Of a stretch of DNA of 64,000 nt, positions 1 to 64,000 are shown piece after piece. The notes below the pieces were generated by a model. It was not told the origin of the DNA and did not search any database. It was given only the letters and a program-made list of their open reading frames with translations. Numbering within the stretch: the stretch's first letter is position 1; each line of letters starts with the position of its first letter. Source of the stretch: Antedon mediterranea (taxonomy: Eukaryota; Echinodermata; Crinoidea; Comatulida; Antedonidae); contig NC_092676.1 of NCBI RefSeq assembly GCF_964355755.1, positions 2,026,288-2,090,287 on the forward strand, in the 5' to 3' direction. Made by a program: the position numbers and the translations under genes.

Positions 1-2586
1 TAAATACATTTAGTTCAAAGACTGATTGTGTTCTTAATAGTGGTATAATATACCAACAAGGAAGATATATAAAGCAGTAACCCTAACCCTTTTTATACAG
101 GAAGTCCTAAAGGACATTTTATGTCCAGAAGGCAAAATATAATATTTCTATTATTTTTTTTTGCTAATAAAACTGTTGTTACTCAAAACCTATCCAGTGG
201 AATGGTACTGTATGTCCCAGTACTAGAAATGTGTCATCTCACTACCACAAACTTAAAAACAACTTGAATTTTTTTGCAACCTGCCTACTTTAATTTGATT
301 CTCAATATTGCTTGCCAACCACGTCAAGAGTTTTCATAATTGTTTGTGTGACACACGATAATGAACGGCACGTCAGACATTTGTGTATCAATGGATCTTT
401 TATTCACATAGACTCTGGAAAAACCCTATAGCATAAAAGAAAAACATATTAAATTCGAGGTCAAGCAAAGCTGTATGAAACATGGCAAAATGCTTAAAGA
501 CCCCTTCCCTGCAAAATGCTTAATCTTTATCAGCTTTAACACATCAATTTATTATACTACAGTAAGGGATTTATCCTAGTTTTTATATCTTCTACTTGCC
601 TATATATGATCATGATATGAATCAACCGTACACGCACGCCAATAACAATAATTCTAAAGTAACGCTAAATATAATATATGTCAAAGATAGTGTAATAATA
701 TAGATTAAAACAGTGAGAAGTTAATGCTTTAGCATAGTATTATAAAAATACTACAACACTACTATTACCAATGCTAACATAAGCTATCAATATAAGTATA
801 CTAATCCCAATACATACTCAATCCCTGGCCTTATAATACTGTTACAGTATTGATTGATAGGCCGAGATAAAACAGGCCTCTGTTGCCATGGAAACATCTG
901 GTTTCCCAATGCTGCTTATAGAGTTGACATTCCAAAGAAGTTACCGCTACTAAAAACAATGTGACCCTACTTAACCTAGGTAGCCTACTGTACCTTAGTA
1001 TGGCACGCCAAGACGGACAAAACCATTTCAAATGCCAATCCCTAGCTGTTGAGTTTACAATCCCTACTAGTCGAGATCGACTAGACACATACCTATCGGT
1101 CGAGTTTACCACACAGCACTAGTAGTTAATGACAAACTATACACATCACTAATGGTCGAGCTTTACACATCGCGCTACCGGTCGAGTTTTAAACACACAT
1201 CGCTACCGGTCGAGTTGTTTTTATACACACATCGCTAGTTGTTGAGAATTATTTTAGTAGACATGCGCAGTAAGGGTTTGTAGAACGCCACCAATTGGTC
1301 AAATATTTCACATAAATAACGATCCGTCATTTTGCTGCGAACACCAAAAATGATCCTACTCTGGTTTTTGTCTGGGCGCAACAAGTATATTTAACTTTTC
1401 TGAACGGTTTTGTCCGTCCTGGCGTGCCATACCTTAGTATGAGCATGGAGGTATACCTCCATGGTAAAGTTGGCATGAGAGCCTTGTCACCCTATCTAAA
1501 TCTAATACAGTAAAATGTTCTAATAATAATTACTTAATGATTAATCAACACATATAATATCCAATGGTCATATACAAATTACTAATGATTTATCGACTCG
1601 ATTGTATCTCAATACAAAAGCTCATCAATTACTGTAGATGGGTTTCGGAGAAATACGGAATTTACATCCGACCCATCATTCTTGACTAGGGACTAACTAT
1701 GCGCACAATATCCCTTACTTCAACAACTTAACTTAAATAAAGTTTAACAAGTTGTGACATTTACATACGAAACTTGATGATACTATAAACATAAAATCAT
1801 AGCAATATACATACGACCATTGGTCGCTATACCATAGCTTAACTTTAATTAATACATATAGTAACTTATAATAATGAAACATATTGACTCACCCCAGCTG
1901 GAATTCAGTTGGTTTTGATCAAAAAAAGGAAAAGTTTAAAATGTATTCTACAGAAGCTGAGGACTGACTGGTAATGAGGTACAAGTACGCCCATCTACAT
2001 TCCTAGAGGACATTGGGTTATCCCATTTCCTGCAAAGGGTTATCACTGTGACAGGATCCCCCTGTCACATTTGTTATATATATTATTAGTAATTTAAGGA
2101 AGTAGTTATATGGATGTTATAGGCTTCATATTTACAATATTTAAAGCTAAATTTTACGGATGTTTTTATTGCACCGTTATACTTATTGGTTTCCTTACTT
2201 GTTGTACATCATGGACCTATAAATTAATCTTGATTTGATCATGTTCTAGATTCTAGCAATTAAAAAATAATCTATCCACAATGTTAGTCACCATAGTTAT
2301 TTCTTGTACATTCTTTTGCAAAGTTAAATATAGAAAGACATTTTATATAACATTTTGAACATAGAAGTATAATTTTATACCACCATAAGCTACAGTATAA
2401 ATATATTTTTATATAACATTTTTTATTTATGTTTAAAAAGATAAAAACACAAATAAAACAACCTATTTTGTTTCTATCTAGAAATGATTTATACTGGTAA
2501 ATAGTTAATAATGTTTCCCCCTTATTGACCCAAAGGTCATTTGTTGAGACTTTCATTGTTATTATTATTTATATTTTCCTATCAAG
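1..2586. other. Region upstream of the first recognised dynein exon
   Basis: No coding exon is recognised here. I looked for the missing first coding exon of the dynein gene (expected to encode about 40-50 residues and end in phase 0) and did not find it, so it probably lies upstream of the window. The region is AT-rich and contains a foldback transposon (1001-1429). A short stretch at 488-518 resembles the left end of the possible element at 41360-42010. Small open frames on the minus strand (831-1112, 2284-2556) have no protein-like features. Confidence 0.6.
1001..1429. mobile_element. Foldback MITE with 10-bp target duplication
   Basis: Terminal inverted repeats of about 25 bp begin TGGCACGCCA at 1001 and end with the complement, GGCGTGCCA, at 1429. 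One internal mismatch separates the two (CAAGACGG against CAGGACGG). The element is flanked by a perfect 10-bp direct repeat, taccttagta, at 991-1000 and 1430-1439. The interior (about 1065-1245) carries degenerate tandem copies of a roughly 30-bp motif containing ggtcgagtt and acacatcgct. No coding capacity. A 9-10 bp target duplication points to a Mutator-like (MULE) origin; that assignment is inference. Confidence 0.8.
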
Positions 2587-5500
2587 CTTGCCGAGGCTAC
2601 AAGACTAGAAGTGAGTCAGATTGAAGATTTCTTACTGGGAGATGAGAAAGTAAGTAAAATGATTTTTAATATATTTTGTATATACACTAGTACATACTGA
2701 ACTTTACCGAAAAACTCTGTTATGATCAAAGTTGTCTTTTTGAACATTTGTTCTTTTATATCTTGATAAAGAAGAATGATCAATTATTTCTCATTTTACT
2801 TATGTAAATAATTTTTTTAAACATTTAGTTTGACTTGATTGCTGATTTCTTTGCTGTTGATGGTTCACGTAAACTTATGTTTTTCCACCAAGAGGCTGGC
2901 GGTAGGGAGACGCTGTACTCTCGTTCAGGTAAGAAGTAGTTTAATATTTAATCATGGTTAAGGGAGGAAACATGGCAGTGATTCTGTTAAAGGAAGCTAC
3001 AGTGTCACGCTTTCATTACGCCTAGTAAATATAGCATGGTCTACCAAACATCATAAAGACAAATTTACACAGACGAGCAGTAAAGGTAAGCGGAAAACCT
3101 CGTAGATTGTCCCACGAGGTTCTGTGTCTATCCTGAATGAAAATCACCCATCCACTCTGCGTTGTGTGTAAATGGTTATAAGGAATAACATAGATTCTAT
3201 ATTTTTATTACTGTTACAGCTCGTCTGTGTAATTTGGCCTTAATAAACTAATTTACAGATATTAGAAATGCTAATAATAATAATAGTATTATAGTATATT
3301 AGTAGTATATAGGATTGGATGTTCTAATAAATGCAAATAAAGAAACTAAATCTTATACTATAGTTAAGAAACAGACAGACAAGATTTTTGATTCATTGAT
3401 TTTTCTACACTGCAAAATTAAAAACAATTGAATTATTTTTTCTCTTACTTGGGCATCTTGAACTTGAATTTAAGTTAAGTATTTATCAATTTCAACGTTA
3501 TTTACAGGAGATACAGCTAGTGTGGGAACTATTCCGCATCAGAAGCGTGTGTTCATCACTACAGGTACCGCGGAAGGAGTCAATGGGCTCTGTTACTTCT
3601 TCCTACGTCCCACCAGCAAGCCCATCACTGTGGCTAACATTGCTCAAGAGGTCACATTTACGTTTGTTGATTGTAATGGTGGGAAGCTTCTAGATGGATT
3701 CAGTATGCTGTTCTCAAAAGTTCTTGTTCCTTGCCTGAAGAGTCAAGAGGTAACATGCAATCATCTCAATAATTCTAATCAAATTTTCTTTGCAAGCTTC
3801 TTAAGATAAAACTTAGCTAAGAGGTAATTAATACTAGATTTTTCAGTAGAACCCCTTCTTTCGGACATCCCTATTTGGGGGACATCTCTATTAAGTATAA
3901 AGGGGACATGTTCCCATGAGGAGGGACAATAAAAATTCAATTCAATTCAACTTTATTTCAGACAAACTGTCCATATGAAACATATAAATACAATAAAAAA
4001 TACTACAAAGCATAAAGTTTATGTTTCAAAACTGCAGCCAATCCTGTTCACTAGAGAGCATTATTATGGCAACATTCCCATTTAAAATGACACTTTGTTC
4101 GGACTGAAAGGTATTCCCTAATTAGGGTTTCTACTATATTAAATACTGAAATGATTTCATATTCTTTTGGCTGTTTAGAGTTGGGGCGAATTGACCAACA
4201 ATAACCAGATGTCAGAATTCCTTGAGCAGTTAGAGCGATTTGTTGGCATGCTGTCTGGTGCCAAGGCTAACATGGATGGCCATATCCAGCTGGCTGAGCA
4301 TGAGTATCTGGAGTCAATGTTAGATACATTGAAGACACCTGCTGACTTCCAAGTAGCTGGTAAGTGATCATGATGTTAAAGATAAGATTAATGATTACAA
4401 TGATGAGGATGATTTTTAAGTTGATGATAGTGATGCTGGTGATGATGATGACCACAATGATGTTAATGAGAGGGGGGGATGGTGATGCCAATGCTAAAGT
4501 AATGTTCAATATGGCAATGATAAAGTTGATTATTTAGCTAGACAAGAGAGAACCTGAATTGGAGGCACATGCCTTGGCCTATAGGAGAGAAGCATGTAGT
4601 TAAAAGGGTAACATCACATGAATAACACGACATGAACAATGTTCGATGGAATGTCACTATACAAATGGGCATTATCAGTATCATCATAACTATGATAATG
4701 ATCTGATTTAAAACCATTTCTTATTACCATGATTAATTATTTCCAAATTTTATGTAGAATTTTAATTAGTATATAATGACTTTGTGATATAAGTTAATGC
4801 CCAGTTGTTTTGAATTGTTCAGCATCAGTTCCCGACACGGTAGACAAACTGGAAGCGCTGATCCAACTATGGGCAAGGCAGATAGAGCAAGTTCTAACTG
4901 AGAGTGAACAGATGCGAAAAGAGGCCGATGATATCGGGCCGACTGCTGAACTAGACCACTGGAAACAAAGAATGGCCAAGTTTAATAGTCTGCTTGAGCA
5001 GATTAAGAGCCCTCGTTGTAAGTCAGTTGTCGGGGTGCTTCACTTGGCTAAGTCTAAAGCGTTGAAGCAATGGAAAGAACTTGACAGTAGGATCACCGAT
5101 GCAGCGAACGAAGCCAAGGATAACGTCAAATATCTTTACACTTTGGATAAATTCTTTGGGCCTCTAGTGAAGTGTGATCCAGTAAGTTGTGGAATTTTTA
5201 CTTTTCAAAATTTTAATTTGACTTTTCATGATTAGGTAAATATGTAGCAAAAATTCTATATATTAAGATTGAGGAAAAGTGGAAAAATAAAAATATTAAT
5301 TTTCCTATTAAATATACACTTATCTATAACATTTGTTTACTTATATTCAGGAAATCTTGATACTTGATCTACAAGTACAAGATGCTATTGTTCTTGTAGA
5401 TCAAGTATCAAGTATCTTGCTCTCTTGAAAATAGAAAAAAAAATCTCAACTTCCAAAGACTTGTAATAAGACTTTGTTAATTAATGTAGAGCATCTTGTG

Positions 5501-8149
5501 TATATTTTTGTCTTGTGAACAGGATTGCTAACTTTAAGAAAGATAGTGGATGAATTCGCTTATGGTTATCCTTGGCAATTTGCCTAAATATATAAACAAC
5601 ACATTTATTTTGCCTTATTTTGTAGAAAACCATGGTGGAACACATTCCAAGCCTGATGAATGCCATCAGAATGATCCACAGTATCTCCAGATATTACAAC
5701 ACCTCAGAGAGGATGACCTCTCTTTTTGTAAAGGTCACCAACCAGATGATCAACACCTGCAAAGGGTATATCAATCAAGGAGTCTCCAAAATTTGGGAAC
5801 ACGAGAGGTGAGTTATCTAACTAAATCAATCAATTTGAAGCATGACGTTTATGTAATCAGAAATCCTTGGGGGTTAACATGCTTACTTACCTATACCACG
5901 ATTCTGAGTTAGGTCATTGGCCAAAACTACACAATTTTGTACGACCGGACAGTTAACACTATAATTCACATTCTAATTATCATTCTATACTTTAATTACA
6001 GACCAGAGCTTCTGAAAAGACTAAATGCGTGCATTTATTTGAATGAAATGTACCAGCAGTGTTTTCATAAAACCAAGGAGAGGTTAAAAGAGACACCAGA
6101 AGAACGACAATTTGAATTCAGGTGAGATTTTAAAGAAAATGAAAAAAAAAATTAAAAAAATATAGAGTTGAAAAATGTACTGCTCTATTTTTGTTCAATT
6201 TATCCATCATGAATCATTGACGAATGCTAAGAAAAGGCAGTGCTCCAACTTCAGAAACTCTCATAATTAGCGGGGTATTTTTTGTAAGGTACTTTTTATA
6301 TGTACAACAGTGGCAGTAAATACAATCAATATCACATATGTTTTTGTCTATTTAAAGTTCAAAGGTTAAGGTTCAAATTATCTTGTTTTTAGTGAAAACT
6401 ACATCTTTGGGAAATTTGACACGTTCTGTAAAAGACTGCAACGGATTGCCGACATGGTGAACACGATAGAGAACTTGAGCGGTCTTGCTGATGTACGCAT
6501 CGAAGGCATTGAATCAATTTTCATCCGATTCCAAGGAATTGTCGCAACGTACAAAAAGAAAGGTTATGATATTCTGGATCACAGAAAGGGAGAAGTAAGT
6601 CAAGAAAACAAATTATTTTATCCATGATTTATAATCTAAGAAACAGAAATATTTTATTTTATTCAATTTCATTCAAACCAACAAATACATTATACAGTAC
6701 AAAGCTTTCAAAGAAAACAAAACATACACACTATACATTAATGTTCGTAAATTAGAGGAAAATAAAACTATTAAGAGATTATTGGTGGTTTTTTTTTTGT
6801 ATGTATTGTTTACAATAAATAAAATATATTACGTAATTCAATTCAATTCAACTTTATTTCAGACAAACTGTCCATATGAAACATATAAATACAATAAAAT
6901 ATAATACAAAGCATTATGTGACAACCGTCATGGAGAGAGGACTAATAATTATTTGTTGACATATAGTGCCTCTTAAAATACATGTGGATTATGTTTTGGG
7001 ATTTATTGGATGTAGACTGTAGACATTATTATATTATTGATTACTATAGTTTACAAATCAACACATTATTATGGCTATACTGATACTAGTTAACACACGT
7101 AAAAGTATACATGAGATTATATATACAAAAGTTCTATCCATTTTCTATGTAATGAAGTTCAAATAACATTTTAATGTTCGTAAATTAAAGGGAAATAAAA
7201 CTATTAAGAGATTATTGGTGTTTTTTTTTTTTGTATGTATTGTTTTTTTTCCTTTTAATACATAATTTAAATCCAATAATAGAATATATTACGTAATGAA
7301 GTTCAAATAACATTTTAGTAGAAAAGAAAAGGAGGAAAGAAGTATATATAAAAGTAAATTGTTGATATTGAGGTGGTACGTATACTGTATTTGTGGATTG
7401 CTAAAAAATAATGAAATTCATTTTATTTTTAGTTTGATGCTGACTACTTTGAGTTCAAAGTTCAAATAGACAGTGTGTATACCCATCTTCAGAACTTTTT
7501 AGATTCATGGTTTGAAAGAAGTTTGTCTGTAAGTGTATTTTGAATATTACGTTGTTTAGTTTTTAGAAATCTTTTCCATGAATATGAGATACTTTGCTTG
7601 CAACAATTTCTGTTACTGTTATTGTAGCCATCTTTTCTGAAGACACATGGCTCTTTGACGGATACTTAGTATCAGCTGACTTCACTGCTGGTGTACTAGA
7701 GATCTACGTTTATACCATGCTATCACTTTTATTTTATTTTTATTTATTTTTTATTTTAATTATTGATTTATATAACATTGAACCTAAAAGTTGTCTTTAA
7801 TTTTTATGAATGAGTATTGTTGACTAATTAACAACCATTTAAATAATAATATATCTATTGTTTTAAACATTATTTTCTTTAGACTGAAAAGGCTCTGGAT
7901 TTATTGGGCAAATTTGAACGCATCAATGCTTCGGATAATCTCAACTTGAACGAGAAGTACATGCGAGTTCTATCCAGCTATGGCCGCGACCTAGAAACAG
8001 TGCGTAAGCTGTACCAAAAAGGCAAAGATGATCCAACCATTCCTCGAAACGTTCCCCCAGTCGCTGGCAAAATCACATGGGCCAGGCAGTTGTATCGAAG
8101 AGTGGACATACCAATGAAGGCATTCAAGAGAAAAACTGATATTCTTAGG
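2587..8149 (+). CDS. DNAH5: Dynein heavy chain exons 1-10: N-terminal tail (DHC_N1), first part
   Basis: Exons 2587-2649, 2829-2928, 3508-3749, 4179-4359, 4823-5181, 5626-5807, 6002-6121, 6393-6594, 7433-7528 and 7883-8149, about 604 residues. This is the heavy-chain dimerisation and intermediate-chain-binding tail. Diagnostic segments are [17 protein letters not shown] (exon 2), [20 protein letters not shown] and [18 protein letters not shown] (exon 5), [10 protein letters not shown] (exon 8) and [16 protein letters not shown] (exon 10). All junction phases agree. Exon 10 ends in codon AGG at 8149 with donor gtatgt, and this exon end is itself the first unit of the 32-bp array. Intron 3 (3750-4178) has a SINE-type tail at about 3935-4015. 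Introns 8 and 9 (6595-7432, 7529-7882) hold repeats and low-complexity A/T runs but no exon. Confidence 0.92.
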
Positions 8150-11100
8150 GTATGTTGGTGGTCGTGTTGTTGTTTCTTAGGGTATGTTGGTGGTCGTGTT
8201 TTTTGTTTCTTAGGGTATGTTGGTGGTCGTGTTGTTGTTTCTTAGGGTATGTTGGTGGTCGTGTTGTTGTTTCTTAGGGTATGTTGGTGGTCGTGTTGTT
8301 GTTTCTTAGGGTATGTTGGTGGTCGTGTTGTTGTTTCTTAGGGTATGTTGGTGGTCGTGTTGTTGTTTCTTAGGGTATGTTGGTGGTCGTGTTGTTGTTT
8401 CTTAGGGTATGTTGGTGGTCGTGTTGTTGTTTCTTAGGGTATGTTGGTGGTCGTGTTGTTGTTTCTTAGGGTATGTTGGTGGTCGTGTTGTTGTTTCTTA
8501 GGGTATGTTGGTGGTCGTGTTGTTGTTTCTTAGGGTATGTTGGTGGTCGTGTTGTTGTTTCTTAGGGTATGTTGGTGGTCGTGTTGTTGTTTCTTAGGGT
8601 ATGTTGGTGGTCGTGTTGTTGTTTCTTAGGGTATGTTGGTGGTCGTGTTGTTGTTTCTTAGGGTATGTTGGTGGTCGTGTTGTTGTTTCTTAGGGTATGT
8701 TGGTGGTCGTGTTGTTGTTTCTTAGGGTATGTTGGTGGTCGTGTTGTTGTTTCTTAGGGTATGTTGGTGGTCGTGTTGTTGTTTCTTAGGGTATGTTGGT
8801 GGTCGTGTTGTTGTTTCTTAGGGTATGTTGGTGGTCGTGTTGTTGTTTCTTAGGGTATGTTGGTGGTCGTGTTGTTGTTTCTTAGGGTATGTTGGTGGTC
8901 GTGTTGTTGTTTCTTAGGGTATGTTGGTGGTCGTGTTGTTGTTTCTTAGGGTATGTTGGTGGTCGTGTTGTTGTTTCTTAGGGTATGTTGGTGGTCGTGT
9001 TGTTGTTTCTTAGGGTATGTTGGTGGTCGTGTTGTTGTTTCTTAGGGTATGTTGGTGGTCGTGTTGTTGTTTCTTAGGGTATGTTGGTGGTCGTGTTGTT
9101 GTTTCTTAGGGTATGTTGGTGGTCGTGTTGTTGTTTCTTAGGGTATGTTGGTGGTCGTGTTGTTGTTTCTTAGGGTATGTTGGTGGTCGTGTTGTTGTTT
9201 CTTAGGGTATGTTGGTGGTCGTGTTGTTGTTTCTTAGGGTATGTTGGTGGTCGTGTTGTTGTTTCTTAGGGTATGTTGGTGGTCGTGTTGTTGTTTCTTA
9301 GGGTATGTTGGTGGTCGTGTTGTTGTTTCTTAGGGTATGTTGGTGGTCGTGTTGTTGTTTCTTAGGGTATGTTGGTGGTCGTGTTGTTGTTTCTTAGGGT
9401 ATGTTGGTGGTCGTGTTGTTGTTTCTTAGGGTATGTTGGTGGTCGTGTTGTTGTTTCTTAGGGTATGTTGGTGGTCGTGTTGTTGTTTCTTAGGGTATGT
9501 TGGTGGTCGTGTTGTTGTTTCTTAGGGTATGTTGGTGGTCGTGTTGTTGTTTCTTAGGGTATGTTGGTGGTCGTGTTGTTGTTTCTTAGGGTATGTTGGT
9601 GGTCGTGTTGTTGTTTCTTAGGGTATGTTGGTGGTCGTGTTGTTGTTTCTTAGGGTATGTTGGTGGTCGTGTTGTTGTTTCTTAGGGTATGTTGGTGGTC
9701 GTGTTGTTGTTTCTTAGGGTATGTTGGTGGTCGTGTTGTTGTTTCTTAGGGTATGTTGGTGGTCGTGTTGTTGTTTCTTAGGGTATGTTGGTGGTCGTGT
9801 TGTTGTTTCTTAGGGTATGTTGGTGGTCGTGTTGTTGTTTCTTAGGGTATGTTGGTGGTCGTGTTGTTGTTTCTTAGGGTATGTTGGTGGTCGTGTTGTT
9901 GTTTCTTAGGGTATGTTGGTGGTCGTGTTGTTGTTTCTTAGGGTATGTTGGTGGTCGTGTTGTTGTTTCTTAGGGTATGTTGGTGGTCGTGTTGTTGTTT
10001 CTTAGGGTATGTTGGTGGTCGTGTTGTTGTTTCTTAGGGTATGTTGGTGGTCGTGTTGTTGTTTCTTAGGGTATGTTGGTGGTCGTGTTGTTGTTTCTTA
10101 GGGTATGTTGGTGGTCGTGTTGTTGTTTCTTAGGGTATGTTGGTGGTCGTGTTGTTGTTTCTTAGGGTATGTTGGTGGTCGTGTTGTTGTTCCTGAAATT
10201 TATCTCTTATAAGGGGTTTTACTATAATTTCAGTTTCTTTTAATTAAAAAGTCCCATATCAAAACAAAAACAAAAAGCCCTAACAAATGTATATTATATC
10301 TCTATAGAAATAATCTATGTAAATATTTATTATTGTACTGTAAATCTTAAGCCCTGTCTATACTATCAAACTAAGTTTGAGAAAAAAGAAGTGTGATGTG
10401 CCCAAATATGGCAGGGATAGGACATCATATATGGGCACATCAAATTAGTTTGAGAAAAAAGAAGTGTGATGTGCCCAAATATGGCAGGGATAGGACACCA
10501 TATGGGCACATCACATTTTTTGTCACATAATGTTTGATAGTGTAGACAGCGCTTTATAGTCTAAGAACATAAATTTACAAAACTATCAATCTAATATACC
10601 ATATAAATCATATGATTCTATATTCAATTTATGTCTATTGACTTACATTTAATTATAATATAACCATAAAATATGTGTTTTTACGCTTTTTTTCACTTGC
10701 AGACTGCTGAAGCCAAGAAGATTATCCGTAATTTCAACAAGATGGCAGCAGTGTTACTAGAATATGAGGTTGGTTCATTTTTATTTGAAAAAAAATAAAA
10801 CACAAATAATTATAATAATTTGTACTAAAAAATATCAAGGAAAATCCAAAACATTATGTGATGTGCCCATATATGGACATGATGATGTCATGTTACTACC
10901 ATATTTGGGCATATCACTACCATATTTGGGACATTACACTTTTTTGTCGAACTGGTTTGATAGTGTAGAAAGAGCATAAGGACAGCTAGCCTTTAAACTG
11001 ATTTTTATGTTTTAAACCTTTAATTTCGTTTTGTATCAGCTACTGTTTCATCGAGGTTGGTTCCGAGCGGTTGACGCGATAAAGTCTGGACTAAATTCAT

Positions 11101-14100
11101 CCCTGCTTGTAAGTCATCCAGAAACGAAGCAATTGTTTGTGAACTTTGACCCCCAAGTGTTGGAGTTAATCGCTGAGACTAAGTACTTGTGTAAGATGAA
11201 CTTAGAGGTTCCAGAAGCAGCGCACACATTGGTCTTAAGAGAACAACAAATCAAGGCACATTATTACATGTAAGTGGTCAGTTTGGTTAACGGTAGTGGT
11301 GACTACAGTCCTGGATTCCTTGACCTACTGTTTTTTCAGTTATTGTTTTTGTCAGGTATCATAGTAGAGCATATCAGTTAATATTTGGATGTTTTTTATT
11401 CATTTTGATATTTTATTTTTTTCCATAGGTTGGTTGATATAATCAAAGAATATGAGGACATCGTGTCTCATATACCATCTGTGCTTCAGCCTCTCATGGT
11501 TCCTTATTGTAAGCGTGTTGAAGAAGCGCTTGAACCAGGACTGACCAGACTTAACTGGACATCACTCAGTATTGACCAATGTAAGTGTCAACCCCTAAAA
11601 TTTTAAAAATATTATGCAAAAGACAGGACATTAGACTAACATGACAATTGCAAGTATTATGAATATAGTATGATACAAACTGTATATTGGCAATAAATGA
11701 CTGATTAAAAATTTTGAGCATAAAAATAAAAATATCTTGATGATAAAAAAAAGCAAAAATAACAAGAGCATTTGTAAATGTTGATAAGTTGTTTATCTTG
11801 TACGTTTTTCATAAAATTACAGACAGCATGAATATTCATGAAGAGTTGACATTCTTGAAACGTCTGGTAAAAGAGCTGAGTGACCTGTTGGAATGCCGTA
11901 TTGACACCGGACTGAAAGAGATGGCATCCACTGCCCTTTGTTACCTGCCAGATGAAGCCATTACCATTCAGGAGTTTCTGGTTAAAACTGAACAGACGTG
12001 TAATGAATCATGTAAATCTCTAATAAGGTTAGCTTTATAAATTGTTTACATCATTTTTGTTTTTTGTTTTGTTGTTATTTTATAGCTTAGAATCTCTAAT
12101 ACTAGCTTGTGTGCACTTTAAATCAAACCCAGTGCATCTTTCGGAAGAGTAAGGGGTTACTCCGATTTACTGGTCTGTCTCAGCATGTGTCGTCATGGAC
12201 AAACGAAGGAGTGCCGTTTCATGACAGCTGTATTGTTGTGTACTTTGTCCACAACTTTGCCCAATTAAGATTAGTTAGGCATCAAACACACAGGTTATTC
12301 CCACACATTTACATTTGATATTTTTATATCACATCTTTTGATCAAAATCTTGTAATCTCTTTTTTCTTGTAGACAAAGCGGTGCCGTGGAACGTGCAGTG
12401 CAAGAACTTGTGGAAACATTAAAAAGCAACTTGCCCGAAAACGGACGTACAAGCCTCCACGATAACTATGCATGCGTGCATCCAGACTCACGCAACAAAA
12501 AGCAGCGATGCTTGGAATGTCTTCCATGCAGCTATCATACAATGATGGCAAGCTTTGCTCAAAGAAACACAGAGGCCCTTATCAAATGCTAGTACTTTAT
12601 TTTGTATCACCTTCTATGGTATTGATGGTATTAGTATCGATGATACACCAATAATACTAGTATGAGTGGAGTTGTGGCTTGGTGGTTATGATGCTTGCCT
12701 ACCAATCCAAGGGTCTTGGGTTCGAGTCTTGTCATGTCAGGATTTTTTTAACAATTTACAAAGTTTGCGGTACACCACGTATATTAGTAACATCGAGAAA
12801 CTCAACAGTTCTTTTCAGAACTAATATACGTGGTGTATCGCAAACTTTATATCAACATTTGATTTCGCCATGCAAACCTTCAAACAATATGATTCACAAC
12901 CCTATTCCCGAAGACTTGTAATAAGACTGTTTATGTAGAGCATCTTGTTTATATGTTTGTCTGGCGAACAGGATTGCCACATTTAAGAAGGATAGTGAAT
13001 GGATTTGCTTATGATTATCCTTGGCAATTTGCCTAAATATATAAATAAATAATACAGATAGTACTGATAACAATAGTGGTATAATGTCAATATTACATAG
13101 ATACATTATCTACAATATAATTTATGACAATTATCACTTTTTATGATTTCTTCTCCTAATTGTTAGGTACAAGATTGTCCTTAGATGCAATCAAGCGTAG
13201 AATGCAGACATCAACAAATAAGTACACGCTTACCGCATCCGATAAAGACGATGAAAACAAGATAGCTCTTTTTAAGTCCGACATCGTCCTTGCAATCCCA
13301 ACTGTTGTAATGCGACCGAGTCTTGACGACGTTCAACAGACTGTGAACAAAGCAGCGCAGGTCATATTAAAGATGGCGCAGAATATCCCACAATGGGAAC
13401 AGACCTTGATTAATCAAAGGTCCGCCATAAAGGTAAACTAAACATTTATTTTTTATATCATTATTATGATATTCAATTTAATTCAATTATTTTATTCCGT
13501 CAAGCACTCTGTCTCTTCCTTGTCATGTATATAAAATATTAATAAAATGATCATAAAATGGTTAAAATACAAACAATACAACACCAAGCGGTACATAAAA
13601 AGGTTAAAACATGACATGATACAAACTTGTATTGATGTTAATTACAAACAACTTATAATAAAAAAAATAAACGCTTGTCTAGAAATACCCGCTGTATACG
13701 GTATAACCTTTTATGTGCTGATTTTTTTGTTAGGAAATTGAAGAAGGGGATGACAAGGACGATGCGAAGGTTGCTCTATTGAACATGACCCAGAAGCCCT
13801 TGTACAAAGTGATCTCGGAACATAAGGACATTATTAAAGTTGTGATTACATTGAACTCCATCACCAGTACCTTCAAGGCAGAGTGCCTGGAGGTTCTTGC
13901 AAGTTATAAGTCTTTCTCAGAATTGTGGAATGAGGTAACTTTTAATTTTAACAATAGTAGTAGAAATAAACCAATGGAAATATGTCACAAGGAATTTTAA
14001 CTTCTTGTTTTGTATGTATCTGGAATCTTAATTTGCACTGCTTTTAATAATCTAGTCTTAATCTGTAGATACAAAATACATATTTCAATTTTATACATAG

Positions 14101-17100
14101 ACTGCAAATACATTGTCTAAAAAGCTCTGTCTACACTGTCAAACTTTATATGACAAGAAAATGTGATGTGCCCATATATGGACACTATGATGTCACATCT
14201 CACTTTTTTTGTCAAACTATTTTAATAGCGTAGACAAAGCTTAACATAAAAATATTAAAAAGGAAAACTAAACTAAAAAATGTTTATTTACTTAATAGGA
14301 TCCAGAAGATAAGGTAAAGCAGTTTATGGAAGAGAAACCGCTTCTGTCAGAGATTGAAGCTCAAATCAGATACTATCAAAACTTACAGTCATCAATAGAG
14401 GAATTACCAGTCACTCGTAAAGTAGGAGCAATAGTATGCGTAACAGAGAAATTACTTAACGCCCTCACCGCGGAAGCAACAGCTTGGAAAAACGCATTTG
14501 GACGCGCATTGAACACGAAAGCCAGCATGGACATGATGGAGATCTTCGATTTCATTGACAACCTTCAAAAGAAGTTGTCGCGACCAATCAAAGACCTTGA
14601 TGATGTTCGAGCAGCCATGGATGCATTGTCTGTGATCCGAGAGTCGGAGGTTAAGATTGATATGACGATTGGGCCAATTGAGGAATCGTACACGTTGCTG
14701 AATAAGTTTGAATTACATTTTAACGACGGGAATGCTGAGAAGGTGGACAGCTTGACGTACGCCTGGCAAAAGGTTGCTGCTCAGGTAAGTCTCTTGCCAT
14801 ACATTCCGTAAAGCTCTGTCTACACAATCAAACTAGTTTGAAAAAAAGTGCGATTTACCCAAATATGGTAGTGATATGCTTAAATATGGTAGTGATATGA
14901 CAGAAGCATAACACCAGGTAGCATAACAACAAAAACATCAAAGATATTCCCAACATCTTTTTGGAAACGCATGACATGTACTGCAAACCTTTAAACAATA
15001 TCATTATTTGAATCATTAATGTTAATTATAAATTTATTTATGCCATTTTATTTTCAATATTCTGACAGGCATTACAAGTTCAATCACATCTTCTGATCAT
15101 TCAACCAGAATTCAAGTCTAACCTCCTAGAGGGCGTGGCACAATACCAAGGCAAAGTTCAAGCCTTCTATTCAGATTATGAAACCAGGTAATTTTCTTTT
15201 CACTTAAATTTTATAGCTCTCGAACCCTGTCTCTCACATGCTAGTCTTGATTCTCTTACCATTACGCCATATTCCTCTTGCCTAGTTTGTATTAGTTGAA
15301 ATATGAATATTGAAATATTTATTGTTCAATTATTACTTTTCTAACTTTTACTTCTTTTCAAACAGTGGGCCAATGGTGCATGGAATCCCACCGACTGAGG
15401 CTAGTGAGCGACTCCAGCTTTTCCAGGCTAGGTTTGATGAACTTTGGAGGAAGTATGAGACCTACTCTGGAGGAGAGGAGTTGTTTGGTCTTCCAATCAC
15501 AGAATACCAAGATCTACAACGTATCAACAAAGAGCTGAGACTGCTACAGAAGCTGTATACACTGTATAATCTTGTTATTGATAACGTCAATGGCTATTAT
15601 GATATTCCATGGGTTGAAGTCGATATTGAGAAAATCAACCAGGAGTTGTTAGACTTCCAAAACAAGTAAGTGAAGAATTGTGTTATTACTCATATTACTG
15701 GGACTGTTCAGGCTTAGTTATTTACACAGTTAGTTATTCACACACAATTATCACTAACTTTGGTCGGGTAAGTTACCAACTTAAGTTGAACAGGCCCATA
15801 GTTATCAGTATTACAATTAAGATTGATCAATTTATGAAACTCTATTTCAATATACTAAATTACAAAATACACAAAACTTTATTTGCTTCATAAAAGTACA
15901 AAGACATTTCGATTTACTACAATTTCGATTTAAAAAGGTCAAATAACAATATTTATTTTTTTTTTCAAGATGTCGAAAGCTTCCCAAAGCACTAAAGGAT
16001 TGGCAGGCATTCTTAGATCTGAAGAAGAAGATTGATGACTTCAATGAATGTTGTCCGTTGTTGGAACTAATGGCCAACAAGGCTATGAAGACACGTCACT
16101 GGGACAGGCTAGCGAAGCTTACTAGTCATACGTTTGACGTGGAATCCGATGCATTCCAATTGCGCAATATCATGATGGCTCCTTTGTTGAAATTTAAAGA
16201 AGATATCGAGGTAATAAATGAACTAAAGTATATATTTACTGTTTTCAGAAATCAAGGTATTGCAAAACAAATTATAAATAATAAAAAACATACTCTCAAA
16301 CCTGACTTTTTTTTAAGAGTCTTCTTCACAGTCTACCGCATTCTCGATTTTATTAAGCTACTGTAAACACGCTTTTTTTGTTAATACTCGCTAAATGGAG
16401 AATGATGATGAACAAAAGGCTCGCAATAAACCAAAATATAAACTCATGGAAGCTAATTATCTTTACATCTATTAACATTATATACCAGTTCCTTCCCTAC
16501 AGTATTACTCTAAATAACAGTACTATTAAAGAACAGTAAATTAAACTCGCTTTGGCCACTTGCAGCCAGACCTGATTTTTGTTTAAATACTCCTCATTCT
16601 CTACAGTCTACCTCACAAGGTCAGTATTTCAAGCTAAACATGCGTTTCTGTCTCTTATTAAATATACCAGTTCCTACCTTACTATCACTTACTACCAATT
16701 TATGTTGTATTTCAGGATGTCTGCATTTCAGCAGTAAAAGAGAAAGACATCGAAGCCAAGCTGAAACAAGTTGTGCTAGAGTGGAGTCAGCAAGACTTCC
16801 AGTTCATATCCTTCAAGACAAGAGGTGAATTGATGTTGAAAGGAGATGCCACGACAGACACTATCTCATTGATGGAAGACAGCCTCATGGTTCTTGGTTC
16901 TCTCATGAGTAACAGGTTAGTCATGAAAAATGTTAAAGCTCTGTCTACACTATCAAACTTTATGTGACAACAAATGTGATGGGCCCATATATCGACATGA
17001 TGATGTCATATCACTACCATATTTTGGCACATCACACTTTTTTTGTCATACTAGTTTGATAGTTTAGACAGAGCTTAACATTTTAGAAATCCCTAGAATT

Positions 17101-20100
17101 TCTTTGTCTTTTTAATAAGTAGTAAAATTATTAGAAGCTTTAGAATTTGTTTATGGGGCAGTGTTACTCTCTCTCATAAACAGCCTCAAATGTTGAATTA
17201 GAAATAATACTTTAAAATCAGATTCTTTTCCTCATTTCGTTCACAACAATGTTATGTCAGAAATTTAGTACATTATAGAGCACACACTTAGGAGATGCAT
17301 TTGGTACCAAAGAAGGTGTTCCTGAGTAGGTATGTCCTAAAAGAATGGCTCTACTGTATTTTACAATTTCCACTTTCAGGTATAATGCTCCCTTCAAACC
17401 AGAAATTCAGAAGTGGGTTCAGAAGTTGTCAAACACGACAGAGATCATTGAAAATTGGATGCAAGTACAGAACTTGTGGGTTTATTTGGAAGCTGTGTTT
17501 GTAGGAGGAGATATCGCTAAACAGCTGCCACAGGTAATACAATTTACAATACAAAATCAGAGATATTTTAGTCCCTCCTGTTAGACTTCGACATAGTGGC
17601 AGCCGGTTGTGGAAACAAAGACCTTCAGGAGCTTCTGTGCTGTTTATTTGAGACCATATTTGTTATGTTCTAAATTAGAAAAATGTTACCTTTGGATATT
17701 GTTAACTAAAGATTTCTTTTTTAATTTTAGGAAGCTAAGCGTTTCAGCAACATTGACAAGTCCTGGGTTAAGATCATGCAGAAGGCTCATGAGAACACCA
17801 ACGTGGTGCAGTGTTGTGTTGGAGATGACACCATGAACCAGCTGTTACCCCATCTACTAGAACAGCTGGAGATTTGCCAAAAGTCATTGACTGGATACCT
17901 GGAGAAGAAACGACTCGTCTTTCCAAGGTTCTTCTTCGTGTCTGATCCAGCATTGTTGGAGATTCTTGGACAGGCTTCTGATTCTCATACAATCCAGGTA
18001 AGAGGAAGATGTTTGCTGTTAAAGATTGTCTCTTATTTATGCTTTGGATTATTTTTTTAATGAATCAAATTATAAATATTAACCCATTTTATTTTTTTTT
18101 TCTTTTAGGCTCATCTTGAAGGATTGTTTGATAATGTGAAGACAGTTGATTTTCATGAAAAGAATTACGACCAGATTCTTGCCATTGCTTCCAGAGAAAA
18201 AGAGAAGATTGATCTGGACGTCCCAGTAAATGCTCAGGTAATTAAAATTAGCACTATTCTACAGTTTAACTAAATATGCAAAGAGCACCTATTGCTCTAC
18301 TAATGTTATATGTTACCTCTTTAGATCTTATTGTATTAATCTATATTGTGCTGCCCTTTGGTGTGAATGTATGCTACAATAATTCTTTGCGCTGTATACT
18401 GAATGTCTCTAAAAGCAGTAGTGGCAGTATGATGTTTATTGAACATGGTGTCCCTTCCTGTTATGAGTATATGCGGAAATCTATGGTTTCATGCAACGTA
18501 TGTTGAATAGTTGTAATATTCTTGTTGCTTGTGTTTGCAAACATATGCTCCATAACTCAAAAATGTATTGTAGATGGAGAAGTGTCCTATATATTTAAGT
18601 TTGTTTGCATCTTTTTTCTTTTTCTGTTTGTACGTTTGTTGATATGGATGAAGTTTTTTTTAAATAAAACAAATTGAATTGAATTATTGTGGTGTTTCAG
18701 CAACTGTTATGAAATTTGAATTATATATTTTTTTCTGCAGGGTAATGTAGAATTATGGCTTGGAGAACTACTAAAGACAATTAGACGTTCTATTCATGGG
18801 GTTATCAGAACGGCTTATATTTCAATTCAAGACAAGGAAAACTTTAAGTTGATTGAGTTTGAGAACACATATGCAGCTCAAGTAGGCTTGCTAGGTATCC
18901 AGATGCTGTGGACAAGAGACAGTGAAGATGCACTGAAGAATGCCAGGGCTGATAAGAAGGTACATACTTGGTGATTGTATATCCTCTAGTATAATCCCAC
19001 CCCTCTAGAACACGTAATTAGGCCGACATTGGGGTGTGAGACTATACCTGGGTAAAACCCTGGTTGAGGAAGAAAATAATTGATAAGCATATCGTGTAAA
19101 GATTTATCTGAACTGACTAGAGAGAAGCCTACAACATCCAGACCAAATGTTAATACTTGGACTATACCCAGGGGTATGCCTGTTTGTGAAACCAGACATA
19201 ATGTGAGGGTGGGATTAGACCTGAAGTGAGATTATACCCGAGGATATATGGTAATTCTATCTATACCAAATTTGGAATTTCATCTGCCTACTTTCCAATT
19301 TTTTTATATATTTTCTAGAATATTATCACATTTTCACTATTATAACATTCATTTTTATTATGATACACTAATATTGTTGATTTGTTAGTAAATGATTATT
19401 TCAACTTTTTATTGATTTATTGTTTATTAGATAATGTCAACCACCAATCAGTATTTCATGGATATTCTAAACACGCTCATTGATGTGACAACGCAAGACC
19501 TAACCAAATACGAGAGGACAAAGTTTGAAACACTTGTTACGATTCATGTACATCAACGCGACATCTTTGATGATCTGGTTGGTTTAACTTTCTTAATTTA
19601 GATTGTTATCGACAATTAATTATCTTTTATTCTGGGAAAGTTTGGGTGCAATGCTCCTTGAAAACTTATTATATTGATATTTCTTTAGAAACTTATAATA
19701 ATGATATTTCTATCATTGCATTATTCTAGGATAAAATGTTTTGATAAATGCATAGTTCTGCCACAAGCCTTGTCTTCTATGTGTGTTGGTCCTCTCTGTC
19801 TCTGACGGACAATAATCTTTGTATTTTATTGATTACAGGTTCGTATGCACATCAAGTCTATCAATGACTTTGAGTGGTTGAAGCAATCTCGTTTTTATTA
19901 CAATGATGACACAGACCAGTGCTTGATATCGGTCACAGATGTTGATTTCAGTTACATGAATGAGCCGGTTGGATGCACTGATCGTCTCGTCATTACACCA
20001 CTCACTGACAGGTATGAATTGGGATACAGTAAACTGCTCCTATGGAACGCCTCCATTCATTGAACACTTCCCCATAAACGAATAATATACATGCATGATA

Positions 20101-23100
20101 GTGAAAAAATAAAGAGTGCACATTTCAGCGCATCTAATTAGGTACATCCTTGAACCAATGTTATAAGATACAATATATATTGCAAGGGCCAGCCCGTATT
20201 CAAGGGACACCACTTTAAAGGAGACATTTTGTTATGTTCAGAAGGTGTCCCCTTAATAGATTACAGAAGATTACAGTTGCAAATATTGGAAAACTACATT
20301 TATTCAGTAGATGGTTTAGTTGATTGATTGATTGATTGCATGTTATATTTATATAGGTGTTACATCACACTATCACAAGCCTTAGGAATGAGTATGGGAG
20401 GTGCCCCAGCAGGACCTGCTGGTACAGGCAAGACAGAAACCACCAAAGACATGGGCAAAGCACTTGGCAAATATGTGGTAGTGTTTAACTGTTCAGATCA
20501 GATGGATTTCAGAGGGCTAGGAAGAATTTATAAAGGTAATTAATAAATTGTTGCTTATTAGAGCAATTATTAGATTAAATTGATACATTGGATTGACTTT
20601 AGGTTGAAATAATTGCTAGCCAATCTTACGCTCCTGCGTCCAAATCCTTAACCTGCTCTGCCACAGTAACCAGAATGTGTTACCAGTCTCAAATGCTTGC
20701 TTAATACTCTCAGGGCCGTGGTTCAAATCCTAGATTTCCTCTTCCACCGTACCAGTCCTTATCACCAATATCAAATGCTTGCTTACTAATCCCAGAGCCC
20801 TGGTTCAAGTCCTAGCTCTGTTACGCCACAGAAGCCGAATTCTTTATGACCCCAATATTGCCACAAAACTCGTAAAAGTTAGTTATAGTAAACATACTGT
20901 AATTCATATAAAGCTCTTTCTATAAACAAACTAGGTTGACCAAATGTGCCCAAATATGGTAGTGATATGACATCATCATGTTTATATTTGGGCACATCAA
21001 ATTATGTTGTCAAATAAAGTTTGTAGACAGAGCTTTAGGTGTCCTTCGATTTATTTCTGGTTGCTGAAATAAGCAAATCCTGTGTCATTTATATCAACTT
21101 CAATGCCATCTTTTTTTTTCTTTGTACAGGTCTTGCTCAGTCTGGTAGTTGGGGTTGTTTTGATGAGTTCAACCGTATTGAGCTTCCAGTCCTGTCTGTA
21201 GCTGCCCAACAAATTGCTATTGTACTCACTTGTAAGAAAGAACGCAAACCTACATTCATCTTCACTGACGGTGATGTCGTCAGCATGGACCCTGAATTTG
21301 CCATATTTTTGACGATGGTAAGATGTTATTTTATCTTTTAGAAAAAAGGTGCTTTTATAATACTTTTTTCATCCTTTAAAATACAATTATATTTTTGTAA
21401 AATAAAAAGTAACATCTTTTCATTTTTCTCTTTAGAATCCTGGTTACGCAGGAAGGCAAGAACTTCCAGAAAACCTAAAGATTCAATTCCGTACAGTAGC
21501 CATGATGGTTCCCGACAGACAGATTATCATCAGGGTCAAACTTGCTAGTTGTGGTTTCCAAGGCAACGTTTTGCTTGCCAGGAAGTTTTACACATTGTAC
21601 AAACTTTGTGAAGAACAGTTAACGAAGCAAGTTCACTACGACTTTGGATTGAGGAATATTTTATCGGTGTTGAGAACGCTAGGAGCGGTGAAACGATCAA
21701 GTCCAAATGACAGTGAATCCATGATTGTGATGAGAGTGTTACGGGACATGAACTTATCAAAATTGGTATGATTTTAAATTAATTTGTTTAGACTTAAAGA
21801 TGTATTGTCCCCCAAAAACATGAAAAATGAAGATTAATTAAATCAGACTTTGAATATGTTATTTTGTAGTTTTAATAAAGTTAATCACTTCCATAGAAAA
21901 AAAAATAAAAAAAAATTATGTTTTCACTAGTAAAATGACAAAATAAATGGTTAAATTCAACCAAAAATGCATTGGCTGGCAGCCAATTTGACCATTTTTT
22001 GCCTTCAATTAAATTTTTTCAGGTAAATACATATTTTTTCGATCCAATTTTTGGTCAAAGTGGATAACTATTATGTTATGTTATGGAATATTCAACAAAA
22101 ATTTTTTTAAGAATTATTTTTTCAGGGGGACAATACATCTTTAAGTATCTGTCTACACTATCAAACTTTATGTTACAAACAATGTGATGTGCCTATATAT
22201 CTACATGATTGTGTCATATCACTACCATATTTGGTAATATCACTACCATATTTGGGCACATCACACTTTTTTGGTCAAACTAGTTTGATAGTGTGGACAG
22301 AGCTTTATGCCAATCACAAGTGAAAGTTTGAATGATTCCTCCGCTTGTGATTGGTCAAATTACTTGCGTGTTGTTTGCATCCTAGTGGGAACCAAGCTGC
22401 AAGTATAAACTTTTATTACACATATGGTTTTAACAAATATGTTTATACTCATTATAGTTTTATTTTTTATGTTTAATGTTTTATATATAAATCTTGTTAT
22501 AGGTTGATGAGGATGAGCCCCTATTTTTGTCTCTGATTGATGATTTGTTTCCTGGTATGCAGTTGGACAAGGCTGGCTACCCTGACATTGAGGCCGCTAT
22601 TGAAAAACAGGTACATATAAATATTTCATTCTTAATGTATAAGTTTTTAGGTTGTCTTGTAAAACTATAAGCAAAGTAATATATTCAGGAATTAATTAAT
22701 TAATTAACTTAAATGTATTCAAGAATTATCTAAAGTGTCTTTCTTTAACAGGTAAATGATGCTGGCCTTGTTTTCCACCCACCTTGGGTACTAAAACTCA
22801 TACAACTGTTTGAAACACAAAGGGTTCGACATGGAATGATGACGTTAGGACCAAGTGGTGCAGGTAAATTTGCTTCCTTACTTAATAACATAAAGTGTTC
22901 TTAATATTCTTACTGGTACTGGTTCAGGTAACCATACTACATAGAGACATCTGGTAGCCATTGACATCAAGTTGGCATTTAGATTAATGCTACTTTTAAA
23001 TGTACACAATATTATTTGTTTTTTGAGAGTGACATATCACAGACATTGAAAGTCTGACAAAGTAGTCAGTAATATACAAGTTTGGAACTCAGACTTCTAG

Positions 23101-26100
23101 TGAAGCTGGCCCTGATGTAGTTGCATCTAGCAAATTGAATTGTTTGCTCAAGTACTGATGTTACTCTCTATTATTGTGTATGAAAAAATATTGTTTTATA
23201 TTTTAGGAAAAACAAAGTGTATTAACATCTTAATGAAAGCTATGGGAGATTGTGGCTCACCCCATCGTGAGATGAGAATGAACCCTAAGGCTATCACGGC
23301 ACCTCAGATGTTTGGAAGACTAGACGTTGCAACAAATGATTGGACAGATGGTATATTCTCAACATTATGGCGAAAAACTCTCAAAGCTAAAAAAGTAGGT
23401 CTATTATAGAGTGTCACTTGATTTTCTTTCTAAAGGGGGTTTTTGAAAGGATCTAAAAGTAGTGTAGGTTGTCCTCTAACAATATCACCATTATTATTAT
23501 TTTAGAATGAGAGCATCTGGCTTGTGCTTGATGGACCAGTTGATGCCATCTGGATTGAGAACCTGAACAGTGTCTTGGACGACAACAAAACGTTGACCCT
23601 AGCTAACGGCGATCGTATTCCAATGTCGCCAAATTGCAAGATTATCTTTGAGCCTCATAACATTGATAATGCATCACCAGCGACCGTGTCCAGAAATGGA
23701 ATGGTGTACATGAGCTCCTCCATCATGGACTGCAGTCCAATCTTCCAAGTAAGTTGCAAAATAACTATATATCCTCTGGTATAATCCCCTGATTTCACAA
23801 ACATATACACTAATATAGTCCCCGTATTGACTTTTGATCTGGATGTGGGCCTCTCTCTAGCCAGTTCAGATAAGTTTTCACAAAAAATGTTTACCAATCA
23901 TTTTTTTCCTGAACCAGGGTTCCCCTGGGTATAGTCTTACCAAAGCCAGCTCAATTTCGTGTTTCTAGGTGGTGGTATTATAAGAAAAGATATACTGTAC
24001 ATTTTTCTGAAGTATGAAGTGACATTAGAATTACAGTAACTTTCACATAATCTAGTAAAGAGATTGCAACGTCTTTCCAAAATGAAATTTAACATCTCTA
24101 TTGATTTCTAGGGTTGGATAAACTCACGACCAGTAGCCCAGCAGGGTGTCCTGTCTTCCTTATGTGAGGAGAACTTTAAGAAGATACACACCTACTCAAT
24201 CCAGAGCCTGAACCCTCGAATGGACTTACTTGAGTGTATGTACACTAGGCAGACTATTGACCTCTTAGATGGACTAATTCCTGCTGAAGACAACCCTAAC
24301 CAACCAACTGCAGAGCATCTGGAGAGACTCTTTGTCTTTGCTGTTATGTGGTCTGTAGGGGCATTGTTGGAACTTGAGGACAGAAAAAAGGTATCTTTGA
24401 AATTTACCCTATGGAACTGTTAAAGATATATTGTCCCCCTAAAAAATGTTTTTACATTTTGTTTTTATATGCCATTTTAATGTCACACACACAATAGTAG
24501 CAAAAAATACCTAAATTGTTTGTTTATTTGTCTTTTTAAAAGTGAAATCATTATTTTTGTTGATTTTTTTTTTACAGAAGTGAATAACTTTATTTAAACT
24601 ACAAAATGGCTTATTTAAAGTCTGCTTTTATTTATCTTTATTTTTCATAAATCTAGTATTCCCTAAATTGATACCGATTATTTTTAACATTTTTGTCTTG
24701 TTTCTTTCAGTTGGAGATGTTCATAAAGTCTGATTGTTCTCTTAACTTGCCTAATATTGATGACAGCAGTCAGGATACAATATTTGAGTATGTTGTAAAT
24801 GATCAAGGAAAATGGGAACATTGGTCTATCAGGGTATGAAAAGAATTTTAAACTTTACTGATGGCTTTTTATTTTTTTGTCTTTTGTGAGATACACTCAC
24901 CTTTATTTTTTTTTTTTTCAGAGTACATATACAGAGAAAAAAAAACACTTTTATGTATTAACTTTGTAAAAATACTGTATTATAAATGTTTGTTTGCAAC
25001 CAAAATTGCTGTTTTTGTTTCATTTCTTATATGTTTTTTTAAATATTTATTAGTTTCATTCTTACAAATATAATAGAATAAGTATGTACATCGTCAATAG
25101 CTATACATTATACATAAATGGCTTTTTATTGTAAGATAAGATATAATTTATTCATCCAATAACTTTTTGAAATTTGCTTTTTTTTTGGCATTGATATATA
25201 GCTTGCATTGTAGTTTTAGTTAACATTCCTTCCAACCATAAAGCCTCAATTGAAATTGTAATGATGACAAACATATCCAGTAACAATATCTCAATACACT
25301 GTAAGATACATCACATGTTATGAGGAATAAATCAAATTTAAAATCTAGGCTCATCTCATGGCCAAAACATCATGGTCATAATGCCATTTTAACAATATAA
25401 ACAATTAAAGATGGATTGCCCTCCAAAAACATGAAAATAAAGATTAATGAAATCAGATTTTGAATAGGCCATTATGCAGTTTTAATAAAGGTATTCATTT
25501 CTGTAGGAAAAAAATTAAAATTAATTATTTCACTTATAAAAAGATAAAAGAAATGGTTAATTTTTACCAAAAATCATTGTCTGACAATTTGGGTATTTTT
25601 TCTTTAAATTACATTTTTTCGGAAAATAATTTTTTTTGGGATCTAGTTTTTAGTTAAAGTCAATAACTATTGTGACATTAAAATGGCATATTCAACCCCA
25701 AAAAATTGGGAAAAAATTATTTTTGTAGGTGGACAATATATATTTAACACTTGAATCTTGTAGGTACCACAATACCTGTATCCTACTGACAGTACACCAG
25801 AGTATTCCTCCATCCTGGTTCCAAATGTCGACAACATCCGTACAGACTTCCTGATCAACACCATCGCTAAGCAAGAGAAAGGAGTGCTTCTGATTGGTGA
25901 ACAGGGAACAGCAAAGACGGTCATGATTAAAGGATATTGTAACAATTATGACCCAGAGCAACATTTGGCAAAGAGTGTCAACTTTTCCTCAGCCACAACA
26001 CCAAATATGTTTCAGGTATTTAATGCATCATCACGAATGGTGTACGTCTTGTGACTTGGCTTGTATTGTAATAGCGCATTTAACAAGACTTTTCCAATAA

Positions 26101-26843
26101 GTGATTATCGGCCATGGACTTAATAACTTTATAACTCTACAAAAACTAGACTGGAATATCTCCTAAAACAAAACTTTTCTTATGCATAAAAATGTCCCAA
26201 ATTCTTTCCTATTAAAACATACATTTGGAAAACCAGCGTTAGTATTATCCTTTTGAAAATCCAGCAAATGCACTACCCACTATAAATTTCTGTGTAATCA
26301 ATATAATGTAAGCAGTTTAAATAAAAGGTTTAATTACTGAGTTTTTTATCCTGAGTCTTCTTGTGTTTTAGCGTACTGTTGAAAGTTATGTTGACAAACG
26401 TGTTGGTACAACATACGGGCCTCCTGCTGGAAAGAAGATGACAGTCTTTATTGATGATATCAACATGCCAGTCATCAATGAATGGGGTGATCAGGTAAAG
26501 AACATACTTCATATTTTGTATTTTAAGTTTTCAAGTTTCATAACATTAAAAAATATAAAGAATAGGTCAGAGGTCAGAGTTTGAAGGCAGATGGCCTGAA
26601 AGATGAAGAAAAACATGTTGTGTTGGACAAGCCTTAAAAAAAATATTGAATAGACTAACTAGATGAATGAACAATGGTATAGATAAAGAAGAATGAATTG
26701 AATTGAAATATTTATATTGGCCGACCTCTTCAGTCAAAGACTGATCTCCCAGAGGGCCCAGTCATGATCAGTGGCTGTGATGTAATAGTACTCCAGGGTA
26801 ACCCCCTACTCGTCTCGAAAGATATGAGCTAGATGTGTACACT

Positions 26844-26877
<34 letters not shown>

Positions 26878-29800
26878 TCGTTCTACCACCAGAACTATGG
26901 AGCGAGTAAGCCTTGAACCCTTGCCGATGGTATGGCTACTGTACGTAATCAGGTTCCACTGTCTTAACCGCTCAGTCACATATATAAAGATTGAATATCA
27001 TAGGCGGATTTGAGGTGTTTGAGGGATGGGAGATGATATTTCAAAAAAATCCTGGGTCTGCCACCGGTGGTTTAATACTACAAATCCAGCCTAGTAATAT
27101 GGAGGTCATGGGTTCAAGTCTACTATTTACATATCTTATTTTTCTTTAGATCACCAATGAAATTGTAAGACAAGTGATGGAGAACAGAGGGTTTTACAAC
27201 TTAGAGAAGCCTGGTGATTTTACCAACATTGTAGACATCCAGTATATCGCTGCTATGATCCAACCTGGTGGAGGACGTAACGACATCCCTCAGCGTCTTA
27301 AACGACAGTTTAACGTCTTCAATTCCACGCTGCCTTCCAATCAGTCCATTGATAAGATCTTCTCGACTGTAGGGACAGGTCATTATTGTAAGGTGAGATG
27401 TTTTATTTATTTATTCTTTTTACTGGGTGACCTCTTCAGTAAAAAAGCTGTTCGCCCAGTACACAAAACAGTAAAATTACAAAAGAAAAAACAGACCAGA
27501 TTACAGTTTTTAACTTAAAACAGCACATTGATATTTTTTTAATTTTAATCCATGCTAGTATAAAACAAAGCAAAACAAGGAAAAAAGCTTTTACAAATAA
27601 AGGTCCCTTAAAAAAGAGATATTAATGTTTTGTATATCCAAAGGCAAATTACTGAAAAAATATTAAAATATTTTTTAATATATAGTACAGAATATTGTAT
27701 TATTATGGTTACAACCTCTAAGTTTGAGACAAAAATATTTTATTACAATCTGTATAAAATAGTAATTTAACTACTTTTATATTATAGTATTTTATTATAA
27801 TATTTATGCTAATTTCAATTTTTTGTAGGAGAGAGAATTCTCTGATGAAGTCATTGACCTTGCCGCTATGCTAGTCTCTTGTACCAGACATCTATGGCAG
27901 AGTGTTAAAGTAAAGATGTTACCAACTCCAGCAAAATTCCATTACATTTTTAATTTGAGAGATCTTTCCAGAATCTGGCAGGTATGTACATTTTTAATTG
28001 AAAACCCCTAATATTATAATGAAACAATCCATATAAATTCAAAAATTAATTAATAATTTACTCATTTTGACTGTAACATTTTCTGTATAGGGTATGTTGA
28101 ACACCAACAGTGAGGTTGTGTGTAACCAGTCAGTGTTACTAGCATTATGGAAGCATGAATGCAACAGGGTTATTGCTGATAGGTTCACCAACCAAGAAGA
28201 TAAGAATTGGTTTGAAGCACAAATCAAAAAGGTATGTAAATAGATACTTGGGACAGCGACCTCGGTTTGAGAAGTTATTGTTCCCAGAGTTATTTCATCC
28301 CTTTAGGATGACAAACATAGAAAAGTATTTTTAATTTGTTTTGTGATTTTGCTTCAAATTATGTGAAATTGTTGTTCTTTGATATCAAAACTAATTTTGA
28401 TTAACACAAAACTAACCACAATACAAAAAAGCAATCCTTGTCTCCAGACAACCTGCTTTATTTAATTGACAAGATAATTCATAATCGTTTGTGTTATTTT
28501 TAGTAATGAAGTAAGTTAGTATTATAGGTTTGGTTTCGGTTTTACAAACCTAAACTGATTTTTTAAATATGCTATTCACTAAAGTGTAACAATCTTTTTA
28601 TTGCATCATGAGGACATTTTCATGATGACACCATGTGAACCTTGTTTACAGGATTTTAATGAAATTTTAAAAGAAATTATAGCCCTGCATTTATTCTAAT
28701 ACATTTATTTATTTATGTTTTTGCTCATGAAAAGTTAAAAATATATTTTGGTCAGTATTGTAGTATCAATCAGCTGTCATAGTCATTTTGTCTCTCTGTT
28801 TTTTCTTCTTCTTGTATATTGTACCTCTTGTTTTTAATCACAGTTTCATATCTAGCATAGGAATGTTCTGTTTGTTCTGCTGCATGATCATCAATTGAAC
28901 AGTAAATCTCATTTTTTTCAATAGTGTCACCGACACTAATGGTTTCAATGTTATTTTGATAGTGCACAACAGGTACAGGTGTGTTGTGATGTTTTCTCTT
29001 TTGTTGATCATAACAACACACAACAAACACAAGTAAAACTATCAGTATGATGTTACTTGTTACCAGTATTATGGTTATTGTATTAGCTGTCATTCTTTCT
29101 GTTGGCATGTCATATTTGATATCTCGAGATGTTGTCAGTCTGTCTGTCGGCACAACATCATTACGAATAACTTGTGATGTTGTTAGTCTGTCTGTTAGCT
29201 TGGCATCTTCAATTGTGAATGTTATCTCATTAGATCTGCTCTGAACATCAGTACTCACCAGGCACTTCACAGTGTAGTTACCAGCTGGTAAATTACCAAA
29301 GCATCTTTCATCAGTTTCATTGTAATACTGATACCTAGCTTCCTCCCCATTCAAACTCCAATTATAAATTGTTCTGTCACCAGATCCACCTTCTGCAAAG
29401 CACTTAAAGCAATTCTGGTTCACATCATTATCAGGTGTTTCATATAACCTCTTAACCTCTAGCTTTAACTGAGGGTAAACCGTCAATATCAATGTGTAGC
29501 ACCCGATACCCACATATGTTCTGTTTTTAATAGAAATACAGTAGACAAATATTCCTTCTCCAGAATGAAAACCTTTTTAAAGTCAAAGTAATTTCAATGT
29601 CAGTATCTGCTTGATGAGACTGTGTGATGTGGTACTTTCCTTGGATCCAACCAATTATCACTGCATATTGGAGATTATCATATTTTCTGATGTCACATGA
29701 AATAGATACTTCTTCTCCTTCAATCATGTCTTTCATATTGTCACAATGAAGTTTTACATACCGTGGTTGGCGTCTGCTCGGTGTAACATCTGATGAAGGA

Positions 29801-32800
29801 ACTAAATATTGTAAACTATAATCATCTTGACATGTTCGTATTCCTGTTTGTTGACCAAAAGAAATTAAGCATACGCAGTTCAAATTTAAATCTTTTCCCA
29901 ACAAATCAAGAGTTTCCTGTTTTTCATTTGATGATTTAATTGTCACAGATGACTTCATGTATGATTGGTAATACAACTTTCTGTCAAATTGTACCAACTG
30001 TCTTGAAACTCCATATCTGAATATCAACAAACAAGTCACCAACAAGTTGAAGAATTTCAAAGTCATCTTTAAAAACCTCTCTGTATTGTATATTCATTTC
30101 TTGCATTTTGTAACCTCTTGTTTTCAATCACAGTGTCAGAGCTAACATATACATTTTCAGCTTGTTCTGTTATGTTATCATCAACTGAACAGTAAATCTC
30201 ATTTTCTGTCATTATGTTTGAAACGTCAGTAGTTTTACCAATGCTAATGGTGTCATTATTACTTTGATAGTGTACAGCAGGTACAGATGTCTTCTGCAGT
30301 TTCCTCTTCTGTTGTTCATAACAACACACAACAAACACAAGTAACACTATCAGTATGACATTACTTGTTAACGATATTTTAGTTATCTTATTAGCTGTCA
30401 TGGTTTCTGTTGGATCGTCATATTTGATATCTCGAGATGTTGTCGGTCTATCTGTTGGCATGCCATCTTTAATTGTGAATTCTATCTCATCAGATCTGTT
30501 CTGAACATCAGTACTCACCAGACACTTAACAGTGTAGTTACCAGCTGGTAGATTACCAAAGCATCTTTTATCAGTTTCATTGTAATACTGATACTTGAAT
30601 TCCTCTCCATTCAAACTCCAATTATAAATTGTTCTGTCACCAGATCTACCTTCTGCATAGCACTTGAAGCAATTCTGGTTCACATCAACTTCAGGTGTCT
30701 CACATAGCTTCATAACATCTACCTTTAATTGAGGGTGAACCAGCAATTCCAATGTGTAGCACTCAATACTCACATATGAACCTTGGTTATTTGAAAAACA
30801 GTAGAAAAATATTCCTTCTCCGGAATGAAATCCTTTTACAGTCTGATTAATGGTTGTAGTGTTGTCAGTATCTAGAAGATGAAATTGTGTGATATGGTGC
30901 TGTCTTTGGATCCAGCCAATTGTGATATCATATTGGATGTTGTCATATTTCCTGATATCACATGACATGTTTACTTCCTCTCCTTCAGTTATGTCTTTCA
31001 TATCTTTGTCACAGTAAAGTTTTACATACAGTGGTTGATGTGGGCTCCATGTGACCTCTGATGAAGGTACCACATAGTGTGAATTATAATCATCTTGGCA
31101 TGTGTATATTCCTTTTTCTTGACCAAAAGAAATAAAAAGTTGGCATTTAACTATTAAATCTTTTCCCGGCAATACAACTGTTTTTTGTTCATTTGATGGA
31201 ATAATTGTCACAGGTTGTGGCTTAGTAGACCAGTAATAAAAACCTCTTTCAAATTGTACCAACTCTCTTGAAGCTCCATGTCTGAATATTAATAAACAGA
31301 TCACCAACAGGTTACAGAATTTCAAAGTCATCTTTAAAACCTCTCAGTATTGTTTGTGAAAATATACCATTCTAGTTCCCGATGTGGCCAGCGATAAGAC
31401 TGAATTGATGTTTGTATTTTTATAGGTTTATAATATTGTAATATTTAGTATTTTGAGTTTTGGTTTTTGTTGCTACTGTAATCTCGAAACTAATTTTGTG
31501 AAGAATAATATTTACATGAGCTAACATAGTCATTCTGTCTCTCTGTTCTCATTTCCTGCATTTTGTAACCTCTTGTTTTCAATCACAGTGTCACAGCTAA
31601 CATAGTCAGTCTGTTCTGTTGACTCTCTGTTCTCATTTCTTGCATTTTGTAACCTTTTGTTTTCAATCACAGTGTCAAAGGTAACATAAGAGTCCCAAGT
31701 TTATTCTTTTGTATGATCATCAATTGAACAGTAAAGCTCATTCTTTTCAACCGTTTTTGAAACATTCAAAGTGCCACCAACACTAATTGTGTCATTATTA
31801 CTTTGATAGTGCACAACAGGTACAGGTGTGTTGTGATGTTTCCTCTTTTGTTGTTCATAACAACACACAACACACACAAGTAAAACTATCAGTATGATGT
31901 TACTTGTTGCCAGTATTAGGATTATTGTATTAGCTGTCATGGTTTCTGTTGTCAAGACACATTTGATATCTTGAGATGTTGTCATTCTGTCTCTTGTCAT
32001 GACATCTTCAATTGTGAATGTTATCTCATCAGATCTGTTCTGAACATCAGTACTCACCAGACATTTAACAGTGTAGTTACCAGCTGGTAAATTACTAAAG
32101 CATCTTTCATCGGGTTCATTGTAATTCTTGAATTCCTCTCCATTCAAATTCCAATTATAAATTCTCTTGTCACCAGAGCCACCGTCTGCATAATAACACT
32201 TGAAGCAGTTCTGGTTCACATCAACTTTACATGTTTCATATAACCTTTTAACCTCTACCTTTAATTGAGGGTGAACCAGCAATATCAGTGTGTAGCACCA
32301 AACTGCTTTATAATTAAGTGAAATACAGTAGAAAAATATTCCTTCTCCGGAATGAAATCCTTTTACAGTCTGATTAATTGTTGTAATGTTGTCAGTATCT
32401 AGAAGATGAAATTGTGTGATGTAGTTTTTTCCTTGGATCCAACCAATTGTGATGTCATATTGAATTTGGTCATATTTCCTGATGTCACATGAAATGTTTA
32501 CTTCCTCTCCTTCAATGATGTCTTTCATGTTGTCACAGTAAAGTTTTACATAGAATGATTGACTTCTGCTCTGTGTAACATTTGAGGAAAGAACCAAGTA
32601 TTGTAAATTATCATCATCTTGACATGTGTATATTCCATTTTGTTGATCAAAAGAAATAAAAAGTGGGCATTTAACTATGAAATCTTTTCCTGGAAATACA
32701 AGCGTGTTCTGTTTACTTGATGGTGTAATTGTCACAGGTTGTAGCTTAGTGTGTGATTGGTAATCAAAACCTCTGTCAAATTGTACCAACTCTCTTGAAG

Positions 32801-35800
32801 ATCCATGTCTGAATATCAACAAGCAAGTCATCACCAACAGATTAAAGAATTTTAAAGTCATCTTTAGCATCCTCTCTGTATTTTTTGTGAAAATCCAATC
32901 TCTGAGACTGAAGTGATGTTTGTAGTTGTATAGGTTTATAATACATGGAAACACAAAAGGAAATACAGTATTTAGTATCTGAGTTTTGTTTTTGTTGCTG
33001 CTGTAATATCGAAACTAATTTTGTGAAGAATAATATTTACATGAGCTAACACAGTCAGTCTGTCTCTCTGTTCTAATTTCTTGCATTTTGTAACCTTTTG
33101 TTTTCAATCACAATGTCAAAGGTGACATAGGAGTGCTATGTTTATTCTGCTGTATGATTGCATTTATTTGTTTGAAAAAAACATTTAAGACTTCTAAAAA
33201 GTCAATGATGCTCTATATCTCGCAAGCCAGAAGTCAGTTGAATAGTAAATCTCATTCTTTTCAATATCAATGTGTAGCACCCAATACCCACATATGTTCT
33301 GTTTTTAATAGAAATACAGTAGACAAATATTCCTTCTCCAGAATGAAAACCTTTTAAAGTCAAAGTAATTTCAATGTCAGTATCTGCTTGATGAGACTGT
33401 GTAATGTTTTACTTTCCTTGGATCCAACCAATTGTCACTGCATATTGATGATGTCATATTTTCTGATGTCACATGAAATATTTACTTCCTCTCCTGTAAT
33501 GATGTCTTTCCTAATATTGTTACAGTAAAGGTACTGTGACTGGCGTGTGCTCATTGTAACATCTTGTGTAGAAACCAAATATTATATCATCTTGACATGT
33601 GTGTATTCTTGTTTGTTGACCAAAAGAAATTAAGCATAAGCATTTCAAATTAAATCTTTTCCCACCAAATCACAAGTTTCCTCTTTTTCATTTGATAAAA
33701 TAAAGTGTCACTGATAGTGATAGTGTAAGATTGATAATAAAACTTTCTTTCAAATTGTACTGTCGTAAAGCTTTGAATATCAACAAGCAGATCACCAACA
33801 GGTTAAAGACCTCTCTGTATTGTTTGTGAAAATTCATCCTCTGTTTGTATTTGTATATGTTTATAATATTTAAAATAAACAAAAGAAAATAATTAGTATT
33901 TGAGTTTTGGTTTTTGTTGCTAATAGGCATATATCAAAACTAATTTTGCGAAAGTAAGTAGGTAATATTTATTGCTTTTTGCTTGCTTTCTTTTCTATTT
34001 CTTGCATTTTGTAACCTTTTGTTTCAAATCACAGTGTCAAAGGTAACATAGGAGTCCCATGTTTATTCATCTGTATGATCATCAATTGAACAGTAAACCT
34101 CATGTTCTGCATTAATTTGCTGAACATCAGAAGTGTTACCAACACTAATTGTGTCAATGTTACTTTGATAGTGCACAACTGGTACAGGTGTGTTGTGATG
34201 TTTCCTCTTTTGTTGTTCATAACAACACACAACAAACACAAGTAAAACTATCAGTATGATGTTACTTGTTACTATTATGGTTATCTTATTGGCCTTCTTT
34301 GTAGCTGTTGTCATGTCATCTTTAATTGTAAATGCTATCTCATCAGATCTGTTTTGAACATCAGTACTCACCAGACACTTCACAGTGTATTCACCAGCTG
34401 TTAAATTACCAAAGCACCTTTCAACAGTTTCATAGAAACGATACTGGAATTCCTCTCCTCTCAAACTCCAATTAAAAATCTTTTTACCAGATCCACCTTC
34501 TGCATAACACTTGAAGCAATTCTGGTTCACATCAACTTCATATACCCTTGTGATCTTTACCATTAATTGTGGGTGAACCGCCATAACCAATTGATAGCAA
34601 TACAGTAGAAAAACATCCCTTGTCCAGAATGAAAACATTTAAGAGTCTGAATAATTGTAATGTCAGTATCCGTATGATGAGTCTGTATAATGTTGTGATT
34701 TCCTTGAACCCAAATAGTTGTCACTTCATATTGGATGTTGTCATCTTTTCTGATCAAGTCACATGAAATGTGTACTTCCTCGCCTTCAACGATGTCCCTC
34801 ATACCGTCACAATAGAGGTTTACAAGTTCTGGTTGAGATGTGGTATATGTCACACCCGGCAATGTATAAATAGTATGTTGAAAATTATCATCAAATTGAC
34901 ATAAGTATAGTCCGTGATTAGAACCAAACAATGAAAAGTGGACATTTAACTGTTTCATATTTTCCTGAACGATTAACACTCTTTCGTTTCATTACTGGTG
35001 TGATTGCAATGTTTACCTTACTTGTTGATGAGTACTGAAATTTGTAACTAAATTTTACCAAACTTCTTGAAGCTCCTCCATGTCTGAATATCAACAAGCA
35101 AGTCATCACCAACAGATTAACAATTTTTAAAGTCATCTTTAAAACCTCTCTGTATTGTTTGTGAAAACACACCCTTCTAGTTCCAGATGTGGCCAGCAAT
35201 AAGACTGAATTGATGTTTCTATTTTTATAGGTTTATAATATTGTAATATTTAGTATTTTGAGTTTTGGTTTTTGTTGCTACTGTAATATCGAAACTAATT
35301 TTGTGAAGAATAATATCTACATGAGCTAACATGGTCATTCTGTCTCTCTGTTCTCATTTCTTGCATTTTGTAACCTTTTGTTTCCAATCACAGTGTCAAA
35401 GGTGACATAAGAGTGCTATGTTTATTCTGCTGTATGATTATCAATTGAACAGTAAAGCTCATTCTTTTCAACAGTTTGCAAAGCATTCAAAGTGTCACCA
35501 ACATTAATTGTATCATTATTACTTTGATAGTGCACAACAGGTACAGGTGTGTTGTGATGTTTCCTCTTTTGTTGTTCATAACAACACACAACAAACATGA
35601 GTAAAACTATCAGTATCATGTTACTTGTTACCAGTATTATAGTTATTGTATTAACTGTCATGGTTTCTGTTGTTGTGTAATGTTTTCCTTGGATTCAACC
35701 AATTGCGATGTCATATTGGATGTTGTCATTTTTCCTGATGTCACATGACATGTTTACTTCCTCTCCTTCAATCATGTCTTTCATATTGTCACAGTAAAGT

Positions 35801-38800
35801 TTTACATACCGTGGTTGATGTGGGCTCCATGTAACATCTGATGAAGGTACCACATAGTGTGAATTATCATCATCGTGGCATGTGTATATTCCTTTTTCTT
35901 GAACAAAAGAAATAAAAAGTTGGCATTTGACTTTGAAATCTTTTAATGGCATTACAAGCGTTTTCTGTTTATTTGATGGTGTAATTGTCACAGGTTGTAG
36001 CTTAGTGTATGATTGGTAATAAAAACCTCGGTCAAATTGTACCAACTGTCATGAAGCTCCATGTCTGAATATCAACAAGCAAGTCACCACCAACAGGTTA
36101 AAGAATTTCAAAGTCATCTTTAGAAACCTCTCTGTATTGTTTGTGAAAATCCAAATCCTCAGTTCCTGATGTGGCCAGAGACTAAAGTGATGTTTGTATT
36201 TGTATAGTTTTATAATATAGTAACACAAAAAATAATATTTAGTATTTGTGTTTTGTTTTTGTTGCTACTGTAATATCGAAACTAATTTTGTGAAGAATAA
36301 TATTTACATGAGCTAACATAGTCAGTCTGTCTCTCTTTTTTTCATTGCATTTTGTAACATTTTGTTTCCAATCACAGTGTCAAGGGTAACATAGGAGTGC
36401 CATGTTTATTCTGCTGTATGATCATCAATTGAACAGTAAATCTCATTTTTTTCAATGGTTTGCAAAACATTCAAAGTGTCACCAACACTAATTGTGTCAT
36501 TGTTTCTTTGATAGTGCACAACAGGTACAGGTGTGTTGTGATGTTTCCTCTTTTGTTGTTCATGACAACACACAATAAACACAAGTAAAACTATCAGTAT
36601 GATGTTACTTGTTACTAGTATTATGATTATTGTATTAGCTGTCATGATTTCTGTTGTCAAGACACATTTGATATCTTGAGATGTTGTCATTCTGTCTCTT
36701 GTCATAACATCTTCAATTGTGAATGTTATCTCATCAGATCTGTTCTGAACATCAGTACTCACCAGACACTTAACAGTGTAGTTACCAGCTGGTAAATTAC
36801 TAAAGCATCTTTCATCGGGTTCATTGTAATTCTTGAATTCCTCTCCATTCAAATTCCAATTATAAATTCTCTTGTCACCAGAGCCACCGTCTGCATAATA
36901 ACACTTGAAGCAGTTCTGGTTCACATCAACTTTACATGTTTCATATAACCTTTTAACCTCTACCTTTAATTGAGGGTGAACCAGCAATATCAGTGTGTAG
37001 CACCAAACTGCTTTATAATTAAGTGAAATACAGTAGAAAAATATTCCTTCTCCGCCGGAATGAAATCCTTTTACAGTCTGATTAATTGTTGTAGTGTTGT
37101 CAGTATCTAGAAGATGAAATTGTGTGATGTAGTTTTTTCCTTGGATCCAACCAATTGTGATGTCATATTGAATTTGGTCATATTTCCTGATGTCACATGA
37201 AATGTTTACTTCCTCTCCTTCAATGATGTCTTTCATGTTGTCACAGTAAAGTTTTACATACAGTGGTTGATGTGGGCTCCATGTGACCTCTGATGAAGGT
37301 ACCACATAGTGTGAATTATAATCATCTTGGCATGTGTATATTCCTTTTTCTTGACCAAAAGAAATAAAAAGTGGGCATTTAACTATGAAATCTTTTCCTG
37401 GAAATACAAGCGTGTTCTGTTTACTTGATGGTGTAATTGTCACAGGTTGTAGCTTAGTGTGTGATTGGTAATCAAAACCTCTGTCAAATTGTACCAACTC
37501 TCTTGAAGATCCATGTCTGAATATCAACAAGCAAGTCATCACCAACAGATTAAAGAATTTTAAAGTCATCTTTAGCATCCTCTCTGTATTTTTTGTGAAA
37601 ATCCAATCTCTGAGACTGAAGTGATTTTTGTATTTGTATAGGTTTATAATACATGGAAACACAAAAGGAAATACAGTATTTAGTATCTGAGTTTTGTTTT
37701 TGTTGCTGCTGTAATATCGAAACTAATTTTGTGAAGAATAATATTTACATGAGCTAACACAGTCAGTCTGTCTCTCTGTTCTAATTTCTTGCATTTTGTA
37801 ACCTTTTGTTTTCAATCACAATGTCAAAGGTGACATAGGAGTGCTATGTTTATTCTGCTGTATGATTGCATTTATTTGTTTGAAAAAAACATTTAAGACT
37901 TCTAAAAAGTCAATGATGCTCTATATCTCGCAAGCCAGAAGTCAGTTGAATAGTAAATCTCATTCTTTTCAATATCAATGTGTAGCACCCAATACCCACA
38001 TATGTTCTGTTTTTAATAGAAATACAGTAGACAAATATTCCTTCTCCAGAATGAAAACCTTTTAAAGTCAAAGTAATTTCAATGTCAGTATCTGCTTGAT
38101 GAGACTGTGTAATGTTTTACTTTCCTTGGATCCAACCAATTGTCACTGCATATTGATGATGTCATATTTTCTGATGTCACATGAAATATTTACTTCCTCT
38201 CCTGTAATGATGTCTTTCCTAATATTGTTACAGTAAAGGTACTGTGACTGGCGTGTGCTCATTGTAACATCTTGTGTAGAAACCAAATATTATTATCATC
38301 TTGACATGTGTGTATTCTTGTTTGTTGACCAAAAGAAATTAAGCATAAGCATTTCAAATTAAATCTTTTCCCAACAAATCACAAGTTTCCTCTTTTTTAT
38401 TTGATAAAGTAAAGTGTCACTGATAGTGATAGTGTAAGATTGATAATAAAACTTTCTTTCAAATTGTACTGTCGTAAAGATTTGAATATCAACAAGCAGA
38501 TCACCAACAGGTTAAAGACCTCTCTGTATTGTTTGTGAAAATTCATCCTCTGTTTGTATTTGTATATGTTTATAATATTTAAAATAAACAAAAGAAAATA
38601 ATTAGTATTTGAGTTTTGGTTTTTGTTGCTAATAGGCATATCAAAACTAATTTTGCGAAAGTAAGTAGGTAATATTTATTGCTTTTTGCTTGCTTTCTTT
38701 TCTATTTCTTGCATTTTGTAACCTTTTGTTTCAAATCACAGTGTCAAAGGTAACATAGGAGTCCCATGTTTATTCATCTGTATGATCATCAATTGAACAG

Positions 38801-41800
38801 TAAACCTCATGTTCTGCATTAATTTGCTGAACATCAGAAGTGTCACCAACACTAATTGTGTCAATGTTACTTTGATAGTGCACAACTGGTACAGGTGTGT
38901 TGTGATGTTTCCTCTTTTGTTGTTCATAATAACACACAACAAACACAAGTAAAACTATCAGTATGATGTTACTTGTTACTATTATGGTTATCTTATTGGC
39001 CTTCTTTGTAGCTGTTGTCATGTCATCTTTAATTGTAAATGCTATCTCATCAGATCTGTTCTGAACATCAGTACTCACCAGACACTTGACAGTGTATTCA
39101 CCAGCTGTTAAATTACCAAAGTTTCATAGAAACGATACTGGAATTCCTCTCCTCTCAAACTCCAATTAAAAATCTTTTTACCAGATCCACCTTCTGCAAA
39201 CACTTGAAGCAATTCTGGTTCACATCAACTTCATATACCCTTGTGATCTTTACCATTAATTGTGGGTGAACCGCCATAACCAATTGATAGCAATACAGTA
39301 GAAAAACATCCCTTGTCCAGAATGAAAACATTTAAGAGTCTGAATAATTGTAATGTCAGTATCCGTATGATGAGTCTGTATAATGTTGTGATTTCCTTGA
39401 ACCCAAATAGTTGTCACTTCATATTGGATGTTGTCATCTTTTCTGATCAAGTCACATGAAATGTGTACTTCCTCGCCTTCAACGATGTCTCTCATACCGT
39501 CACAATAGAGTTTTACAAGTTCTGGTTGAGATTTGGTCCATGTTACACCTGATTTATAAATAGTATATTGAGTTTTATCATCAAATTGACATTAGTATAT
39601 TCCTTGATTAGAACCAAACGAAATGAAAAGTGGACATTTAACTGTTTCATATTTTCCGTAACAAATAACACTCTGTTGTTTACTTGATGGTGTGATTGCA
39701 ATGTTTACCTTACTTGTTAATGAGTACTAAAACTTTAAATCAAATATTACCAAACTTCTTGAAGCTCCTCCATGTCCGAATATCAACAAGCATGTCATCA
39801 CCAACAGATTAACAATTTTTGAAGTCATCTTTAAAAACCTTTCTGTATTGTTTGTGAAAATCCACCTTTCTAGTTCCTGATGTGGCCAGAGACTGAAGTG
39901 ATGTTTGTATTTCTATAGGTTTATAATATGAAATAAACACAAAAGAAAATAATTAGTATTTGAGTTTTGGTTTTTGTTGCTAATGGGCTATTTTGTGAAA
40001 TTAAGTAGGTAATATTTATGGCTTTTCAAGAAATGTACAATTTATAAAATAGCATAATATTTGAATGAAAGTAAAAGGATTGAATAATATACACATTTAA
40101 CATTGAGAAATTAAACATGGAAAGCAGGGGATAATAAGAAAGAACAATATTTAAATCAGTAAGTGTCTATAAAAACTCCAATAAAGTACAAGTTTAAACT
40201 GTAATCTATTGTTCTTAAAGGTTGCAGAGGCAGACCTTGGCACAGCATTAGCAGAGCAAATCCCTGCTGAACCGTTCTTTGTTGACTTTCTACGAGATGC
40301 TCCTGAAATAACAGGTTAACTTTTTTGTTAAAATTGTTTGTTTATGCCAAATCTATTTCATGGTGTTGCCATCGCTATATTTATATATTAACATAGATTA
40401 ATAGTAGTTTACTAACTAACATTTTTCATGGCTTTTTACATATAAATGTTGTATACTTTTTTTTAGATTGTTTTGAAAATTATCATCTATCTGTAATGAA
40501 ATAAACTCATGCAGGATTTGGACCCACAATTGTGTAACTTACTTATATCTTGGTATCTTTGGTTTTGACAAGAAAAATACAAAATTTCTGCATTGTTTAC
40601 AATAAAAATTACAATAAAAATGCAATATTCAAATATTAAAATTACATCAAAAATTTAAAATGTATGTATAAAAAAAACAATCGATTTCACGATAAAATTA
40701 CAATATAATATAAAAATGACATCAAAAAGTTCAATTTAAATATTAAAAAAACCTTCGTTGAGAGACGTAAAATATCTAAGTATATAAAGTGACATCAAAA
40801 GAGTAACGATAAAAATATTTAAACAAAGTATCATTGATCATAGACAGTTTTGGTTATTTAGTAATCTGGTTTTACAAACGTATATTTACTAAAAATGTTA
40901 CTTATTATATTTTGTAGGTGATGAACCCGATGATGCTGACCTAGATGCACCTAAGATATATGAACCAATAGAATCCTATCAACAACTAAACGACAGGCTG
41001 ATAGGGTTCATGGCTCAGTACAATGAAACAGTGAGAGGGGGCAAGATGGATTTGGTCTTCTTTAAGGTAATACATATGAGAGTTATCAACCTGTAGCCGT
41101 ATTCACCAATCACACTTAAGTGAGATATATTAAGTGTTTATATATATAATATTAAGTATTTCACTTGAACTCAATAAATACTTAAGTATTTCTCTTAAAT
41201 TGTATTCACTTTACGTAGAAGATTTTTTTTCTTAGCTTAAGTATGAATGGTGAATTCAGCCAATGAGTTGTACTAGAAATTACTAAAGGTTACAGCTTAT
41301 TTAATAACAGTATGTTAGTAGAGTACACAGTACAGTATACCTGTGAAACGAGGGGCAATATGTGTTTTAAAAACCCCTTTCCTGCAATTTTGGACGTTTT
41401 TTGGAAAATAATACATATATATCACTTTAAAAACATTAAACCATGTCATTCCTTGTCTTAAATGTACGTTTTATGGTAAATTATGATAAAAAGTGAGAAA
41501 CAATGCACTACCTAAGTAGCTCGCGGCGATCGACCTCTCGTGGACGGTCTTAGGCCTAGCCTAGCTAGGCTTAGTTTTGTAGGCCTAGCTGGTAAACATC
41601 GATAACGTACGAACATCGTACGCTAGCTATATACCTAGCCTGACGTTGTATAGTTGCTGCATTAATTGTCTTTCTATTTTTGCCAGACTCCGTTGATACA
41701 AATTGGGGAAAACCCGGTATTTTCGCTGAAAAGTTAGGAGTCTTCCATTTGTTTTGGCTTCACGATCGATCGAAAAGTGGGCGAATTACAGGTGAAAAAC

Positions 41801-44800
41801 AAAAATATCAATCCGCGCGCAATGCATTTTGGGATTTACAGCGGGCCGCTATAAATATTAGAATCGATTTATTTTTCACATTTTTAACCGTTTAAAGACG
41901 AAAAAAGTTATCGCAATAGGACAATATAGTATTATTTTTACATTAAATATAGTTTGTGATCTTAAATTAGATCTAAAAAACGTAGGGAATGGGGCTTTAA
42001 TGTGACACTTATGCTGGATTCCTAAAGCCTGTTTTCCTGTCGACGTTATTCACGTTGATCGTTAACAGTTCAACGACGATCGTTTGAAAACGATCAAGTT
42101 GAAATGATAACGATAGCGTGTACTTTTTCCTGTAAATCGTTAACATTTCAATGTTTTTTTATGTAGAAGATCGCCGATTATTGTTAACCATGGCGTCAAC
42201 TAACGTCGACAGGAAAACAGTCTTAAGGTGTCCTCTTATAGTGACTCTACTGTTTTTTTTAAATCGATAAGAAAATATGTTCAAGTTTATTATTTATTTT
42301 ATTTGCTATAAACTATACCATGGGTTAATTTGTTTTAGGTAATTAGGTAATACAGTATTAGGGTAACAATAATGGTTCACTTGGTTGTAGTAGGTGGTAA
42401 TGGTACACAGGTAATACCTCCCTGGTTACCAGTACCTGTAAACATTGGTTATGGTTTGGTGGTGGTATATGGTATTGGGTGCTTGTTGTGGCAGTGGTGC
42501 TAATATCAAATACATATTATACATTTATATTTTCACTAGGATGCTATGGTGCATTTAGTTAAGATATCTAGAATAATCCGTACGCCACGTGGTAATGCTC
42601 TGCTAGTTGGTGTTGGTGGTTCTGGTAAGCAGAGCCTAACAAGATTAGCCTCATTCATTGCTGGATACAAGAGCTTTCAAATAACACTGACAAGGTTTGT
42701 CTTTTAATTATTGTATTTAAACTGGAATAAATTCAGTTCCAAATGTTTTACTCCCCTTATCTTATATCTTATTTTGCAATACATTTTAACAATACAAACT
42801 TACGGTACTAATTTGTCTGACAACAATGATAGGGACTAAGATTCAATTCAATTCAATCAACTTTATTGTCAAACTCATGAATGGCTTGAAACTTTGGCTG
42901 AAACACACATTAAAAGATGGACCAATACACCAGGGTACCTCAACATATGCACTGGTTTCTTTGTGCGCACAAGCCAGATATGTACACTGGACCTCCAGTT
43001 TTAAGTCCTTTCAAGAAGACTTATTCTACCACCAGAACTATGAGGAGGGACTTGAACCGGTGCTATGGCTCGGCTATTCAACCCCACAAACTTATTCAAG
43101 TTTACTTGACTTACCAAGTTTCCATATTTTGAAATAAAAAAATATGTCTCCAAGGTGAATTAATATATGGAAATAAAAATATATTGTTTTTTTTTAATTT
43201 TTACTCTCATTTTCTTAGATCGTATAATGTTGCCAACTTGATGGATGATCTAAAGCATCTTTATCGTACGGCAGGTCAACAAGGTCAAGGAATAACGTTC
43301 ATCTTTACCGATAATGAGATTAAAGATGAAGGATTCTTGGAGTATATGAACAACGTACTAGCATCAGGAGAAGTAAATAAACAAAACTGAAATTTTGTCC
43401 ACCAAACATTTAGCTTTAAAAACTTCCTTATTTTGTCTAATTATTGGTATTTATTGTTTTTAATAAATAATACTTATTGTCATCTTTCTTTTCATAATTA
43501 ATTTCTTCTTATTTCAGGTTTCAAATTTATTTGCCCGTGATGAAATAGATGAGATCACAGGTGAGCTGATACCAGTTATGAAGAAAGAGTTTCCAAGACG
43601 ACCGCCGACCAATGAGAATCTTTACGAGTATTTCTTGAGCAGAGTCCGCGCCAACCTACATGTGGTTTTGTGCTTCTCACCTGTAAGTCAATCTCTGGAT
43701 GTTTTGCTTTGTTAAAATCTTGAAGCTGATAAGGTTATCACTATGATTTCCACAAATTAATAGAACTGTAGCTAGATGGTTAACATGCTTGCCTTCCAAT
43801 CCCAAGGTCCAGGGTTCAATCCTGACCTAGTGCTTTTTTTAAAAATGGTAGTTCTAGAGTGTTGACATGATTTGAACCGAGGACCCAAGAATTCTTGTTA
43901 ACGACTAAGCTACAGCGCCACTATTATAGATTTATGCTCAGGGTTGACAGTCACATCAATATCAGTATACGAAAGCCACAATTATTATCATGATGAATAA
44001 AGAAAAACAAATTATTTTTTATTTTATTTTCTTATCATGTCAGGTTGGTGAAAAGTTCCGTAGCCGCTCGTTAAAGTTTCCCGGTCTGATCTCCGGCTGT
44101 ACAATGGATTGGTTCAGCCGATGGCCAAAAGACGCCCTTATAGCAGTGTCGCAACATTTCCTGTCAAGTTTTGAGATTGTTTGCACAGATACTGTCAAAC
44201 AGAGTGTTGTTAACACTATGGGTGTCTTCCAGGTAATGTAAAACAAATTTTCAGTACACCAATGCTGTGTCTACACTATCAAACTAGTTTGACAAAAAAA
44301 TGTGATATGCCCAAATTTGGTAGTGATATGGCCAAATATGGTGGTGATATGACATCATCATGTCCATATATGGACACATCACATTTTTTTGTCAAATAAA
44401 GTTGGATAGTGTAGACAGAGCTTTAGACCATTTTCAGCTACAATCAATCAATCAATCGTAATTTCATTTTTCAATTTAGGACATGGTTGCGGAATCTTGC
44501 ATCGATTATTTTCAGCGTTTCCGGCGACAGATGCATGTCACTCCAAAGTCGTACTTATCGTTTATCGACAGCTTCACTCAGGTGTATGCTGAGAAGCTCA
44601 AAGCTATTGGTATCCTTGCTAATAGGATGCAAACTGGTAAGCATTATTTTTAAATTGCTTAATTTAAACTTGCGGTTATAGGAAAAACTTTCCAACACAC
44701 AAGAAATGTTTAAAAGCTATGGCCAACACCTTTAGGGGTTCTAAACCAGAATTATATGTATGTATGTACGAGTAAGAGATATTAAACTAGATCATCTGTA

Positions 44801-47800
44801 TGTATGTACGAGTAAGAGATATTAAACTAGATCGTCTGTATGTATGTATGAGTAAGAGATATTAAACTAGATCATCTGTATGTATGTATGAGTAAGAGAT
44901 ATTAAACTAGATCATCTGTATGTATGTACGAGTAAGAGATATTAAACTAGATCATCTGTATGTATGTATGAGTAAGAGATATTAAACTAGATCATCTGTA
45001 TGTATGTATGAGTAAGAGATATTAAACTAGATCATCTGTATGTATGTATGAGTAAGAGATATTAAACTAGATCATCTGTATGTATGTATGAGTAAGAGAT
45101 ATTAAACTAGATCGTCTGTATGTATGTACGAGTAAGAGATATTAAACTAGATCATCTGTATGTATGTATGAGTAAGAGATATTAAACTAGATCATCTGTA
45201 TGTATGTACGAGTAAGAGATATTAAACTAGATCATCTGTATGTATGTATGAGTAAGAGATATTAAACTAGATCATCTGTATGTATGTATGAGTAGGAGAT
45301 ATTAAACTAGATCATCTGTATGTATGTACAAGTAAGAGATATTAAACTAGATCATCTGTATGTATGTATGAGTAAGAGATATTAAACTAGATCATCTGTA
45401 TGTATGTACGAGTAAGAGATATTAAACTAGATCATCTGTATGTATGTACAAGTAAGAGATATTAAACTAGATCGTCTGTATGTATGTATGAGTAAGAGAT
45501 ATTAAACTAGATCGTCTGTATGTATGTATGAGTAAGAGATATTAAACTAGATCATCTGTATGTATGTATGAGTAAGAGATATTAAACTAGATCATCTGTA
45601 TGTATGTATGAGTAAGAGATATTAAACTAGATCGTCTGTATGTATGTACAAGTAAGAGATATTAAACTAGATCGTCTGTATGTATGTACGAGTAAGAGAT
45701 ATTAAACTAGATCATCTGTATGTATGTATGAGTAAGAGATATTAAACTAGATCATCTGTATGTATGTATGAGTAAGAGATATTAAACTAGATCATCTGTA
45801 TGTATGTATGAGTAAGAGATATTAAACTAGATCGTCTGTATGTATGTATGAGTAAGAGATATTAAACTAGATCGTCTGTATGTATGTACAAGTAAGAGAT
45901 ATTAAACTAGATCATCTGTATGTATGTACAAGTAAGAGATATTAAACTAGATCATCTGTATGTATGTACAAGTAAGAGATATTAAACTAGATCATCTGTA
46001 TGTATGTATGAGTAAGAGATATTAAACTAGATCGTCTGTATGTATGTACAAGTAAGAGATATTAAACTAGATCATCTGTATGTATGTATGAGTAAGAGAT
46101 ATTAAACTAGATCGTCTGTATGTATGTACAAGTAAGAGATATTAAACTAGATCATCTGTATGTATGTACAAGTAAGAGATATTAAACTAGATCATCTGTA
46201 TGTATGTATGAGTAAGAGATATTAAACTCGATCATCTGTATGTATGTATGAGTAAGAGATATTAAACTAGATCGTCTGTATGTATGTACAAGTAAGAGAT
46301 ATTAAACTAAATCGTCTGTATGTATGTACAAGTAAGAGATATTAAACTAGATCATCTGTATGTATGTATGAGTAAGAGATATTAAACTAGATCATCTGTA
46401 TGTATGTACGAGTAAGAGATATTAAACTAGATCATCTGTATGTATGTACAAGTAAGAGATATTAAACTAGATCATCTGTATGTATGTATGAGTAAGAGAT
46501 ATTAAACTAGATCATCTGTATGTATGTACGAGTAAGAGATATTAAACTAGATCATCTGTATGTATGTATGAGTAAGAGATATTAAACAAGATCATCTGTA
46601 TGTATGTACGAGTAAGAGATATTAAACTAGATCATCTGTATGTATGTACGAGTAAGAGATATTAAACTAGATCGTCTGTATGTTGTATGTATGTTATTCT
46701 TGGTCCTCAAGTCTAACTGAAAACTAAGGAAATTTAGATTGAGCTCTCCACAGACACGGCAGCCAGCAGTACTGTAACAGCGCCTACCAGATGAGCACAC
46801 CAGGAGACGATCCCCTACTTTTTCGAATAGTGTACCAAGTTCTTGTTCAGTACAGTTTCGTTCCTCCCACTAATGCCAGTCGCATCCAAGAGGTAGTCTT
46901 CTCTAGCATCTAAATTTATGCTGGGTCCTACTGTTGAAAGCCTTCCTTGACTGGGTTAGCTTCTTTAGCTTGACTAGGATCGCACTGAAGGAGATTGCTT
47001 AATTAATGTTGTCTTTTTTTAGGTCTTGCTAAATTAGTGGAAGCTACAAGTTCTGTAAATGAACTGAGCAAAGAACTGGCTGTGAAAGAGAAAGAACTGG
47101 CAGTGGCATCCAAGAAGGCAGATGCTGTATTGGCAGAGGTCACTGTTAGTGCTCAGGCCGCTGAAAAGGTCAAGGCACAAGTCCAAAAAGTCAAAGATAA
47201 AGCCCAGGCTATTGTAGATGAGATTGAGGTGAATACACAATTCAATTTTTGTCAATAAAACTTTTGATACTTTTTTGAAATTCTGTCTATAATGTTTAAA
47301 TTTTTAAAAACATGGGAATTTTTTTTAAATTGAGAATTTTACAATTTTGTTTAGGCTGACAAAGCTATAGCTACCGAGAAGCTAGAAGCAGCTAAGCCAG
47401 CATTAAAAGAAGCCGATGCAGCCCTCAACACCATCAAGCCAACCCACATCTCAACAGTGCGTAAGTTAGCTAAGCCACCTCATCTCATCATGAGGATTAT
47501 GGACTGTGTGCTGTTACTGTTCCAGCATAAGATGGACTCGCCTTCGTTAGACCCAGAGAAGCCTTGCATGAAGCCATGCTGGGGGGAATCATTGAAACTT
47601 ATGGGAGGCAGCAACTTCTTGCAAGGACTTCTCTCTTTTCCAAAGGTAACAATTCAATTTAATTCTTTATTAATACATAAAAAAAAATATGATAAAATTA
47701 ACTTCAAGAAGGTAAACAACAAAACAAACAACATCAAAACTTTCAAAAACAATTATTTCTCCTGTTAACATAATTATTAACCGGCAAAATCATGCACTGC

Positions 47801-50800
47801 CATAAGAAAATTTAATTAATCAAAATAAAAAAATAGTTCCCTCTATAACAATGCTATACAAATCATAACGCAAATCTGAATAAAATGAGCATTTGAGTAC
47901 AAAATTAAATTCATCTTCATACCTAGTTAATCATAACGTGATTATGTCTTTCAATTCTCTATGATAATTATAAAAAGTTATATGTAGCAAAATAAGGGTA
48001 ATGAAGAAAAATGTAATGATTTTTGTAATAGTTGCTTTTATGTTGTTTTATGTAATAAGATGTACATAGGGAATTCCTTCATATTTTAATTCTTTATTGC
48101 ATTGTAAGTGAAGATCGAGAATAATGAACTTAAAATCCCTCTTGCTGTGTTATTGTTCCTACACACATTATTTAAATGACATATTCACTTAATTATTTTG
48201 TTGTTCATCCATTTTAGGATAGTATTAATGAAGAAACGGTAGAACTATTACAGCCATATATGGACATGGAAGATTACAACATGGAGGCTGCTAAGAAGTC
48301 ATGTGGTGATGTAGCTGGTCTCTGTTCCTGGACTAAGGCCATGTCTTTCTTCTACGGGATTAATAAACAAGTGCTGCCGTTAAAAGTAAGTTTATATATC
48401 ATTATTATAGTTCCCTTTTTATGATGGTGTGAGTATGTCAAATGTACGGTACTGTGTGTATTTACATGTGCAAAGAAAACAGAAAGTGTGGAACATACAA
48501 AAATCCATGTTAAAACATGCAATAATATGCAACTAAACAGACTAAGCACCCCCCCCCCCCCCTACCTCCACTCCCTGCCTCGTTTATGTTTATTCATGTT
48601 GTTATGAAATATATTTTGCCTTTCCTAACTTTGATCAGAGTTTTATATTATCATTATATTTTCGTTATTTATGTAAACTTCTGTCTTTGTAGGCAAATCT
48701 CATTCTACAAGAAGCACGTCTTGATAAAGCAATGGAAACATTACGAGAGGCTCAGAGTCAACTAGATGAGAAACAGAAGGAATTAGATGTGGTACAGGCC
48801 ATGTATGATAGTGCCATCGCAGAAAAACAGGTAAGAATATGACGTTTCATAGACTTTTTATTTGTAATGTTACATTTCTTAAAAGTTACAAGCACCAACA
48901 AAGTTTTTTTAGTAGAAGAATTAATTGCACTTTCAAGAATTATAATATGTAAGCTCCTCACCATTATTTGATGAAGAACTTGGCAAAAAAAATGATACCT
49001 ATTATACAGCAGTCTCTGAAAGCTTCAAACACATTGTTGGCTAATACTATTATTTTGATTTGATTTCTAGGCACTGTTGGATGATGCTGAGAGTTGCCGT
49101 AGAAAGATGAACAATGCTACAGCTCTCATAGAAGGTCTTGGAGGTGAAAAGGTTCGTTGGACAGAGGCTAGCAAATCATTTGAAGAGCAAATCAACAGGT
49201 AAACAACAACAATCCTATCTATTCTTGATTCATAGAAAATATATCTTTCCAGATAGCATCCCTGAGGAGGAGAGAACCTTTTATCATTTTGGCAATCTAG
49301 TTATCAGTGGTTTTTCTGTTCATACTGTACTGTTGTCTCCTTAACCTCTGTCTACACTATCAAACTAGTTTGACAAAAAAAGTGTGATATGCCCACATTT
49401 GGTAATGATATGACATCATCATGTTCATATATAGGCATTTGGTAATGATATGACATCATCATGTCCATATATAGGCACATCACATTTTTTTGTCACATAA
49501 AGTTTGATAGTGTAGACAGAACGTAAGAATGTAAACATTTTTTATATTTTATTCCAGACTTGTAGGAGATGTCCTTCTAGCTACTGGGTTCTTGTCCTAT
49601 TCTGGACCGTTCAATCAGGAATTCCGAGAATTGCTTATCAAGAATTGGAAGAGAGAGATGAATGTCAATAAAATTCCATACAGTGATGTAAGTAGTGGCA
49701 CTGCAGCTTAATGGTTAACATGCTTGCCTACAAATCCCAAAGTCCTTGGTTCAAGTTTTTTTTCCATGGTCAAAACATTTCCACTACCTTAAACCCTGTC
49801 TACACTATGAAACAAGTTTGATATGCCCAAATATAGTAGTGATATGCCCAAATATGGTAGTGATATGCCCAAATATGGTAGTGATATGACATCATCATGT
49901 CTATATATGGGCACATCACTTTTTTTTATTTTAACATGTTGCTTTATTCATATGTGTTTATTTCAGGACTTGAACATCAGTGGCATGTTGACTGATTCAG
50001 CTACAATTGGTGAATGGAATTTGCAAGGCTTACCAAACGACGAGCTGTCAATCCAAAATGGCATCATCGTAACCAAGGGAACACGATTCCCGTTGCTCAT
50101 AGATCCGCAAGGTCAAGGCAAGACTTGGATTCGCAATCGTGAAAGCGATAATCAGTTACAGGTCACGACGTTGAATCATAAATACTTTAGGACTCATCTT
50201 GAAGATAGTTTGTCTTTAGGGCGCCCTCTGTTGATTGAGGATGTTGGCGAAGAGTTAGATCCTGCTTTGGATAATGTACTTGAGAAAAACTTTATCAAAT
50301 CTGGAAGTACATACAAGGTTGGTTTGTTTAAATAATTTATTCGATAATTATTGTTTGAAACATCAAAAAACTCAACAGTTCTTTTCAGAACTATACATGG
50401 TGTACCGCAAACTTTATATCAACTTATCCAATAATTTTAATGATTCAAAATGACCTTGTACTCTTTTAAAAAAACAAACACTGTAGAAGTTGTGTTTGCT
50501 GTAAACACAATTTGTTTCCCTTAGCTACTTAAAATCTAAGTTAAGCTTTATTTATATATCATGGAGGCTAGACCAACACTGGGGTGTTCCTCTGTTGACT
50601 ATGCATGAAAATGTACGTACAAGATACAAGAAACTTTATTTGTCTTCGTAAAAAACAGCAAAAGAAAAGTCAGCAAATCCGATTAAAAGATACATATATA
50701 AAACGGACTAAAAAGGACAAAAAGACATTCCTCAAAGTAGCTTACTGCTTTATATCAATAATGTATCTCAACAAATATTACAAAAACAGCCACTTTTCAT

Positions 50801-53800
50801 TCTGTGTATTCCTACATTTCTATGTTACTATTGTAGGTGAAAGTTGGAGACAAAGAAATAGATGTGATGAATGGATTCTGTCTGTATATAACAACGAAGC
50901 TGGCCAATCCTGCATACACGCCAGAGGTCAGTGCCAGAACGTCCATCATTGACTTCACGGTCACCATCAAAGGACTTGAAGACCAGTTGCTAGGAATCGT
51001 CATCTTGACGGAGAAGAATGAACTGGAAGCTGAAAGAGTCAAACTTATGGAAGAGGTTGGTGAACATTTGTAATTTCGTTTCTAAAGCTCCGTCTGCACT
51101 AGCAAACTTTATGTGAAAAAAATGTTATGTGCCCATATATGGACATGATGATGTCATATCACTACCATATTTGGGTATATCACACTTTTTTTGTTAAACT
51201 AGTTTGATAGTGTAGACAGAGCTTTACAGAGTGAAGTATTAAGGGCGTGTTCAGACTTATTTACCTGTGTAAATTAGTAATCTACCCACCAAAGTTAACT
51301 ATAAGTGTTCCATAAATCAGCTTAGCGGGTAAGTAAATAAGCCTGAACAAACCCGTGGAATGTCAGTTAAATGTGTTTATAAACTTTTTCACAAAAAAAT
51401 AGTTTTATTTATTGATTCTTCTTGCTTTGCACAGGTCACAGCAAACAAGCGCAAGATGCAGGAACTAGAAGATAACCTTCTGTACAGACTAACAAGTACA
51501 GAGGGCTCACTAGTAGAAGATGAGTCACTGATTGAGGTGCTGAAAGTCACTAAAGAAACGGCTGAAGACGTTAGTGAGAAACTGACGATTGCTGCTGAGA
51601 CAGAGATACGTATAAACACAGCAAGAGAGGAGTTCAGACCGGTTGCTACTAGAGGAAGTATCCTGTACTTCTTGATAGTGGAAATGAGTATGGTGAACGT
51701 TATGTACCAGACGTCTCTTAAACAGTTCCTTGGGATCTTTGACTTATCCATGGCAAAGTAAGTTTATTTGTCTCTCATAAATCCCTTTCACATTGCCAGC
51801 AGCAAAACTTGGTGTGTACTCTAGGGCTTGGCAATGTGAAACGGGTTATTTGTAGATTTAAAAGACTTTGAAATGGCTTGTTTTTTACATTGTTCCATTC
51901 AAGGTAGAAACAGATCTCCTATATCACATATGCACAATCAAGTTTTTAAATACTCTTTTAAAACCAGTGAGAAAAGTTTAGCTCTTTCTTGAAGTGTTGT
52001 GTATATATCTTGACCTCAAATGTTTTTTTACATTAAATCTCACCTTTTATTCACAGATCTACAAAAAGCCCCATAACAGGTAAGCGTATCAACAACATAA
52101 TTGAATACCTGACATATGAATCGTTCCAGTACACAGCCAGAGGGTTGTATGAAAACCACAAGTTCCTATTTACACTCCTGCTTGCGCTCAAGATTGACCT
52201 GCAAGGAAAGAAGATCAAACACGAGGAATTTCAAACACTTATCAAAGGTAAGATTCTGTTGTTCCAATGGACTTAAAGTGAATTACTATTACTACTGTGT
52301 AGCTATTCTATGCAAAATGTACTACCAAACCCAAGTGTAAGCCCACTCCGAGATATAAGTCCATCTCCTGAATTTTGAGACATTTGTATGGAAAATTATC
52401 TTTCATATTGTGGTTGTTGCATATAATGCCACCAAAGAAGAGGCTGGGCTTATCTGAAATCAATACAGTTAAAAATGTTTTATTAATAATTGTCCATTCC
52501 ACTGTAAATGAAATGAAGTTAAATGTTGATGTTTACTCTTGTGACTATAGGTGGCGCTGCTCTAGATTTAAATGCAGTGGAACAAAAGCCCAAGAAATGG
52601 ATCTCAGACATGACCTGGTTGAACCTGGTCCAGTTGAGCAAACTTCCGCAGTTCTCACAGATCCTAGGTCAGATAGGTCGCAACGACAAAGGCTGGAAAG
52701 GTTGGTTTGATGAAGATGCACCAGAAGAGGCTGTGATTCCAGATGGATATTCTGCTTCTCTTGATGTCTTTCGTAAGCTTCTGTTGGTGAGGTCGTGGTG
52801 TCCGGATCGTACCATTCCGCAGGCTAGGCATTATATTGCAGGTTCTATTGGTGTTAAGGTAAGTCTTGCTTGCTGTAGTATGGTGGTATGGTATGGTGCC
52901 CAAACATGGTAGTGATATGCCCAAACATGGTAGTGATATGCCCAAACATGGTAGTGATATGCCCAAACATGGTAGTGATATGCCCAAACATGGTAGTGAT
53001 ATGCCCAAACATGGTAGTGATATGCCCAAACATGGTAGTGATATGCCCAAACATGGTAGTGATATGCCCAAACATGGTAGTGATATGCCCAAACATGGTA
53101 GTGATATGCCCAAACATGGTAGTGATATGCCCAAACATGGTAGTGATATGTCCATTAAAGGGCACATCACATTTTTTTGTCACATAAAGTTTGATAGTGT
53201 AGACAAGGCTTTAGAAGTGTTTTGTCTTAAAAATAAATTTTATGCAACAATTGTTTTTTTGTAGTTTGCAGAGGGTGTTATTCTGAATATGGAAGAAATG
53301 CAGAATGAAAGTACAAAGCGTGTTCCATTGATCTGTTTCCTGTCAATGGGATCTGATCCTACTGAGAACATTGAGAGACTAGCCAAGAAAATGGGAATCA
53401 GTAAGTTTAAATGATATCATTCAATGTAATAAGTTATATAAAGCTCTGTCCACACTATCAAACTAGTTTGTAGACAGAGCTTTATTCATTCATACATTAA
53501 TGTATATCTCTTTTATTGTTCAATTGTATATTGATTACAGGATGCTCTGCCATCAGCATGGGACAGGGACAGGAAGTGCACGCGAGACGACTCATTTCAG
53601 GATGCATGCAAGATGGAGGATGGGCACTCCTCCAAAATTGCCATCTTGGTTTAGATTTCATGGATGAATTACTTGAAACAGTAAGTTCACAGTACAATAT
53701 AAATGTATTATCTAACAAATATAAACATGGCAAGCTATTTTGCATGCAGGTGTAATTTATACCGTACATGATTAAGTATAATCCCATGCTCAAGTATTTA

Positions 53801-56800
53801 TACACCTGATTTAGACTAAATATGATGGAAAAAAAACTTTGATCAATTTCCATTGTTATTTAATTCCATGTTAGTATAATCCCACCCAATAATTTACCCA
53901 GACTATACTCAGTCATATAGAGTAAAAATAATACTAATATGATAGGGTATTGTTCTGCTACTGTATTTCATACTCTACTCTCCATGCTGTATCTCTCAAT
54001 ATTCCAGCACTATGATATTGATAGGAAATGTGATGTGTTGCCTGTATTATTTATAGTCTATGATACTATCCAACACATTTGATGCTGTTTTATGGATTTT
54101 CCTATGATACTGGGTCAATCTAGATACAGTACTAAGAATTTATCATATCTCTTGGTGTATTTCAATGATATATTACACTGACTCAATATGTTTGTTTTCG
54201 CATTAAGGTGTTGAACACAGAGAGTGTCCATGAAGCCTTCAGAATCTGGCTGACCACAGAAGTACATCCAAAATTCCCAATCAATCTCTTACAATGCTCA
54301 ATCAAATTCACCAACGAGCCTCCGCAAGGAATCAAAGCCGGTATCAAGCGCACATACGCCGGCATCACTCAGGAACAGCTAGACATATCCAGTATGCCCC
54401 AGTGGCGTCCCATACTCTATGCTGTTGCTTTCCTACATACAACCGTTCAGGAGAGGCGTAAGTTTGGTCCGTTGGGTTGGAATATTCCATATGAATTCAA
54501 TCAAGCGGATTTCACAGCGAGCGTTCAGTTTGTTAATAACCATCTAGATGATATGGACCCCAAGAAGGTAAAATATTTACAATTGTATTTACCAGATACC
54601 TGTGCCAGAAGGCAAAACAACCATATAACTAAAACAATTCAATTTTAAATATATTAACTATAGTAATGCTCTGTCTACACTAACAAACTTTATGTGCCAA
54701 AAAATGTTATGTGCCCATATATAGACTTGATGATGTCATATCAATACTATATTTGAGCATATCACTACCATATTTGGACTCATCACAATTTTTTGTCAAA
54801 CTAATTTGATAGTGTAGACAGAGCTTAAGAATCTACACAGTAGCCTTCCCATTACCTAAAATACTTCTCTCATTACCAGGGCGTATCATGGAATACCGTT
54901 CGATACATGCTTGGTGAGGTGCAGTACGGTGGCCGTGTGACGGACGACTTCGACAAACGTCTCTTGAATACATACGCCAATGTCTGGTTTTCAGAAGAGA
55001 TGTTCAGTGACAAGTTTGAATTCTACAAAGGTAAATAATTCTGAAAAATAAAACAATATTTGTGAATTAATTTATTATTATGGCCTAAATGTGTGTGAGG
55101 TGAATTTTTGTTCTGTGTTTTTTTTTTCACTGATAACCTGAAACATGTCAAATTGTCTTAATTTAGGATATACAATTCCAAAGTGCCGTACCATAGATGA
55201 ATATCGTGGAGCAATTGAAAACATCCCGTTGGTTGACACACCAGAGGCGTTCGGTCTCCATCCCAACGCTGATATCACCTACCAAACGAACATGGCTACA
55301 GAAGTAAGTGACCAGTACATCAGCATTAAGTTCTGGTTGGAAAAGCAGACCTTCCCCCTGCAATGGTGACATAGTAGAAAGAGTTACTTTATCTTAAGCT
55401 CTATCTACACTATCAAACTGTATGTGACAAAAAAAATTGTGATGTGCCCAAATATGGATATGATGATGTCATATCACTACCATATTTAAGCATGTCACTA
55501 CCATATTTGGGCACACACACTTTTTCAAACTAGTTGATAGTGTAGACAGAGCTTTAACCCTGGGTTTGAAACATTGTCGGCAGCAAAGATTTAAATGTAT
55601 ACATGGCCATTAAGAAAAATCTCTCATTTTCTTCTTCTAGGTTCTTGATACCATAGTGAACATTCAGCCTAAAGACAGTGCAGGAGGTGGAGGAGAGACA
55701 CGTGAGGCTACAGTGTATAGGCTAGCCAATGAGATGCTGGAAAAACTACCGGAGAACTACAACATGTTTGATGTAACCATTCCTATTACAATAACAATTA
55801 AGCAAACTTATATTTATTATACTTAGACATTTATATTGCTATATATTCAAAGTAAAATAGTTCTTTAATAGTAAAGTATATTTCAACCATTAAACTGATT
55901 TCTTACTAGGTGAAAGCACGTCTGCAGAAAATGGGACACCTCCAACCCTTGAATATCTTTTTACGACAAGAGGTCGACAGAATGCAAAAGGTCATAATAG
56001 CAGTACGCAGCACTCTCAACGACCTTAAACTCGCAATTGACGGTACCATCATCATGAGTGAAAACCTGCGTGACGCCCTTGACAACATGTATGACGCCAG
56101 GGTACCAGCATTATGGCGCAAGATCTCCTGGGATTCTACCACTCTCGGCTTCTGGTTTACGGAATTGATTGAAAGGAATCTTCAATTTTACAGCTGGGTG
56201 TTTGAGGGTCGTCCAAATGTGTTCTGGATGACTGGGTTCTTTAATCCTCAAGGATTTCTGACGGCTATGAGGCAAGAGATCACAAGAGCTCACAAAGGCT
56301 GGGCTTTGGATAGTGTGGTGCTCCATAATGATATGACTAAATTCCTGAAGGAAGATATTAGTACGCCTCCTAATGAAGGTACACAGCCTAAAGCGTAATA
56401 AAAAGTAGTTCATAGAAATGCTGTTTCTCTTTTATTAACTCATAACTTTATTCTTTATAGTAAAAATGAATAAATATTAAAAGACAGCATAAATCTGAAA
56501 GAAATAATATATAAATAATTAAAATAATATATTGTATATTTTGGTTTTATTTCTAGGTGTTTATATTTACGGTCTTTTCCTTGACGGTGCTGGCTGGGAT
56601 CGACGAAACTGCAAACTCATTGAACCGCAACCAAAAGTATTGTTCACACCGCTTCCCGTGGCTCACGTGTACGCCATCAACCAAGTTGGAGGCAAGGATC
56701 CAAGACTGTACGAATGCCCAGTTTACAAGAAACCTCAAAGAACGGACCTGACATACATATTCCCGCTGTATTTGAAGACCGTTCAGCATCCAGATCATTG

Positions 56801-56840
56801 GATCTTGAGAGGTGTCGCCCTCTTGTGCGACACAAAATAA
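2587..56840 (+). CDS. DNAH5: Axonemal outer-arm dynein heavy chain, DNAH5/DNAH8 type (68 visible exons, 5' end missing)
   Basis: Motor heavy chain of the outer dynein arm of motile cilia and sperm flagella. Joining 68 exons at GT-AG borders (one GC-AG) gives 13,569 nt, exactly 4,523 codons including the stop at 56838-56840. Human DNAH5 has about 4,620 residues. The order is N-terminal tail, linker, AAA1 to AAA4, coiled-coil stalk with microtubule-binding domain, AAA5, AAA6 and C-terminal domain. P-loops are visible in AAA1 (GPAGTGKT), AAA2 (GPSGAGKT), AAA3 (GEQGTAKT) and AAA4 (GVGGSGKQ). The protein ends [12 protein letters not shown], very close to the C-termini of vertebrate DNAH5 and DNAH8. 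It aligns along its length with DNAH5 from memory, but one invertebrate gene may be co-orthologous to both. The start codon was not found; the first visible codon is Leu, matching about residue 50 of DNAH5. No disabling change is seen. Exon coordinates are given in the block entries that follow. Confidence 0.95.
5356..5412. repeat. Perfect 20-bp inverted repeat (hairpin) in intron 5
   Basis: The left arm at 5356-5375 (cttgatacttgatctacaag) is the exact reverse complement of the right arm at 5393-5412. They are separated by a 17-nt loop. The pairing stops sharply at both outer ends. No related copy was noticed elsewhere in the window. It could be a small foldback, a hairpin RNA or a recent inverted duplication; nothing in the sequence decides. 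Confidence 0.85.
5453..5601. repeat. Interspersed repeat, family shared with 12908-13055
   Basis: About 150 bp, clearly homologous to 12908-13055. Both begin near gacttgtaataagact, share gaacaggattgc, and end near ccttggcaatttgcctaaat followed by atata. Both copies lie in introns just upstream of a dynein exon (exons 6 and 16). No inverted ends or coding sequence seen; the family is unassigned. Confidence 0.7.
6740..7330. repeat. Local duplication with SINE/LINE tail in intron 8
   Basis: The stretch at 6740-6815 (aatgttcgtaaatta, then ctattaagagattattggtg and a T run) is repeated at 7173-7250. The motif atattacgtaat occurs at about 6827 and 7287. Between them, 6834-6910 is a copy of the sequence at 3938-4015 (tcaattcaactttatttc, then ctgtccatatgaaacatata), the tail of a dispersed retroelement. 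The rest of the intron is unremarkable AT-rich DNA. Confidence 0.55.
8144..10192. repeat. 32-bp minisatellite, 64 copies, starting inside exon 10
   Basis: Period 32 bp. Each unit runs cttagggtatgttggtgg and then a tcgtgttgttgttt stretch. The second unit (8176-8208) is 33 bp with a small T-run variant; the other units appear identical on reading. Unit starts at 8144, 8176 and 8209, then every 32 bp to 10161, give 64 copies. The first six bases (cttagg, 8144-8149) are the end of dynein exon 10 and the next bases are its donor, gtatgt. The array therefore repeats a functional 5' splice site, and each unit also contains TTAGGG. 32 is not a multiple of three, so read-through soon meets a stop. Confidence 0.97.
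10349..10557. mobile_element. MITE family M, copy 1 (internally duplicated)
   Basis: Left end gccctgtctatactatcaaa, right end gtttgatagtgtagacagcg. The interior carries gtgatgtgcccaaatatgg twice because a block of about 75 bp is duplicated (from about 10375 and again from about 10449). Family M consensus ends are AGCTCTGTCTACACTATCAA and its complement, usually flanked by TAA or TTA on both sides, which would fit a PIF/Harbinger-type element. The family has no coding capacity. Confidence 0.85.
10703..14784 (+). CDS. DNAH5: Dynein heavy chain exons 11-18: tail, second part
   Basis: Exons 10703-10768, 11040-11269, 11429-11580, 11823-12027, 12373-12587, 13167-13432, 13734-13934 and 14299-14784, about 607 residues. 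Recognisable segments include [14 protein letters not shown] (exon 12), [20 protein letters not shown] (exon 16), [16 protein letters not shown] and [17 protein letters not shown] (exon 18). Exon 15 is the least conserved piece: its N-terminal [15 protein letters not shown] matches family sequence, the middle is diverged and cysteine-rich, and it ends QRNTEALIK. No GT donor fits its end. A GC donor at 12588-12589 joined to 13167 keeps the frame and gives the expected [12 protein letters not shown]. Introns 14 (12028-12372), 16 (13433-13733) and 17 (13935-14298) hold no other exon; intron 17 has a MITE. Confidence 0.9.
10850..10979. mobile_element. MITE family M, copy 2 (left end lost)
   Basis: Begins in the gtgatgtgcccatatatgg interior. 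It has two adjacent accatatttggg motifs and ends with gtttgatagtgtagaaagag. The left terminal repeat is missing. It lies in intron 11. Confidence 0.75.
12665..12750 (+). mobile_element. tRNA-derived SINE head
   Basis: A-box-like tggcttggtggttatgatgc followed about 25 bases later by B-box gggttcgagtc, the arrangement of an RNA polymerase III internal promoter. The cloverleaf is not complete, so this is a SINE fragment rather than a tRNA gene. Similar heads occur at 43773-43835 and 49690-49765. Confidence 0.65.
12760..12848. mobile_element. Short hairpin MITE
   Basis: Arms 12760-12788 and 12820-12848 are near-perfect inverted repeats (aaagtttgcggtacaccacg against cgtggtgtatcgcaaacttt) around a 31-bp loop containing caacagttcttttcagaact. 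A related half copy lies at about 50360-50425 and carries the same loop motif and right arm. Confidence 0.8.
12908..13055. repeat. Interspersed repeat, second copy of the family at 5453-5601
   Basis: Shares gacttgtaataagact, gtagagcatcttgt, gaacaggattgc and ccttggcaatttgcctaaat, in the same order and orientation as 5453-5601. It lies in intron 15. Confidence 0.7.
14121..14243. mobile_element. MITE family M, copy 3
   Basis: Ends aaagctctgtctacactgtc and tagcgtagacaaagctt, with interior gtgatgtgcccatatatgg. About 120 bp, full-length short form, in intron 17. Confidence 0.85.
14810..14905. mobile_element. MITE family M, copy 4 (right half lost)
   Basis: Left end taaagctctgtctacacaat, then two adjacent atatggtagtgatatg motifs, then unrelated sequence. 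In intron 18 (14785-15068). Confidence 0.75.
15069..19577 (+). CDS. DNAH5: Dynein heavy chain exons 19-27: linker region (DHC_N2)
   Basis: Exons 15069-15187, 15366-15665, 15970-16210, 16716-16915, 17380-17533, 17731-17997, 18109-18237, 18741-18959 and 19431-19577, about 592 residues. The linker is the mechanical lever that swings across the AAA ring in the power stroke. Hallmarks are [16 protein letters not shown] (exon 20), [19 protein letters not shown] (exon 21), [19 protein letters not shown] (exon 23), [18 protein letters not shown] (exon 24), [18 protein letters not shown] (exon 26) and [11 protein letters not shown] (exon 27). Conservation with DNAH5 is very high from exon 23 on. Introns 21 (16211-16715), 22 (16916-17379, with a MITE), 25 (18238-18740) and 26 (18960-19430, with a MITE) hold no extra exon. 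Confidence 0.95.
16934..17077. mobile_element. MITE family M, copy 5
   Basis: Ends taaagctctgtctacactat and gatagtttagacagagctta, with interior catgatgatgtcatatcac. Flanked by TAA on both sides. In intron 22. Confidence 0.88.
18975..19258. mobile_element. MITE family Y, copy 1
   Basis: Imperfect inverted ends: atatcctctagtataatccc on the left, gattatacccgaggatatat on the right. The interior shares blocks (ctggttgaggaa, atttatctgaactgactaga, catccagac) in opposite orientation with 23768-23990. In intron 26. Confidence 0.65.
19839..21765 (+). CDS. DNAH5: Dynein heavy chain exons 28-31: AAA1, the main ATPase site
   Basis: Exons 19839-20011, 20357-20535, 21130-21317 and 21436-21765, about 290 residues. 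Walker [14 protein letters not shown] is in exon 29 (about visible residue 1880). Walker B lies in [20 protein letters not shown] at the start of exon 30. Sensor-type [15 protein letters not shown] opens exon 31. All catalytic motifs are intact, so this is an active motor. Intron 29 (20536-21129) holds two tRNA-like repeat heads and a MITE; intron 28 (20012-20356) shows nothing else. Confidence 0.97.
20688..20820 (+). mobile_element. Tandem pair of tRNA-like SINE heads
   Basis: Two similar blocks, each with tcaaatgcttgcttaat or close variant followed by a B-box-like gtggttcaaatcctag (about 20719) or ctggttcaagtcctag (about 20791). They are SINE fragments, not functional tRNAs. Confidence 0.5.
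20909..21037. mobile_element. MITE family M, copy 6
   Basis: Ends taaagctctttctataaaca (diverged) and gtttgtagacagagcttta, with interior gacatcatcatg. In intron 29, about 90 bp before exon 30. Confidence 0.8.
21794..22144. mobile_element. TTAA-bounded MITE, family T, copy 1
   Basis: Left end TTAAAGATGTATTGTCCCCC, right end GGGGGACAATACATCTTTAA, so TTAA occurs at both outer ends, as in piggyBac-type insertions. About 350 bp with no coding capacity. Copies at 24420-24655 (inverted, truncated) and 25405-25747. Its right end abuts a family M MITE directly. In intron 31. Confidence 0.8.
22145..22307. mobile_element. MITE family M, copy 7
   Basis: Left end gtatctgtctacactatcaa directly follows the TTAA of the family T element. 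Right end gtttgatagtgtggacagag. Contains two adjacent cactaccatatttgg motifs. Confidence 0.85.
22503..24390 (+). CDS. DNAH5: Dynein heavy chain exons 32-36: AAA2
   Basis: Exons 22503-22610, 22752-22863, 23207-23394, 23506-23748 and 24112-24390, about 310 residues. AAA2 binds but does not rapidly hydrolyse nucleotide. Its P-loop GPSGAGKT is split by intron 33 between the first and second base of the second Gly codon. Walker-B-type [20 protein letters not shown] is in exon 35, and [20 protein letters not shown] follows. Introns 33 (22864-23206) and 35 (23749-24111, with a MITE) contain no other exon. Confidence 0.96.
23768..23990. mobile_element. MITE family Y, copy 2 (inverted relative to 18975-19258)
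   Basis: Shares tatatcctctggtataatcc at its left end and, on the minus strand, the ctggttcaggaa and cttatctgaactggctagag blocks of copy 1. The right end is diverged. Fragments of the same family are seen near 53775 and 53875. Confidence 0.6.
24420..24655. mobile_element. TTAA-bounded MITE, family T, copy 2 (rearranged)
   Basis: Begins TTAAAGATATATTGTCCCCC like copy 1. The right part (gaagtgaataactttattt, then aaatggcttatttaaagtct) is the reverse complement of the left interior of copies 1 and 3. The far end is missing. In intron 36 (24391-24710). Confidence 0.6.
24711..28231 (+). CDS. DNAH5: Dynein heavy chain exons 37-42: AAA3
   Basis: Exons 24711-24833, 25764-26015, 26372-26494, 27150-27392, 27829-27981 and 28091-28231, about 345 residues. 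AAA3 is the regulatory ATPase. Exon 38 has Walker [15 protein letters not shown] and then [12 protein letters not shown]. Exon 39 has Walker [21 protein letters not shown]. Exon 40 has [18 protein letters not shown]. Exon 41 ends [14 protein letters not shown], and exon 42 ends at 28231 before the 12-kb intron with the receptor nest. Introns 37 (24834-25763), 38 (26016-26371), 39 (26495-27149, with a SINE) and 40 (27393-27828) show no other exon. Confidence 0.96.
25405..25747. mobile_element. TTAA-bounded MITE, family T, copy 3, ending 16 bp before exon 38
   Basis: Begins TTAAAGATGGATTGCCCTCC and ends GGTGGACAATATATATTTAA at 25747. Exon 38 starts at 25764. The polypyrimidine tract and branch point of intron 37 must therefore lie in or against the transposon end. 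Confidence 0.75.
26690..26990 (-). mobile_element. tRNA-derived SINE, minus orientation
   Basis: On the minus strand it starts with a tRNA-like head (A-box tgagcggttaagacagtgg, B-box gggttcaaggctta at about 26910) and ends in a (ttcaa)n-type tail at about 26695. The body shares tgtacactggacct and ctaccaccagaactatg with 42835-43095. Part of the tail region (gacctcttcagt) also recurs at about 27427. Confidence 0.65.
28770..30066 (-). pseudogene. Receptor unit A: Ig-like transmembrane protein with one frameshift
   Basis: Start at 30066, stop at 28770. It has the same plan as gene B: hydrophobic signal peptide ([16 protein letters not shown]), N-terminal region, two Ig-like domains, membrane helix and long tail with YCSI and YETV tyrosine motifs. 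The reading frame shifts once, at a run of five T (29574-29578, plus strand) where B and relict D have four. Upstream and downstream frames match the family on either side. Its start codon is two bases after the stop of gene B, so it has lost the usual intergenic promoter module. It is either a recent pseudogene, or a real gene with a homopolymer sequencing error and shared transcript. About 431 codons if the frame were continuous. Confidence 0.75.
30069..31331 (-). CDS. Receptor gene B: intact Ig-like transmembrane receptor, long tail
   Basis: Single exon, 420 aa. Signal peptide about residues 1-21. N-terminal region (22-110) with Cys63 and Cys78 (GIYTCQ). Ig-like domain with Cys124, Trp140 and Cys178 ([20 protein letters not shown]). 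Second Ig-like domain with Cys221/224, Trp238 and Cys270 ([18 protein letters not shown]). A threonine-rich stalk, a membrane helix about 318-337, then basic EQQKRK. The tail has tyrosine motifs at Tyr380 (EIYCSV) and Tyr395 (VYVSS). Several N-glycosylation sequons (NTT, NQT, NWS, NET, NYT, NRS) fit a surface protein. The last residues, YTIQRGF, are encoded by what in its relatives is the 5' leader of the next gene. A TATA-like element is about 90 bp upstream. I do not recognise the family; a surface recognition role is inference. Confidence 0.82.
   Translation of the reverse strand: MTLKFCNLLVICLLIFRHGASRELVQFERGFYYWSTKPQPVTIIPSNEQKTVVLPGKDLIVKCQLFISFGQEKGIYTCQDDYNSHYVVPSSEVTWSPHQPLYVKLYCDKDMKDITEGEEVNMSCDIRKYDNIQYDITIGWIQRQHHITQFHLLDTDNTTTINQTVKGFHSGEGIFFYCFSNNQGSYVSIECYTLELLVHPQLKVDVMKLCETPEVDVNQNCFKCYAEGRSGDRTIYNWSLNGEEFKYQYYNETDKRCFGNLPAGNYTVKCLVSTDVQNRSDEIEFTIKDGMPTDRPTTSRDIKYDDPTETMTANKITKISLTSNVILIVLLVFVVCCYEQQKRKLQKTSVPAVHYQSNNDTISIGKTTDVSNIMTENEIYCSVDDNITEQAENVYVSSDTVIENKRLQNARNEYTIQRGF
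31421..31432 (-). promoter_or_regulatory. TATA-like element upstream of receptor gene B
   Basis: The minus strand reads TATAAACCTATA, about 90 bp upstream of the B start codon. The same tataggtttata (plus strand) lies upstream of C (32929-32940), E (about 35226), G and the relicts. Around it is a conserved module (gagttttggtttttgttgct, then actaattttgtgaagaataa) repeated before nearly every unit. Position and conservation suggest a core promoter; no transcript evidence. Confidence 0.4.
31700..31705 (-). terminator. AATAAA overlapping the stop codon of receptor gene C
   Basis: The minus strand reads GAATAAAC, where TAA is the stop. Unit A has GAACAAAC at the homologous site. The same arrangement occurs in E (34062-34067), F (35421-35426) and G (36405-36410). 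It would allow polyadenylation just after the coding sequence. Use of the signal is inferred. Confidence 0.5.
31701..32861 (-). CDS. Receptor gene C: intact Ig-like transmembrane receptor, short tail
   Basis: Single exon, 386 aa from the ATG at 32861. The frame is open further upstream to 32954, but that extension runs through the TATA-like element and is not part of the conserved protein, so the internal MTLKFFNLL start is chosen. Same domain plan as B. It ends [16 protein letters not shown] at a TAA that in A and B is a sense codon (CAA in A). Downstream of the stop the old tail is still readable and carries the [11 protein letters not shown]-type module twice. The stop codon overlaps AATAAA (31700-31705, minus strand). 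It lies in the duplicated block shared with gene G; alleles in the N-terminal domain differ. Confidence 0.8.
   Translation of the reverse strand: MTLKFFNLLVMTCLLIFRHGSSRELVQFDRGFDYQSHTKLQPVTITPSSKQNTLVFPGKDFIVKCPLFISFDQQNGIYTCQDDDNLQYLVLSSNVTQSRSQSFYVKLYCDNMKDIIEGEEVNISCDIRKYDQIQYDITIGWIQGKNYITQFHLLDTDNITTINQTVKGFHSGEGIFFYCISLNYKAVWCYTLILLVHPQLKVEVKRLYETCKVDVNQNCFKCYYADGGSGDKRIYNWNLNGEEFKNYNEPDERCFSNLPAGNYTVKCLVSTDVQNRSDEITFTIEDVMTRDRMTTSQDIKCVLTTETMTANTIILILATSNIILIVLLVCVVCCYEQQKRKHHNTPVPVVHYQSNNDTISVGGTLNVSKTVEKNELYCSIDDHTKE
33230..33820 (-). pseudogene. Receptor unit D: internally deleted relict
   Basis: On the minus strand a degraded signal-peptide segment ([12 protein letters not shown], without its MTLKF start) and first-domain sequence are followed by the ECYTLIL-type strand. 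This is then joined directly to a tail remnant (KNEIYYS-like), so the second Ig-like domain and membrane helix are deleted. Several frame breaks. An almost identical copy lies about 4,708 bp away (D'). Confidence 0.75.
34063..35136 (-). pseudogene. Receptor unit E: Ig-like receptor with two frameshifts
   Basis: Starts [17 protein letters not shown] at 35136. The first frame breaks near 34925, where the sequence lacks two bases present in E' (accaaacaatg against accaaacgaaatg). The second breaks near 34600, where the end of the first Ig-like domain is shortened. The C-terminal part (34063-34638) is open and normal: [19 protein letters not shown], membrane helix, [12 protein letters not shown] and stop. 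It is more diverged from B and C than they are from each other. Confidence 0.75.
35422..36117 (-). pseudogene. Receptor unit F: nonsense codons plus deletion of the Ig-like region
   Basis: The start would be at 36117. A TGA replaces an Arg codon just after the signal peptide (in tcatgacagttg, minus strand). A second TGA replaces the Ig-domain Trp (IGWIQ) at about 35695. From there about 160 codons are missing, so WIQGK-type sequence runs almost at once into the TTETMTVNT membrane-proximal segment. The rest of the membrane helix and tail (to 35422) is intact. Confidence 0.8.
36406..37569 (-). CDS. Receptor gene G: intact Ig-like receptor, mosaic of C and B
   Basis: Single exon, 387 aa from the ATG at 37569, chosen as for gene C although the frame is open to 37662. 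Nearly identical to C through the signal peptide, both Ig-like domains and stalk, with one added Gly (HSGGEG). Residues about 71-104 are different: 37259-37355 reads like gene B ([20 protein letters not shown]) and not like C. The tail resembles unit F and ends [13 protein letters not shown], with AATAAA overlapping the stop. Same predicted topology as B: secreted N-terminus, one helix, short basic cytoplasmic tail with one YCSI motif. Confidence 0.82.
   Translation of the reverse strand: MTLKFFNLLVMTCLLIFRHGSSRELVQFDRGFDYQSHTKLQPVTITPSSKQNTLVFPGKDFIVKCPLFISFGQEKGIYTCQDDYNSHYVVPSSEVTWSPHQPLYVKLYCDNMKDIIEGEEVNISCDIRKYDQIQYDITIGWIQGKNYITQFHLLDTDNTTTINQTVKGFHSGGEGIFFYCISLNYKAVWCYTLILLVHPQLKVEVKRLYETCKVDVNQNCFKCYYADGGSGDKRIYNWNLNGEEFKNYNEPDERCFSNLPAGNYTVKCLVSTDVQNRSDEITFTIEDVMTRDRMTTSQDIKCVLTTEIMTANTIIIILVTSNIILIVLLVFIVCCHEQQKRKHHNTPVPVVHYQRNNDTISVGDTLNVLQTIEKNEIYCSIDDHTAE
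37938..38530 (-). pseudogene. Receptor unit D': second copy of relict D
   Basis: Almost identical to 33230-33820 at an offset of about 4,708 bp, with the same internal deletion and the same missing start. This shows that D was already dead when the block was duplicated. Confidence 0.75.
38770..39829 (-). pseudogene. Receptor unit E': broken copy of E
   Basis: Starts [10 protein letters not shown] at 39829. It carries an in-frame TAA before the first-domain Cys (about 39593), a 13-bp deletion relative to E near 39120, and a 1-bp deletion near 39197. From about 39535 leftward it matches E at an offset of about 4,707 bp, while the N-terminal third differs clearly from E. Confidence 0.75.
40221..44636 (+). 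CDS. DNAH5: Dynein heavy chain exons 43-49: AAA4
   Basis: Exons 40221-40314, 40918-41066, 42540-42694, 43219-43372, 43518-43682, 44044-44232 and 44480-44636, about 354 residues. Exon 43 resumes the frame after the receptor nest. Walker A is [17 protein letters not shown] in exon 45. Walker B lies in [20 protein letters not shown] (exon 46). [19 protein letters not shown] spans exons 47-48 and [14 protein letters not shown] is in exon 49, where the stalk begins. Intron 43 (40315-40917) shows nothing. Intron 44 (41067-42539) holds two foldback elements and intron 45 (42695-43218) a SINE. Confidence 0.96.
41360..42010. mobile_element. Possible foldback transposon with CpG-rich core
   Basis: Weak inverted ends (ttttaaaaacccctttcctg on the left, tagggaatggggctttaa on the right) enclose a core unusually rich in CpG and short palindromes (cctagcctagctaggc, aacgtacg). 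The left-end motif recurs alone at 488-518. The open frame at 41680-41895 resembles no known protein. Confidence 0.4.
42027..42222. mobile_element. MITE with 20-bp perfect inverted ends
   Basis: ctgttttcctgtcgacgtta at 42029-42048 is the exact reverse complement of 42201-42220. The interior has further complementary pieces (gttgatcgttaac, cgatcg palindromes). About 195 bp, no coding capacity, in intron 44. Confidence 0.75.
42835..43095 (-). mobile_element. tRNA-derived SINE, minus orientation, second copy
   Basis: Begins with a (ttcaa)n-type run on the plus strand at 42841 and shares tgtacactggacct and ctaccaccagaactatgag with 26690-26990. The head end near 43055-43085 is diverged. An open frame across it (42826-43137) is incidental. 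Confidence 0.6.
43770..43930. mobile_element. Two tRNA-like SINE heads facing each other
   Basis: Plus strand: A-box-like gtagctagatggttaacatg and B-box agggttcaatcctg (about 43773-43832). Minus strand: gtagcttagtcgttaac and B-box ggttcaaatcatg (about 43919 down to 43868). The inner arms could pair. In intron 47 (43683-44043). Confidence 0.55.
44263..44425. mobile_element. MITE family M, copy 8
   Basis: Ends gctgtgtctacactatcaaa and ggatagtgtagacagagctt. Two adjacent copies of the 21-bp gtagtgatatg unit. In intron 48. Confidence 0.88.
44759..46683. repeat. 40-bp minisatellite, about 48 copies, in intron 49
   Basis: Period exactly 40 bp. Each unit contains agtaagagatattaaactag, then atcRtctgtatgtatgta, then a variable dinucleotide. 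By hand count over 48 units the dinucleotide is CG in 11, TG in 25 and CA in 12, and R is G in about a quarter of units and A in the rest. Only four other single-base differences were seen (near 45295, 46229, 46310 and 46588). Intron 49 runs 44637-47022; after the array, 46684-47022 shows no feature. Confidence 0.97.
47023..49687 (+). CDS. DNAH5: Dynein heavy chain exons 50-55: stalk coiled coil and microtubule-binding domain
   Basis: Exons 47023-47228, 47355-47645, 48218-48385, 48693-48830, 49071-49198 and 49558-49687, about 354 residues. The outgoing helix is the Lys/Glu/Ala-rich stretch of exon 50 ([16 protein letters not shown] to AQAIVDEIE). The microtubule-binding domain lies in exons 51-52 ([32 protein letters not shown]). 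The returning helix is in exons 53-54 ([20 protein letters not shown]), followed by [20 protein letters not shown] entering AAA5. Intron 51 (47646-48217) is plain AT-rich. Intron 52 (48386-48692) has a C run at 48549-48562, and intron 53 (48831-49070) shows nothing. Confidence 0.95.
49343..49526. mobile_element. MITE family M, copy 9
   Basis: Ends cctctgtctacactatcaaa and gtttgatagtgtagacagaa. The block gtaatgatatgacatcatca is duplicated inside. In intron 54, ending about 30 bp before exon 55. Confidence 0.87.
49690..49765 (+). mobile_element. tRNA-like SINE head
   Basis: gcagcttaatggttaacatg followed by cttggttcaagt: A-box and B-box spacing as in 12665-12745. In intron 55 (49688-49966), next to a MITE fragment. 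Confidence 0.5.
49789..49935. mobile_element. MITE family M, copy 10 (right end lost)
   Basis: Left end ccctgtctacactatgaaac. Three adjacent 21-bp units with gtagtgatatgcccaaata, then gacatcatcatg and gggcacatcac. The right terminal repeat is missing. In intron 55. Confidence 0.8.
49967..56840 (+). CDS. DNAH5: Dynein heavy chain exons 56-68: AAA5, AAA6 and C-terminal domain
   Basis: Exons 49967-50317, 50837-51055, 51435-51757, 52057-52247, 52551-52858, 53265-53400, 53541-53680, 54208-54567, 54880-55030, 55167-55303, 55641-55772, 55910-56378 and 56557-56840, about 1,067 residues. AAA5 includes [20 protein letters not shown] and [20 protein letters not shown] (exon 56) and [18 protein letters not shown] (exon 57). 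AAA6 includes [14 protein letters not shown] (58), [16 protein letters not shown] (60), [13 protein letters not shown] and [16 protein letters not shown] (62). The C-terminal domain includes [18 protein letters not shown] (64), [14 protein letters not shown] (65), [19 protein letters not shown] (67) and the terminal [12 protein letters not shown]. Stop TAA at 56838. Introns 56 (50318-50836), 57, 58, 59 and 62 (53681-54207) hold no further exon; MITEs are listed separately. Confidence 0.96.
50360..50425. mobile_element. Half copy of the hairpin MITE at 12760-12848
   Basis: Carries aactcaacagttcttttcag and then tggtgtaccgcaaactttat, the loop and right arm of the intron 15 element. The left arm is missing. 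In intron 56. Confidence 0.65.
51083..51226. mobile_element. MITE family M, copy 11
   Basis: Ends taaagctccgtctgcactag and gatagtgtagacagagcttt, with interior catgatgatgtcatatcact. In intron 57. Confidence 0.87.
52895..53213. mobile_element. MITE family M, copy 12, with 12-unit internal minisatellite
   Basis: Twelve perfect 21-bp units (cccaaacatggtagtgatatg) occupy about 52899-53150. They are followed by the normal right end (gggcacatcac, tttgatagtgtagacaaggc). The left terminal repeat is missing. Because 21 is a multiple of three without stops, several frames on both strands are open across it and encode seven-residue repeats; these are not genes. In intron 60. Confidence 0.93.
53439..53484. 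mobile_element. MITE family M, copy 13, reduced to its ends
   Basis: 46 bp: taaagctctgtccacactat, then caaactagtttg, then tagacagagcttta. The two terminal repeats are joined with the interior deleted. In intron 61. Confidence 0.85.
54664..54829. mobile_element. MITE family M, copy 14
   Basis: Ends gctctgtctacactaacaaa and gatagtgtagacagagctta. Two adjacent actatatttg/accatatttgg motifs. In intron 63. Confidence 0.87.
55395..55557. mobile_element. MITE family M, copy 15
   Basis: Ends taagctctatctacactatc and gatagtgtagacagagcttt, flanked by TTA on both sides. Two cactaccatattt motifs. In intron 65. Confidence 0.87.
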
Positions 56841-57145
56841 TTTTTTATTCCTAGAAATCAAAGTATCAAAGTTTTGTCTTCCCAAATTGTTTATTTATAT
56901 TTGTCGATTTTCTTAAATACATACATTTTTTATTTACTTAATTTTGTTTTTTTCATTGATAAATTTTTTAAGATTTATCAAATACTTTTAATAATGTTAT
57001 TAGGTTCATGTTTTCTTTTTTAATTGCCAGATATTTGGTTTTTTTTGTTATTCATATTTTTTTTAAATATTTTTGCTACACACTTGCGCAATATATTACC
57101 CTATATACTTTTTACTTTATATATTATGAAAACGTTGAACTTAAA

Positions 57146-57151
57146 AATAAA
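57146..57151 (+). terminator. DNAH5: Candidate poly(A) signal of the dynein gene
   Basis: AATAAA about 305 nt after the stop codon, in AT-rich 3' sequence. A second AATAAA follows at about 57272. Which is used cannot be told from the sequence. Confidence 0.4.
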
Positions 57152-57427
57152 AGAGTTTATACTATACATGGATAAACTATTATAAAACAATGAAGTGTTA
57201 AACACCTCTTGAAAATAATAGAACAGTCCACTCACCTAAACTTTACCAATTGTTATGTACGATCTTTACAGAATAAACCAAATAGTATAATATTGGACCA
57301 AAGTAGATAAGATAAAGATAATGTTATTTTTTAGTGAAATTTGCTGTGAAATATATATAGATATTTATGTGTATCATTTTTATTTTAAAATCATAATAAT
57401 ATATAATAATAATCAAGTGATTGAGTG

Positions 57428-57473
57428 TACTGCAGTAATAATACAGTATGTACTGCAGTAATAATACAGTATT
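57428..57473. repeat. 23-bp tandem repeat, two copies
   Basis: tactgcagtaataatacagt plus three bases, twice, at 57428-57450 and 57451-57473. Each copy contains the palindrome ctgcag. Confidence 0.85.
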
Positions 57474-57821
57474 AGTAGTTTGAAGTGTTTTTGACGTATA
57501 CACAGGTCACTTTAGGTGATACAGATTAGGACCATAGAGGCCTTTCTAAATTATAATAAAACACAATATAGATGATAAAATGCAACAAAATATATGATGG
57601 TAAGAATCCGTCCAAATGTATTAACTTAACTTAATATAGCAATTTACATTAATAATGAATAATAATTAAAAAGTCCAAATAAACTATATTAATTCAGCCT
57701 ACACAAATATTTTTTTTCTGTTTATTGAGTTTTGTGAATTTTAAATAACATAAGTTCTTGGGAATATAACCTCGTCGAACCCCATGACGCTAGGTTGCTG
57801 TTAAAAAAAGGTGTTTGTATT

Positions 57822-57871
57822 TGATTCCCACGTGCATTTTTAAAAGTGATTCCCACGTGCATTTTTAAAAG
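57822..57871. repeat. 25-bp tandem repeat with CACGTG E-boxes, two copies
   Basis: tgattcccacgtgcattttt plus aaaag, exactly twice (57822-57846, 57847-57871). Each copy carries a CACGTG palindrome, a possible bHLH factor site. Confidence 0.85.
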
Positions 57872-58544
57872 TAATGGAATTTTGATGACGTTATCATGAA
57901 AGGGGATTCCCCGTACGGTTTATCGTTGAGCTCCTATTGTTCAATTGTAGATAGCGCCCTCATTTGGTTCCTGAAAGATTGGCTCTCAGTGGGCCTTCTA
58001 CGTCACAAATCCGCTTCGTGGAATGCACGTACGGCACTGTTACAGTAGGCGACTTATTATTATCAAATCATTACAGATTATTAACACATTATGTTTTCCA
58101 GAAAATGTACAGTTTGATGGATTTAATTGACAGTAAATAGAAATGAGAGATCCTGAATTCATTTTAACAGCCTCCGTTTAACCGTGTTCTACGAAAAATA
58201 ATTATTGTCTCCGATCTCATCTCAGTCGAGATTTTGAAACATGAAAATTGACTGTCTGGGTTTTAAATATTGTAGGTCTATTATCGAGGTATATTATTGT
58301 GAATTAATTAATGTACCTTCTATATAGGCCCTATAAGGTATAGGTTCTCAAAAGGAGAATTGTAGGCCTATTTGGTGGTGTGATATTTATTGGTTGTATG
58401 TAGTAGGCTCCAAGTCTGTATTTATTGTCTTTTTTTGTTTTATTTATTTTTTATTTCGATTTTTGTCTGAAGCTCAAGTAGGTCTAGTATACGTATGAAA
58501 CGCAAAAATATTTATCTTTTTACTAAAATTTAGTAAAACTCAGA

Positions 58545-58574
58545 CTAGTAGTAGTAGTAGTAGTAGTAGTAGTA
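58545..58574. repeat. (gta)n microsatellite
   Basis: About ten gta/agt units after cagacta. Confidence 0.8.
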
Positions 58575-58989
58575 GGCCTATATAAATTAATTTACTGTAT
58601 GCCTACACGCTATAAAAACGGCGTTGTTTTTTAATTTGAACATATTTAATACAAAATTCAATCATGCCGATGATATTTTACTAAAGTGCTTGGTGATAAC
58701 AGTAGACCTGTCTATTAGGCCTACTAATACTACACACTCTAAAAACAATGATTTATGTCCGCTGAAAATATCAAATGATTTTTTTAATAGATGGACTTAC
58801 GTAAGTTGGTTCATTTCAAGTTTAAGTATCACGTGATGCTAACTGCATGTTAAATGCATTTTATCAGGAAATTACATTGAAAGTCAAAAGTTCAATCTTG
58901 GATACATTTCAATAATGTTAGCCTTATTTGATGGCCTTTCTTAAAAATTGTAGAAGGACTAATTTAAAATGATTTATCTAAAGTGTACA

Positions 58990-59132
58990 CACTCACTCTA
59001 CACTATCACATTTTATGTGACAAAAAATTGGGATGAACCATGATGATGTCATATCACTTGGGTTGGGTATATCACTACCATATTTGGGCATATTTTTTTG
59101 GTCTAGTTTGATAGTCTAGATAGAGCTTTAGT
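58990..59132. mobile_element. MITE family M, copy 16 (intergenic)
   Basis: Diverged ends (ctctacactatcacatttta and gatagtctagatagagcttt) with two accatattt/gggtatatcac motifs. It is the only copy outside the dynein introns. Confidence 0.75.
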
Positions 59133-59581
59133 ATATTTTGGTAATTGAAGTAACACATTTATAATTATGTTTATTCTGGGTTTTTTTTAAAACATATATT
59201 TATTTGTGGGTGTTTTTCACATGTTGATTGGTTTTGTCTTTAAGAAACTGAATGAGACGTAAAATACCGAAACTAAAAATAGTCTAGTTCTGTGATGTTG
59301 ATGAATCGTAAACAAGTATTATGTTAAGTAAAAGCAATACTAGATATTGCGTAGGCCTAGTACGTGGTACACGTATAGCAACTATATAATACAAATTCAC
59401 AGGGTCTGTATAATATTACGACTGAGTCATGTAATGAACATAGACGGGGGAGTTATCCCAGACGTCGAATACGTCTAAAATGTGACCTGTTACCCTACCC
59501 TAACCATCTTCACTCCTCTCGTGTGACAAGGTCATTATCAACATAACTATGTTTCAATGAATCGATTTACTGTGTATATTC

Positions 59582-59733
59582 TTAGATAAATTTGGAGGTG
59601 AAATTTGTAACAAAAACGACACTTTCTCATTACTCTGATTTTATGATCTGGTTTAATCTTGGATAAATTTGGAGGTGAAATTTGTCACCAAAATCGACAC
59701 TTTCTCATTACTCTGATATTGCGATCTGGTTAC
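59582..59733. repeat. 76-bp tandem duplication upstream of RUNX
   Basis: Both copies carry ataaatttggaggtgaaatt followed by cgacactttctcattactct and gatctggtt. They start at about 59582 and 59658 and differ at several positions, so the duplication is not very recent. Confidence 0.85.
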
Positions 59734-60147
59734 ATTTTCCCCAACAGTTTTAACCCCCGCAGCAATAAGCTGGTCCTCTGGTTCCATTGGTCGACGTGTA
59801 TCTTGAACAGCTGTAATATCGCACTAAAGAACCCTATGGTAATATGATACTAGACTTCCTATATTAAATAGGAAAATATTGTAGATGAAAGCTAAATATT
59901 TCCGGTGCGTATAAAGTGTATCTTTTGTTTATTAGGTCGATCAACCCTGCCCTACTACTGTAAGAAGAACGAGAGAGGAACAAGAAAGACCTTGAGGCAT
60001 ACTTCACGTCTAACGTAATCGTCTCGGTTACTTGGAAAATCGCAGGAACACGAGGCGAATTTCAATACTTTAACACCGTTTTGTTTTCTTCACGGTGTTA
60101 TACGCTTAGTTCCGGCGACTTATTTAGTTAGTCATTAAACAAGCCCG

Positions 60148-60197
60148 GCCCACATGCTTTACCGGACGCTGATTGGTCGGATAGAGAGCATGTGGGC
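60148..60197. promoter_or_regulatory. RUNX: Candidate RUNX promoter element: inverted repeat around an inverted CCAAT box
   Basis: gcccacatgct at 60148-60158 and its complement agcatgtgggc at 60187-60197 bracket gattggtc at 60171-60178 (CCAAT on the minus strand, an NF-Y type site). Both arms contain a CATGTG/CACATG E-box. It lies about 360-400 bp upstream of the RUNX start codon. Confidence 0.4.
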
Positions 60198-60547
60198 GGA
60201 TCTACTAAGTTCGTTGACGTTTTACCTTACGTGTGATTCATCACATTTTTTACAAGAATTACAACATCTAAAAAGTAAATTCACAATCCAAGTTGTTCAC
60301 AATTTATGTAGCCACGTATTAAATCAGAGCCGGTTGTTGTTTATGGTTTAAGTCGAGTGTTTTGTAATTGTTTTTACCAGAATAAGTACGTTTTAATTTT
60401 AGCGATTAACACAAACGGGACCACGTTGGACTGCAATATAGTAATCCACTCAATCAACAAATAGTTGCGGTTTTGGTCGAGTCCAATCGCGCCTAAGGTG
60501 TTTTTAGCGGCGTTATACAACGAAACAGTATATAGTGGTCGTGTTGA

Positions 60548-64000
<3,453 letters not shown>

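Follow-up and report, generated by a model that had tools for sequence, protein, structure and literature searches.

The window analysed here, a stretch of 64,000 nucleotides from the crinoid Antedon mediterranea, carries inside one intron of a dynein gene a tandem array of nine antisense units, which we read, with a probability slightly above one half (about 0.55), as type I Ig-like receptors that form a birth-and-death family restricted to crinoids, their outer domain diversifying and their tail bearing tyrosines. An immune or allorecognition use of such receptors is plausible. The units, designated A to I, were delineated by tblastn of unit B against the window; all belong to one gene family and lie on the minus strand, between positions 28770 and 39828. 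The host intron (28232-40220, plus strand) belongs to a DNAH5-type axonemal dynein heavy chain gene, has GT/AG boundaries and spans 11,989 bp (12.0 kb), of which the array, at about 11,060 bp, takes up 92%. One dynein exon ends at 28231, the next starts at 40221 and another at 40918; they encode contiguous residues and, when joined, the three align with one two-residue gap to residues 2803-2931 of dynein axonemal heavy chain 5 (8j07), the host protein being nearest DNAH5 in a comparison among solved structures. The first-pass annotation had proposed nine minus-strand units of one family inside a dynein intron, and this placement is borne out by both the tblastn matches and the flanking exons.

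Several other features accompany the array in the window. Downstream of the dynein exons, a Runt-domain exon (60548-61066, plus strand; PF00853, E 9.8e-51) points to a RUNX-type neighbour gene. A strongly strand-skewed tandem array at 8142-10191, between dynein-like exons, comprises 64 copies of a 32-bp unit with 99% matches, and a second tandem array, at 44742-46689, comprises 48.7 copies of a 40-bp unit with 96% matches. A dispersed 21-bp repeat around CCAAATATGGTAGTGATA gives 32 matches with up to two mismatches (0.01 expected), which are scattered over 10402-59087, form their longest run at 52897-53154 and do not occur inside the receptor array. A search of the window against Rfam at gathering thresholds returned no match.

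In each of B (30069-31331, 420 aa), C (31701-32870, 389 aa) and G (36406-37578, 390 aa), a single frame stays open all the way from a hydrophobic leader into the tail, which is long in B and short in C and G; G is a near-copy of C save for a tract of its first domain (D1) and the C-terminal part. Their open frames of 389-420 codons compare with a longest stop-free stretch of 162 codons, and a mean of 90, in 200 mononucleotide shuffles of the array strand. The remaining six units are disrupted by frameshifts, stops or deletions relative to unit B in tblastn, and the earlier division into three open and six broken copies stands. Unit A (28770-30066) keeps a long tail and has one frameshift near 29570; D (about 33076-33813) is broken by stops and has lost domain 3 (D3) and the helix, both skipped by the match; E (34063-35136) contains two frameshifts; and F (35422-36117) contains stops and has lost most of D2-D3 to a deletion. 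Unit H (about 37784-38516) is a broken copy of D, with stops and without domain 3 and helix, and unit I (38770-39828) a broken copy of E, with stops, frameshifts and a small deletion. Unit A starts two bases after the stop of B, and the last residues of B derive from this junction, a leader-type sequence beginning inside the final codons of B (a B-A fusion). Because their frames are open, the units are apparently single-exon genes.

Each live unit is probably read from a TATA-initiator promoter of its own. A core-promoter-like element of B, TATAAA-N22-TTCAGTCT, was located by pattern search at 31397-31432 (minus strand), and on the same strand further copies of this arrangement begin at 32940 (C), 35237 (E), 36214 (F, TTTAGTCT), 37648 (G) and 39925 (I). 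It thus begins 70-101 bases before the start codon in six units, three of which are broken, the pattern having been drawn up after the sequence was seen; it is absent before A, D and H. Elsewhere in the window it has one more match on the minus strand and three on the plus strand, where a Markov model predicts 1.3 per strand per 64 kb.

The predicted product, as read from the sequence and a structural model, would be a member of a type I Ig-like receptor family, consisting of a leader, domains D1, D2 and D3, one helix and a tyrosine tail. The positions of cysteines and tryptophans, the sequons, the single transmembrane region and the EQQKRK motif all agree, on reading of the sequence, with the first-pass annotation, and a cysteine pair and basic residues lie at the inner membrane face. 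In unit B, a Cys-Trp-Cys core at Ig spacing occurs in D2 (C124-W140-C178) and in D3 (C224-W238-C270), and these residues align in B, C, G and two predicted proteins of the same animal, P0001 and P0002. D1 lacks such a core, containing only C63 and C78, which in B are 15 residues apart, and no tryptophan at Ig spacing. The best of five AlphaFold2 models of the B ectodomain (30462-31265, minus strand; pLDDT 80.2, pTM 0.73) folds into three beta domains, D1 (B23-105), D2 (106-200) and D3 (201-290). In a fold search D3 matches the Ig domains of Fc receptors, SIRP and Siglecs, although model confidence is lowest there (ten-residue pLDDT means of 59-80 vs 78-90 in D1-D2) and a few proteins with many entries each make up the Fc receptor rows. 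D1 and D2 are all-beta, the best fold rows covering them being RbmA and VPS26, and the Foldseek list for the ectodomain model is headed by transglutaminases, factor XIII and protein 4.2, at a TM of about 0.3. A first full-length model, at a pLDDT of 45, is too poor to rest on, and its matches to CD22 and to viral proteins are leads at most. No Pfam family reaches its cut-off for B, C or G, the best Ig profile being Ig_3 in B only (12.3 bits vs a cut-off of 30); in P0001 and P0002 no Ig profile appears except ICAM_N in P0002 (E 0.63). Membership of the Y_Y_Y family (Pfam E 0.002-0.009, below cut-off, also for P0002) was rejected, as the match covers part of D3 only. The Ig-like domains proposed earlier are supported, D3 by its fold and Cys-Trp-Cys core and D2 by the same core and a beta sandwich, as is the tyrosine tail.

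P0001 and P0002, both unnamed, were the only relatives found in a search of about 5.8 billion proteins, a search which requires shared five-residue words and could miss distant relatives, so that absence is not to be pressed far. P0001 (249 aa) shares 65% identity over 52% of B, P0002 (499 aa) shares 37% identity over 69% of B, and the same search started from P0002 returned P0002 alone. There is no named relative in Pfam, in the PDB by sequence or in the 5.8-billion protein set, and no paper on such receptors in crinoids was among those listed by literature searches. The earlier suggestion of small type I membrane proteins that make up one birth-and-death family is supported; it is unlike any named family within reach of these searches, and so far as known the family would be young and crinoid-restricted.

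Of separate note are the D3 codons CTG GTG AGT, which resemble a splice donor. They lie on the minus strand at 34366-34374 in E, at 36757-36765 in G and at the equivalent place in A, B, C and I, and are thus present in all six units that retain D3. The P0001 gene model departs from homology at this very point, and for this reason a spliced receptor form without the helix is possible.

The divergence among copies was analysed by codon in seven units, A, E, F and I being included with stops masked and D and H being too broken to align. In D2+D3, dN is lower than dS, with a 95% interval excluding zero, in seven of the nine pairs examined domain by domain out of 21, pairs which share branches and include broken copies. 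For B-C, dN is 0.108 vs a dS of 0.245, and dN/dS is 0.43-0.44 for B-C and B-G; C-G and E-I show few changes in these domains. Significant dN < dS was found in none of the nine pairs for D1 (ratios 0.57-1.89) and significant constraint in none for the helix and tail, nor did any of the nine show positive selection on D1. The dN of D1 exceeds that of D2+D3 in eight of the nine. The selection signature to which the first-pass annotation had tied its reading is thus present in D2+D3 and lacking in D1 and in the helix and tail. Since constraint is seen in D2+D3 and not in D1, the D2-D3 scaffold has been maintained as protein after the copies split, and the outer domain is less constrained. Overall dN/dS is 0.53 for B-C and 0.99 for E-I, two broken copies. 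In the latter pair, 27 of 31 nonsynonymous changes fall in D1, at the edge of a copied block; a claim of D1 hypervariability from E-I alone was dropped, as this excess lies at one end of a recently copied block and may reflect the block boundary.

The block in question, C-D-E, was copied as G-H-I, with 106 mismatches in 3,609 columns. Of these, 44 fall in the first 480 columns (the 5' part of E/I), 25 in about the last 310 (the C/G tail) and 24 in 120 columns of C/G domain 1, leaving 13 over about 2,700 columns. The C-terminal excess in C/G lies at the other block end and was dropped as a case of conversion, and only the internal D1 tract is claimed. There, 134 bp of G (37239-37372, minus strand) are identical to B, while the D2-D3 of B and G differ by 11.9%; owing to this disparity, the tract is ascribed to gene conversion. 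Among 227 sites variable between B, C and G, G sides with B at 35, of which 24 are consecutive, and the longest such run in 100,000 permutations was 8. A piece of D1 has been exchanged by gene conversion between two open genes, B and G. A broader proposal would make of the array a germline diversification device of crinoids, in which block copies and broken units form a reservoir and pieces of the outer domain are pasted into open genes, furnishing a changing repertoire for recognition of self or microbes; the one tract demonstrated is shared by two open genes, and we consider this extension quite unlikely.

The tails share one motif and differ in their length. YCSI or YCSV follows [NH]E[ILV] in all seven readable units (A, B, C, E, F, G and I). 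In five of them (C, E, F, G and I) a common TAA lies a few residues after this motif and yields the short tail; past it the frame continues to YVT[FL]DTVI, interrupted by additional stops in E, F and I. The YVT[FL]DTVI stretch shares its frame with the YCS motif in A and B alone, giving the long tail, and as A is broken, B is the sole open long-tail copy. The two-motif tail described previously therefore holds for A and B, while in the other five readable units the tail is ended by the TAA after one motif. The open copies have eight tail tyrosines (four in B, two each in C and G), not one of which fits the ITIM consensus [S/I/V/L]xYxx[I/V/L], YCSI/YCSV having Glu at -2; the doubt expressed earlier about a strict ITIM match was justified. 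An ITAM consists of two YxxL/I 6-12 residues apart, and none was found: C and G have one YxxI each, and in B the second tyrosine after YCSV reads YVSS. A Glu at -2 together with Ile/Leu at -1 is reminiscent of the substrate sites of Src-family kinases. For the Botryllus fester co-receptors (FcoR), PMC12065747 gives YxxI/L/V as the core motif. None of the four tail tyrosines of P0002, as read by eye, is YxxI/L/V, and since P0002 lacks it and no pair shows significant constraint on helix and tail, there is no sign that the motif is maintained or conserved across the family.

In the proposed mode of action, transcription of a live gene would start at that gene's own TATA-initiator promoter and run antisense to the host dynein. 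D1, the outer, cysteine-paired beta domain, may meet the ligand, as it is the most variable domain and is partly exchanged between two open genes by conversion, and D2 and D3 would be held as a scaffold that keeps it off the membrane. The one YxxI/V tyrosine of the tail, joined by a second tyrosine stretch in long-tail copies, might be phosphorylated by a Src-type kinase and then recruit an SH2 protein to produce a signal. New copies come from tandem and block duplication, and copies are lost by frameshift, deletion and promoter loss.

The array may alternatively be a relic, once active, in which every copy, the three open ones among them, has fallen silent and maintenance ceased only recently. 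Six of nine broken units, the overall dN/dS of E-I, the helix and tail without significant constraint and an end of B made of residues from fusion with the leader of A all suit such decay; three long open frames, the low ratios of D2+D3 for B-C and B-G and a promoter-like element kept in all three open units argue the other way, and we consider it rather unlikely. Equally doubtful in our judgement is that the products serve in cell adhesion or gamete recognition and not as immune receptors, the tail tyrosine being a YxxPhi sorting signal. The YxxPhi consensus is matched by YCSI/YCSV and by the YMEF that ends P0002, B, C and G have neither ITIM nor ITAM, and gamete proteins too commonly have fast outer domains, but copy-number turnover and conversion fit immune use equally.

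That the gene was captured from, or is carried by, a virus or mobile element and spread as an intronless Ig-like decoy appears very unlikely. It draws on the apparent lack of introns, on weak viral fold matches of the poor first model (best E 6.3e-6, a giant-virus protein) and on a resemblance of the P0002 helix region to the baculovirus family Orf78 (22.7 bits, below the cut-off of 29.4). Comparison of 27501-41000 with the window, however, gives only direct repeats among the units themselves, most units have their own promoter-like element, and both relatives found are animal proteins. The reading as crinoid receptors of the Ig-like type is preferred to all of these.

Among known systems, Siglecs were suggested by fold matches of the first model to domains 1-3 of CD22; CD22 is not among the 50 matches listed for the better ectodomain model, an absence from a fold list that carries no weight. 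The hallmark of Siglecs is sialic acid binding by a V-set D1 with an essential Arg. The array receptors differ from Siglecs in having no ITIM and in D1 cysteines only 15 residues apart. Their D3 superposes on one Ig domain of Fc receptors (FcgammaRIII, FcepsilonRI) and SIRP at 2.3-3.1 A over 75-82 residues with 10-20% identity, yet the array proteins have no significant PDB sequence match and no ITIM, and echinoderms are not known to have antibodies.

Fast-turning clusters of Ig-like receptors with tyrosine tails are known in cnidarians, tunicates and vertebrates, and the Alr proteins of Hydractinia are invertebrate Ig-like receptors that are hard to recognise by sequence. Alr comes from a different phylum and is set beside the array by description only. 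The defining marks of the Hydractinia Alr and Botryllus fuhc receptors are linkage to histocompatibility outcome and allelic polymorphism, whereas the array was analysed in a single sequence. Crinoids are the sister group of the other living echinoderms. Such clusters are covered in part by PMC12065747, which also mentions ITIM and hemITAM motifs among alr-locus candidates. As described there, the FcoR of Botryllus are likewise clustered type I Ig receptors whose tails may carry only the core Y-x-x-I/L/V, but they are 520-610 aa long, are built from one V-type Ig domain, one sushi domain and two Ig domains of the C2 type, and can possess ITIMs of canonical form as well as hemITAMs, whereas the array receptors have three beta domains in 386-420 aa. 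B, C and G offer three open genes in which a part in the immunity or tissue compatibility of crinoids can be sought. While membership of those families is not claimed, the array may by analogy work as such receptor clusters do in tunicates, cnidarians and vertebrates, and a separate, apparently intronless version seen so far only in crinoids would be one more independent instance of an outer domain that diversifies and is converted between copies on a conserved scaffold.
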